From: Gordius sp. MW1
Taxonomy: Eukaryota > Nematomorpha > Gordioida > Gordea > Gordiidae
Length of the DNA stretch: 64,000 bases
Assembly: GCA_964036665.1 (NCBI GenBank)
Contig: OZ038526.1
Location: 26,722,001 to 26,786,000 of the forward strand
Direction of reading: 5' to 3'
In this document: in pieces, positions 1 through 64,000 of the stretch
How positions within the stretch are numbered: position 1 is the stretch's first letter
How the letters are laid out: each line of letters begins with the position of its first letter
Position numbers and translations under genes: made by a program
Notes under the pieces: generated by a model
The model's input: only the letters and a program-made list of their open reading frames with translations
Told to the model about the DNA's origin: nothing
Database searches by the model: none

Positions 1-184
1 AGAAAACATAATATCTTGACGCATAAATACGGCTTATGAAAAATATTGAAGCTTCAAATTCGTGCGGACGCAGTTGGAGACTCTAAATCTTTTGGGGTTG
101 AAATTGGATTACATCAAGGATATGCACTAATTTTATTAATATAATTATGGACACGATAAAGAGAGCATTCAAAAGCCATTACCA

Positions 185-880
185 TGATGCATGCTATATG
201 CCGATGATAGAATATTAAGCCAAGAGACTAAGGGGAAAGTATTTGAAAAAGCCAAAAAGTTGTCAAAGCGCCTAGCTGGATATGGTTTGATGGTCAACGA
301 TCGAAAAAGGGTATTTTTGGAGTTTACAATCATCCCATCACTAGATGACCATAGGTTTAAATTCCTCGGATCAATGAATCATCAAGAAGATGCGCAACAG
401 ATGTCAATGCCCGGATCCAAAATGATTAGCTTAAATGGCGAAGTATATGCGGTGTAATATGCGACAAGTAAATGCCAATAAGGTTTAAGAGCAATAAAAA
501 TCCATCGTAGGACTGGTGCTTCTCTTTGGAAGTGAAACATGGGCATTAAACACCACGGAAGAAAAGCTATTACAAGCCACAGAGATGAAAATGATATGGT
601 GGAGTATGGGGTATACTAAGCTCGACCATATGACGAATGACTTTCTCGTGACAAAAATGGGTGTTCAACCTATGGTCGACATGATTAACAAAAATCGGCT
701 AAGGTGGTATGAGCATATACTATGAGGACATGGAGGTACTGGGGAAGAGTGGAAGAGGACGATTTCGTGTCACGTTGAAAAGGCAATTCGATAAAGGTAT
801 GAACGCAAAAGAGATTCGTCAAGACATGGCACTTCCCGGTCGGAAACTCATTAAAACAAACCCCCGATTGTGAGTACCAT
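185..880 (+). pseudogene. RTE-like non-LTR retrotransposon, 3' fragment (reverse transcriptase C-terminal part)
   Basis: Two open segments (191-457 and 516-725) in different frames read as the end of a non-LTR reverse transcriptase. The first carries the catalytic YADD box (residues 3-6) followed by ETKGKVFEKAKKLSKRLAGY and a degenerate FKFLGSMNHQ motif. The second has GSETWALNTTEEKLLQ and, near its end, NKNRLRWYEHIL, the usual tail of RTE-type elements (compare the common RLRWFGHVL). Frameshifts, stops and loss of the 5' half show it is dead. A second copy of the same 3' end lies inverted at about 11700-12245. Clade assignment to RTE is from motif memory and could be wrong at clade level. 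Confidence 0.75.
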
Positions 881-889
881 AATAAGCAC

Positions 890-1848
890 GCTGACAACAT
901 CGAAGATTCTTTCTAAAGCTCACACTGTTGGGATTTAAATGGTTATTAAATGAATAATTGTTGCGTTGGATGTTAAAACTAGATTGGAATACTCTATGAG
1001 GACAAATAAAAGCCCTACGGCTCTAATCAAGCGTATTCGTTAAAGAAGACCTGCTGCATGTAGCGACAAATACACTTAATAAAAGCCCTACGGCTCTTAT
1101 AATAAGAGCTCACCCCTTGCCATCAGGGGTGTGCTTGGTTCTGCTATGTTTGCTAACTTCTGAAAATGAATATCTCTATTAGACACATATGGCTGAATTT
1201 TGATATCAACTCATTTCACATTATCTTCTTTTATAATATATGTTACATGTGATGTTAATGGGACACCCAGTGATGCGCTGAAGAGTGTGGTATGGCGATT
1301 GGGCTTAAAATACCCACACCAGCAGTTCTTTATCCTTTATGGACTCTCAATGTGGTTATGGTGGAAACCTATCATTAATAGACTACTTAGTGAGTCGGGT
1401 TGCTACAAGTTATTGCTAAGGGGTGTGGTGTTTATTGTTTTATTAGTAGTCAACAAGCACGCTATATGCTATGTACAGCTCATGGTAACGCGTAACAATA
1501 CTTTATAATATCATTAACTTGTTTATTGTATTAATAAAAGAGTATGATGACAATGAAAAACATCCGCTAATTGGATACTGTTTTTATTATGTTAAATAAT
1601 CCTAAATGAATCACTATCATCAAAGCCATTTAATTAAAGTAAAAAAGATAAAACCTAATCTTATAACTTAGTATTTGAAAATCGCTAAAGGTACCTATCA
1701 TTCAAACTTCACATCTTCCAGTTAGGTCATGAATTCTATGCAATTACATATCCCACCCTAAGGTTACATATTAAAATGTATTTAAAATTTTTTTCTATCT
1801 TTTTTGCCCTTCTAGCCGTTTTTTATCTTAGTTATAAGATATCCATAG
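890..1848. other. Intergenic DNA without a recognisable gene
   Basis: No convincing gene is seen. The phrase ATAAAAGCCCTACGGCTCT occurs near 1005 and again near 1077, the second followed by a short GC-rich stretch with CACCCCTTGCCATCAGGGGTG. An open stretch at 1200-1508 has AT-driven composition and no motif I recognise. Confidence 0.5.
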
Positions 1849-2153
1849 TTTGGGGACGCTGTCCATTCTTAGTCATTGCTTAAACTTTGTTGAATAGGAA
1901 TTGGTTTATTTAAATGATATATGAACACGAATAGTATAGAGATGATAAAAAATGGTTATTGGTGTGGTGATAAACGCGAAAGAAGTAAAAATGATGATAA
2001 TTGGTGAATTGACGAATTGGTGAATATTTGAATTGGTGAATATTGGCGAAGGAAGTAAGTAATGAAATTAACAGCTGGTTTAGCACCAGGAATATAGAAG
2101 TTACATAATAAACTACGCGAATATCATATATATGAACGATGCAGCTCGCCACA
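1849..2153 (-). repeat. 3' LTR of the gypsy element
   Basis: Same 305-bp length as 5943-6247 with about three substitutions. On the minus strand it starts TGTGGCGAGC next to the polypurine tract and ends at CCCCAAA. It includes an ATG and the first codons of gag, because the same sequence in the 5' LTR runs straight into the gag frame. It is flanked by the ATAG duplication. Confidence 0.85.
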
Positions 2154-2350
2154 TTACTCCCCTTCCTAAATACGGAGTGTTATACGTACTCGGATAACTT
2201 CTTTGGCCAATGAACGTTTCGACCACTTTTACTAGTGTACTTAATTTGCTGGGGGGATGCTGATGAACTAGTGCCTGGATTAGGAACCGAAACATTCGAT
2301 TTAGACATGCCGGCTGAAACAGCTTCCGCCTTGCTCGTTTGTGGCGCAGA

Positions 2351-3907
2351 TTATGACGAACTCACGTCCGGGTCAGAATCCAAATGCGCTGGCTTTAACC
2401 TGTCGATTGAAACGGTATCAGCCTTACCGTTCTTTTCTACTACATGATATCTATCATACCTCTCCAGCACCTTGAAAGGCCCATTGAAAGCAACGTACAA
2501 ACCTTTGCGGGATTCGTCGTTCCGTATAAAAACGAAATTACTTGTTTTTAAAACATTCGGCAAATTTGGAGTGATAACCTGAGGGCGAGTTGGGTGAAAT
2601 GGTAGGTGAGCAAAATGATCTTTAAGACGATTAATGTATTCGGGGATATCGATGGCCTTTTTTAATCGTTCGTAGAATTCGCCTGGAAGACGCAACGTTG
2701 TCCCGTAAACCAGCTCAGCCGCTGAACAACCAATATCTTGCTTGACCGACCTAATACCTAACATAACCAGTGGAACAAGTTCATCCCATTTCGTTGTATC
2801 GCCTTGGGCTTTTAAGGCTACCTTAAGCTGCCTGTGAAAGCGTTCGACCATTCCATTAGATTGTAAGTGATAAGCAGTAGTCCTACTGTGATGGAAACCC
2901 AAAAGACGCGCCAACTCGTAAAAAAGTCTAGACTCAAATTGCACCCCCCTATCAGTAGTAATCGTTACTGGAACTCCATAGTTTGATATCCAGTGTTTAA
3001 CAAACTCTTGGGCAACATGTTCAGCGGTAATTTTAGATATGGGCACTGCAATTGGCCAACGCGTAAATCTGTCGACAGCAGTAAGCAAGTAGGTATAGCC
3101 ATTAGCAGGTGGTAAAGGGCCATCTAAATCAAGATGCACATGGCTGAACCGTGCATCAGGATTAGCAAAACTACCAGGGGTTGTGATAGTGTGTTTGTTG
3201 ACCTTACACTTTTGACATTGAAGGCATCGTCTTGCCCATGACCGTACATCTTTATTCATCTGTGGCCATACGAATCGTTTAGCAACCAGCTTAAGGGTTC
3301 CACGGATTCCGGGGTGAGCGAGGTTATGAATGAGGTCGAACACCTTTCGCGTCATTGAAGTAGGTATAACCGGGCGTGGTGTGGCGCAGGAGGTGTCACA
3401 TTTAATCGTCAAATTTGAACCGGGAATAGGAAAATCTGAAATTTTAAGCGACGAAAGTTGGTCGGAGCTGTAAAATTCTAATTCTTGTGATCTAGCTATC
3501 TGCTCTGAGGAGATACTTTCAAGGTGAATGGTGTCTATGTCAACGCGGGACAAAGTGTCGGCTACGATATTAGTATGGCCACTGATAAACCTAATATCTG
3601 ACGTAATATAAACTGCAAAGTCACGACCTTCATGCAGATGCCTAAAATGTTTTATCGATAAATAAATGGCAAGTAGCTCTCGTCCAAAAGTACTGTAACG
3701 ACCTTGTGCCGGTGTAAGTTTTTGCGAAAAAAAAGCTATAGGGCTAGTTTCACCACATTTCGTTTGATTGAGAACGGCTCCGACAGCTGAATTTGAAGCG
3801 TCTGTTGTCAAAGAAAGAGTTGCGCCTTCCTCAAGGTGTGCCAAATGAGTAACGTCAGCAAGAGCTCCTTTGGCTTTCTCAAAAGCATCTATAGAGTCTA
3901 TCGTCAA
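2351..3907 (-). pseudogene. RNase H-integrase part of gypsy pol
   Basis: A 518-codon open stretch. Residues 1-120 are RNase H (TLSLTTDASNSAVGAVL, FFSQKLTPAQGRYSTF). The segment between RDFAVYI and TSDIRFISGHTN is too short: the usual TDHKPL to HLDYI stretch of about 40 residues is missing, so the RNase H is probably dead. Integrase follows: an HHCC zinc finger (HNLAHPGI, then CLQCQKC), then the D,D-E catalytic core in HLDLDGPLPP, TITTDRGVQFES and NGMVERFHRQLK. The C-terminal end has the GPF core of a GPY/F module and a DTVSIDRLKPAHL ending typical of CsRn1/Mag-like polyproteins. The integrase itself looks intact. Confidence 0.92.
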
Positions 3908-3949
3908 GACGATCGGCCCTTTCTTATCGTCCAGTAAGTCGGTTAGGGG

Positions 3950-4742
3950 CTTGAGTAGGTGAGCACACTGAGGAATGAAACGTCGGTAAAAATTTACATA
4001 GATATAGGAATAGAAATTTTTTTAATCGTTATAACTTTCTCTGGAAGCGGAGTTAAACCCGTCGGAGAAACATTATGCCCCAAAAAGTCTATCGTATTTA
4101 GTCCCCACTGGCATTTGCTAGCGTTGATCTTTAAGTCATATTGTTTTAATCGTGTGAATACCTGGCGGAGATGATGAATATGTTCTTCCCTAGACTTACT
4201 AGCGATCAAAACATCATCCAGGTATGCAAACGTAAAAGGGAATCTTCGGAATGCTTGGTCTATGAAACGCTGGAACGTCTGAGCCGCATTCCGTAAACCG
4301 AATGGCATCCTCAAAAAATCATAGAGTCCAAACGGCGTTATTACCGCCGTTTTGTGAATATCCTCGGGGGCAACGGGGATCTGATGATACGCCCGTATTA
4401 AATCAAGCTTGATAAATATTGGGGTCCAGCTAGGTTCATCGAGAAATCATGGATGTGGGGTAGGGGATAACGATCCGGGATTGTCTGATTGTTTAGGTGA
4501 CGATAATCTCCACAAGGCCGCCAATCACCCTGAGTCTTTTTTGGGACCATGTGTAAAGGAGAGGCCCAGCTGCTTTGTGATGGTCGACTAATTCCAAGCT
4601 CTAACATATGTGCGAACTCCTCCTTTGCAATTGTCAGCTTTTCCAGGTTTAATCGCCGAGGTTTGGCGTAAAATGCCGGTCCTTTAGTGGGAATGTGATG
4701 CACGGCACCATGCGCCTGCTTTCTGTAATCCGGAGGTTTCAT
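3950..4742 (-). pseudogene. Reverse transcriptase part of gypsy pol, frameshifted
   Basis: Two open pieces, 4398-4742 and 3994-4314 on the minus strand, cover the RT. The first has [18 protein letters not shown] and [18 protein letters not shown] (the leading RT motifs). The second has [19 protein letters not shown] and the catalytic [13 protein letters not shown] (YxDD). Breaks between the pieces and before RNase H mean no single polyprotein can be made from this copy. Confidence 0.9.
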
Positions 4743-4745
4743 TAT

Positions 4746-5318
4746 TTACGGGAATTTATTTAATAAACTTGCGAATTCATTTTCTAACGGTTGGGAGCAA
4801 GACTGAATTCTTAGAGATGTCGTTGAGGTGGGTACACCATTTAATATTGTCGCTGTTTGTGGGTCAATCAACCTTTTCCTTCTTAAATCTAGTGTGAGAT
4901 TGAAAAAATCGAGGAAATCCGTTCCTAAAATGGGTGTTTTTACGTCTGCGATCGTAAATATCCACCTGAACCTTTTTCTTAAACCGAGATCAAGCGTTAA
5001 AGGAATTTGACCGTAGGTTTTGATACATCTGTTATTGGCAGCTTGTAATTGAAAAGGGGCAGGTAGGGAACGTTGATTTGATTTAGCTGGCAGGACGCTG
5101 ATGTCCGCGCCGGTATCAACGAGCCAACGGTGTCCGGACACTTTGTCAAAGATATAGAATAAGCGACTACGATGGATATGACCGAGCTCGGGCGTCGCTC
5201 CGGCTGGTCTAGGCGTTTGATGAAAATCGGGACGTGAAAGAGCAGGGAGGGGTACATTTTTTGGCGTTGTTTTTGAAATTTTTGTGGTACCAGCACACGT
5301 CGCTGGCGTTATTATCAT
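4746..5318 (-). pseudogene. Retropepsin-like protease part of gypsy polyprotein
   Basis: The aspartic protease active site is visible as WLVDTGADISVLPA, followed about 60 residues later by the second-half motif ILGTDFLDFFNL (ILGxDFL type). It joins by frame changes to gag upstream and RT downstream. Pol order (PR-RT-RH-IN) is that of Ty3/gypsy. Confidence 0.85.
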
Positions 5319-5341
5319 TAGGGGAAAGGGAGCGACGTGAG

Positions 5342-5976
5342 TTATAGGGGGGGGGGGGAAAATTGACGAGCAGGGGACCTGGCAGAATTTGCCGTTAGTT
5401 TCTGGACTTCCAGTGATAATTTTTCCACCATCTTTTTTAGGCTTGAAATTTCATTGTTAGTAGATAAGCTATGTATGGCGTTGCCCTGATTTGCCTCGGC
5501 GATCCGATGAGCCGTTTCAGCTATTTTGACGTACATTGCTCAGTAGCGAAAACTACGAGAATGTTGGTAAAATGGCTAGGCAATTTATTAAGCCACATCT
5601 GCTTAAAAATCTCGTCGTCCCTGGTATAGCTTCCAATCAGCTGTTTCATTTGTCGCAGTAACTGCGAGGGGCGTTGATCCCCTAATTCCAAATTATTTAA
5701 AAGAATTAATTGTAATGATAGCTGATTTTATGTGTTCAAAAGCACATCTTTGGTAATGTCCTCGAAGAGATCTTGTACTTCTGTAAAAACGTTTTGAGGT
5801 AATGCCTCAAGTAGCAGGGCCAACTTACTCGCAGGCTCTCTTACTTTTCTAAGCCTGAATAATGTTTCTATCCTTGCGAACCAAGCTCTGGAATTTTCAG
5901 CGTCAAAATTAGGGAGTTTAAAAAATACGTCGGGTTCACCACTTTGGGGACGCTGTCCATTCTTAGTCATTGCTTA
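5342..5976 (-). pseudogene. Gag region of the gypsy element
   Basis: Starts at an ATG that lies inside the 5' LTR (about 5970) and reads MTKNGQRPQSGEPDVFFKLP then an ENSRAWFARIETLFRLRKV stretch, typical of CsRn1-type Gag. Continuation in shifted frames gives QRPSQLLRQMKQLIG and a WLNKLPSHFTNIL stretch, then a predicted coiled segment (SSLKKMVEKLSLEVQKLTAN) before a Pro-rich end. A G-homopolymer near 5347-5357 marks one frame break. Multiple stops show decay. Confidence 0.75.
5927..5941 (-). promoter_or_regulatory. Primer-binding site, tRNA-Trp type
   Basis: On the minus strand TGGTGAACCCGACGT lies one base inside the 5' LTR edge. It is complementary to the 3' end of metazoan tRNA-Trp at 14 of 15 positions. 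The same bases also encode Gag residues GEPDV, so primer site and coding frame overlap. Confidence 0.7.
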
Positions 5977-6247
5977 AACTTTGTTGAATAGGAATTGGTT
6001 TATTTAAATGATATATGAACACGAATAATATAGAGATGATAAAAAATGGTTATTGGTGTGGTGATACACGCGAAAGAAGTAAAAATGATGATAATTGGTG
6101 AATTGACGAATTGGTGAATATTTGAATTGGTGAATATTGGCGAAGGAAGTAAGTAATGAAATTAACAGCTGGTTTAGCACCAGGAATATAGAAGTTACAT
6201 AATAAACGACGCGAATATCATATATATGAACGATGCAGCTCGCCACA
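5943..6247 (-). repeat. 5' LTR of the gypsy element
   Basis: 305 bp, pair of 1849-2153. Contains AATAAA in the transcribed strand (near 6002) and the gag ATG about 30 bp before its 3' edge. Flanked outside by ATAG. Confidence 0.85.
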
Positions 6248-6251
6248 ATAG

Positions 6252-8155
6252 CATATAAGTTATCCCATTAAACCGGTCATTTTTTTCCTTCCCCTCTTAT
6301 ATGAAAAAAGGAAACCCATTAATTATAAAACGTAATAAAAATGATTCACAAGGTTAATTACTCCTAAAGCTTTTGATAAAAACTAAATTTAATAATATCT
6401 AAAGGACTTTGTGCAGACTAAATAAGGTGTATTCGTGTATAATAAATTTGACATTAGGCCTTATTCAGTGAAAAAGTCCCTTTTAAAAGCTTAGTATAAA
6501 ATTAGCTTTTTCAATAAAAACTTGTATTTGGTTATACAACTAAGAATTGATTTAGAATCTTAGTATATGAGTTGTTTTGTTGCTAATCTATTATGTTATG
6601 GCGGTTCCATATGATTAACAACGCCCACCCCTTAATAATTTTTTCTAAGTTTTTCACCATAGGGGAGAGAAGAGACATTAGTAAAAAATTCTACGTTGCA
6701 CAAAGGAGGCATTTTCCACGACTGACTCTATTATGGGCCGGAGCGGTGCGTAGGATTTAAAGAAGATCTTAATGAAAATTGAGGCCGGGTTTGGGCCTAG
6801 ACGGTATAACAATTTGGCTTTTATTTGGGCCAAGTTTAGAGTTTGAATATATGAATGATGAAATGCACATTGTAATTGAATGAAAAGAAACTATACTTAT
6901 CAAAATAAGGTCTAGGATTTTAAGTTATAATAAAGACATTGATTTGGACATAACCACAATTAAAATAATATTGTACTAAAAATTGAGGATTTTTAGATGT
7001 ACTTCTATGGGGGGTAGTAACATCATACATCGCTATTAAATCTATCTAAATTAGTTATGTTTTTTTGTCAATTACACTAATAAGTGCTCTATTCGTAAGG
7101 CAAGTCGTTTAGAGGAGAACAAGAATAAATGTCAATATTAAATTTATGTAAATCACTATTTTATATGTCTTAGTTTAATACATTATAAACAATAGAACGT
7201 TTTTGTTACTCGTCGGCCTTTTAAGAGTTGGTTTTAAAAAACTCGGATATCTTAAGATTTTATTAGCAGATTGGATATGGGCTAAAAGACATTTGTGAGG
7301 ATTTGGACTAAGGCCATAACTTAAAATTCTAATTTATGCAAATCTCTTGTTAGGGTACAAATTGTTTTTTGCTACTCTCCCCAGCTTGGGTTACAATGTG
7401 CGCTAGTCTCAGGCAAATAAAAGCAAACTTTTATTTATAACAACCAATGAAATAGTATATGCAAAAATATTTTTGAACTAAACATGTTTAAAGGCTTGAT
7501 ACTCTGCAAATCAATAAAAGATAGTAAATTTAAATATAAATTTGACATCTCGAGACAAAATAAAAAAGGTTGGAATTCTATGTCAAAATAATTAAAAATA
7601 CAAAATTTGTCTGATCTAAGAAAGGACTTTAACAAATATTTTTTATATTTTTCGCTTACCCAAGTATTTCTCATCCAGGTATTTAATGATGACATTAGCA
7701 GTTTTTGCAAATTAGCAATGTATATGCATTAAATCTTATAAGCGCAAATTAATGTTTTAACAAATATGTTTTGACATAAGTAGGCTTTGAAATTATTTAC
7801 CTCATCATTAATTATTTTCAAGTAGAATTACAATATACTCTTCTGTTAAATTACTGTTTTATACCTAGGCTTGAGGTCAGTTCTTTTAACATCAATTTTT
7901 ATTTGTCTCTATATTCACACAAATCTTTGTTTATCATGTACATTTTCATATTATGCTTTTTGATGTTTTTCCGTGAGCTTTATCTTCAGAATTTTCTTTC
8001 CTCGTAGCTATCATCCCTTCTCTCTACATGACCATACTATCTTAATTTGGTATCAGCTTTATCTTCTGAAGCGACATGAACATTGAGAATGTAGCAAGTC
8101 GACGAAACACATATGTTTTTATCTTCCTCCAATTTCCTCGGTTCATATTATTAAC
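6252..8155. other. AT-rich intergenic DNA with small GC-rich repeat islands
   Basis: No gene seen. GC-rich patches around 6725-6800 (GGGCCGG, GAGGCCGGGTTTGGGCC) resemble the CCCGG-rich fragments at 10400-10930 and 28900-29360 and are probably transposon debris. An open stretch at 7435-7710 (minus) is Leu/Phe/Lys-rich by base composition and has no motif. Confidence 0.5.
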
Positions 8156-8159
8156 GTTC

Positions 8160-8290
8160 GCTCGCGTTTCGCTTATATGTTTGTTTGATTCCCTGTTGTT
8201 ATAATAAATTCACCCTCTCCTAACTCAATAGTTTAAACAATACTAAAGTGGTGAAGAAAATACCACATTGGTGACCCCACTCGTGCTACC
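8160..8290 (+). repeat. Possible LTR edge and primer site of another CsRn1-like element
   Basis: CACATTGGTGACCCCACTCG near 8262-8281 resembles the TGGTGACCCCGACGTG primer site for tRNA-Trp seen at LTR edges of CsRn1-type elements. Upstream sequence (8190-8260) could be the LTR end. No coding region follows, because the foldback begins at 8296. This is a relic at best. Confidence 0.35.
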
Positions 8291-8295
8291 ATTAT

Positions 8296-8677
8296 ATGGT
8301 TACACTCTTATTTGAATATCGTTACTTAGGAAAGAATTTAACCTTCTAGGTAATTAGAATAAAGCAACTTGCTCGTCCGAAGAACTTAACCATTCACACC
8401 CATCACTATTCATAAATCTTAACTTTATTATTTTACCACTCACCTCGCTACTATATAAACAAGATGTTTTAACTAAAAATGATTCAATGAATAAATTTAG
8501 TTAAAACATCTTGTTTATATAGTAGCGAGGTGAGTGGTAAAATAATAAAGTTAAGATTTATGAATAGTGATGGGTGTGAATGGTTAAGTTCTTCGGACGA
8601 GCTAGTTGCTTTATTCTAATTACCTAGAAGGTTAAATTCTTTCCTAAGTAACGATATTCAAATAAGAGTGTAACCAT
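8296..8677. repeat. Long inverted repeat (foldback), 182-bp arms, 18-bp loop
   Basis: 8296-8477 and 8496-8677 are reverse complements over 182 bp. I see one mismatch (ACTTGCTCG versus the complement of CGAGCTAGT). The loop is 8478-8495. Arms run from ATGGTTACACTCTTATTTG to AAGATGTTTTAACTAAA. It may be a foldback transposon, a young palindrome, or an assembly or amplification artefact. Confidence 0.9.
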
Positions 8678-8689
8678 ACTTCAAGATGT

Positions 8690-9270
8690 TTACCTATTTC
8701 TCCTTATTTCTTCATTGCGTTTATTCTTTTTTGCTCAATCTTAACACCAATTTTGGCATTCTCATTTCCATAGACGGTAGGTGTTGCTCTTCCCTCTTTA
8801 GTATAGCCCATGTTCCGAGCTATACACGACTGTTAGCTGTATGATTGACCTATACAGTTTGCCTTTCACTTTTGTTGGAATATTTTTGCCATATATATAA
8901 AACTTTTATTAAATCTCTTGATTTAAGCCATCCAGCATTTATTCATGCTTTGATTTCATTATCCATTTCATCACAGGCTTGAAGTGTTGATCCTGGAGAT
9001 TTAAAGAACTCTACACTTTTAAGATTCCATCAGCCTAATATAAATGCACATTGCGAATTTTAATTAGACTTTATCTTCATGTAATCTGTTTTCTTTCGAT
9101 TTACTCTAAGATCTTTTTCATCTATTGCATTTATTCATCTATTTAAAGTACTAGCCAATTTTTGAAGACATTAATATTATATGTCAAGATCATTGCCCAA
9201 GAAGCCTTGACCAAAACCTTAGTATACTTCCCATTATCATTATTAATAGAAAATACTAAGAACTGAATTT
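8690..9270 (-). pseudogene. Highly degraded RTE-like reverse transcriptase tail
   Basis: Minus-strand reading in several frames gives short pieces such as a SKKNKRNEEIRRN-like segment near 8700-8750, recalling the RKDRIRNEEIR stretch of RTE C-terminal ends. No frame is open for any distance. This rests on weak motif similarity only. Confidence 0.35.
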
Positions 9271-11699
9271 TGAAGTATTAAGTGAAAATTCAAACAGTAT
9301 TATAAATTAAGCTCGATTAGTTGTAATTTTTTATCGTAAATGTGAGAAAAGCAGAGAATGAGTTTAGTTTTTGGCTTTTCATCTCCCAAATATATATTAA
9401 AATAAATTAATTAATTCCCACTGAGTGAGGGGAAGGGAAGGAAGTGCCCTGGGACCAAAGTTTTGGTCTTTAGAAGGCCTTGACTCTCCCCCACCTCTTG
9501 CTAGATTTTTGGTTTGGTCAAGGCAAAAATGATGCGCTAATAAGTATAGAGCCTATAGCTAATGTTAATTTAAATTTATAGTACTACTTAAATAGTAAAA
9601 CAAAACGAATAATCAAATTAATAACGTATATAGCATCATTATCTGCAGAACTAGTAATTAAAATTCTTTATCAATCATAAATATTATTAAATTAAATTTT
9701 TTTATCAATTACTTAAATTTATTATTAGAAATAGAAGTTCGATAAGTACATATTTCTACCTTGAGTATTGAAATTAAATGCACCTTGAGGTTGATTTCCA
9801 CAGGGGCAAGGATAAGAAGAAACGCAGTGGCAAATATTAGGCTGATACCCTAGTTGGTGTAAAATATTTTAAAAATTTCATTTGAAATATATAAAATATA
9901 GATATATATACCTGTATAGGCGAAGGTAGCATAACAAAAATATGTTAAGATCCACACTGAGATAGATGCACAAAATTTTAGCATTGAATTTTTAGAAAAT
10001 ATACAGTGCAAAAGTTATATTTCAATATTATAAACGAATAAATTATAGCAAAGGAAAGTTTTGGGATGTTAAATCCCCTCAAGCGAGACATCTATAGTCA
10101 TGCGGGGAAAATAATATACACGAGAGGTCACTAAACGCATTTTATTTAATGCCGTATGTAATTTCGTGGTAATGTTGTTTTTACATGCACATTATGTTGT
10201 ACTTTCTTTCAAAATCGTTATAAACTTAAATCTAATAATTATATACGCCATATATATATTGATAATTTTTACCACCAAGCTAAATAGATTTTATAATAAA
10301 CCGAATTTAAAACTCATATCTTATTAATTTAAATAAGATTTGCATTATTTATAATAAAATTTAATATGTATTTGCAGGTAATTTTGCTTAAAATATGAAA
10401 TTTGGCCCGGTCAGGTTAAAAACCGCGGGCCGAGCTTTTATTTACAGAAAACGTTGTCCAGACCGGGATGGGGTCGGAATATTACCTAGCGAATTCTGGT
10501 CGAAATATAAGTAAGGCTCGCTGAAAGCCCGTTACAAAACATTTGGATTTAGGGAAGTTTTTATAATGTTTTATATAAATTAATAATTATTTAGTGTTTA
10601 AAATTAAGATTGATAAGAACATTTTTTTTTGTTACTTATTTATTCATATCTCAAAGCGCATTAAAAAGATCATAAACAATGAAGTATGCTAATTGATTTT
10701 TAGAAAAGTATATTTTTTCTGTAATATATATATATTGTTTAATTATTTAAATAAAAATGTACAATCGAATATTAAAAGAAGCAAAATTAATTTTTTTGTA
10801 TATGTTCCAGGGCTCGAACATTAGGAGGCCGGGTCTGTCGCTTATAATTTGATGGGCCCGGACCGAGTCCTTGTTTTTATATATTTGTAACGGGCGGGCT
10901 AATTGATCTTAAGAGGTTCGTTGCAGGTCTCTAACTTCGCATGCTGATCGTAAGTCGAGAGTAAACAAAGAGGGGATCTATTGATATATGGACTTAAAAA
11001 AGAACGAGTTCAAGCTAATGAAAGAGAAATTACACAAAGGAATATTTGATTATTAGTTTTGCCAAATGGATATTGAAAAACTTTTTAAATTGCCGCTGAT
11101 CCTTCCCACTTGTGTAAAATCTAAGTTCGGCCCTCCCAAATGCTAGCTACGCCTATGGTAAAATTTACAAATTAATGATGGCTTACTTGTGTAATTTGTT
11201 CAACATAAAATAGTTTTAACAATTATTGCCCCATTTGTTCACCTTTACATAAATGGCAGATTAATAATAAGTTTGAATAAAACATAAAAGTTGGCCATAA
11301 AAAGATTAGAGCCATTAGAATCTCGATGACAAAAAAGCGCTATATTCTAATTACATAACATTAGTTCATTTCAAAAAAAAGAAGTTTTTTACACTGTATA
11401 TAACATATTAAAAATCATAAATTTGGCGACCTTGTAATTTGATCGTTCGCTATTTAGTGCATGGACACAAAATAATTATTACACAATGATAAGCGAAAAA
11501 ATAGTAAAACTTTAAATGTCTGCTGCATTTTCAGGCTACTTGCAAAAAAAAGTAGGGAGCAAATTGTTTTGTTGATAACTGCTCGCAGATCAGTAAATGA
11601 GAATTTTATGAAAAAATGATTGACGATTCGAAAAGATCTTTGTCTATTCGTATACAATTTGCAAAGTAAAATTAATTAATTAATAATTTTGTAATTGAT
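9271..11699. other. AT-rich intergenic DNA with CCCGG-rich transposon fragments
   Basis: No gene. At 10380-10520 and 10810-10930 the GC content jumps, with GGCCCGGTCAGG, CGCGGGCCGAGC and GGCCGGGTCTGTCG, and TTGCAGG occurs at both ends (about 10372 and 10925). This looks like a hAT-type nonautonomous element similar to the CGGGT-rich ones at 15602 and 26208. An ATAG... ATGCTAGCTACGCCTATGG end near 11135-11158 matches the small MITE family at 15404 and 17644. The open stretch 11454-11657 (minus) has no motif. Confidence 0.45.
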
Positions 11700-12245
11700 T
11701 TTGAAATTCTGGCACCTTGAGAACTCAGCTAGTAACACAATCTCTTCTTCTTTATCAAGTATTTGATCCCACAGCCTTGGGGTTTGTTTTAATGAGCTTC
11801 TTCCATACTGACCGGGTAAGTGCTATGTCTTAATATTTATACTTGGTTATAGATTTGTCAACTTGCCATTTCCACGTCACACGAAGTCCTCTTCTTCTAT
11901 TCCTCGGTACTTCCATGTCCAGTACTTTTTGATTTACATAATTCTTCCCTTCTTAGTATACACCCATATCACATTAGCCGATATTCGTTAATCATGTCCG
12001 TCATAGGTTGAATAGTTTAATACCCATTTTTGTAATGAGAAAATAATTAGAAATATAGTCGAGTTTATTATACTCCAAGCTCCACCGTATCATTCTCATC
12101 TCCGTGGCTTGTAATAGCTTCTTTGGTGTTGTCTAATGCCCATGTTTTACTTCCATCGAGTAACACCTACGATGGATTTGTAAGCTTTAGTCTTCATCCA
12201 TATTGGCATATTCTTGTTAAGGCAGTAAGTGCAACATACTCTCTA
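11700..12245 (-). pseudogene. Second copy of the RTE-like 3' end, inverted
   Basis: The reverse complement of about 12040-12150 matches 540-640 of this window base for base in long runs (GGGCATTA, GAAGCTATTACAAGCCAC, GAGATGA/AATGATA, AGCTCGAC-like). The 3' ends also agree (CTCATTAAAACAAACCCC at about 11785 and at 850). Orientation is opposite to the first copy. Coding frames are broken. Confidence 0.8.
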
Positions 12246-15200
12246 GGTGTTACAAATTTTTACTTAAGCGATTAATACTGTTGAATTAATAATTCAGCAT
12301 AAAATGGTAAAATATTATAAAACGGCTAGTAGGTTATGCACTAAAACAATACTGATCTATTTTCTCTTATTTATATAATATATAATGAATAGTTTTTGTG
12401 TGTGCGATATTCTATATTGGATTTGAGAGAGTTCGCTTCTTTTGGAGTTGAAGAGCTAATATTAGATGTAAGGAATTTATTACTAATTAAAAAATCTAAG
12501 TACCTTAAATACACTGATTATTTACAAGTAAATATTTCCTTTTGAGATACGCCTAGACTTAGATCCATTGTATTATAGAGTTGATATTTACATACCTTAG
12601 AAGAATCTTTGAACTAATACATTGGCGTAGGCAGAGGGTGGTTTTTGGGTTAGAACCCCTCCCATGATTTTCAATTTACATAATTTTTATTTTATATTTA
12701 ATAAAAATAAGTATTTGTTGGAATTTTACTTTTAGTATTTTTACGCTATTGTCACTTTAAACTATTAGGGAAAAAATATTTTTATAGAAAAAAATAATTT
12801 CACCTAGAAATTTTTGTAACCCGTCCCTCTCTTTCCCCCCCCCCCCCCCCCCCTTGAGGAAATCCTATTTACGATAAACTAATACCTAGGTTGTGAGACT
12901 TACTGTAGGAATAAATTATGTCTCCAATATATAACATCTACAAAGATGTGTAATTCATTATAACAAGATCAAAACTGAAAAAGTTTTATTGTTCGTAGTT
13001 ATCCTCGAAATTCAAATATATTAACTGCAAAATAGTAATGAGTTTTTTCAAGAGCCAAAAATTTCTTCATTTTTTGCTTAAAACATTAATAATTTTATTG
13101 GCTTTGTGAGTGTTAAAATGACAGACGATAACCTGTTTTTTGTTAGAGCACAAGTAAATCCGTGTTATCACATGTGCTTAGACTATTATCTGGTCTATTC
13201 ATTCACTAAAAGTAAAATTGAAATTTTTATTTTTACATAAAATTTGTTTGCCTTTAATAAAAATTTATACAGAGAAAGCTAATAATGTTTTACTAAATAA
13301 GTATATTTCTGAAGGCCAAATCTTAGTTTAAGAGCATATTTTTCTAAATTCCTAGAAACTATTATTTATAATGCTATTTGAGTGTATTCATTGTGTATTT
13401 TATTGTTTGTTATTGCCTTCAAGAAAGACAGCCATGGTTAATTAGTTCATATTTAGTTTTCTAATGATAGCCTTTAAATTGATCTAGCCTTCCATCATAA
13501 ATGCTAGCCAATAAAACAAAAAATAATGTGACTTAGGATTTCATTACATCAGAAAGTTCAAAGATTTTTTTACTTGTTACAAGTGTACTAAATTCTTATT
13601 TAATTTTTTTTGTAGAATGTAAATGAATGCAAATAAATTTTTGCAACTTTACCTTATTTTAAAGCAAATTTAGATCATTCATGCCAAACCTATAAAAAAA
13701 TTTATAAATTTGATTTAACATCCTTTTTCGAAAGACATTTATTAAGTTATTTAAAAATAATACATTGACAAATAATATAATATAAACACTCAAATTAAAT
13801 GGAGGGCATTGATGCCTGCATAGAAATCATGTTGGAATTAATAACTAAAAAATCATCTACTAGTAACCATGAAATTTAAAATTTTCTATTAACCGCCAAT
13901 CTTTTTTCATACTTTTTTAATTATCTTCCTTTCTACTTATTAGTTAAACATAAACACGGGCTTAGCAAGAATTTGTATTTGAGAGAGGCAATAGTGATTA
14001 ATGGAGGGGCAAAATGAGAATAAATATCACAAAAAATTGTCAAAATTTTAAGAGAAAAAAAGAATTTAAGAATTAAGAGGAAGGGGCATGCAGCTGCCAC
14101 TGCCTGCTAGGACATAAATCTACCAAAATGTGATAGATGAAAAATTATAAAGTGTTGGTTTTATGGTAAAGAAGACCCAAGATTATTTTTAAAATATCAT
14201 AAAAATAAACTTTATAGGTGTGGAGATCTAAAATTCTGAATAGCTTAATGATAGCAAGGATATACAAAATTTCTGCAATTCAAACCTATAGTTTACAAGA
14301 TGTTAGTCACTTTTGGAGGCCTGGGTCATATTGGCCCTGTAAATCAATGTGAATATTTTTATTTTATCGTATTTGTAATATTAGAGATGGCTATTCAATA
14401 TAATTTGTAAAAACAATGCAATCATTACATTTAAAAATATGCAACTTAATATTACTATAATCCTAGTTGAGATTTATGTTTATTTTTGACATCTCATATA
14501 ACATGGATTAATTTATTAAGATAAATATTTTATGGTGCAGTTTTATTAATTTTTTGATTTTTTCTCCACATATTAATGAAATGCTAAATGTGGAGCCTTT
14601 TATTATGATTATTTTGTTATTATGATAAATTTTGCCCTTGAATTTGTATTAATTATAAAAAGCATCATTAGTTGACATATAAAAAATAGATAAATGCTAT
14701 AGTATAAGTATGATCTAAGGTTGTCATGGGTTTATCTAAATACAAGTTTATTTGAATACACATTGATACGATATAAAAATTAATTAAATATATAAATATA
14801 TTTGACAATAAGAATTTAATTTTCGCACTAGTACATGCATTTTAACAAAATTATGTCGTGTAAAGGTCATAATTATTGCTACAAATTTTTACATTAATAC
14901 TTTGATGTCAATGTTTAGACCTTATATTGTCAAAACTATAATATTGATTTAGTTTTAATTTTTGGGTCGATAAAAAATGGTCCACTATGAAAAATAGCAT
15001 ATAATTTCGCTTGTCATTCTATAATATAAAATGTAAATTTTGTTCATAATAAGTTTACAATAAGATAAGTGAAAAATTTTAACTTTAAACTTATTATATT
15101 TTTAAAACTAGAGCGGGGTAAAAACTCGCAGAGTTTGCTTACTAAAAATTGGAATTTATTAAATTATATCAGCAAGATAAATTGAATTTTTATTTCATAA

Positions 15201-15403
15201 CGCTTTTAAATTACCTAATAACAATCAAGTTTGGTAAAAAGAACCGCAAACGTAAAATTTGCATTCAAATTGCAATATGGCGGTAATCTTAGAAATAAAA
15301 ATTTCGGGCTCGAGTCGATGAAGAGCTATTTTTAAGGATTCTTTAATGTTTTGCGAAAGGCGCATGTGTTAAAATGATTATTTTTTATTAACAAATAAAT
15401 GAG
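12246..15403. other. AT-rich intergenic DNA, no gene seen
   Basis: About 70-75% AT with no supported gene. It contains a C homopolymer at about 12835-12853 beside a degenerate copy of the TGGCGTAGGCAG-type MITE (12624-12860) and another relic around 13955-14110 (GGGCTTAGCAAGAATTTG, then GGAGGGGCAAAATGAGAA). The remainder is featureless to me. Confidence 0.5.
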
Positions 15404-15542
15404 CATGGGCGGGCCTAGCTAGCATTGGAATTAGAGGGAGGGGGCGGAAATGAAAATTTTAGCCATAATTTTTAATAATTTTAACAAATTCTGGAGGGGC
15501 AGCCGCCCCTCCCTGCCCTCCCCCCTCTTGGCTACGCCCATG
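15404..15542. mobile_element. Small MITE, GGCGTAGC-type termini
   Basis: Left end CATGGGCGGGCCTAGCTAGC and right end TTGGCTACGCCCATG are imperfect inverted repeats around a 139-bp body. The body contains GGGAGGGGGCGG and GCCGCCCCTCCCTGCCC, plus the shared ATTTTAGCCATAATTTTTA. Close relatives lie at 17644-17817 and, decayed, at 16598-16757. Termini of the CAGNGGCGTAGCCA type are common in hAT nonautonomous elements. Confidence 0.75.
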
Positions 15543-15601
15543 TGTAAATGAGGCCTTATTAAACACAGGATAATATAAGGAGTGTGAAGCGGAGTTTAAC
15601 T

Positions 15602-16027
15602 CAGGGGTTTGTCCCGAACCCCTCAACCCGAACTCGGTAAAACCCGATGTTTTACAGAACCCGAACCCAAACCCGAACCCATTTTTAAAAATACCCTTAA
15701 AACCCGAACCCGATGAATACAAAAAAGGGTTCGGGTTCGGGTTTTTAATTCAAAAATATATTGTGAATTGAATATCTCAGTTTTCTCTATCATGACAATT
15801 TAACGAAAACCATACGATTGTAATTTCAATATTTTTATGTTTCCGGGATTTTCATTCATTAATCGATACTAATTATCTCAAGAATTATTTGTAAGTATTA
15901 TATATATAATTGATATAATATAATTTCTTGAACCTGAACCCAATTCCTTAAACCCAAACACGAAACCGGTTTTAAGATTTATGCCAAACCCAAACACGAT
16001 TTTATTTTGGGCGGGTTCAAACCCCTG
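15602..16027. mobile_element. hAT-type MITE rich in CCCGAACCC
   Basis: Perfect 10-bp terminal inverted repeats CAGGGGTTTG and CAAACCCCTG bound a 426-bp body with subterminal runs of CCCGAACCC/GGGTTCGGG on both sides. TTTAACT directly precedes (15595-15601) and follows (16028-16034) the element, close to an 8-bp hAT target duplication. There is no coding capacity. Confidence 0.8.
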
Positions 16028-16597
16028 TTTAACTTACTTTAATATAAAGAGTACATTCGCTTACTTTAAAAATGCATTTTTTACATTTGGTTTGAGTTAG
16101 CGAACTGCATTTGGATCTGATATTTAAAATTAAAAATTTTTATACTAATTCATACGTAAAAAAAATTTGCGAACATCGTTCTCGACTTAATCTCCTTTAC
16201 AGTCAATCGCTTAAACTACCTTACTTTTAATTGACAACTTGCGAGACCCCCCGATTCAATGTTGACAACACTTTAAATTTAACCATCTCTTTCATTACAC
16301 AACTGTGACCATAAAAATGCCAGGTGTGTGTATGTGTATAAATTGCCATGCAATTTATGGGCTCTTTTATGATAGTCCGTCCTGTCCTACTTATTAATTC
16401 CCATGCAATTTATGTAATTTTTTAATTATTGCTACGGAAACGTATGTTTTTATCATCAAAGAAATATTTATCGTGGCGCGTTTACAAGCATTTATCACAT
16501 CACATTATGCAGTACCCCTAGAATATTGACGAGAAGCCATTTAGAAGTGTCCAACCTTTTTCCTTTTGAAAATGTGCGTATCAAAAAATTAACACAC

Positions 16598-16757
16598 CAT
16601 GGGGTAGCGGTGGAGAAGCAGGGAGGGACGGCTGCCCCCCTCTAAATCCATTTAATAAAATGTTTAAAATAGTTATGGCTAAAATTTCAAAAAATTTTCA
16701 TTATGCCCCTACCTTATTCATAATGGCCCGCCTTTAATTCCAATCCTGGCAACGCTT
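16598..16757. mobile_element. Decayed copy of the GGCGTAGC-type MITE
   Basis: CCATGGGGTAGCGGTGGAG, GGGAGGGACGGCTGCCCCCC, TAGTTATGGCTAAAATTTCA and a GGCAACGCTT-like end follow the same order as the copies at 15404 and 17644 but in reverse, with many changes. Sequence from here to about 17640 is otherwise AT-rich and empty except for a G run at 17190. Confidence 0.5.
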
Positions 16758-17643
16758 CTTATGGACTTTTTGCTTGAGAATTGATCAAATTGGGCGACGC
16801 CCGATCCCTTATTATTACAATCGTTTTAAAATTAAAATGCTATATGCTTTAACCGATCCTGCTTAATAGATATGTATTAATTCATGGGCCTAATCATGAT
16901 TTGGATTAGAAGGGGAAAGGTTTTTGGAGGGAAATCATAATTTTTTACAAAACAAAAATTTATGAAATTGTAATATAGTTGCAGAGTTTTCCACGGGTCA
17001 TTCAAAATTTTAAATTAGTCGAGTTCTGACTGAAAATTTACACAAAATTGAATTGGCTTTGCAGTATTTTGCTCATTTTTTTTTTATATATTTTTAATAA
17101 TAATATAGCTCAAAAATGAAGGTTAAATAAATTTGGCTGCCTTCACATGTTTCGATCTAGAATTGGATACTAAATTTAGTTTTATTAAGGGGGGGGGGAA
17201 GGTGGGTGATTTTATTTAAAATACATATATAGTTGTGTTTTTTATTTGAAAATAATCTTAGGGTCGGGCTCGGGTTGAAAAAACTGTTTGATAGTAAATG
17301 TTTTAAAAGTTAGTATTAGGACTCTTTTTTGCATGTAACAGATCAATCTCATCTTCATCTTCTATATCAGAAGACCCATTTCATCATAGCATTTTAACAT
17401 CTGCTGTTAGTTCTTCTATTCTGCATGTTTATTTGATTAAAACAACTCCTCCTTTTACGTTGCATTGCTAAAAGAGTGTACCACCACATATCATTTTAAC
17501 CTTTGAGGGGAATGCTGGGTAGAAAGATGATACGTGCAGAGGAGAACTTCTGCTATTAATTTCTCAACAAACATTAACCCATGAACCAACATATATGCAA
17601 CGCAACCCCAAACTTTTTTACCATGCATTTCATATTAAACATT

Positions 17644-17817
17644 CATGGGCGTAGCCAGCATTAGATTTAGAGGGGGGGGGAGGCAATAATGATTTAGGGA
17701 GGGGCAAAATGACCATTTTTTGAAATTTTAGCCATAATATTATATTTTATCAATTTTTTGGATTTAGAGGGGGGCAGCCGGCCCTCCCTGCCCCCCCCCC
17801 CCCCGGCTACGCTTATG
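17644..17817. mobile_element. Small MITE with G/C homopolymer arms
   Basis: Left CATGGGCGTAGCCAGCATTA, right CCGGCTACGCTTATG. It shares GGGAGGGGCAAAATGACC and TTTTAGCCATAATATTAT with the 15404 copy. The G run (17672-17680) and C run (17790-17805) are length-prone. Confidence 0.75.
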
Positions 17818-18742
17818 TAAATATCGTTTCTGTTCAAACTAAAAGCTGTTCATTTCATAAGCTAATACAAAATGCTTGATGTCTTGTGGGGTCAGGGTTG
17901 TTAGGGTTAGGGTTCTCAATTAGATTTGCTTGGCTTTTGAAATGATCAGCTTTTAGTTTGAATAAGAATCGTAAATATTATTATCAAAATTTTAATCGCT
18001 ATTGTCTATAAATCAATTTTTCACAACAATTGTTAACAGTCGACAGCTTTAAAACCAAATTAAAAAATTAAGAATAAGATTTTAAAATTAAATTTGATTT
18101 TGTAAATATTACCCATGGGTGGGGGCGGAGGTGAAAGCCTTTTCCCATTATCGATTTATTATGGTCGATAAAAATGCTTTGTGAAAACTGCGGCTGTTTA
18201 ATATCTCTCTGCAATCGGCAGCTAAGCATATACACGCATATATTGATTTTATATGATATTTCCTCGCGCAGCATTTTATTTTTAACATCACTGGCATAGA
18301 ATTAAAGACTTATTTTAACGCACATCCTTCAAATTTACTCATTCATTATCCATCCCATCGGTGAGAAGATATTATAATTTTTGTTTTGCATTTTCAAATT
18401 AAATTATTTTTAACGTGATAAATGATAAAAATTCCGTATTGCTTTAAATATTTTCACAAATTAGTTATAATGCTGTATGTTGGCATCTTGAAACTGATTA
18501 TGATTATATTGGCCATCGCTTGTTACTTTGTTGCATATGCATATCAATAAAAATTGTTCAATCATTTCTTGTGACATTTAGGCTATGTTTAACTTGTGAT
18601 TTTGAGCAATATTTTTACTCTTAATATTAGCTCCATAACACAATTGTAAATTGTTTAAATTGCGGGCAATACGATTAAGTAGTTATTTACGAAATAATTT
18701 ATACCTAAATATCGCCGCAAAATTTAGCTTATTTTTTTATTA
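17818..18742. other. Region upstream of the first Rbfox coding exon
   Basis: No coding region recognised; 5' UTR exons or the promoter may lie here but I cannot place them. The run ending TTTTTTTATTAG at 18743 looks like a 3' splice site, so the exon holding the Rbfox ATG (18760) may be preceded by at least one upstream exon, and a longer N-terminus is possible. Confidence 0.4.
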
Positions 18743-18759
18743 GCGGTTACGGAAGCTCG

Positions 18760-20403
18760 ATGTCTTCCTTTATAGATACAGAAGAGCCGTTTTCCAATCA
18801 GAACCTCGCTCCTCCCGATATCGAAGTTATTGGAGAAATGACAACGAATCCACCATTACCAACAGAGTCTTCAACATTAGAAAAATCTCCCCCATTGCCA
18901 CCCCTACCCTCCTCATCCAACCCCATCAATGGGCCGACCGAAGAAAACAAAGATTTTAAAGACAATTTGTTAACGAGTGGAGAAGGTGGTGTGACTGATT
19001 TTGTGAGCTTAGCTCGAAACGATGTGGAAAATGTAGGGGCGGATGAATCTAACGAAGAAGAAACGACGTTGGAGCAAATGATAGCTGTAAATATTGCTTT
19101 ATGATGACCGCGATGTTACACTAACACTATATTATTGATTTGTTCGCTAAACTTGTAGTTTTTTCATAAATGACTCCCCGCAAGCTCAATCGATATGCTA
19201 GTCAATTTATTCGTTGTTTGTTAGTCATAAAAGATTCATATAATTTTAGATTAATAAAAGGCACCATTTTCACTTATTTGTATCGGGTGCGAATTTCGTA
19301 AGTATTTGCTAAGTTTAACGTTATTGTGTTCAGTTTTCAAACATTTAGATGGTAAATTGTGTTTTTCTGATGAAGCCGAATGCGCTCATATGAAATGTCA
19401 GATTTTACTATATAAACCCATCCTCCCCTTTCTTTTTATAAGCATTAGGTTTTGCTTACATTATTAAACAAAATTGTGTGCCTTATGAACCTATCTTATT
19501 TTTTGGAATTAGGCTGACAAAAATCTTGACTATCCCGCCGATCTTTGCGATGACAATGGTAAACGTCGTGGGCAAAAGCGGGACCTGGCTCAAGCATACT
19601 TAAACGACGCGAAGAAAATAAAGAGTATCATAGCGACGAGCCTTACCTCTTCGGGTTTTAACGGATACCCTCAACACGAACAAGATTCTTGCCCAGCCGA
19701 ATGGAATCAGCTACAAACGGGCGAACAACCAATTTTGATTTACAACAGCTATTCACCGACTCCTTCCCTGCTCGAAAATGGTAAAATTATAAGTTGGCCC
19801 CCCTCTAGGCTTAAAATTATGTGTAAGGGCTTGTCTTAATATCAGATTTTGCTGCGCAGCAAAAATCGTCGTACGGGTTATCGTAGCCGTGTCTTAACTT
19901 GAAATTTACCGCAGATTTACCATTCAGACGCATAACATAACAGCGATTTTGTAAGATGCAAAATTTTTCGTGCGCTTAAATGTTGTATGTTTTTTAATTT
20001 TTAGGTATCAGCAAAGTTGGGATTCAATCTCAAAAGTTGAAATAAACAAAAAAAAAGGTTTTTTAATCTCAAAAAACAAAATGCTAATAATTGCAACCGA
20101 GTTTGACCAATGATGAATCGGATATTTAGACAAAGATGAATTTGCGCGATTTTAATCTGAATTCGATATTAAGACAAGCCATAAGAAAATAAATTGAGGA
20201 AAAAATGTATTGTAGCTGTTATTTTTGCGGGTAATGATTAATCGCCGATTTGTTGCCAGGCTAAAAAATCTTTCTGTTGAGTGCACGTTTAATCGTTAAA
20301 GGTATACATTTTTTGAAGGTATAAACATTATAAAAACACATGCAGAATGTAAAATAAATAAGATATCCATTTATAAAAAACTTATGAAACGAAGGCGTCA
20401 CAG

Positions 20404-20434
<31 letters not shown>

Positions 20435-23400
20435 TGTATGTATGTATGTATGTATGTATGTATGTATGTATGTATGTATGTATGTATGTATGTATGTATG
20501 TATGTATTTTATGTATGTATTTTTGCCCCGAAGACGCCCAAGAGCTTAGTAAGTGCAATCTAAGGTTGAGCCCCCTCTTACGCCAAATGGCGCATAAGGC
20601 CACGTTATTGCTAACGTGTGTAAATTTCCCTGTAACAAATTTGGTTATTATGCATTGTATATATTCATAATAATACAAATATGTTTGTGTTTTAGTAATA
20701 ACGACCACAACTTCACCCAATATCGCCCCTCAACAACCTTCCAAGCGCTTACACATTTCGAATATCCCGTTTCGGTATAGAGACAACGATCTCAAAGCCA
20801 TGTTTACGGTAACTTTTGCTCATAAGAATCCCCAATTTTTTTAGGATTTATAAAAACTCGGTTTAATCATTTGGCTGATAATAAAAATATATGCGATAAG
20901 TGACAATGACAATATGACAACCAATAAATAGCCACAAGCTTTAGTTAGTGAAAGAGCATTTTGAAATTTGATTTTTATGTGTAGTAATTTATTTATAAAT
21001 CATAGTTTTATCGAATTACTATGGATTCGAACTTTATTGGAAACATTTTAAAATTTGGTTTGTATGTTTGGTATTTAATTTAAAAATAAAATATAGTCTT
21101 ATTTATTTACTATATGGATTTAATTTAGAATTACATTAACTTTTTATATATTTTGTCTAGGAATTTGGCGAGATATTGGATGCCGAAATAATATTTAACG
21201 AACGCGGATCCAAGGTAAGATTGAAACTTTGCTTTTTGTTTGTGCCTCACTTTATCATCATGAATCGCTCTTTGTAAAATTTGTTAGAGTTAACAGCATT
21301 TTATAAAATTATCAGCAGCCTCAACCAAGCCTGCTTAACTTGTCTAAGTAAGGGTCAAACCTTTCAGGGCTCCGTTCTTAAGGTAATTATACTATGTTGG
21401 AGTTTGGCCTGTTAGCATTTCGTTATCGAAAAGTTTGTGTTACTTCTATATTTAGCCGAGCTTCATAATTCGATGCTACTACCCGACTTAAATGGCGAGC
21501 GTATATTTTTTTTACTGGGTTTACTCTTATTGTATGCATTTTATTTGTCTTCGACCATAATAATTGTTTGAGATCCGGTTATGAAAACGTTTGTTTCTGA
21601 ACGCACTAATAATGCATTAGCAGCCTGGTCAAGCTCTCAGCATTTTTCCTAGTAATCAAAACCTTCTATGTTTGTTGCCCACAAAATGTTAAGTCTAGGA
21701 TTGTTTTTTTAGTTTTCGGTACAAGCATTCTTGTTATACAAGTCTCGTTCATATTTTGCCGAAAATTTCTAATTTTTATAGTATATCTTAAGCATGCGTA
21801 TTCCATATGAAAAAAATACACTTTATTTCGCTTACCAAATCATTGTTAAAATTTTCGTATTTTACACCATACCGATATGTGGCTTTTGTTGCGATTAAAT
21901 CTTGTTTATACGTTCTACGATTGCGTTCTAAAAATAACATCACCCTAATCCGGTGTGCATGTTCGAGTCCACCATTAAGAAGGGAATAATCAGCGTGAAT
22001 TCTCAGCTGTAAGAAGTTTTGTTAAGCGCATGTGCTCGTTATAATTGTTAGGTTTGTTTGAGTTACATACACCCACCCTATCATCACAGGATTTATTTTG
22101 TGGAAGCATGGAAAACACACTTGCTTATAAATGCCATTACATCCATAGGCTAATAATAATATGATAGACTGGTGAGGAGTACACAGCTAATTATTTTTAA
22201 GGAAAGGTATATTTAAATAAACAAGTTAAACGCTATCCTTTTTTAACGAAAACCCTCAATAAAGAAAAAAACTTATGTTAAGCTACTACAGTGTTCATTC
22301 TTAAAATTATATAGAACATCATATATGAGGAGATAAAATGCTATCGAATGTTATATAACCTTTACCCAAGATTGACTCATAAGTTGATTAATTTTAATGC
22401 CAAAATTAGCTGTTTACTTGTCCATTTTATTATTAGTCTATGATTACAGCATTAACACCAGCGTTCAGGGCTATTGGTGTATGGTTAAATTCATTTAATG
22501 AGCGAGATTGTTACATGTTTATGAAACATTGCACATCGTAGGGATTCGGATTCATCACCTTTCAAAAAGGGGAAGATGCCGATAAAGCTCGCGAAAAATT
22601 GAATGGCAGTTTGGTCGATGGACGAAAAATTGAGGTAATACGATGCTTCGAGAGTGATAACCTTATGAAATTTTGTATGTTATTTTGCTCAAATGATTTG
22701 TTTTTAGGTGAACAATGCAACGGCAAAAGTGCAATCGAGTGGAAAGACGACTAAACACTCTTCCCTCATTTTACCAAATAGTAAGTGCCGTGCTTCACTA
22801 TCTATGTGAAACCTTTGGTTTGTTTATGTTTAGTCGACTAAAACCAAAGATCGACCAAACAAAACCCAGCCGTTTTTACAACACTAAACCCGTGTCAAAT
22901 ACCTCAATCGCTTACTTATTAAATTTAATGCTTCTGTAACAGTGTTCAGTGTAGACACGTAAACTATTGAAAATTTAAATATGTAAAATTGGATCAAATT
23001 TCCTATTACATATCATCAACCATATAAATGATTGAGAGTTCGATCGATTTCGCGTCATAGGGCACAGGCATTAGAAGGTTATACTATAAGATGGATTAAG
23101 GCTTTTGGGGGCGATAAATGTATAATTTCCTCCCAATAAATATGCCATTTTGTTGATTCTCTTTATTATTAAGATCTCTCTTTGCTACGTGGCATTAATT
23201 TGATCGCGGGCGTCAACGGTTTGACCGGAGGACCTAGCGCGTTAACACTTCAGCCATCGCAATTGGGCCTATCCCCCATGGCCCAGACCTTTCAACCTCA
23301 ATTGGCCTCCAATAATTTGGGTGGGCTTTTGATGGCGGCTCAAGCCAATCTCACGGCCAATAAATTAGCGAACGCACAAGCTAACGCAGCTACCCTCCTG

Positions 23401-26400
23401 CTCTTGCAACAAAATGCCGGGCTGGGCCTCGCGCAACCTTACACTCATTCTTTAAACGCTTACGCGACCGCGTTGAAAAAGCAGGCGGCCGCTGTTCAAC
23501 AACAGCAGTTGTTGGAAGTTAATATGGGAATGTTGGGGTCGGGCGCAACTTCTGCTAATAAGTTATTAGCTAGCCAACAATTGGGTTTGGGTGGCTTAGG
23601 AAACGGGACTACCATCCTACTAGATCCCCTCGTCGGTTCTTCCCACATTCAAAATGGGGGAAGTAATGGCTTGCTATTAGCCATTATCAATGGTCAACGA
23701 GTTCTCATTGATCCTTCTACGCTCCACCATTCGAATCTTTTGAATGGTGCATTGAGTCAGCCCTCTTTACTCCTGAATTTGCCTACGTCAAACGGACTTT
23801 CGGCTCTGAATCAAGGTAATTATTAGGATCTTTTGTTGGTTTCCTCTACCCAAAATAGAGGCTAACTACCGTAGACCCACTCACTATTGCAGTAATTTAT
23901 CGTTTTTATAGATTTTTTTTTACAAATCTTGCTTTGTGAGTATATCAAATAGTTGAACACGACATTTACAATAATTGAGTGTATCATGTTATAATAGATC
24001 TTTAGAATGAGGATTATTTTAAACTTAAAGATTAAATCATATCTACCTTTGTACATTTTCAAGCGATTATCTGACTAAAATGAACCCCCTTTGTTTATAA
24101 AATGCTAATATCATGTTCTAGATTATCGTAAACTTAAAGATTTGCCATCTACCTAAGTACATTTTCAAGCGTTTTTATGGCTAAAATAAACCGTCATTGT
24201 ATTAGGAAATGCTACTTAGCATTCAACTACCTTAATAATGATACGAAAGAGTCGCTTAAAATTTAATTGACTTTAATTATGGGGGTGATGCATTACCCAC
24301 AGACCTACAATATCAGCACCTTATGGCTGCGGCATCTTACGCGATGCCCCAACAATCGTCACCGGCTATGGCCTCCTCTACATCATCCGCCTACCATTTG
24401 TCTTCTCATCACTTGATTAACGGCTACCCGCAATCCAACATCTCACCTTGTTCCTCCACGACGTGTGCTTCGACAGAAGGTGGTAGCATATCGCAGCAGA
24501 GCACTTCTATCACCATTTCAACCCCCTCCGCCCTGCCCTCTCAATATTACGTGGGGGCAAATGGGACTGTACTAGGAGCCGTTCCCGCTTACGCTTCATA
24601 CGCCGGATCTAACCAAAATTTTAATAGTACTTAGGCGCATTCGTCTCTTTATGTTTTGTATTATCTAATTTAGATACTTGTATTAAAGTGTCATAAAATT
24701 AGCAATAGGCTTCAATTTGCGATTTTCAATTTATGATATTATACAATGTATTTGAAACGTAAGCTGTTATTAGCTATAAAATTAATGTATTGTTTATTAT
24801 TTAAAATATTTATATTTTTGTTTTATCGAACGATACAAAATTTAAGTACTCTCAGAGTTTAAAATAACTACGAGCAACACATTTAATTTTTCTATATATT
24901 AATATTAAAAAGTTTCTAAAATTTGTGTAGTCCTTAAAATCGATTTGTAATAGTGTTTCTTGGTCGCATAAATTGACCAAAGGTTTGACCAAAAAACGAC
25001 TAAAACCAACGGTCGACTAAACAAAACCCAGCCGTTTTCATAAAATTACTGTCCGGTAAAAGCTTAATTATTCATTAGGAGGATATAATTTTGAAATCGA
25101 ATTTTGTTTTTATCTAATTCATTAAAGGTTAATTTTTCTACAAAAGGCAATCCCGTCGTTACCATGGCGAGCCCCCTGGTTAACGCGTTAACCCACAACG
25201 CCACGGCAAATTGCATTCCGTGCGGCCAAGGGGTGATGGCTAGTGCCCAGCAGCAGCAACAATTGATATTGTTGCAACACCAACAATTGCAGATGCTTCA
25301 GCAACAAGCCCAACAGCATACGGGTGGTGGAACAAGTCAACAGCACGCGGCTTACTTGCAACAGGCATTGGTAGCGCAACAAGCCCAAAATGTGGCCGCA
25401 GTTTCAGCCCTCTTGGCTGCCCAAAACAATCAGGGAAGCGCTTTGGGACTCGTTAGCCCGCAGCAGCCCGGTTTGAACGTTAATGGCTTAGCTATGCACT
25501 CCGCCGGCACCACTTATTTGCCGTAATGCAATGCCGTTTCTTAAATGAACGACATTTTAGATGTTTAGATATAGGTTGCTTGGCCAAAGATAAAGCGCAC
25601 ATTTAAAAATATTGTATTATTCCTATAAATATAGCCTGTTGGCCTAAATTTTTTACACCCTATCATTTCATGAGATTTTAATAACCGTACCGGCAATATC
25701 TTTTCCTTTATTAGACATTTCAATTTATATATGAATGTGCGTTGCAATGAATGTTGAAACCGCAACTATTGTTGTTATAGCGATTTGATGGGGGAACAAA
25801 AGGGCCCACCAGTACTGCTATCTTTCTTTTGAAGGGGGGGGGGCACTTAAAGTGGTTATCATACAAATCGTCCACCAGTATTACCCCCGTGTGCTATGGA
25901 AAACTGCTTATGTAGATTGCTTTGTTAATTGTAAATAAGCTCGCTGTGCGCAGTTCACGAAAACTATAAGTCATAATAAAGTGGTGATGTGCTTTGGATT
26001 CTCCTAGTTGGGTCTTTAAGATCAACAACGGGTGCCCTTTAGTAATTTTATGGTCATCATTGAAAAACATGGACCCTTGTATTAGGGAGGCATCCATCAA
26101 GATTTCCTACTGATGGTTTAATTACAACCTGTTTTCCCTACTTCCAACAGCATGAGTTGAAGGTGGCGCTTGTTAACAACGTATAGAAGAGCGTGTTGTA
26201 TGTGTTTTAGAGGCCTGCACGGGTCACCCGAACCCGACCCGAGGTTGGGTCGGGTCGGGTTAGAGTTAAAAATTTTCGGGTCGGGTCGGGTTCGGGTTGA
26301 AAATTTTAGAATGCATTCGGGTCGGGTTGGATTTATAGAGTCGGGTCAAAGGATATGAATCTTACATTACAAAATGAACGAAACGTATTTGTTAAATTAA

Positions 26401-28040
26401 TGCTATTTTCTATAATTTTAGTTATACAATATCGAATTGTATGACTAAACTAATTATATTCATTCATTCATAGAATCAATTTCCTTTTCGATTTTTTAAT
26501 TCGTTTAATTTGGAGGCAAATTTAAATTTAAAGCTGAATCACGAAAGGTAAAATATTAACAAATGAGTATTTTTTAATTGTTTATAGTCTATTCTATACT
26601 CTATAGAGAAGATTATAAATTTAACTACATTATTCAATTTAAAGTCGAATAACGAAAGGTAAAATATTAACAAATGATTATTTATTATTGTTTATAGTCT
26701 TTAGAGTAAATTAGAAATTTAACTAAAAAAAGATATAACTACATACTTATAAATCAACAAAAAAGTAAATCTATTATTCCTACATCCTACCCTACCAATA
26801 TATATATCTATGACACTAATTTTATTTAAGTGAATAAGAATGACCAAAATGAAAATATGCAACATAAGATAAAGAATATGCTTGAAAAAAATGTGTATAC
26901 AGCTTCAAAAAGCTTTTGGAATGGTGGAAGATTAATTCATGTAAATATCCGACATTGTCCCTATTGGCTCGTAAATTTTTGGCCATACCAGCTTCTTCTA
27001 CCAGTAGTGAGAGGTCCTTTTCCACTGCTGGAAGAATTATAGAAGAGAGAAGGTCTAATTTACGCCCCGAAATTGTAGACGCCATAATATTTATACATAA
27101 TTATAGTAAATCAATTTAATAAATTTATTAATCAAATTTTGTATGATCATTTCTGTCGAATAAATTTTTCATCCTCAAATTTTTCTACTGGTTCGAGTCG
27201 TTGAAAATTTAAAAACGCTTTCGGGTCGGGTCGGGTTCGGGTTGAAAATTTAAAAACGCTTTCGGGTCGGGTCGGGTTCGGGTTGAAATTTTAAAAACGC
27301 TTCGGGTCGGGTTCGGGTTGAAAATTTAAAAACGCTTTCGGGTCGGGTTCGGGTTGAAAAAAAGTGAATTTGCAGGCCTCTAGTGTTTACATAAATAATT
27401 AAGGAATTTATAACATCTCGTTAATAAAATTTGTCACGTTTGAGCTTAAATTGTATAATAAATTAATTTGAAATTTAGGTTGAATCATAGTTAGAAATAT
27501 ACTGTCGATTACATTTAATTAAATTTTTAAACAGGGTTTCATACACTGACACCATTCAAGGCAACTCGACCCAAGTACGTTTTCATGCTATAATCTCGAT
27601 TAATTTTGTTCCTATAAATCCATAATAACATTAACATTATTTAATTTGAAATTTTTCAGGCGTATGGCTCGATTAATGGAAGTGCCGTTGGCACTAATAA
27701 TGGTGTAGGCGTTACGCGATATTCATTAGCTCCAACTTCTCAGCCTGCTTTGGCCTATGCTATAGGGTAAAAATTAAACCTATGTTTTAATATATAAGAT
27801 AATGAATATAGCCAGCGTTAGTTTTTTTTTAAAACGATTTTCCTCTTTTTCGCACCCTTTTAAATGTCTTCTTAATAAGTCTAAATGAATTTTATTCAGG
27901 GCGTACGATCCATACGCAGCTACACAGTCCTTAGGACCCCTTTCTGGTTATACCGTAAGTCCTATTTTAAGAATCTATAAAATTATATTGTTTCTTAGGC
28001 CCTTTATCGCGGAAATTACAACAGATTTACGCCGTATTAG
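18760..28040 (+). CDS. Rbfox: Rbfox (Fox-1 family) RNA-binding splicing regulator, 13 coding exons
   Basis: Exons: 18760-19086, 19513-19780, 20696-20808, 21161-21214, 22542-22634, 22708-22780, 23174-23815, 24303-24626, 25147-25522, 27535-27574, 27660-27766, 27900-27954, 27999-28040. All have AG/GT borders and matching phases, giving 2,514 nt and 837 aa. One RRM lies at residues about 216-292: RNP2 is LHISNI, followed by [14 protein letters not shown], then [10 protein letters not shown], and RNP1 is GFGFITF. The C-terminus [13 protein letters not shown] matches the conserved Rbfox tail YRGGYNRFAPY. The 54-nt and 93-nt RRM exons have the same sizes as in vertebrate RBFOX. Rbfox proteins bind (U)GCAUG and control alternative splicing in the nucleus. 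The N-terminal 215 residues (acidic and Pro-rich) and long Gln/Ala/Asn/Leu-rich C-terminal part make it about twice vertebrate length. The start is the first ATG of the open exon; an upstream coding exon cannot be excluded. The donor of exon 8 (AATA/GTACTT) is weak. Confidence 0.93.
20405..20521. repeat. (TATG)n microsatellite
   Basis: About 25 copies of TATG (or GTAT), ending in two interrupted units with TTTT. It lies in Rbfox intron 2 about 180 bp before exon 3. Open frames on both strands here (MYVC and IHTY repeats) are products of the repeat. Confidence 0.97.
20696..22780 (+). CDS. Rbfox: Rbfox RRM exons 3-6
   Basis: Exon 3 (113 nt) enters in phase 1 and encodes RNP2 with the Phe-rich loop used for GCAUG binding ([10 protein letters not shown]). 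Exon 4 (54 nt, [18 protein letters not shown]) and exon 5 (93 nt, starting [20 protein letters not shown]) are both frame-neutral. Exon 6 (73 nt) begins VNNATAKVQ, the conserved RRM end (VNNATARV in vertebrates). Skipping exon 5 would keep frame but delete RNP1, the form known in vertebrates as an RNA-binding-dead dominant negative. Confidence 0.95.
21792..22110 (+). promoter_or_regulatory. Cluster of four GCATG motifs upstream of the 93-nt Rbfox exon
   Basis: GCATG occurs at 21792, 21957 (as TGCATG), 22028 and 22106 on the coding strand, all in intron 4 and 430-750 nt before exon 5. With the local base composition I would expect fewer than one in the 1.3-kb intron. Vertebrate RBFOX proteins repress their own 93-nt RRM exon through GCAUG sites upstream of it. 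The arrangement here fits the same feedback, as inference. Confidence 0.5.
23174..25522 (+). CDS. Rbfox: Rbfox low-complexity exons 7-9
   Basis: Exon 7 (642 nt) is Leu/Ala/Asn/Gly-rich, starting [20 protein letters not shown]. Exon 8 (324 nt) is Ser/Thr/Ala-rich. Exon 9 (376 nt) carries Gln-rich tracts ([17 protein letters not shown], then QQQAQQ). Such tracts are typical of the self-associating C-terminal part of Rbfox proteins. Phases are 1-1, 1-1 and 1-2. Each exon runs into an in-frame stop at or within a few codons of its donor, so the exons look like complete short ORFs if splicing is ignored. Confidence 0.85.
26208..27382 (+). mobile_element. hAT transposon relic inside Rbfox intron 9
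   Basis: Perfect 12-bp terminal inverted repeats TAGAGGCCTGCA (26208) and TGCAGGCCTCTA (to 27382), each flanked on the outside by GTGTTT. Subterminal blocks of TCGGGTCGGGTTCGGGTTG are repeated about five times at the right end with a period near 39 bp. The centre keeps a transposase C-terminal fragment. The 1.2-kb size shows large internal loss. Confidence 0.88.
26830..27119 (+). pseudogene. hAT transposase C-terminal dimerisation domain, fragment
   Basis: The frame from 26916 reads [20 protein letters not shown], then [19 protein letters not shown] and [17 protein letters not shown], the hallmark hAT dimerisation block ([20 protein letters not shown]). The catalytic RNase H-like domain is absent. 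The preceding frame (26830) holds shorter remnants. Confidence 0.92.
27535..28040 (+). CDS. Rbfox: Rbfox C-terminal exons 10-13
   Basis: Exon 10 (40 nt, [13 protein letters not shown]), exon 11 (107 nt, [17 protein letters not shown]...), exon 12 (55 nt, [18 protein letters not shown]) and exon 13 ([13 protein letters not shown] then TAG at 28038-28040). The last exon identifies the family independently of the RRM. Exons 10 to 12 are not multiples of three, so skipping any one of them alone would change the C-terminus. Confidence 0.88.
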
Positions 28041-28590
28041 AGGAAGATATACGTCAAAAACCAAAGATATTTTACTAAATTAGATACTATTGGATTAGAA
28101 CTTATTCGCTCTACTTAATAGCATATTGGTAGATTTAAACAGAAGGAATTTCATATTTTTAATTGTACAATCATGCATAGGATATCTATTATTCTTTTTA
28201 AAAATCACATTTATCGTGCAATAATCTATAAACATATTAAATTGTGTAATATCATATTACAGGGCATTATATGTAAATACCAAAGGTTTACCCAACAACA
28301 ACCAAATATTTTAAATTGTACGCCAAAGCGAGCCATTGTTTAGTGATTATATTAAGTTGTTAAATGATATACACTTCTTATATAAAAATTTATATATATT
28401 ATTACTACAACCATACAAACGTCAATTAATTAAATTTTTAAATCTACAATTTGAAATAATTTTACCATAATGAATACACACCTTTTAAATGTACAGCTAG
28501 CGTCTACACGTTTCTGTATCGTCTCTTATTTATTCTCCCACTATTATTTGAATCATGACGGCATACTATATATCCAAAATTTATTGCATT

Positions 28591-28596
28591 AATAAA
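28591..28596 (+). terminator. Candidate poly(A) signal of Rbfox
   Basis: AATAAA about 550 nt after the Rbfox stop, with no closer canonical hexamer noticed on the plus strand. The actual cleavage site is unknown. Confidence 0.45.
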
Positions 28597-28879
28597 GACT
28601 CTTTAAATCTCTCTTTTCTACTAGTAGAATTTTATTGTATTGCCTTCGCGTGGCCATAAAATATATGCCTTATTTAGACAGCAGAGCACTAAAAACCAAC
28701 ATTTAAGCGCTCTAAATTAGCTTTTTAATTACAAAGGTCTGACTTATAATTATGATAGAGATTTATTATTTGAAACATCCGTTTTTTAGATAAACGAGAT
28801 TGTGTGCAAAATATGGCCATTTTAACTTTTTTTAGGTTATATTGCCACGGCATTTATACTGAAAATATTAATTTACTCA

Positions 28880-30300
28880 TGTAGATTAATGTTTCATTTA
28901 TAGCCCTGCAAAAGGAAATTTCTTCGGCCGGAGCCCGATTTCTCAATTTTTATTTTACCCGAGCCCGAAAGACTTTTTTATTTTTAGCCCGGCCTGATTT
29001 TTCAAATAAAATGTTTGGAAATTTTTTCACCATCTAAATATAAAATGTGTTAATATTTAAAGCTAAAAAAGCTAACTTTACAATATAAATTTTTAACAGT
29101 TCCAAATAAAAATATTTGAAATATTTACCTATCTTATTTCTAAAGTTCTAACAGCTACTATGAATATATTTAAATACTAGAATAAATTCAGGTCATTATA
29201 TTAAAATAGATAGGGGAAATAAGCTTAAATTTAAAAGCTATATTATGTAAACTGAGCGAAGATAATTATTTAATATCCAGTTGAGTTTATTCAAATCATA
29301 TTTTACGAAAGATTAATTAGCTTTAGTTCAATTCGGGCTGGGCTCGGGTCTCGGATCGGGCCGCCTGCGGGGCAAATCACCCTCCCCCCCCCCCCCCCCC
29401 GGTTAAGAAAGTGAGTAAAAAAAAGTGTGGATAAATCACCTCCCCCCCACCCCTCGGGTGAGAAAGAGGGTTGAAGGGGGGGGGGGCAAACCAACGGGAC
29501 AAAAAAGGGAGGGGGCAAAGTTCTTAATTTATTATATATTTTTTAACAAAATAAACTAAACCCAAAACGACCAAAACCAAACCATAAGGTTACCAAAGTA
29601 AATCATCTAAACACTAAGGGTGTTTTTTTGTAAAAACGCCAAACGCCAATTTCACCCAAACACCTTTTGGGTGTTTTTTACAAAGCGCCAAACGTAAGGG
29701 GAACCAAATAAATTCACCCAACACTAAAAGGGTTCGGGGGAAAAAACGCTAACCCTTGCAGGCGACCAATCTTAAACCTTGGTTTTTTACAACACTAGTC
29801 TATGCCTACCCCCGAAAAGTGATCGAATTTTTAGCGCTTGTGCCACTTTAAACCCTATCCATCAAAACACATCGTAAATATTGATAAATTTTTGTTTAAT
29901 TTTTTAATGCCCTATCAACTCCCCGAAAACCATCCGCCGAGTTCACCCTGGGACATCAACGAACATCTCTTCATCATCATAAAGATGACCCTAAATTGAG
30001 TATCTTTTATAACAATTATCAATTCTATTTTAAAAAATACCTAAATTTTAACTTTCATCCGAAATTGAATTATGCTTATTTGTCGGGAGACATTTTTTAA
30101 TTGGGGGACATTTTTTAACCTTGGGACATTCAATTCGGCAAGATGGTTTTTGGCAAGTTGACGGGCCACCAAATTTTTTGACAATTATTAGCTCTCCCCC
30201 CCCCCCCCCCCCCTTTGGGCAATCCTGCCTATGACTGATGTAATTTTAATTAATATTTATTTATTAATAATATTTATCGCAAAATTTTGAATCTCCCCTC
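28880..30300. repeat. Mixed repeat debris between Rbfox and the mucin-like gene
   Basis: 28905-29360 carries GAGCCCGA and GCCCGGCCTG blocks beginning TAGCCCTGCA and ending near GGGCCGCCTGCGGGG, hAT-like. C runs (29385-29400, 30189-30212) and G runs (29477-29486) follow. 29600-29760 repeats a GGGTGTTTTTT.TAAAAACGCC.AAACGCC pattern in both orientations (hairpin-forming). ACGACCAAAACCAAA at 29567 resembles blocks at 22830-22870 and 25000-25030 inside Rbfox introns. No gene is seen. Confidence 0.55.
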
Positions 30301-30787
30301 CCCCTTAATGCCTAGGACATTGTTTTAATCATTCATTCATCAACTTTACTGAATGTTCAGTTCTTAGGAAAGAGTTCGCTCGAAGCTAAATACTTAGTTT
30401 TTTAGTTTCAAAATTGGTATTCTAATAGCAATACTTAATGGCCCTTGACCCCTGATTAATATTCGATGACTTTAATTACATTTTTGATATATTTATGATA
30501 TTTGAATAAAAATAACTGAATACAATGTTTTTAATGTCAGATCCATAACCTTTTAATGGCGAGAGCCAAAGTTTTGAGCAATTAACTAAAGTTCTACTAG
30601 GATGAATTTATAAAACATGACTATCATAATTTTTGGCCTCTGCTAAACTTAAACATGATACGATTACTAATTTTAAGTTAATTTAGATATTTAATATATG
30701 CAAAGTCTCTTGACAAATTCGCTGTAACTAATTGTATTAATATAATGTCAAATACGTTCAAACACATAATACACATGTTCAAAACAT

Positions 30788-30793
30788 TTTATT
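30788..30793 (-). terminator. Candidate poly(A) signal of the mucin-like gene
   Basis: AATAAA on the minus strand, 134 nt after the inferred stop codon at 30927-30929. Confidence 0.5.
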
Positions 30794-30926
30794 GCAACAT
30801 AAATTAAAATAAATATATGTATAATATATAATTTAATATATTACTAAGCTATGCTAAATATGACAATTATCGTTAAATGTATATATGGACGATCTAATCT
30901 AAAAACTGATTTGGGTAAATGGCAGC

Positions 30927-31738
30927 TCATGGTGTTGATATTTGAGCACAACATGCAGGATACTGTTTAGATGGATCTCCGGCTTTTATAATGGATCCTG
31001 GCATTGGAACTACATCTGGGCACCTTTTCAAATATAATAGTCAAATTTTAACCTGGTACTTACCATATGGACTGTATATAATGTCTAACTACCTTTAAAT
31101 CCATCGCGTATTATTAAAGTCATGATAATTTAAAATTTCCAAAGAATGAATTTTGACATCGTGGGTATTGAAAAATAAATAATGTCCTGTCGAGAACGTT
31201 TAGAATATAAATAATTATACATAATTGATCTAAAATCATCTATCATTAACACTACGACATGCATTTTAACGCAAAACTTTAGTTCTATTCTATATAATAG
31301 GGAGGCTAAAACCAATACTAAGCGAAGAATAGGGAAAAGAAACTTTCTATCGCTCTAACACCGCAAATTATAATTGTTTTAATTTAGATTTATTTTAAAA
31401 TATCAATTAAACGTGACGGTAATAGGTCGAAGTAATGAGCTTATATCAATGCACTCAAAAACCCCCACAATAATATGATGTGCATTCATGTATCATAGCT
31501 TACTTTCGGCATTGTCTCGTGTATCCATCGGGCATGCAGGTACATCTTATGCATCTACCCTCGGGATAAGTATTCTCACCGATGTTGCATTCTTAATAAA
31601 ATCATTTGTGCATTAATTGAATATGATAAATATATATTTTTTATATATTTATGGTATTAGCTTTTACTCAATTGACTATCTAAAGATAATGAATATTACT
31701 TTCTCCGTGAGCCAAGGCATCATAAATGGGTTCACAGA
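30927..31738 (-). CDS. VWC-like cysteine-rich C-terminal domain, three exons
   Basis: Exons 31738-31700 (39 nt), 31591-31504 (88 nt) and 31023-30927 (97 nt) join to read CEPIYDALAHGEKCNIGENT, then YPEGRCIRCTCMPDGYTRQC, RKCPDVVPMPGSIIKAGDPS and KQYPACCAQISTP-stop. The spacing CxxCxC(x)4G(x)4C followed by C and YPxCC matches the von Willebrand type C pattern, though the final cysteine after the CC pair is missing. VWC domains commonly sit at the C-terminal end of gel-forming mucins, where they assist assembly. Phases 1-1, 1-2, 2-stop agree across all joins. Confidence 0.75.
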
Positions 31739-34700
31739 CTATTTTAGGTATATAAAATAGAAAATAATGTTTAGTATAAAGTATTTAATTTTAGTAAATA
31801 TGTTAATTATGTTAGTAAGCGATGATAGTTTACAATTAAAGTCCCATGATTGATATTGGAAATCGGAAATTTCTAGTCGTGTCAACCACATCTCAATGTA
31901 GATTTGTAAGTCAATGGGTACGTCACATTCACTGGAATATATTAAGAATTCAAGTTCGTTGGGGTCGCATGTGTCTGTGCCGGGAATGAATTTATTGCAA
32001 CGATAAGTGATCATGTACACTATGACATCCACCTCGATCAAAATATCCAAGATGATGGTTTTGCCTGGTTAATATATAAAACAATTTCAAACAAAAATTG
32101 ATTGGATGTCGTAAAAAGTTAAAAAAAATATCCAAAATATAGAAGATAATTAAAACGAATTAATGCCTCTATAACATTTAGGCCGTCTTTGCAATCAGGA
32201 GTTACAAGGATTAGCATATTTATATATAAAATTATTGCCTGAAAATATACATACAAAAGTTTGAATGCACTTAATTAAATAAATTTAAACATTCTGATGC
32301 TTTAGTCTATTGAGGCGAATTTATTGTTTTTTTACCCAGACGGCATGTATTTTTGCATTGGGAAGCTTGAGGTCCATATAAGTAATTATCTTTAATATCT
32401 GACCATGAATCGGTGGTGGTTGTAACATTATCATCCCTGTATATAATATAAAATTTGCATAAAAATACAATGGCAGTTTAATAAAACGCATAAAGCACTT
32501 GAGTGTGATTTATTATAGTTAAAAAATCTATGCTAATAAATTAGATTTAAAATACTAAAATATTGCAGTTATTTTAAAACCTTTCGACTCAACATAATAG
32601 TTAAAATATATAATTAAAAAAGTATTTTTTAATCAGCCGCCTTAAATAATTACAAAATTCTCTATTTTAATAATACATTAAAAGATATATTGGAAGAGAT
32701 TAAATAAATTATTACTCCAAATTTTTTGTAATCATTTTAACGCCTGAAGGCTCCTTGGTGAATTTCAAAAATTCAATCCAGCGATTGTATTTAAACATTT
32801 CAGGACATGAACCTCCCACTGTGTGGATTACTATCTCCAATAACTAAATTAAAAAAGAAATTGAATTATCATTTACATATTCGAACCATAAGATCAATGA
32901 TACAAATTTAATAATTAGCAAAAAATGATTAAATCATTTAAACTAAGATAAAACCTTTTCATAATTTATTATAAAATATTTTTAAAATCCTTACTATCTC
33001 AATGTCAAAGTTTACTAATGGCACAATGTGGTCGACGTCGAGCCATTTGAGGTCTGTAGTAAAAAAAAATGAGAGCATCATGAAGGGAAAATTAATGAGC
33101 TTGTTTTAATAAATGTTACCTGGCTTGGTAAATTTAGGGATGGATATAGCTATTGTAAAATTTTAAAATAGTTATTAAAACGCTTTAACATAATTTTAAG
33201 GCTTAATTATAATTATTATTAAAAACTTACAAGTTGGATTTGTGGGCGCTGCATAAAGTAAAGTTAATAAGTTTTTTGCATGATTATGTTTTATAAAAAG
33301 AATCATTTAAGGCATATATTACTTTTGGTTGTTGTAGTTGCTATGAAAATATTTAAGCATATTTATATTTTAAATTAATTAATATATAACAATTAACTAT
33401 ACTATACAAATAAATAAGCCTAACACAATATTAAAAAATTAGTGATGATGGGGTTGTAATTTTTGTTAAAAATGCTGGGTTTGGGGAAATTCACAAATTG
33501 ATTAAAGGAAATTTACAAAAAGCAAACTAAATGACTTATTTATGTATTTGATATACTTGTAATTTTTGTTGTTGTTGGTGCTAAAGTAAAATTTGTATTT
33601 ATGTTTAGGGGTAAAATTAACTTCATTAAGTATTGACATTGTATATTAAATTAAAAAGAATGGTCGGTTAATATAATATAAGGCTCATTTTAATGATATA
33701 TAATAAAAGATTATAGTTAAAAATAATTATATTTTAGACATTTTTTATGTGTAGTACTTGGTGCTTGGGTTATGGTAGTACCTACAATATATATAAGAAC
33801 ATATAAACTTTAAAGTATGTCATATAATAAACTGATGATTATTATAAAACAAACTATAAGGGGGGGGGGCGAAATTTCTCAAAAATCAAGCTAGATTCTC
33901 CTACTTTATTAGTTCATAATTAAAATTTCAATATCAATTATTGCAAAGAGGGGTGATGCGCCTAACCAGGAGGGGGGGGTGGTGGAGATGTGGCTAAATT
34001 ACCTATAAAAGAAAATTGCTAATTTTAAATATTTTAATTGGAAAAATAAATTATTCCACTCTCGCCAGTCTTCCTTATGCTCATAAAGGGCTACGCTATA
34101 ACATTAGGCCCTCAAAGTTGCTAGCGCCTTGAAGTGTATGAGATGAGCTATATAGCGCCTCTGAAGTGACTATGCAAAATAGTATTAGCACTTTAAGTGC
34201 CTATCTATACTTCTAGCGCCTTTAAGCATGTACGCTCCATTGTTTTAGCAACTTAAAGTAACACTGCGCTATAACACTCAAGCTCTATGTCCTCTGCATT
34301 GACAAAACTTTTATAGTGATCGGGATTCCAACAACGTGATATTATATCAAAATACTTGCTGCTATATATTTGTATACAAAAATGTGCATACAAATTTATA
34401 TGGTAAAACTTATTTAACTTACTTTGTGGTTTATATGAAGTGGATGCTAAAATATAAAAGTGTTTGGTGTTAAAAAAACGTTGATATTTATTGTTCAACA
34501 ATATAGATATAGATTATTATATGACGCATTACAATATTCAACTTTACTTGCTGTCGCTACTAGATTTTCCATTGAATAAATCCCGTTTAAACATGTAAAT
34601 TATCTTGTAGGCAGGGAATTTAGTATTAACAACCAAGATACAAACCAAAGGCAGAATCTAATTGACTCATAATGTTATAACAATTTACTCGGTGCTTTTG

Positions 34701-37700
34701 TTGAAGTTGAAGCTTTAATAATTCAATACATATATATTTTATTTAATCGTTAAACTCAAATAATTATCTAGAATAATTCTAACTAATAATTTTTTATGGT
34801 TGTTTATTTTAGACTAATTTAAGTTTTATCTTATAGATATATTATTTCCAAAAATACTATCTTAAATTTTTATTGGATCCAATATTTTAAAGTTTTAATG
34901 GTATAAAAATAGAGGTCGAAGCTGGTTACAAAATTAAATTTTTTTTAAATATTTTAACTTATTGTAATTTGGGAAAGAAATAGTCTATGTTGAAACTTAA
35001 AAAAATTTGCATAATTTGTCTTCTTTGAGTATATAAGACAGTTTGTCATCTTGACCCTATTTTATTTATAATATGCAAAATAAACCATATTATATTTGCA
35101 TTCTCTATTTATAGTAAAACAATCTTTTTATTGATTTGAGTTGGTATAATGAAAATGTAAAGGCTATTCTAGCCCCCGAACGAGACTATGATCCGAGCAT
35201 TTTTTTAGGATTTCCGTTTTTTTAAACTAAATTTGTGAAAAAACTATAAGATTTTCCCCCTCTAATTTTTTTGCTATCGTAAAAATTATGTTTAAATAAA
35301 AAATTTGAAACAATGATATTCAGTTTTTTAAAAACTTGATTTAATTATTTATGATTATTCTAGCTCTGGTCTCTCCTATGGTATTTGTAAATTAAATAAC
35401 AAGTACACAGAATTTGTAAAATGAAGATTATTAGCCCAAGAACGTTAAATATCAAAATAAAATTTACTTGGGACTGATGTAGCTGGTGCTAAAAGACATC
35501 ATGCGATATTATATTGTAATATAAGTAAGAGTATTTAATAAAAAAGTAAGGCTAAATTTATTAATTAGGTATTGCAATTTTAAGCTTTAACGTTTTAACG
35601 AACGTTATGCTATTAATTTAAGTTAGACGTAACTAAATTATTTTAAAACACACATTGATTATTAAGAAAATCTTTATAGAAAATAATGGCTATTATTTTT
35701 GACACAAAAACTTATTAGTTATAAAAGTAGAACTTTCGAAAAATTATATAATCAATATTACCAGCTTCCGTTGTAGTGATGGCTTTTTTATATAAAATAT
35801 ATAATATGAAGTAAATATTTATAGAAATACAAAAAACAAAGGAGATAATTTAGATAAGTAAAGTGTTAATAAAACGTAGAACTTGTTTATAAAAATTATA
35901 TAGTCAATAGTACCTGCTTTCGTTGTAGTAATGGCTTTTTCTATAAAACATACATTAATTAAGAAATTTTTTATAAAATTATAGAAAATAATAGCGATCA
36001 TTTTTGATAATAAACAAGTTAATTAAAATACGTTATTTTTAAAAACAATACAATTAATAGTACCAGTTTCCGTTGTAGTCATGGCTTTTTTATATAAAAT
36101 ATATATTGAGTTAAGTAAATATTTATAGAAATACAAAAAATAATGGCAATAATTTTAATAAGTAAACTAATTAAGTAAAAAACGTAGAACATTTATAGAA
36201 AAATTTAATCAATAGTACCAGCATTAGTTGTAGTAATGGCTTTTTCTAAAAAACACACATTACGTGTATGGCTATCGTTTTTAAAAATTAATTTATAAAT
36301 TAAAAAACATAGAAAATTATATAATCAATAGTACCAGCTTCCGTTGTAATGATGGCTTTTTCTAAATAATACTCATTAAACGAACTTAAAATTACTATTA
36401 TTACTTGTTGTTTGCGCAGTCGATTCTAAAAACAAATTATAAATTTAAAATCAAAAAATCATAAAATTTCAATAATTTTATTAAGATAGATTTAGAATTT
36501 GGTAATGAACAATCAAATTACAATTATTTAATTTAAACACCAATCTTATATTGAAGCCAAAATCTTTGTATCATAAAACATATTCTTAATTGTTAATTAC
36601 AAATACTATCCACATGTTAAAATAAGCTCAAAATATTTACTAAAAAATCTTTTATCAACCAAATAATTTAAAAACGCTTAAATGTTTCTAATACTTAATA
36701 AATAATAATCAATGCTGACGATTATCATTGATTGAAACAATAAATTAATAAATATAATACAATAACTACTTTATTAAAGTTTCAGTGATAATAAAGTTTA
36801 ATACCAGGTAATGATGAAGGGAGTCCACCTTTTATAAACATATTATAGGTAAAGTTTAGACTACATATATAAGTAGTTAATAGTTAGTACCAAGTGTCAA
36901 TTTAAATGCTTAGATTTCTAACTTATTTAAATTGACAATTACTTATGCCACTATAAACTTTCTTGATAATTTAATATAAGATTGAATCATCAATCATACT
37001 TGCTAAAAATGATTGAGCCATATTTATATCTATAAAAGAAAGCGTAAAGGAAAAATTAAATTTACAACGCTTTCAACAAAAATAGAAATTTTTAAAGAGG
37101 CAAACACCCAAGTCGACTCAAGAAAATTTTGAGTAATAATACATGCGCCATAACAGACCCGAAAGACGTTCATCGTATAAACGATCATATTTAAAATTTT
37201 TAAATAAGGTTTATGGGCAAACCAACTCAATATATTCATTAAAATTTTGTGTAATCCAACCCATGGAATTTATTTATTATAAATATTCATAGACCAACAT
37301 CCAGAAGACTAGGCAAAACTTGCATTTGTGAATTGGTATTCTTACCTGACGGTTTCACCGACACGCAGTTGCGTGGATACTTGTAGCACAGAACCGTGAT
37401 AACTATTCGTTATAAATATAATTGACCTCAAATTTACTCATTATGTAATGTTTATTAAAAAATGTATCCGTATAATAACTTAGAAATCTTAATTCGTAAT
37501 TAGGAAAAGATATGTTAAGCATTTTAAAAATAAATAATGAATTAAGTTTGCAAATATTTTCAAGTTGTAAACCTGTAGGCTCCGGTTCTATCTTAACGAT
37601 AATCTTGAGAGGTTCGACTGCAAAAAATAAGTTTAAATAGTTCATGGCAACAGTTAGTTAATAAAAATATATTTTTAAAGTGGTTTCAAAATCATATGAA

Positions 37701-40700
37701 GGCATGCTTACCCGCAACGTTATTTGATGTAATAACTAATATAGAATAAAGGATTAAAATAAGGCTTTAGATATTGTTTACCTTTGTTCCACTCATTATA
37801 ATGTATTTCGTCGAGGGGATAGAGACAAAGAGGTAAGAAATGTCGGATGTATTTAAGGATATCTGGACATATTCTCGGGTATACGGATAATATTATGATT
37901 TTAACTCCCCACGGATGACAAATACCACTGGGTAGGAGGGTGTTGCATTTGTAAAGGAAAATGTAAGCCACTTTATCGTTGTAAGTTTTACGGTAGAGTA
38001 CCAAGTATTTTCCTTTAAGAAATAAATTATAATAGAGCAATCAAAAAAATTAAGTTTAGTTTCGTATAGTATGTTTTTATCAAAACCTAATCTTTCATTG
38101 CTTCCGTATAAGTTTTCGGGGCTTAAAACGATGCCGCCTTCTTCAACTAACAGTTTTTCAACGTTGTAATCATCAAATTCTCCACTACTATTTTTTTGAA
38201 TGTATAAAAACAAATTATTTTACGTGAGGAAATAATTTAACCATATATATAATAAAAACACATATTGCATAACATAGAGGTTAAAAATTAGTTTTATCTA
38301 GCAAACGAGTCCAATCTCAGATAAAAAAGAAAAATGAGGAAATAGATTATATCAATTTCATCAACAGCGCTATTATCGCGATCCTAATTTTTACGTTGAC
38401 CCGCTTAGGGAAAAGGTTCTATCCTGACCTGTCCAAATGTTGCCCCCCCCCCCCTTCAAATAACAACTGTCCCGTTCCGGGCTCACTCCACACTGCACTA
38501 TTATCCTCCCCCCGATATTTTTTCTAGAAAAATAAATATAGATAGGTCTAATAATAATAAAACTCGGGCCTTCGGCCCTCGTGGGAGGGGGAGGGGAGAA
38601 GGGAAGGGGGGGGGGAAGGGAAGGGGGGACGACTCATCTATACTTCGTATAAATGTATCATATTTGCTATGCAATTTATGGGCGAGAAAGTTGGGAAGGG
38701 GCGAGAATGCTTATAGGGGGGTATTCAATGCCTAATGATTAATTAATTATTAATTTTTATGCAAATTTTCCATTTATGGGCAAAATGTAATATAGGCAAA
38801 ATGTAATATAGGCAAGGGTTAGGGTTAGATTTAGTGTTTGCATCTAGTTGCGTATTACATTAGTTTTTATGGCCTTTAGTGATTATGGGTCTAACAAACG
38901 TTATATTATAAAACATCACAATGTTAAGAATTTGCAGAATTGTTGGGAGAAATTTTTTGTTAAATTTGAACAATTTTTAATAAAAAAAATCAAAAATTTG
39001 GCCAATGGTCATTTTTTCTCCATTGGTCAGTACCAACAGATACTCTATAAGTCAATGATAGCCAAAAAAACGGAAAAAAAAATTTTGATGCTCACTTTGG
39101 GTAATGGTCATTTTTTTCCATTGGTCAGCAGCCAGCACACGGTAAAAGTGGATATAAATTCATAAGAGTAAAAAAAAACGAAAAAATAAACTCGGATTCA
39201 CATTTTGGCCAAATGGTCTTTTTTTCATTGGTCAGCAGCCAGCGGACGGCCAAAAAGTCATAATAGCAATGGTAGGAACAGAAACAATCATATTAGTTAA
39301 AAAAAATGAAAAAAATAATTTCGATTCACATTTTGGCCAAAAGTCATTTTTTCCATCGGTCAGTAGCCAGCGAACAGCCAAAAAGTCATAATAGCAATGG
39401 TAGTAACAGGAACAATCATAAAAGTCAAAAAAAACGAAAAAATAAACTCGGATTCACATTTTGGCCAATGGTCATTTTTTCATTGGTCAGCAGCCAGCGG
39501 ACGGCCTAAAAGTCATAATAGCAATGGTAGGAACAGGAACAATCATAATAGTCAAAAAAAACGAAAAAAATAATTTCGATTCACATTTTGGCCAATGGTC
39601 ATTTTTTCCATCGGTCAGGAGCCAGCGGACGGCCAAAAAGTCATAATAGCAATGGTAGTAACAGAAACAATCATAATAGTCAAAAAAAAACGAAAAAATA
39701 AACTCGGATTCACATTTTGGTCAATGGTCATTTTTTTCATTGGTCAGCAGCCAGCGGACGGCCAAAAAGTCATAATAGCAATGGTAGTAACAGGAACAAT
39801 CATAATAGTCAAAAAAAAAAACGAAAAAATAAACTCGGATTCACATTTTGGCCAATGGTCATTTTTTCATTGGTCAGCAGCCAGCGGACGGCCAAAAAGT
39901 CTTATTATCAATGATAGTAACAAAAACAATCATAAGAGTCAAAAAAAACTCCGGGATTCTAACCCAAAAACTAGTTAAATTGCATAGCAATTAAAAGTAA
40001 ACAACTTTTATTTATGTTTATTATATAAAATTAATAAAATGAAACAATAATAGAACAAGCGGACGACCAAAAAGTCATATTATCAATGGGGCACCTCTTA
40101 TGCATTAATTTAAAAAATAACACAGCGAGGGAGATAGAGATGAGGGGTGGGGCACCCCTTTCTTATGCATTAATTTAAAAAATCGATAACCTAATATACC
40201 CAACGCAAACTAATAACAAACAGCGTGACAAACCGCGTGACGTGACATCGGTAAACAAAATCAAAAGCGAGCCCATAAATTGCATAGCAATTAATAATTC
40301 TTTCAATTTATTTATGCTATTCATTGACGCCCTCGCTCAGCCCAATCTCGTTTCAGTCACGATAAATTGATCTTGGTGGATGTAGGCGTTGGCTTTGATA
40401 TCAATGTGGCAGGTTAGACACCGCTCATATTACTTTCAATTTATATAAAAAAATATCAATTTGTCAACACTGTTGTGTTGAACGTTTCCCTGCATCCAAT
40501 CTTAAAAAATATCCACGTCACCCTTCAACTTCTCGTAGAAAAGCATAAAAAACTAACTCTATAAAAGTTACCCTAAACGGAAAAACCTGTAGTGGCCAGG
40601 GGCGAAGATCCCGGCGAGGTCGATCAATTTATAATTAATCAATGATGATTTTAATACAAGTAAATCAAAATGTCAGAAATGAATATTTTCGTATGTTAAA

Positions 40701-43700
40701 CGTTTGCGTCAAAAAATTAGTTACGTATCAATGCCAAACAAAATATAATTTAATCTGGGCTTGGTCGTGTGAAATATTGAAACCCTTTACAGTATTCTCA
40801 CTTCATTATGCTGTTTACACCAGTAATAAATAAATAAAATATCAAAAAAGTATATACTTATCAATACAAACTAACAGTCAGAATGTGAACATTCATCTGT
40901 ATGCGTCAAAAGAATTATCAAAAAACAAGACATAATAATAGCAAAAAAACTGACGACTTATGAATTAATTAAATAAGTAACCTATTACTATATTAACCAG
41001 ACACTGGAATTATTCTTATTTAAAAGGAATTATAGGGAGGGAAAAATAGTTATAAATAATGTTAAAGCAATTATATATTTACTCATAATTGATGGAATGA
41101 TGTTCAAGATAATTAGATGATTGTACAACAAATAGATCAAAAGGCTCCAAAAGAGGGGAGCCTTCGTAGAAGGCTACTGAATGCCATGTTTTTTCATTTG
41201 GCTAAAAATAAATAAATTGACAATGTGTTAGATATTTACCTCCATCCAGTCAAATGGAGATTCTAGAGCTAATGAATCTAACAAACACTCATCCAACTCA
41301 GTGCAAGCTATAATTATATAAAAAAATATTTGGTAGATTGACTTTTAAGGTGCAAAATATAAGAGCTATAGAATGAAAATTAAATTAATTAGCGACGGAG
41401 CTGTAGACCTGCTGAAGAGAAGGTTGTTGTTGCTGTTAAAGTTGGGGTGAAACCAGAAGAGACAGGTGGAGTTGGACCTGATGGATAGGTTAATGCTGAA
41501 GTAGGACCTGATGGACCTGTTGCTGGTGTTGGACCAGATGGACCGGTTGATGCTGGAGTTGGACCTGATGGATAAGTAGATGCTGGTGTTGGACCTGATG
41601 GACCTGTTGATGCTGGGGTTGGACCAGATGGACCGGTTGATGCTGGAGTTGGACCTGATGGATAAGTAGATGCTCGTGTTGGACCTGATGGACCGGTTGA
41701 TGCTGGTGTTGGACCTGATGGACCGGTTGATGCTGGAGTTGGACCTGATGGACCAGTTGATGCTGGTGTTGGACCAGATGGACCGGTTGATGCTGGAGTT
41801 GGACCTGATGGATAAGTAGATGCTGGTGTTGGACCTGATGGGCCTGTTGATGCTGGTGTTGGACCTGATGGACCGGTTGATGCTGGTGTTGGACCTGATG
41901 GACCTGTTGATGCTGGTGTTGGACCTGATGGGCCTGTTGATGCTGGTGTTGGACCGGTTGATGCTGGTGTTGGACCTGATGGACCTGTTGATGCTGGAGT
42001 TGGACCTGATGGATAAGTAGATGCTGGTGTTGGACCTGATGGACCGGTTGATGCTGGTGTTGGACCTAATGGACCGGTTGATGCTGGAGTTGGACCTGAT
42101 GGACCAGTTGATGCTGGTGTTGGACCAGATGGACCGGTTGATGCTGGAGTTGGACCTGATGGATAAGTAGATGCTGTTGGACCTGATGGGCCTGTTGATG
42201 CTGATGTTGGACCTGATGGACCGGTTGATGCTGGTGTTGGACCTGATGGACCGGTTGATGCTGGTGTTGGACCTGATGGACCTGTTGATGCTGGTGTTGG
42301 ACCTGACGGACCGGTTGATGCCGGTGTTGGACCTGATGGACCGGTTGATGCTGGTGTTGGACCTGATGGACCGCTTGATGCTGGTGTTGGACCTGATGGG
42401 CCGGTTGATGCTGGTGTTGGAACTGATGGACCTGTTGACGATGGAGTTAGCCCTGGAGGACAAGTTGTTGTCGGAGTGGCTGATTGACCTGTAATGGACT
42501 GTGTAGTGTCAGTGGAAGGTACAGTTGGAGCTGATGGGCCGGTTGATGCTGGTGTTGGACCTGATGGACCGCTTGATGCTGGTGTTGGACCTGATGGGCC
42601 GGTTGATGCTGGTGTTGGACCTGATGGACCTGTTGACGATGGAGTTAGCCCTGGAGGACAAGTTGTTGTCGGAGTGGCTGATTGACCTGTACTGGACTGT
42701 GTAGTGTCAGTGGAAGGTACAGTTGGACCTGATGGGCCGGTTGATGCTGGTGTTGGACCTGACGGACCGGTTGATGCTGGTGTTGGACCTGATGGACCGG
42801 TTGATGCTGGTGTTTGACCTGACGGACCGGTTGATGCTGGTGTTGGACCAGATGGACCGGTTGATGCTGGAGTTGGACCTGATGGGCCTGTTGATGCTGG
42901 TGTTGGACCTGATGGACCGGTTGATGCTGGTGTTGGACCTGATGGACCTGTTGATGCTGGTGTTGGACCTGACGGACCGGTTGATGCTGGTGTTGGACCT
43001 GATGGACCGGTTGATGCTGGTGTTGGACCTGATGGACCTGTTGATGCTGGTGTTGGACCTGATGGGCCTGTTGATGCTGGTGTTGGACCTGATGGACCGG
43101 TTGATGCTGGTGTTGGACCTGATGGACCGGTTGATGCTGGTGTTGGACCTGATGGGCCTGTTGATGCTGATGTTGGACCTGATGGACCGGTTGATGCTGG
43201 TGTTGGACCTGATGGACCTGTTGATGCTGGTGTTGGACCTGATGGGCCTGTTGATGCTGGTGTTGGACCTGATGGACCGGTTGATGCTGGTGTTGGACCT
43301 GATGGACCGGTTGATGCTGGTGTTGAACCTGATGGACCGGTTGATGCTGGTGTTGAACCAGATGGACCGGTTGATGCTGGAGTTGGACCCGATGGATAAG
43401 TAGATGCTGGTGTTGGACCTGATGGGCCTGTTGATGCTGGTGTTGGACCTGATGGACCGGTTGATGCTGGTGTTGGACCTGATGGACCAGTTGATGCTGG
43501 TGTTGGACCTGATGGACCTGTTGACGATGGAGTTAGCCCTGGAGGACAAGTTGTTGTCGGAGTGGCTGATTGACCTGTACTGGACTGTGTAGTGTCAGTG
43601 GAAGGTACAGTTGGACCTGATGGGCCGGTTGATGCTGGTGTTGGACCTGACGGACCGGTTGATGCTGGTGTTGGACCTGATGGACCGGTTGATGCTGGTG

Positions 43701-46700
43701 TTGGACCTGATGGACCTGTTGATGCTGGGGTTGGACCAGATGGACCGGTTGATGCTGGAGTTGGACCTGATGGATAAGTAGATGCTGGTGTTGGACCTGA
43801 TGGACCGGTTGATGCTGGTGTTGGACCTGATGGACCGGTTGATGCTGGAGTTGGACCTGATGGACCTGTTGATGCTGGTGTTGGACCTGATGGGCCTGTT
43901 GATGCTGGTGTTGGACCTGATGGACCGGTTGATGCTGGTGTTGGACCTGATGGACCGGTTGATGCTGGTGTTGGACCTGATGGACCTGTTGATGCTGGTG
44001 TTGGACCTGACGGACCGGTTGATGCTGGTGTTGGACCTGATGGACCGGTTGATGCTGGTGTTGGACCGCTTGATGCTGGTGTTGGACCTGATGGGCCGGT
44101 TGATGCTGGTGTTGGACCTGATGGGCCGGTTGATGCTGGTGTTGGACCTGATGGACCTGTTGACGATGGAGTTAGCCCTGGAGGACAAGTTGTTGTCGGA
44201 GTGGCTGATTGACCTGTACTGGACTGTGTAGTGTCAGTGGAAGGTACAGTTGGACCTGATGGGCCGGTTGATGCTGGTGTTGGACCTGACGGACCGGTTG
44301 ATGCTGGTGTTGGACCTGATGGACCGGTTGATGCTGGTGTTGGACCTGATGGACCTGTTGATGCTGGGGTTGGACCAGATGGACCGGTTGATGCTGGAGT
44401 TGGACCTGATGGATAAGTAGATGCTGGTGTTGGACCTGATGGACCGGTTGATGCTGGTGTTGGACCTGATGGACCGGTTGATGCTGAAGTTGGACCTGAT
44501 GGACCTGTTGATGCTGGTGTTGGACCTGATGGGCCTGTTGATGCTGGTGTTGGACCTGATGGACCGGTTGATGCTGGTGTTGGACCTGATGGACCGGTTG
44601 ATGCTGGTGTTGGACCTGATGGACCTGTTGATGCTGGTGTTGGACCAGATGGACCGGTTGATGCTGGCGTTGGACCTGATGGATAAGTAGATGCTGGTGT
44701 TGGACCTGATGAGCCGGTTGATGCTGGAGTTGGACCTGATGGATAAGTAGATGCTGGTGTTGGACCTGATGGACCGGTTGATGCTGGTGTTGGACCTGAT
44801 GGACCGGTTGATGCTGGAGTTGGACCTGATGGACCTGTTGATGCTGGTGTTGGACCTGATGGGCCTGTTGATGCTGGTGTTGGACCTGATGGACCGGTTG
44901 ATGCTGGTGTTGGACCTGATGGGCCTGTTGATGCTGGTGTTGGACCTGATGGACCGGTTGATGCTGGTGTTGGACCTGATGGACCGGTTGATGCTGGTGT
45001 TGGACCTGATGGGCCTGTTGATGCTGATGTTGGACCTGATGGACCGGTTGATGCTGGTGTTGGACCTGATGGACCTGTTGATGCTGGTGTTGGACCTGAT
45101 GGGCCTGTTGATGCTGGTGTTGGACCTGATGGACCGGTTGATGCTGGTGTTGGACCTGATGGACCGGTTGATGCTGGTGTTGAACCTGATGGACCGGTTG
45201 ATGCTGGTGTTGAACCAGATGGACCGGTTGATGCTGGAGTTGGACCCGATGGATAAGTAGATGCTGGTGTTGGACCTGATGGGCCTGTTGATGCTGGTGT
45301 TGGACCTGATGGACCGGTTGATGCTGGTGTTGGACCTGATGGACCAGTTGATGCTGGTGTTGGACCTGATGGACCTGTTGACGATGGAGTTAGCCCTGGA
45401 GGACAAGTTGTTGTCGGAGTGGCTGATTGACCTGTACTGGACTGTGTAGTGTCAGTGGAAGGTACAGTTGGACCTGATGGGCCGGTTGATGCTGGTGTTG
45501 GACCTGACGGACCGGTTGATGCTGGTGTTGGACCTGATGGACCGGTTGATGCTGGTGTTGGACCTGATGGACCTGTTGATGCTGGGGTTGGACCAGATGG
45601 ACCGGTTGATGCTGGAGTTGGACCTGATGGATAAGTAGATGCTGGTGTTGGACCTGATGGACCGGTTGATGCTGGTGTTGGACCTGATGGACCGGTTGAT
45701 GCTGGAGTTGGACCTGATGGACCTGTTGATGCTGGTGTTGGACCTGATGGGCCTGTTGATGCTGGTGTTGGACCTGATGGACCGGTTGATGCTGGTGTTG
45801 GACCTGATGGACCGGTTGATGCTGGTGTTGGACCTGATGGACCTGTTGATGCTGGTGTTGGACCTGACGGACCGGTTGATGCTGGTGTTGGACCTGATGG
45901 ACCGGTTGATGCTGGTGTTGGACCTGATGGACCGCTTGATGCTGGTGTTGGACCTGATGGGCCGGTTGATGCTGGTGTTGGACCTGATGGACCTGTTGAC
46001 GATGGAGTTAGCCCTAGAGGACAAGTTGTTGTCGGAGTGGCTGATTGACCTGTACTGGACTGTGTAGTGTCAGTGGAAGGTACAGTTGGACCTGATGGGC
46101 CGGTTGATGCTGGTGTTGGACCTGACGGACCGGTTGATGCTGGTGTTGGACCTGATGGACCGGTTGATGCTGGTGTTGGACCTGTTGATGCTGGGGTTGG
46201 ACCAGATGGACCGGTTGATGCTGGAGTTGGACCTGATGGATAAGTAGATGCTGGTGTTGGACCTGATGGACCGGTTGATGCTGGTGTTGGACCTGATGGA
46301 CCGGTTGATGCTGGAGTTGGACCTGATGGACCGGTTGATGCTGGTGTTGGACCTGATGGGCCTGTTGATGCTGGTGTTGGACCTGATGGACCGGTTGATG
46401 CTGGTGTTGGACCTGATGGACCGGTTGATGCTGGTGTTGGACCTGATGGACCTGTTGATGCTGGTGTTGGACCAGATGGACCGGTTGATGCTGGCGTTGG
46501 ACCTGATGGACCGGTTGATGCTGGTGTTGGACCTGATGGACCTGTTGATGCTGGTGTTGGACCAGATGGACCGGTTGATGCTGGCGTTGGACCTGATGGA
46601 TAAGTAGATGCTGGTGTTGGACCTGATGAGCCGGTTGATGCTGGAGTTGGACCTGATGGATAAGTAGATGCTGGTGTTGGACCTGATGGACCGGTTGATG

Positions 46701-49700
46701 CTGGTGTTGGACCTGATGGACCGGTTGATGCTGGAGTTGGACCTGATGGACCTGTTGATGCTGGTGTTGGACCTGATGGGCCTGTTGATGCTGGTGTTGG
46801 ACCTGATGGACCGGTTGATGCTGGTGTTGGACCTGATGGGCCTGTTGATGCTGGTGTTGGACCTGATGGACCGGTTGATGCTGGTGTTGGACCTGATGGA
46901 CCGGTTGATGCTGGTGTTGGACCTGATGGGCCTGTTGATGCTGATGTTGGACCTGATGGACCGGTTGATGCTGGTGTTGGACCTGATGGACCTGTTGATG
47001 CTGGTGTTGGACCTGATGGGCCTGTTGATGCTGGTGTTGGACCTGATGGACCGGTTGATGCTGGTGTTGGACCTGATGGACCGGTTGATGCTGGTGTTGA
47101 ACCTGATGGACCGGTTGATGCTGGTGTTGAACCAGATGGACCGGTTGATGCTGGAGTTGGACCCGATGGATAAGTAGATGCTGGTGTTGGACCTGATGGG
47201 CCTGTTGATGCTGGTGTTGGACCTGATGGACCGGTTGATGCTGGTGTTGGACCTGATGGACCAGTTGATGCTGGTGTTGGACCTGATGGACCTGTTGACG
47301 ATGGAGTTAGCCCTGGAGGACAAGTTGTTGTCGGAGTGGCTGATTGACCTGTACTGGACTGTGTAGTGTCAGTGGAAGGTACAGTTGGACCTGATGGGCC
47401 GGTTGATGCTGGTGTTGGACCTGACGGACCGGTTGATGCTGGTGTTGGACCTGATGGACCGGTTGATGCTGGTGTTGGACCTGATGGACCTGTTGATGCT
47501 GGGGTTGGACCAGATGGACCGGTTGATGCTGGAGTTGGACCTGATGGATAAGTAGATGCTGGTGTTGGACCTGATGGACCGGTTGATGCTGGTGTTGGAC
47601 CTGATGGACCGGTTGATGCTGGAGTTGGACCTGATGGACCTGTTGATGCTGGTGTTGGACCTGATGGGCCTGTTGATGCTGGTGTTGGACCTGATGGACC
47701 GGTTGATGCTGGTGTTGGACCTGATGGACCGGTTGATGCTGGTGTTGGACCTGATGGACCTGTTGATGCTGGTGTTGGACCTGACGGACCGGTTGATGCT
47801 GGTGTTGGACCTGATGGACCGGTTGATGCTGGTGTTGGACCTGATGGACCGCTTGATGCTGGTGTTGGACCTGATGGGCCGGTTGATGCTGGTGTTGGAC
47901 CTGATGGACCTGTTGACGATGGAGTTAGCCCTGGAGGACAAGTTGTTGTCGGAGTGGCTGATTGACCTGTACTGGACTGTGTAGTGTCAGTGGAAGGTAC
48001 AGTTGGACCTGATGGGCCGGTTGATGCTGGTGTTGGACCTGACGGACCGGTTGATGCTGGTGTTGGACCTGATGGACCGGTTGATGCTGGTGTTGGACCT
48101 GATGGACCTGTTGATGCTGGGGTTGGACCAGATGGACCGGTTGATGCTGGAGTTGGACCTGATGGATAAGTAGATGCTGGTGTTGGACCTGATGGACCGG
48201 TTGATGCTGGTGTTGGACCTGATGGACCGGTTGATGCTGGAGTTGGACCTGATGGACCGGTTGATGCTGGTGTTGGACCTGATGGGCCTGTTGATGCTGG
48301 TGTTGGACCTGATGGACCGGTTGATGCTGGTGTTGGACCTGATGGACCGGTTGATGCTGGTGTTGGACCTGATGGACCTGTTGATGCTGGTGTTGGACCA
48401 GATGGACCGGTTGATGCTAGCGTTGGACCTGATGGATAAGTAGATGCTGGTGTTGGACCTGATGGGCCGGTTGATGCTGGAGTTGGACCTGATGGATAAG
48501 TAGATGCTGGTGTTGGACCTGATGGACCGGTTGATGCTGGTGTTGGACCTGATGGACCGGTTGATGCTGGAGTTGGACCTGATGGACCTGTTGATGCTGG
48601 TGTTGGACCTGATGGGCCTGTTGATGCTGGTGTTGGACCTGATGGACCGGTTGATGCTGGTGTTGGACCTGATGGGCCTGTTGATGCTGGTGTTGGACCT
48701 GATGGACCGGTTGATGCTGGTGTTGGACCTGATGGACCGGTTGATGCTGGTGTTGGACCTGATGGGCCTGTTGATGCTGATGTTGGACCTGATGGACCGG
48801 TTGATGCTGGTGTTGGACCTGATGGACCTGTTGATGCTGGTGTTGGACCTGATGGGCCTGTTGATGCTGGTGTTGGACCTGATGGACCGGTTGATGCTGG
48901 TGTTGGACCTGATGGACCGGTTGATGCTGGTGTTGAACCTGATGGACCGGTTGATGCTGGTGTTGAACCAGATGGACCGGTTGATGCTGGAGTTGGACCC
49001 GATGGATAAGTAGATGCTGGTGTTGGACCTGATGGGCCTGTTGATGCTGGTGTTGGACCTGATGGACCGGTTGATGCTGGTGTTGGACCTGATGGACCAG
49101 TTGATGCTGGTGTTGGACCTGATGGACCTGTTGACGATGGAGTTAGCCCTGGAGGACAAGTTGTTGTCGGAGTGGCTGATTGACCTGTACTGGACTGTGT
49201 AGTGTCAGTGGAAGGTACAGTTGGACCTGATGGGCCGGTTGATGCTGGTGTTGGACCTGACGGACCGGTTGATGCTGGTGTTGGACCTGATGGACCGGTT
49301 GATGCTGGTGTTGGACCTGATGGACCTGTTGATGCTGGGGTTGGACCAGATGGACCGGTTGATGCTGGAGTTGGACCTGATGGATAAGTAGATGCTGGTG
49401 TTGGACCTGATGGACCGGTTGATGCTGGTGTTGGACCTGATGGACCGGTTGATGCTGGAGTTGGACCTGATGGACCTGTTGATGCTGGTGTTGGACCTGA
49501 TGGGCCTGTTGATGCTGGTGTTGGACCTGATGGACCGGTTGATGCTGGTGTTGGACCTGATGGACCTGTTGATGCTGGTGTTGGACCAGATGGACCGGTT
49601 GATGCTGGAGTTGGACCTGATGGATAAGTAGATGCTGGTGTTGGACCTGATGGGCCGGTTGATGCTGGAGTTGGACCTGATGGATAAGTAGATGCTGGTG

Positions 49701-52700
49701 TTGGACCTGATGGACCGGTTGATGCTGGTGTTGGACCTGATGGACCGGTTGATGCTGGAGTTGGACCTGATGGACCTGTTGATGCTGGTGTTGGACCTGA
49801 TGGGCCTGTTGATGCTGGTGTTGGACCTGATGGACCGGTTGATGCTGGTGTTGGACCTGATGGGCCTGTTGATGCTGGTGTTGGACCTGATGGACCGGTT
49901 GATGCTGGTGTTGGACCTGATGGACCGGTTGATGCTGGTGTTGGACCTGATGGACCGCTTGATGCTGGTGTTGGACCTGATGGGCCGGTTGATGCTGGTG
50001 TTGGACCTGATGGACCTGTTGACGATGGAGTTAGCCCTGGAGGACAAGTTGTTGTCGGAGTGGCTGATTGACCTGTACTGGACTGTGTAGTGTCAGTGGA
50101 AGGTACAGTTGGACCTGATGGGCCGGTTGATGCTGGTGTTGGACCTGACGGACCGGTTGATGCTGGTGTTGGACCTGATGGACCGGTTGATGCTGGTGTA
50201 GGACCTGACGGACCGGTTGATGCTGGTGTTGGACCAGATGGACCGGTTGATGCTGGAGTTGGACCTGATGGATAAGTAGATGCTGGTGTTGGACCTGATG
50301 GCCCTGTTGATGCTGGTGTTGGACCTGATGGACCGGTTGATGCTGGTGTTGGACCTGATGGACCTGTTGATGCTGGTGTTGGACCTGACGGACCGGTTGA
50401 TGCTGGTGTTGGACCTGATGGACCGGTTGATGCTGGTGTTGGACCTGATGGACCTGTTGATGCTGGTGTTGGACCTGATGGGCCTGTTGATGCTGGTGTT
50501 GGACCAGATGGACCGGTTGATGCTGGTGTTGGACCTGATGGATAAGTAGATGCTGGTGTTGGACCTGACGGACTTGTTGATGCTGGTGTTGAACCTGATG
50601 GATAAGTAGATGCTGGTGTTGGACCTGATGGACCGGTTGATGCTGGTGTTGGACCTGATGGACCGGTTGATGCTGGTGTTGGACCTGATGGACCTGTTGA
50701 TGCTGGTGTTGGACCTGACGGACCGGTTGATGCTGGTGTTGGACCTGATGGACCGGTTGATGCTGGTGTTGGACCTGACGGACCGGTTGATGCTGGTGTT
50801 GGACCTGATGGACCTGTTGATGCTGGTGTTGGACCTGACGGACCGGTTGATGCTGGTGTTGGACCTGATGGACCGGTTGATGCTGGTGTTGGACCAGATG
50901 GACCGGTTGATGCTGGTGTTGGACCTGATGGATAAGTAGATGCTGGTGTTGGACCTGACGGACTTGTTGATGCTGGTGTTGAACCTGATGGATAAGTAGA
51001 TGCTGGTGTTGGATCTGATGGACCGGTTGATGCTGGTGTTGGACCTGATGGACCGGTTGATGCTGGTGTTGAACCTGATGGATAAGTAGATGCTGGTGTT
51101 GGACCTGATGGACCGGTTGATGCTGGTGTTGGACCTGATGGACCGGTTGATGCTGGTGTTGGACCTGATGGACCCGTTGATGCTGGTGTTGGACCTGACG
51201 GACCGGTTGATGCTGGTGTTGGACCTGATGGACCGGTTGATGCTGGTGTTGGACCTGATGGACCGGTTGATGCTGGTGTTGAACCAGATGGACCGGTTGA
51301 TGCTGGAGTTGGACCCGATGGATAAGTAGATGCTGGTGTTGGACCTGATGGGCCTGTTGATGCTGGTGTTGGACCTGATGGACCGGTTGATGCTGGTGTT
51401 GGACCTGATGGACCGGTTGATGCTGGAGTTGGACCTGATGGACCTGTTGATGCTGGTGTTGGACCTGATGGGCCTGTTGATGCTGGTGTTGGACCTGATG
51501 GACCGGTTGATGCTGGTGTTGGACCTGATGGGCCTGTTGATGCTGGTGTTGGACCTGATGGACCGGTTGATGCTGGTGTTGGACCTGATGGACCGGTTGA
51601 TGCTGGTGTTGGACCTGATGGGCCTGTTGATGCTGATGTTGGACCTGATGGACCGGTTGATGCTGGTGTTGGACCTGATGGACCTGTTGATGCTGGTGTT
51701 GGACCTGATGGGCCTGTTGATGCCGGTGTTGGACCTGATGGACCGGTTGATGCTGGTGTTGGACCTGATGGACCGGTTGATGCTGGTGTTGAACCTGATG
51801 GACCGGTTGATGCTGGTGTTGAACCAGATGGACCGGTTGATGCTGGAGTTGGACCCGATGGATAAGTAGATGCTGGTGTTGGACCTGATGGGCCTGTTGA
51901 TGCTGGTGTTGGACCTGATGGACCGGTTGATGCTGGTGTTGGACCTGATGGACCAGTTGATGCTGGTGTTGGACCTGATGGACCTGTTGACGATGGAGTT
52001 AGCCCTGGAGGACAAGTTGTTGTCGGAGTGGCTGATTGACCTGTACCGGACTGTGTAGTGTCAGTGGAAGGTACAGTTGGACCTGATGGGCCGGTTGATG
52101 CTGGTGTTGGACCTGACGGACCGGTTGATGCTGGTGTTGGACCTGATGGACCGGTTGATGCTGGTGTTGGACCTGATGGACCTGTTGATGCTGGGGTTGG
52201 ACCAGATGGACCGGTTGATGCTGGAGTTGGACCTGATGGATAAGTAGATGCTGGTGTTGGACCTGATGGACCGGTTGATGCTGGTGTTGGACCTGATGGA
52301 CCGGTTGATGCTGGAGTTGGACCTGATGGACCTGTTGATGCTGGTGTTGGACCTGATGGGCCTGTTGATGCTGGTGTTGGACCTGATGGACCGGTTGATG
52401 CTGGGGTTGGACCTGATGGACCGGTTGATGCTGGTGTTGGACCTGATGGACCTGTTGATGCTGGTGTTGGACCAGATGGACCGGTTGATGCTGGAGTTGG
52501 ACCTGATGGATAAGTAGATGCTGGTGTTGGACCTGATGGGCCGGTTGATGCTGGAGTTGGACCTGATGGATAAGTAGATGCTGGTGTTGGACCTGATGGA
52601 CCGGTTGATGCTGGTGTTGGACCTGATGGACCGGTTGATGCTGGAGTTGGACCTGATGGACCTGTTGATGCTGGTGTTGGACCTGATGGGCCTGTTGATG

Positions 52701-55700
52701 CTGGTGTTGGACCTGATGGACCGGTTGATGCTGGTGTTGGACCTGATGGGCCTGTTGATGCTGGTGTTGGACCTGATGGACCGGTTGATGCTGGTGTTGG
52801 ACCTGATGGACCGGTTGATGCTGGTGTTGGACCTGATGGACCGCTTGATGCTGGTGTTGGACCTGATGGGCCGGTTGATGCTGGTGTTGGACCTGATGGA
52901 CCTGTTGACGATGGAGTTAGCCCTGGAGGACAAGTTGTTGTCGGAGTGGCTGATTGACCTGTAATGGACTGTGTAGTGTCAGTGGAAGGTACAGTTGGAC
53001 CTGATGGGCCAGTTGATGCTGGTGTTGGACCTGATGGACCGCTTGATGCTGGTGTTGGACCTGATGGGCCGGTTGATGCTGGTGTTGGACCTGATGGACC
53101 TGTTGACGATGGAGTTAGCCCTGGAGGACAAGTTGTTGTCGGAGTGGCTGATTGACCTGTACTGGACTGTGTAGTGTCAGTGGAAGGTACAGTTGGACCT
53201 GATGGGCCGGTTGATGCTGGTGTTGGACCTGATGGACCTGTTGACGATGGAGTTAGCCCTGGAGGACAAGTTGTTGTCGGAGTGGCTGATTGACCTGTAC
53301 TGGACTGTGTAGTGTCAGTGGAAGGTACAGTTGGACCTGATGGGCCGGTTGATGCTGGTGTTGGACCTGACGGACCGGTTGATGCTGGTGTTGGACCTGA
53401 TGGACCGGTTGATGCTGGTGTAGGACCTGACGGACCGGTTGATGCTGGTGTTGGACCAGATGGACCGGTTGATGCTGGAGTTGGACCTGATGGATAAGTA
53501 GATGCTGGTGTTGGACCTGATGGCCCTGTTGATGCTGGTGTTGGACCTGATGGACCGGTTGATGCTGGTGTTGGACCTGATGGACCTGTTGATGCTGGTG
53601 TTGGACCTGACGGACCGGTTGATGCTGGTGTTGGACCTGATGGACCGGTTGATGCTGGTGTTGGACCTGATGGACCTGTTGATGCTGGTGTTGGACCTGA
53701 TGGGCCTGTTGATGCTGGTGTTGGACCAGATGGACCGGTTGATGCTGGTGTTGGACCTGATGGATAAGTAGATGCTGGTGTTGGACCTGACGGACTTGTT
53801 GATGCTGGTGTTGAACCTGATGGATAAGTAGATGCTGGTGTTGGACCTGATGGACCGGTTGATGCTGGTGTTGGACCTGATGGACCGGTTGATGCTGGTG
53901 TTGGACCTGATGGACCTGTTGATGCTGGTGTTGGACCTGACGGACCGGTTGATGCTGGTGTTGGACCTGATGGACCGGTTGATGCTGGTGTTGGACCTGA
54001 CGGACCGGTTGATGCTGGTGTTGGACCTGATGGACCTGTTGATGCTGGTGTTGGACCTGACGGACCGGTTGATGCTGGTGTTGGACCTGATGGACCGGTT
54101 GATGCTGGTGTTGGACCTGATGGACCTGTTGATGCTGGTGTTGGACCTGATGGGCCTGTTGATGCTGGTGTTGGACCTGATGGACCGGTTGATGCTGGTG
54201 TTGGACCAGATGGACCGGTTGATGCTGGTGTTGGACCTGATGGATAAGTAGATGCTGGTGTTGGACCTGACGGACTTGTTGATGCTGGTGTTGAACCTGA
54301 TGGATAAGTAGATGCTGGTGTTGGACCTGATGGACCGGTTGATGCTGGTGTTGGACCTGATGGACCGGTTGATGCTGGTGTTGAACCTGATGGATAAGTA
54401 GATGCTGGTGTTGGACCTGATGGACCGGTTGATGCTGGTGTTGGACCTGATGGACCGGTTGATGCTGGTGTTGGACCTGATGGACCCGTTGATGCTGGTG
54501 TTGGACCTGACGGACCGGTTGATGCTGGTGTTGGACCTGATGGACCGGTTGATGCTGGTGTTGGACCTGATGGACCGGTTGATGCTGGTGTTGAACCAGA
54601 TGGACCGGTTGATGCTGGAGTTGGACCCGATGGATAAGTAGATGCTGGTGTTGGACCTGATGGGCCTGTTGATGCTGGTGTTGGACCTGATGGACCGGTT
54701 GATGCTGGTGTTGGACCTGATGGACCGGTTGATGCTGGAGTTGGACCTGATGGACCTGTTGATGCTGGTGTTGGACCTGATGGGCCTGTTGATGCTGGTG
54801 TTGGACCTGATGGACCGGTTGATGCTGGTGTTGGACCTGATGGGCCTGTTGATGCTGGTGTTGGACCTGATGGACCGGTTGATGCTGGTGTTGGACCTGA
54901 TGGACCGGTTGATGCTGGTGTTGGACCTGATGGGCCTGTTGATGCTGATGTTGGACCTGATGGACCGGTTGATGCTGGTGTTGGACCTGATGGACCTGTT
55001 GATGCTGGTGTTGGACCTGATGGGCCTGTTGATGCTGGTGTTGGACCTGATGGACCGGTTGATGCTGGTGTTGGACCTGATGGACCGGTTGATGCTGGTG
55101 TTGAACCTGATGGACCGGTTGATGCTGGTGTTGAACCAGATGGACCGGTTGATGCTGGAGTTGGACCCGATGGATAAGTAGATGCTGGTGTTGGACCTGA
55201 TGGGCCTGTTGATGCTGGTGTTGGACCTGATGGACCGGTTGATGCTGGTGTTGGACCTGATGGACCAGTTGATGCTGGTGTTGGACCTGATGGACCTGTT
55301 GACGATGGAGTTAGCCCTGGAGGACAAGTTGTTGTCGGAGTGGCTGATTGACCTGTACTGGACTGTGTAGTGTCAGTGGAAGGTACAGTTGGACCTGATG
55401 GGCCGGTTGATGCTGGTGTTGGACCTGACGGACCGGTTGATGCTGGTGTTGGACCTGATGGACCGGTTGATGCTGGTGTTGGACCTGATGGACCTGTTGA
55501 TGCTGGGGTTGGACCAGATGGACCGGTTGATGCTGGAGTTGGACCTGATGGATAAGTAGATGCTGGTGTTGGACCTGATGGACCGGTTGATGCTGGTGTT
55601 GGACCTGATGGACCGGTTGATGCTGGAGTTGGACCTGATGGACCTGTTGATGCTGGTGTTGGACCTGATGGGCCTGTTGATGCTGGTGTTGGACCTGATG

Positions 55701-58700
55701 GACCGGTTGATGCTGGTGTTGGACCTGATGGACCGGTTGATGCTGGTGTTGGACCTGATGGACCTGTTGATGCTGGTGTTGGACCAGATGGACCGGTTGA
55801 TGCTGGAGTTGGACCTGATGGATAAGTAGATGCTGGTGTTGGACCTGATGGGCCGGTTGATGCTGGAGTTGGACCTGATGGATAAGTAGATGCTGGTGTT
55901 GGACCTGATGGACCGGTTGATGCTGGTGTTGGACCTGATGGACCGGTTGATGCTGGAGTTGGACCTGATGGACCTGTTGATGCTGGTGTTGGACCTGATG
56001 GGCCTGTTGATGCTGGTGTTGGACCTGATGGACCGGTTGATGCTGGTGTTGGACCTGATGGGCCTGTTGATGCTGGTGTTGGACCTGATGGACCGGTTGA
56101 TGCTGGTGTTGGACCTGATGGACCGGTTGATGCTGGTGTTGGACCTGATGGACCGCTTGATGCTGGTGTTGGACCTGATGGGCCGGTTGATGCTGGTGTT
56201 GGACCTGATGGACCTGTTGACGATGGAGTTAGCCCTGGAGGACAAGTTGTTGTCGGAGTGGCTGATTGACCTGTAATGGACTGTGTAGTGTCAGTGGAAG
56301 GTACAGTTGGACCTGATGGGCCAGTTGATGCTGGTGTTGGACCTGATGGACCGCTTGATGCTGGTGTTGGACCTGATGGGCCGGTTGATGCTGGTGTTGG
56401 ACCTGATGGACCTGTTGACGATGGAGTTAGCCCTGGAGGACAAGTTGTTGTCGGAGTGGCTGATTGACCTGTACTGGACTGTGTAGTGTCAGTGGAAGGT
56501 ACAGTTGGACCTGATGGGCCGGTTGATGCTGGTGTTGGACCTGATGGACCTGTTGACGATGGAGTTAGCCCTGGAGGACAAGTTGTTGTCGGAGTGGCTG
56601 ATTGACCTGTACTGGACTGTGTAGTGTCAGTGGAAGGTACAGTTGGACCTGATGGGCCGGTTGATGCTGGTGTTGGACCTGACGGACCGGTTGATGCTGG
56701 TGTTGCACCTGATGGACCGGTTGATGCTGGTGTAGGACCTGACGGACCGGTTGATGCTGGTGTTGGACCAGATGGACCGGTTGATGCTGGAGTTGGACCT
56801 GATGGATAAGTAGATGCTGGTGTTGGACCTGATGGCCCTGTTGATGCTGGTGTTGGACCTGATGGACCGGTTGATGCTGGTGTTGGACCTGATGGACCTG
56901 TTGATGCTGGTGTTGGACCTGACGGACCGGTTGATGCTGGTGTTGGACCTGATGGACCGGTTGATGCTGGTGTTGGACCTGATGGACCTGTTGATGCTGG
57001 TGTTGGACCTGATGGGCCTGTTGATGCTGGTGTTGGACCAGATGGACCGGTTGATGCTGGTGTTGGACCTGATGGATAAGTAGATGCTGGTGTTGGACCT
57101 GACGGACTTGTTGATGCTGGTGTTGAACCTGATGGATAAGTAGATGCTGGTGTTGGACCTGATGGACCGGTTGATGCTGGTGTTGGACCTGATGGACCGG
57201 TTGATGCTGGTGTTGGACCTGATGGACCTGTTGATGCTGGTGTTGGACCTGACGGACCGGTTGATGCTGGTGTTGGACCTGATGGACCGGTTGATGCTGG
57301 TGTTGGACCTGACGGACCGGTTGATGCTGGTGTTGGACCTGATGGACCTGTTGATGCTGGTGTTGGACCTGACGGACCGGTTGATGCTGGTGTTGGACCT
57401 GATGGACCGGTTGATGCTGGTGTTGGACCTGATGGACCTGTTGATGCTGGTGTTGGACCTGATGGGCCTGTTGATGCTGGTGTTGGACCTGATGGACCGG
57501 TTGATGCTGGTGTTGGACCAGATGGACCGGTTGATGCTGGTGTTGGACCTGATGGATAAGTAGATGCTGGTGTTGGACCTGACGGACTTGTTGATGCTGG
57601 TGTTGAACCTGATGGATAAGTAGATGCTGGTGTTGGACCTGATGGACCGGTTGATGCTGGTGTTGGACCTGATGGACCGGTTGATGCTGGTGTTGAACCT
57701 GATGGATAAGTAGATGCTGGTGTTGGACCTGATGGACCGGTTGATGCTGGAGTTGGACCTGATGGACCGGTTGATGCTGGTGTTGGACCTGATGGACCCG
57801 TTGATGCTGGTGTTGGACCTGACGGACCGGTTGATGCTGGTGTTGGACCTGATGGACCGGTTGATGCTGGTGTTGGACCTGATGGACCGGTTGATGCTGG
57901 TGTTGAACCAGATGGACCGGTTGATGCTGGAGTTGGACCCGATGGATAAGTAGATGCTGGTGTTGGACCTGATGGGCCTGTTGATGCTGGTGTTGGACCT
58001 GATGGACCGGTTGATGCTGGTGTTGGACCTGATGGACCGGTTGATGCTGGAGTTGGACCTGATGGACCTGTTGATGCTGGTGTTGGACCTGATGGGCCTG
58101 TTGATGCTGGTGTTGGACCTGATGGACCGGTTGATGCTGGTGTTGGACCTGATGGGCCTGTTGATGCTGGTGTTGGACCTGATGGACCGGTTGATGCTGG
58201 TGTTGGACCTGATGGACCGGTTGATGCTGGTGTTGGACCTGATGGGCCTGTTGATGCTGATGTTGGACCTGATGGACCGGTTGATGCTGGTGTTGGACCT
58301 GATGGACCTGTTGATGCTGGTGTTGGACCTGATGGGCCGGTTGATGCTGGTGTTGGACCTGATGGACCGGTTGATGCTGGTGTTGAACCAGATGGACCGG
58401 TTGATGCTGGAGTTGGACCCGATGGATAAGTAGATGCTGGTGTTGGACCTGATGGGCCTGTTGATGCTGGTGTTGGACCTGATGGACCGGTTGATGCTGG
58501 TGTTGGACCTGATGGACCGGTTGATGCTGGAGTTGGACCTGATGGACCTGTTGATGCTGGTGTTGGACCTGATGGGCCTGTTGATGCTGGTGTTGGACCT
58601 GATGGACCGGTTGATGCTGGTGTTGGACCTGATGGGCCTGTTGATGCTGGTGTTGGACCTGATGGACCGGTTGATGCTGGTGTTGGACCTGATGGACCGG

Positions 58701-61700
58701 TTGATGCTGGTGTTGGACCTGATGGGCCTGTTGATGCTGATGTTGGACCTGATGGACCGGTTGATGCTGGTGTTGGACCTGATGGACCTGTTGATGCTGG
58801 TGTTGGACCTGATGGGCCTGTTGATGCTGGTGTTGGACCTGATGGACCGGTTGATGCTGGTGTTGGACCTGATGGACCGGTTGATGCTGGTGTTGAACCT
58901 GATGGACCGGTTGATGCTGGTGTTGAACCAGATGGACCGGTTGATGCTGGAGTTGGACCCGATGGATAAGTAGATGCTGGTGTTGGACCTGATGGGCCTG
59001 TTGATGCTGGTGTTGGACCTGATGGACCGGTTGATGCTGGTGTTGGACCTGATGGACCAGTTGATGCTGGTGTTGGACCTGATGGACCTGTTGACGATGG
59101 AGTTAGCCCTGGAGGACAAGTTGTTGTCGGAGTGGCTGATTGACCTGTACTGGACTGTGTAGTGTCAGTGGAAGGTACAGTTGGACCTGATGGGCCGGTT
59201 GATGCTGGTGTTGGACCTGACGGACCGGTTGATGCTGGTGTTGGACCTGATGGACCGGTTGATGCTGGTGTTGGACCTGATGGACCTGTTGATGCTGGGG
59301 TTGGACCAGATGGACCGGTTGATGCTGGAGTTGGACCTGATGGATAAGTAGATGCTGGTGTTGGACCTGATGGACCGGTTGATGCTGGTGTTGGACCTGA
59401 TGGACCGGTTGATGCTGGAGTTGGACCTGATGGACCTGTTGATGCTGGTGTTGGACCTGATGGGCCTGTTGATGCTGGTGTTGGACCTGATGGACCGGTT
59501 GATGCTGGTGTTGGACCTGATGGACCGGTTGATGCTGGTGTTGGACCTGATGGACCTGTTGATGCTGGTGTTGGACCAGATGGACCGGTTGATGCTGGAG
59601 TTGGACCTGATGGATAAGTAGATGCTGGTGTTGGACCTGATGGGCCGGTTGATGCTGGAGTTGGACCTGGAGGATAAGTAGATGCTGGTGTTGGACCTGA
59701 TGGACCGGTTGATGCTGGTGTTGGACCTGATGGACCGGTTGATGCTGGAGTTGGACCTGATGGACCTGTTGATGCTGGTGTTGGACCTGATGGGCCTGTT
59801 GATGCTGGTGTTGGACCTGATGGACCGGTTGATGCTGGTGTTGGACCTGATGGGCCTGTTGATGCTGGTGTTGGACCTGATGGACCGGTTGATGCTGGTG
59901 TTGGACCTGATGGACCGGTTGATGCTGGTGTTGGACCTGATGGACCGCTTGATGCTGGTGTTGGACCTGATGGGCCGGTTGATGCTGGTGTTGGACCTGA
60001 TGGACCTGTTGACGATGGAGTTAGCCCTGGAGGACAAGTTGTTGTCGGAGTGGCTGATTGACCTGTAATGGACTGTGTAGTGTCAGTGGAAGGTACAGTT
60101 GGACCTGATGGGCCAGTTGATGCTGGTGTTGGACCTGATGGACCGCTTGATGCTGGTGTTGGACCTGATGGGCCGGTTGATGCTGGTGTTGGACCTGATG
60201 GACCTGTTGACGATGGAGTTAGCCCTGGAGGACAAGTTGTTGTCGGAGTGGCTGATTGACCTGTACTGGACTGTGTAGTGTCAGTGGAAGGTACAGTTGG
60301 ACCTGATGGGCCGGTTGATGCTGGTGTTGGACCTGATGGACCTGTTGACGATGGAGTTAGCCCTGGAGGACAAGTTGTTGTCGGAGTGGCTGATTGACCT
60401 GTACTGGACTGTGTAGTGTCAGTGGAAGGTACAGTTGGACCTGATGGGCCGGTTGATGCTGGTGTTGGACCTGACGGACCGGTTGATGCTGGTGTTGGAC
60501 CTGATGGACCGGTTGATGCTGGTGTAGGACCTGACGGACCGGTTGATGCTGGTGTTGGACCAGATGGACCGGTTGATGCTGGAGTTGGACCTGATGGATA
60601 AGTAGATGCTGGTGTTGGACCTGATGGCCCTGTTGATGCTGGTGTTGGACCTGATGGACCGGTTGATGCTGGTGTTGGACCTGATGGACCTGTTGATGCT
60701 GGTGTTGGACCTGACGGACCGGTTGATGCTGGTGTTGGACCTGATGGACCGGTTGATGCTGGTGTTGGACCTGATGGACCTGTTGATGCTGGTGTTGGAC
60801 CTGATGGGCCTGTTGATGCTGGTGTTGGACCAGATGGACCGGTTGATGCTGGTGTTGGACCTGATGGATAAGTAGATGCTGGTGTTGGACCTGACGGACT
60901 TGTTGATGCTGGTGTTGAACCTGATGGATAAGTAGATGCTGGTGTTGGACCTGATGGACCGGTTGATGCTGGTGTTGGACCGGTTGATGCTGGTGTTGGA
61001 CCTGATGGACCTGTTGATGCTGGTGTTGGACCTGACGGACCGGTTGATGCTGGTGTTGGACCTGATGGACCGGTTGATGCTGGTGTTGGACCTGACGGAC
61101 CGGTTGATGCTGGTGTTGGACCTGATGGACCTGTTGATGCTGGTGTTGGACCTGACGGACCGGTTGATGCTGGTGTTGGACCTGATGGACCGGTTGATGC
61201 TGGTGTTGGACCTGATGGACCTGTTGATGCTGGTGTTGGACCTGATGGGCCTGTTGATGCTGGTGTTAGACCTGATGGACCGGTTGATGCTGGTGTTGGA
61301 CCAGATGGACCGGTTGATGCTGGTGTTGGACCTGATGGATAAGTAGATGCTGGTGTTGGACCTGACGGACTTGTTGATGCTGGTGTTGAACCTGATGGAT
61401 AAGTAGATGCTGGTGTTGGACCTGATGGACCGGTTGATGCTGGTGTTGGACCTGATGGACCGGTTGATGCTGGTGTTGAACCTGATGGATAAGTAGATGC
61501 TGGTGTTGGACCTGATGGACCGGTTGATGCTGGTGTTGGACCTGATGGACCGGTTGATGCTGGTGTTGGACCTGATGGACCCGTTGATGCTGGTGTTGGA
61601 CCTGACGGACCGGTTGATGCTGGTGTTGGACCTGATGAACCGGTTGATGCTGGTGTTGGACCTGATGGACCGGTTGATGCTGGTGTTGAACCAGATGGAC

Positions 61701-64000
61701 CGGTTGATGCTGGAGTTGGACCCGATGGATAAGTAGATGCTGGTGTTGGACCTGATGGGCCTGTTGATGCTGGTGTTGGACCTGATGGACCGGTTGATGC
61801 TGGTGTTGGACCTGATGGACCGGTTGATGCTGGAGTTGGACCTGATGGACCTGTTGATGCTGGTGTTGGACCTGATGGGCCTGTTGATGCTGGTGTTGGA
61901 CCTGATGGACCGGTTGATGCTGGTGTTGGACCTGATGGGCCTGTTGATGCTGGTGTTGGACCTGATGGACCGGTTGATGCTGGTGTTGGACCTGATGGAC
62001 CGGTTGATGCTGGTGTTGAACCTGATGGACCGGTTGATGCTGGTGTTGAACCAGATGGACCGGTTGATGCTGGAGTTGGACCCGATGGATAAGTAGATGC
62101 TGGTGTTGGACCTGATGGGCCTGTTGATGCTGGTGTTGGACCTGATGGACCGGTTGATGCTGGTGTTGGACCTGATGGACCAGTTGATGCTGGTGTTGGA
62201 CCTGATGGACCTGTTGACGATGGAGTTAGCCCTGGAGGACAAGTTGTTGTCGGAGTGGCTGATTGACCTGTACTGGACTGTGTAGTGTCAGTGGAAGGTA
62301 CAGTTGGACCTGATGGGCCGGTTGATGCTGGTGTTGGACCTGACGGACCGGTTGATGCTGGTGTTGGACCTGATGGACCGGTTGATGCTGGTGTTGGACC
62401 TGATGGACCTGTTGATGCTGGGGTTGGACCAGATGGACCGGTTGATGCTGGAGTTGGACCTGATGGATAAGTAGATGCTGGTGTTGGACCTGATGGACCG
62501 GTTGATGCTGGTGTTGGACCTGATGGACCGGTTGATGCTGGAGTTGGACCTGATGGACCTGTTGATGCTGGTGTTGGACCTGATGGGCCTGTTGATGCTG
62601 GTGTTGGACCTGATGGACCGGTTGATGCTGGTGTTGGACCTGATGGACCGGTTGATGCTGGTGTTGGACCTGATGGACCTGTTGATGCTGGTGTTGGACC
62701 AGATGGACCGGTTGATGCTGGAGTTGGACCTGATGGATAAGTAGATGCTGGTGTTGGACCTGATGGGCCGGTTGATGCTGGAGTTGGACCTGATGGATAA
62801 GTAGATGCTGGTGTTGGACCTGATGGACCGGTTGATGCTGGTGTTGGACCTGATGGACCGGTTGATGCTGGAGTTGGACCTGATGGACCTGTTGATGCTG
62901 GTGTTGGACCTGATGGGCCTGTTGATGCTGGTGTTGGACCTGATGGACCGGTTGATGCTGGTGTTGGACCTGATGGGCCTGTTGATGCTGGTGTTGGACC
63001 TGATGGACCGGTTGATGCTGGTGTTGGACCTGATGGACCGGTTGATGCTGGTGTTGGACCTGATGGACCGCTTGATGCTGGTGTTGGACCTGATGGGCCG
63101 GTTGATGCTGGTGTTGGACCTGTTGACGATGGAGTTAGCCCTGGAGGACAAGTTGTTGTCGGAGTGGCTGATTGACCTGTAATGGACTGTGTAGTGTCAG
63201 TGGAAGGTACAGTTGGACCTGATGGGCCAGTTGATGCTGGTGTTGGACCTGATGGACCGCTTGATGCTGGTGTTGGACCTGATGGGCCGGTTGATGCTGG
63301 TGTTGGACCTGATGGACCTGTTGACGATGGAGTTAGCCCTGGAGGACAAGTTGTTGTCGGAGTGGCTGATTGACCTGTACTGGACTGTGTAGTGTCAGTG
63401 GAAGGTACAGTTGGACCTGATGGGCCGGTTGATGCTGGTGTTGGACCTGATGGACCTGTTGACGATGGAGTTAGCCCTGGAGGACAAGTTGTTGTCGGAG
63501 TGGCTGATTGACCTGTACTGGACTGTGTAGTGTCAGTGGAAGGTACAGTTGGACCTGATGGGCCGGTTGATGCTGGTGTTGGACCTGACGGACCGGTTGA
63601 TGCTGGTGTTGGACCTGATGGACCGGTTGATGCTGGTGTAGGACCTGACGGACCGGTTGATGCTGGTGTTGGACCAGATGGACCGGTTGATGCTGGAGTT
63701 GGACCTGATGGATAAGTAGATGCTGGTGTTGGACCTGATGGCCCTGTTGATGCTGGTGTTGGACCTGATGGACCGGTTGATGCTGGTGTTGGACCTGATG
63801 GACCTGTTGATGCTGGTGTTGGACCTGACGGACCGGTTGATGCTGGTGTTGGACCTGATGGACCGGTTGATGCTGGTGTTGGACCTGATGGACCTGTTGA
63901 TGCTGGTGTTGGACCTGATGGGCCTGTTGATGCTGGTGTTGGACCAGATGGACCGGTTGATGCTGGTGTTGGACCTGATGGATAAGTAGATGCTGGTGTT
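30927..64000 (-). CDS. Giant mucin-like secreted protein gene, 3' part; 5' end beyond the window
   Basis: From 5' to 3' on the minus strand: a Pro/Thr/Ser/Gly repeat exon (64000 and beyond to 41409); module 1 exons 41307-41240, 41201-41083, 38187-38087, 38012-37782; exons 37617-37573 and 37402-37346; about 14 micro-exons (36425-33120); module 2 exons 33053-32995, 32843-32716, 32436-32336, 32064-31834; VWC exons 31738-31700, 31591-31504, 31023-30927 with TGA stop. Every join I propose keeps phase and uses AG/GT. Visible product is about 8,000 residues. I infer a heavily O-glycosylated extracellular or surface mucin. The weakest link is between 37346 and 36425, where another exon could exist. 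It is possible but less likely that the repeat exon and the 3' exons belong to separate genes; the first downstream donor and acceptor are phase-compatible. Confidence 0.75.
31834..33053 (-). CDS. Module 2: duplicated 173-codon domain of unknown family, four exons
   Basis: Exons A2 33053-32995 (59 nt), B2 32843-32716 (128), C2 32436-32336 (101), D2 32064-31834 (231). Reading: DLKWLDVDHIVPLVNFDIEI; then LLEIVIHTVGGSCPEMFKYN and RWIEFLKFTKEPSGV; then DDNVTTTTDSWSDIKD and NYLYGPQASQCKNTCRLG; then KTIILDILIEVDVIVYMITY, RCNKFIPGTDTCDPNELEFL and so on to SWDFN. B2 ends GA/GTAATA, so unspliced reading shows a false stop. Phases are 1-0, 0-2, 2-1, 1-1, as in module 1. Strand patterns such as VIVYMITYRC then LEFLIYSSECDVP recall ApoD-type lipocalins (VYSC, then WILARxPxLP), and a mucin WxxW-type fold is another option. 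I do not assign a family. Confidence 0.65.
33120..36425 (-). CDS. Run of about 14 symmetric micro-exons encoding a Thr-rich stalk
   Basis: All enter and leave in phase 1. Positions (minus) and joined residues: 36425-36405 STAQTT; 36355-36335 IITTEA; 36239-36219 ITTTNA; 36084-36064 MTTTET; 35934-35914 ITTTKA; 35782-35762 ITTTEA; 35488-35468 PATSVP; 34712-34689 STSTKAP; 34559-34548 ATA (12 nt, least sure); 33781-33758 TTITQAP; 33580-33557 PTTTKIT; 33340-33323 TTTTK; 33248-33231 PTNPT; 33149-33120 ISIPKFTKP. Each has an AG before and GTA or GTAA after. Lengths are 12, 18, 21, 24 or 30 nt, all multiples of three, so any can be skipped without frame loss. Composition (Thr/Ser/Pro/Ala) suits an O-glycosylated stalk. 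Individual calls on such short exons are uncertain; the shared phase, composition and order make the set credible. The architecture recalls schistosome micro-exon genes. Confidence 0.6.
35762..36360 (-). repeat. Tandem duplication of a micro-exon plus its intron, period about 115-155 bp
   Basis: Five units, each with CCATNACTACAACNNANGCTG bracketed by AAAAAG and GTANTATTGATT, followed by similar AT-rich intron sequence (TTATATAATTTT, ACTTATTAAAATT). The 21-nt exon is better kept than the intron around it. This appears to be how the micro-exon series grew. Confidence 0.75.
37346..37617 (-). CDS. Two linker exons after module 1
   Basis: 37617-37573 (45 nt; pyrimidine tract then TTTTTTGCAG acceptor; donor AG/GTTTAC) encodes EPLKIIVKIEPEPT. 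37402-37346 (57 nt; donor AG/GTAAGA) encodes ITVLCYKYPRNCVSVKPS with two Cys. Both are phase 1-1 and join D1 (ends NEWNK plus G) without changing frame. By position they correspond to the first VWC exons behind module 2 but show no clear similarity. A further open stretch at 37239-37040 (minus), with NVFRVCYGACIITQN, may be another exon, but no phase-correct acceptor was found. Confidence 0.55.
37782..41307 (-). CDS. Module 1: duplicated 173-codon domain of unknown family, four exons
   Basis: Exons A1 41307-41240 (68 nt), B1 41201-41083 (119), C1 38187-38087 (101), D1 38012-37782 (231). Reading: CTELDECLLDSLALESPFDW; PNEKTWHSVAFYEGSPLLEP and FDLFVVQSSNYLEHHSINY; SGEFDDYNVEKLLVEEGGIV and LSPENLYGSNERLG; KYLVLYRKTYNDKVAYIFLY, KCNTLLPSGICHPWGVK, IIILSVYPRICPDILKYIRH and so on to EWNK. 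It matches module 2 in total length (519 nt), in C and D exon lengths exactly, in A+B total (187 nt), in phases, and at DDxNV, LYG and RLG-K. B1 ends GA/GTAAAT (false stop if unspliced). The C1 acceptor is a tandem TAGTAG. The 2.9-kb B1-C1 intron contains the 38664-40290 transposon. Family not identified. Confidence 0.65.
38350..38660. repeat. G/C-homopolymer-rich low-complexity DNA
   Basis: A C run at 38443-38454 and GGGAGGGGGAGGGGAG-type purine blocks at 38581-38628 precede the inverted-repeat element. CTCGGGCCTTCGGCCCTCG forms a small hairpin. It sits in a mucin-gene intron. Confidence 0.6.
38664..40290. mobile_element. Nonautonomous DNA transposon with 20-bp perfect terminal inverted repeats
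   Basis: 38664-38683 is the exact reverse complement of 40271-40290 (GCCCATAAATTGCATAGCAA). Another copy of the ATTGCATAGCAATT core lies at about 39979-39993, and a GCAATTTATGGGCTC relic occurs at 16350-16366. The interior has no transposase, and the minisatellite at 38990-39950 fills most of it. No clear target duplication is seen. Confidence 0.75.
38990..39955. repeat. Minisatellite, about eight units of 127-131 bp
   Basis: Units begin TTTTGGCCAATGGTCATTTT and continue CATTGGTCAGCAGCCAGCGG, ACGGCCAAAAAGTCATAATA, GCAATGGTAGTAACAGGAAC. Starts are near 39000, 39100, 39203, 39333, 39461, 39590, 39717 and 39848. The first two are shorter and diverged. Open frames across it are by-products of the repeat. 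Confidence 0.93.
40291..41078. other. Intron sequence of the mucin-like gene, nothing further recognised
   Basis: Between the transposon and exon B1. CAGGGGCGAAGATCCCGGCG at 40598-40617 may be another MITE end. The plus-strand open stretch 40642-40833 has no motif and is antisense to the gene. Confidence 0.45.
41409..64000 (-). CDS. Giant Pro/Thr/Ser/Gly mucin-repeat exon, open to the window edge
   Basis: Read on the minus strand with codon 5' ends at coordinates divisible by three, the whole stretch from 63999 to 41410 (7,530 codons) appears free of stops. The 30-bp unit encodes GPSGPTPAST; variants give TYPS (from the GGATAAGTAGATGC form), TSSGP, or S for P. Every 6-90 units comes a 38-residue spacer including VPSTDTTQSSTGQSATP and TTTCPPGLTPSSTG. 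About 40% Ser/Thr and 30% Pro is a classical mucin PTS composition for dense O-glycosylation. All indels I checked are multiples of three (3, 9, 30). The 3' end leaves the repeat as FTPTLTATTTFSSA and is spliced at 41409 (GCAG/GTCTAC, phase 1); unspliced it would end LQLRR-stop at 41389. No ATG was noticed in this frame, so the start lies beyond the window. Confidence 0.85.
41440..64000. repeat. 30-bp tandem repeat array with 26 spacer insertions and higher-order structure
   Basis: The unit is TGGTGTTGGACCTGATGGAC plus CGGTTGATGC. A spacer with GGAGTTAGCCCTGGAGGACA occurs 26 times (first near 42450, last near 63470). From 43595 to 49205 spacers alternate between short and long gaps, with a higher-order period of 1.84-1.92 kb. 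From 52061 onward the period is 3.1-3.8 kb (52061, 55373, 59165, 62288), each ending in a cluster of three or four closely spaced spacers. Higher-order copies are almost identical, indicating recent amplification. The array continues past 64000. Confidence 0.95.

Follow-up and report, generated by a model that had tools for sequence, protein, structure and literature searches.

The segment 41409-64000 of the window (the whole 64,000-nucleotide stretch of horsehair worm DNA analysed here) is very probably the 3′ part of an internal coding exon of 40,260 nt, read from the minus strand, in a gene whose giant mucin-like product is predicted to be secreted. Coordinates above 64000 carry the window numbering along the same contig, on which window position 1 is contig C8:26722001. 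Tandem Repeats Finder reports the segment as a single 30-bp array running from 41467 to the window end, with 762 copies. The preliminary description had proposed that this apparent satellite is one uninterrupted exon encoding a Pro/Thr/Ser (PTS) mucin domain, with every other frame broken by stops, and direct counting agrees: the PTS frame contains 0 stops in 7,530 codons, the two other minus-strand frames contain 26 and 32, and the three plus-strand frames contain 109, 1,331, and 99. Followed along the extended contig, the PTS frame stays open between 81672 and 41392, a run of 13,427 codons with 0 stops. P, S, and T together account for 69.9% of its 13,427 residues (P 28.1, T 21.1, S 20.7, G 17.6, and A 9.2%). 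ATG, GTG, TTG, and CTG codons are all absent. Thus, as had been argued from the lack of Met, the frame is invisible to start-codon ORF callers; its absence from the default ORF list follows also from the frame leaving the window edge, which would be sufficient alone. It had further been suggested that a signal peptide and start lie past 64000, and extension indeed reveals a signal-like predicted start at 85156, ~3.5 kb upstream of the PTS exon. That the array is a single uninterrupted coding exon remains the best reading, given the in-phase 25-exon chain and the sister locus described below. The proposed length of 22.6 kb is superseded: the exon measures 40.3 kb and is internal.

The PTS exon spans 81668-41409 in phase 1-1. 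Its borders read CAG/GTTCC at 81668 and CAGCAG/GTCTAC at 41409, giving AG and GT, respectively. An exon that stops at its own TAA (41391-41389, after GLQLRR) was considered and dropped; we prefer the donor at 41408 because what follows it is an in-phase exon with homology to M1a, in the upstream module. When the genome was searched with the PTS frame, a length of 13,427 codons was returned for all matches listed (206 matches; 150 of 764 candidates scored). The features in the window that belong to the gene model are as follows.

41409..64000, minus strand: PTS (mucin) exon, in-window part; open frame that continues to extended position 81668
41240..41307, minus strand: module 2 exon a (CTELDECLLDSLALESPFDWME), homologous to the upstream exon 83624-83554
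41083..41201, minus strand: module 2 exon b (PNEKTWHSVAFYEG...), homologous to 83249-83125
38087..38187, minus strand: module 2 exon c (SGEFDDYNVEKLLVEEGGIVLSP...), homologous to 83034-82931
37782..38012, minus strand: module 2 exon d (KYLVLYRKTYNDKVAYIFLYKC...NEWNK), homologous to 82840-82610, to contig C8 28.67-28.80 Mb, and to contig C3
37573..37617, minus strand: candidate linker exon L3 (VEPLKIIVKIEPEPT), from splice borders and phase only
37346..37402, minus strand: candidate exon L4 (VITVLCYKYPRNCVSVKPS), from borders and phase; similar stretches occur in loci L016 and L017
37000..37029, minus strand: candidate exon C1 (DINMAQSFLA), from splice borders and phase only
36396..36425, minus strand: candidate exon C2 (KSTAQTTSNN), from splice borders and phase only
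36335..36361, minus strand: candidate Thr-rich mini-exon C3 (KKAIITTEA in the chain), from borders and phase

In total, 25 predicted exons with AG/GT borders, read from 85156 to 36335 on the minus strand, join into 14,002 residues with 0 stops. The predicted order is a signal-like start, an antistasin domain, short linkers, module copy 1, the PTS region, module copy 2, and a tail. The start exon at 85156 is in frame and, judged by eye, signal-like (MTGPFNLLKSHPILLVCISVSFLSFAMAQ); the box TATAAAAG is present at 85386, 230 bases 5′ of the ATG at 85156. The antistasin exon (contig C8:26806617-26806691) matches Pfam PF02822 with 31.9 bits against a cut-off of 21.2 (34.2 for the domain alone), which places one member of this family near the N-terminus. 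Antistasin-domain matches number at least 77 genome-wide and are clustered, for example at contig C5:4.18-4.19 Mb and contig C3:9.20-9.24 Mb. A sub-cut-off match of the N-terminus to PqqD (E 0.0012) was taken as chance.

The small linker exons are candidates, identified by borders and phase. The 3′ end of the gene was looked for beyond exon C3 and was not found. A 152-bp tandem repeat occupies 35680-36253 (~3.8 copies), and in some copies a mini-exon of the EKAITTTEA type retains intact splice borders. Specifically, two further Thr-rich mini-exons lie within it, at 36245-36219 and 35940-35914; the remaining copies have no AG border. A second tandem repeat, of 128 bp, lies at 39160-39949, inside the predicted intron that separates exons b and c of module 2. 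It may be dispersed, as similar translated stretches are seen by eye in locus L027.

The PTS exon is bracketed by two copies of one module. Module 1 (exons M1a-d, 177 residues) lies upstream, and module 2 (exons M2a-d, 173 residues) lies downstream. The copies align over 177 positions at 30% identity (E 4e-24), and their border phases are the same throughout: 0 after exon a, 2 after b, 1 after c, and 1 after d. Neither module matches a Pfam family at cut-off, and neither has a convincing sequence match in the PDB. A lipocalin fold, to which the module bears a loose likeness, found no support in sequence searches, which gave neither a Pfam match above cut-off nor a PDB sequence match, and was set aside. 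Likewise, sub-cut-off matches of module 1 to NOMO_3rd (E 0.035), Anemone_cytotox (E 0.08), and FTP (E 0.15) were taken as chance.

A sister locus exists on the same contig, 1.9 Mb from the window gene. Searches with the two module exons d return six and seven places, the queries themselves included: contig C8 at 26.76 and 26.80 Mb (the window gene) and at 28.67-28.80 Mb, and one place on contig C3. Within contig C8:28799401-28809000, counterparts of the antistasin exon, the linker N6, M1a, M1b, M1c, and M1d follow one another in the order of the window gene. The antistasin exon is 61.5% identical (E 2e-12), N6 46% (E 0.019), M1a 53% (E 6e-5), M1b 44% (E 1e-10), M1c 56%, and M1d 55%. Splice phases equal those of the window gene wherever they were read. 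For the start exon, N1-N5, L1, and L2, no convincing counterpart appears in this interval, and the start exon may fall outside it; N1-N5, L1, and L2 are therefore placed by borders and phase. Sister module 2 follows ~79 kb further on and is 38% identical to window module 2.

The layout of the window gene predicted a PTS array directly upstream of sister module 2, and one was then found there. In the 5 kb beside sister module 2 that were read directly (locus L028), repeats of the APTGPSLPSGPSV type lie on the same strand, and GC content is 53-55% in 8 of 10 500-base bins. The remainder of the array is known from a repeat search, whose matches cover 28723666-28797672 (~74 kb), between the two sister modules. 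The sister repeat differs from that of the window gene in sequence and shares its place, strand, and composition class. Open frames in the sister array range from 194 to 1,354 codons among the matches listed (150 of 576 candidates scored). The PTS region there thus appears to be split into many exons. APTGPSL-type PTS repeats occur at a third place, contig C8 28.09 Mb, which accounts for 5 of the matches listed (open frames of 94-196 codons; 1 of the 5 on the plus strand). In addition, a weak Ig-like stretch lies 3′ of sister module 2 (loci L016 and L027; contig C8 28719.6-28720.2 kb; Ig_3 E 0.028, below cut-off). The 123 kb read here showed no counterpart of it close to the window gene.

The array itself consists of 1,212 ten-residue units that comprise 83 distinct 30-mers, a long P/T/S-rich tandem repeat domain of the sort that characterizes mucins. 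Ser and Thr provide 5,612 possible O-glycosylation sites in 13,427 residues (41.8%), and the backbone mass of the PTS region is ~1.2 MDa. Cysteine is concentrated in a spacer around TTTCPPGLTPSST, seen 42 times, that holds 42 of the 43 Cys of the frame, with one Cys per 46 to 1,021 residues. Deviations from the consensus favor third codon positions, with 44/40/132 at positions 1/2/3 among the distinct 30-mers (p 8e-17, a value to be read with the caution that shared variants are not independent) and 340/228/1,403 across all 1,212 units. When distinct column-by-base events are counted, the distribution is 15/16/22 of 53 (p 0.24), and enrichment of synonymous over nonsynonymous events gives p 0.11. 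Of four possible stop changes, none is seen in the 1,212 units (p 0.026). In long-range self-comparison, each of the 30 strongest lags is divisible by three, and the strongest lag that is not divisible reaches only 28%. Taken by itself, the repeat favors coding, short of proof.

Could the array instead be a non-coding 30-bp satellite whose period happens to be a multiple of three and which stays open through homogenization? A homogenized 30-bp repeat keeps its register unaided and readily remains open, so the absence of stops is weak evidence by itself. Moreover, blocks of the array have been duplicated recently (for example, 100% identity over 1,500 bases at lag 10,218), and consequently few independent mutations test the PTS frame; the event-level codon tests are correspondingly weak. 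Against a satellite stand the stops that close all five other frames, the phase-matched homologous module exons that flank the array on both sides, and the sister locus, where a PTS repeat of unrelated sequence but the same composition class occupies the equivalent position on the same strand. An in-phase exon chain that runs through the array, together with such a sister locus, is not what a non-coding satellite presents, and we consider that reading highly improbable. We regard as decisive the evidence that lies outside the repeat, namely, the predicted phase-matched flanking exons and the sister locus of the same layout. Slightly less probable still is that the locus is a decaying former mucin gene and the long exon its relic. 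Some 152-bp copies near the 3′ end lack an AG border, as decay would have it; the 14,002 stop-free residues and the lack of stop changes among the array units argue for an intact gene.

A somewhat better contender, unlikely nonetheless, is that the antistasin-module gene ends earlier and that a second gene, encoding the mucin, begins at 82207 or 82204 with the peptide MMVQLFFLYITVFTCDIRGDRVHC. By eye, MMVQLFFLYITVFTCDIRGDRVHC could pass for a signal peptide, and it is in frame with the PTS exon; TATAAAAG begins at 82219. This box lies just 12 bases 5′ of the ATG, which is near for a TATA box; a TATA box normally sits further than that from the ATG. The phase-1 donor of the last module 1 exon suits the PTS exon, the sister counterpart has the same donor, and modules 1 and 2 form a matched pair around the PTS exon. 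These features point to a single gene in which the PTS exon is internal.

How does the predicted protein relate to known ones? Gel-forming mucins of the MUC2 and MUC5AC type have a long PTS region between Cys-bearing folded ends, with Cys sites within the PTS region. The window gene likewise has a long PTS region between Cys-bearing ends and Cys sites inside it. It differs in that Pfam scans of its N-terminus and modules, a scope that excludes the tail past exon C3, return no von Willebrand D, C8, TIL, or cystine-knot domain. With the antistasin family (PF02822), the gene shares its single domain above cut-off near the N-terminus, which here differs in heading a giant PTS protein. We know of no architecture in which an antistasin domain is combined with a PTS region flanked on both sides by one orphan module. 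A literature search on mucin in hairworms, made with general terms rather than with the window's repeat or module, returned no mention among the matches listed.

Regarding size, the PTS exon belongs to the top class and is not a clear record, because human MUC12 proteins are reported to reach 23,080 residues (PMC13345508) and the spider aggregate spidroin AgSp1 has a reported coding sequence of 42,270 bp (PMC6553539). Thus, the preliminary description's "among the largest known coding exons" is a reasonable statement, and a claim to the outright largest may fail. In some individuals, the central exon of the tethered mucin MUC12 is described as larger than any other human coding exon, and MUC12 and other mucin VNTR exons share with the window gene a huge Ser/Thr/Pro-rich tandem-repeat coding exon set among small exons and length changes by whole codons (PMC13345508). 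In contrast to MUC12, the repeat of the window gene is flanked by an antistasin domain and a duplicated orphan module, and the exons read contain no transmembrane or SEA part. AgSp1, compared here by layout and size alone, is likewise a giant repetitive protein, in its case a secreted glue, and it differs in having two exons of similar size and spidroin ends (PMC6553539).

The wider genome supplies context. Contig C12 (loci L030 and L031) is the mitochondrial genome, 14,798 bp in length. It contains 26 inverted pairs of at least 25 nt, many within protein genes, with arms of up to 108 nt at 100% identity; specifically, arms of 108 nt lie in nad1 and of 95 nt in atp6 (genes named by eye and position). 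Gene nad1 is opposite in strand to cox1; annelid mtDNA has a single coding strand. Long perfect inverted repeats inside mitochondrial protein genes are a feature of Nematomorpha: palindromes of this kind, in mtDNAs of ~15 kb, are reported for four nematomorphs, on a scale described as exceptional and not entirely unique (PMC6649704). On this ground the genome is assigned, with fair confidence, to a horsehair worm. Rfam microRNA-family matches on the mtDNA were rejected as hairpins below gathering score. A leech source, which the many antistasin matches had suggested, was dropped in view of the nad1 strand and the nematomorph-type palindromes. The hirudin family and the annelid erythrocruorin linker each have 0 matches in the genome, and the control genomes likewise have 0 for both, so these zeros carry little weight. 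Two open frames near the gene resemble parts of mobile elements. On the minus strand, 2354-4021 is a long open frame that by eye resembles the polymerase/integrase part of a Ty3/gypsy retroelement, bracketed by identical short tandem repeats at 1999-2044 and 6093-6138, 4,094 bases apart. On the plus strand of the extended contig, 110025-111860 is a 612-codon open frame, by eye similar to a hAT-type transposase with a BED finger.

The product of the gene is most likely a secreted, hydrated polymer, perhaps cross-linked. The notion is that, following splicing of the predicted exons, the PTS domain (~13,420 residues in ten-residue units) would be exported and densely O-glycosylated, and thereby stiff and hydrated. 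The spaced Cys could cross-link PTS chains, the folded end modules could anchor or assemble the polymer, and the antistasin domain may protect it from proteases. The result would be a gel or coat, such as egg-string jelly, epidermal mucus, or a surface coat inside the arthropod host; we do not rank these roles. The array itself may have expanded by exchange of whole-codon blocks.

Coding sequence of such size is readily masked as satellite and dropped from annotation, and the PTS exon offers no start codon to rescue it. The two sister genes provide a natural test of how a coding repeat can be replaced while frame, phases, and flanking domains hold. If real, the gene would represent a new mucin architecture, with a module outside Pfam, in a phylum poor in protein data. 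We tentatively speculate, as a possibility that we do not yet consider probable, that horsehair worms possess their own class of giant mucins. In this class, an antistasin head and a duplicated orphan Cys-bearing module bracketing a PTS region of at least ten thousand residues would form a fixed framework, the repeat would be replaced wholesale between sister genes, and the egg strings, or a protective coat in the arthropod host, would be built from the resulting polymer. If real, the gene would also point to a specific protein that may make up a parasitic worm's gelatinous or protective secretions.
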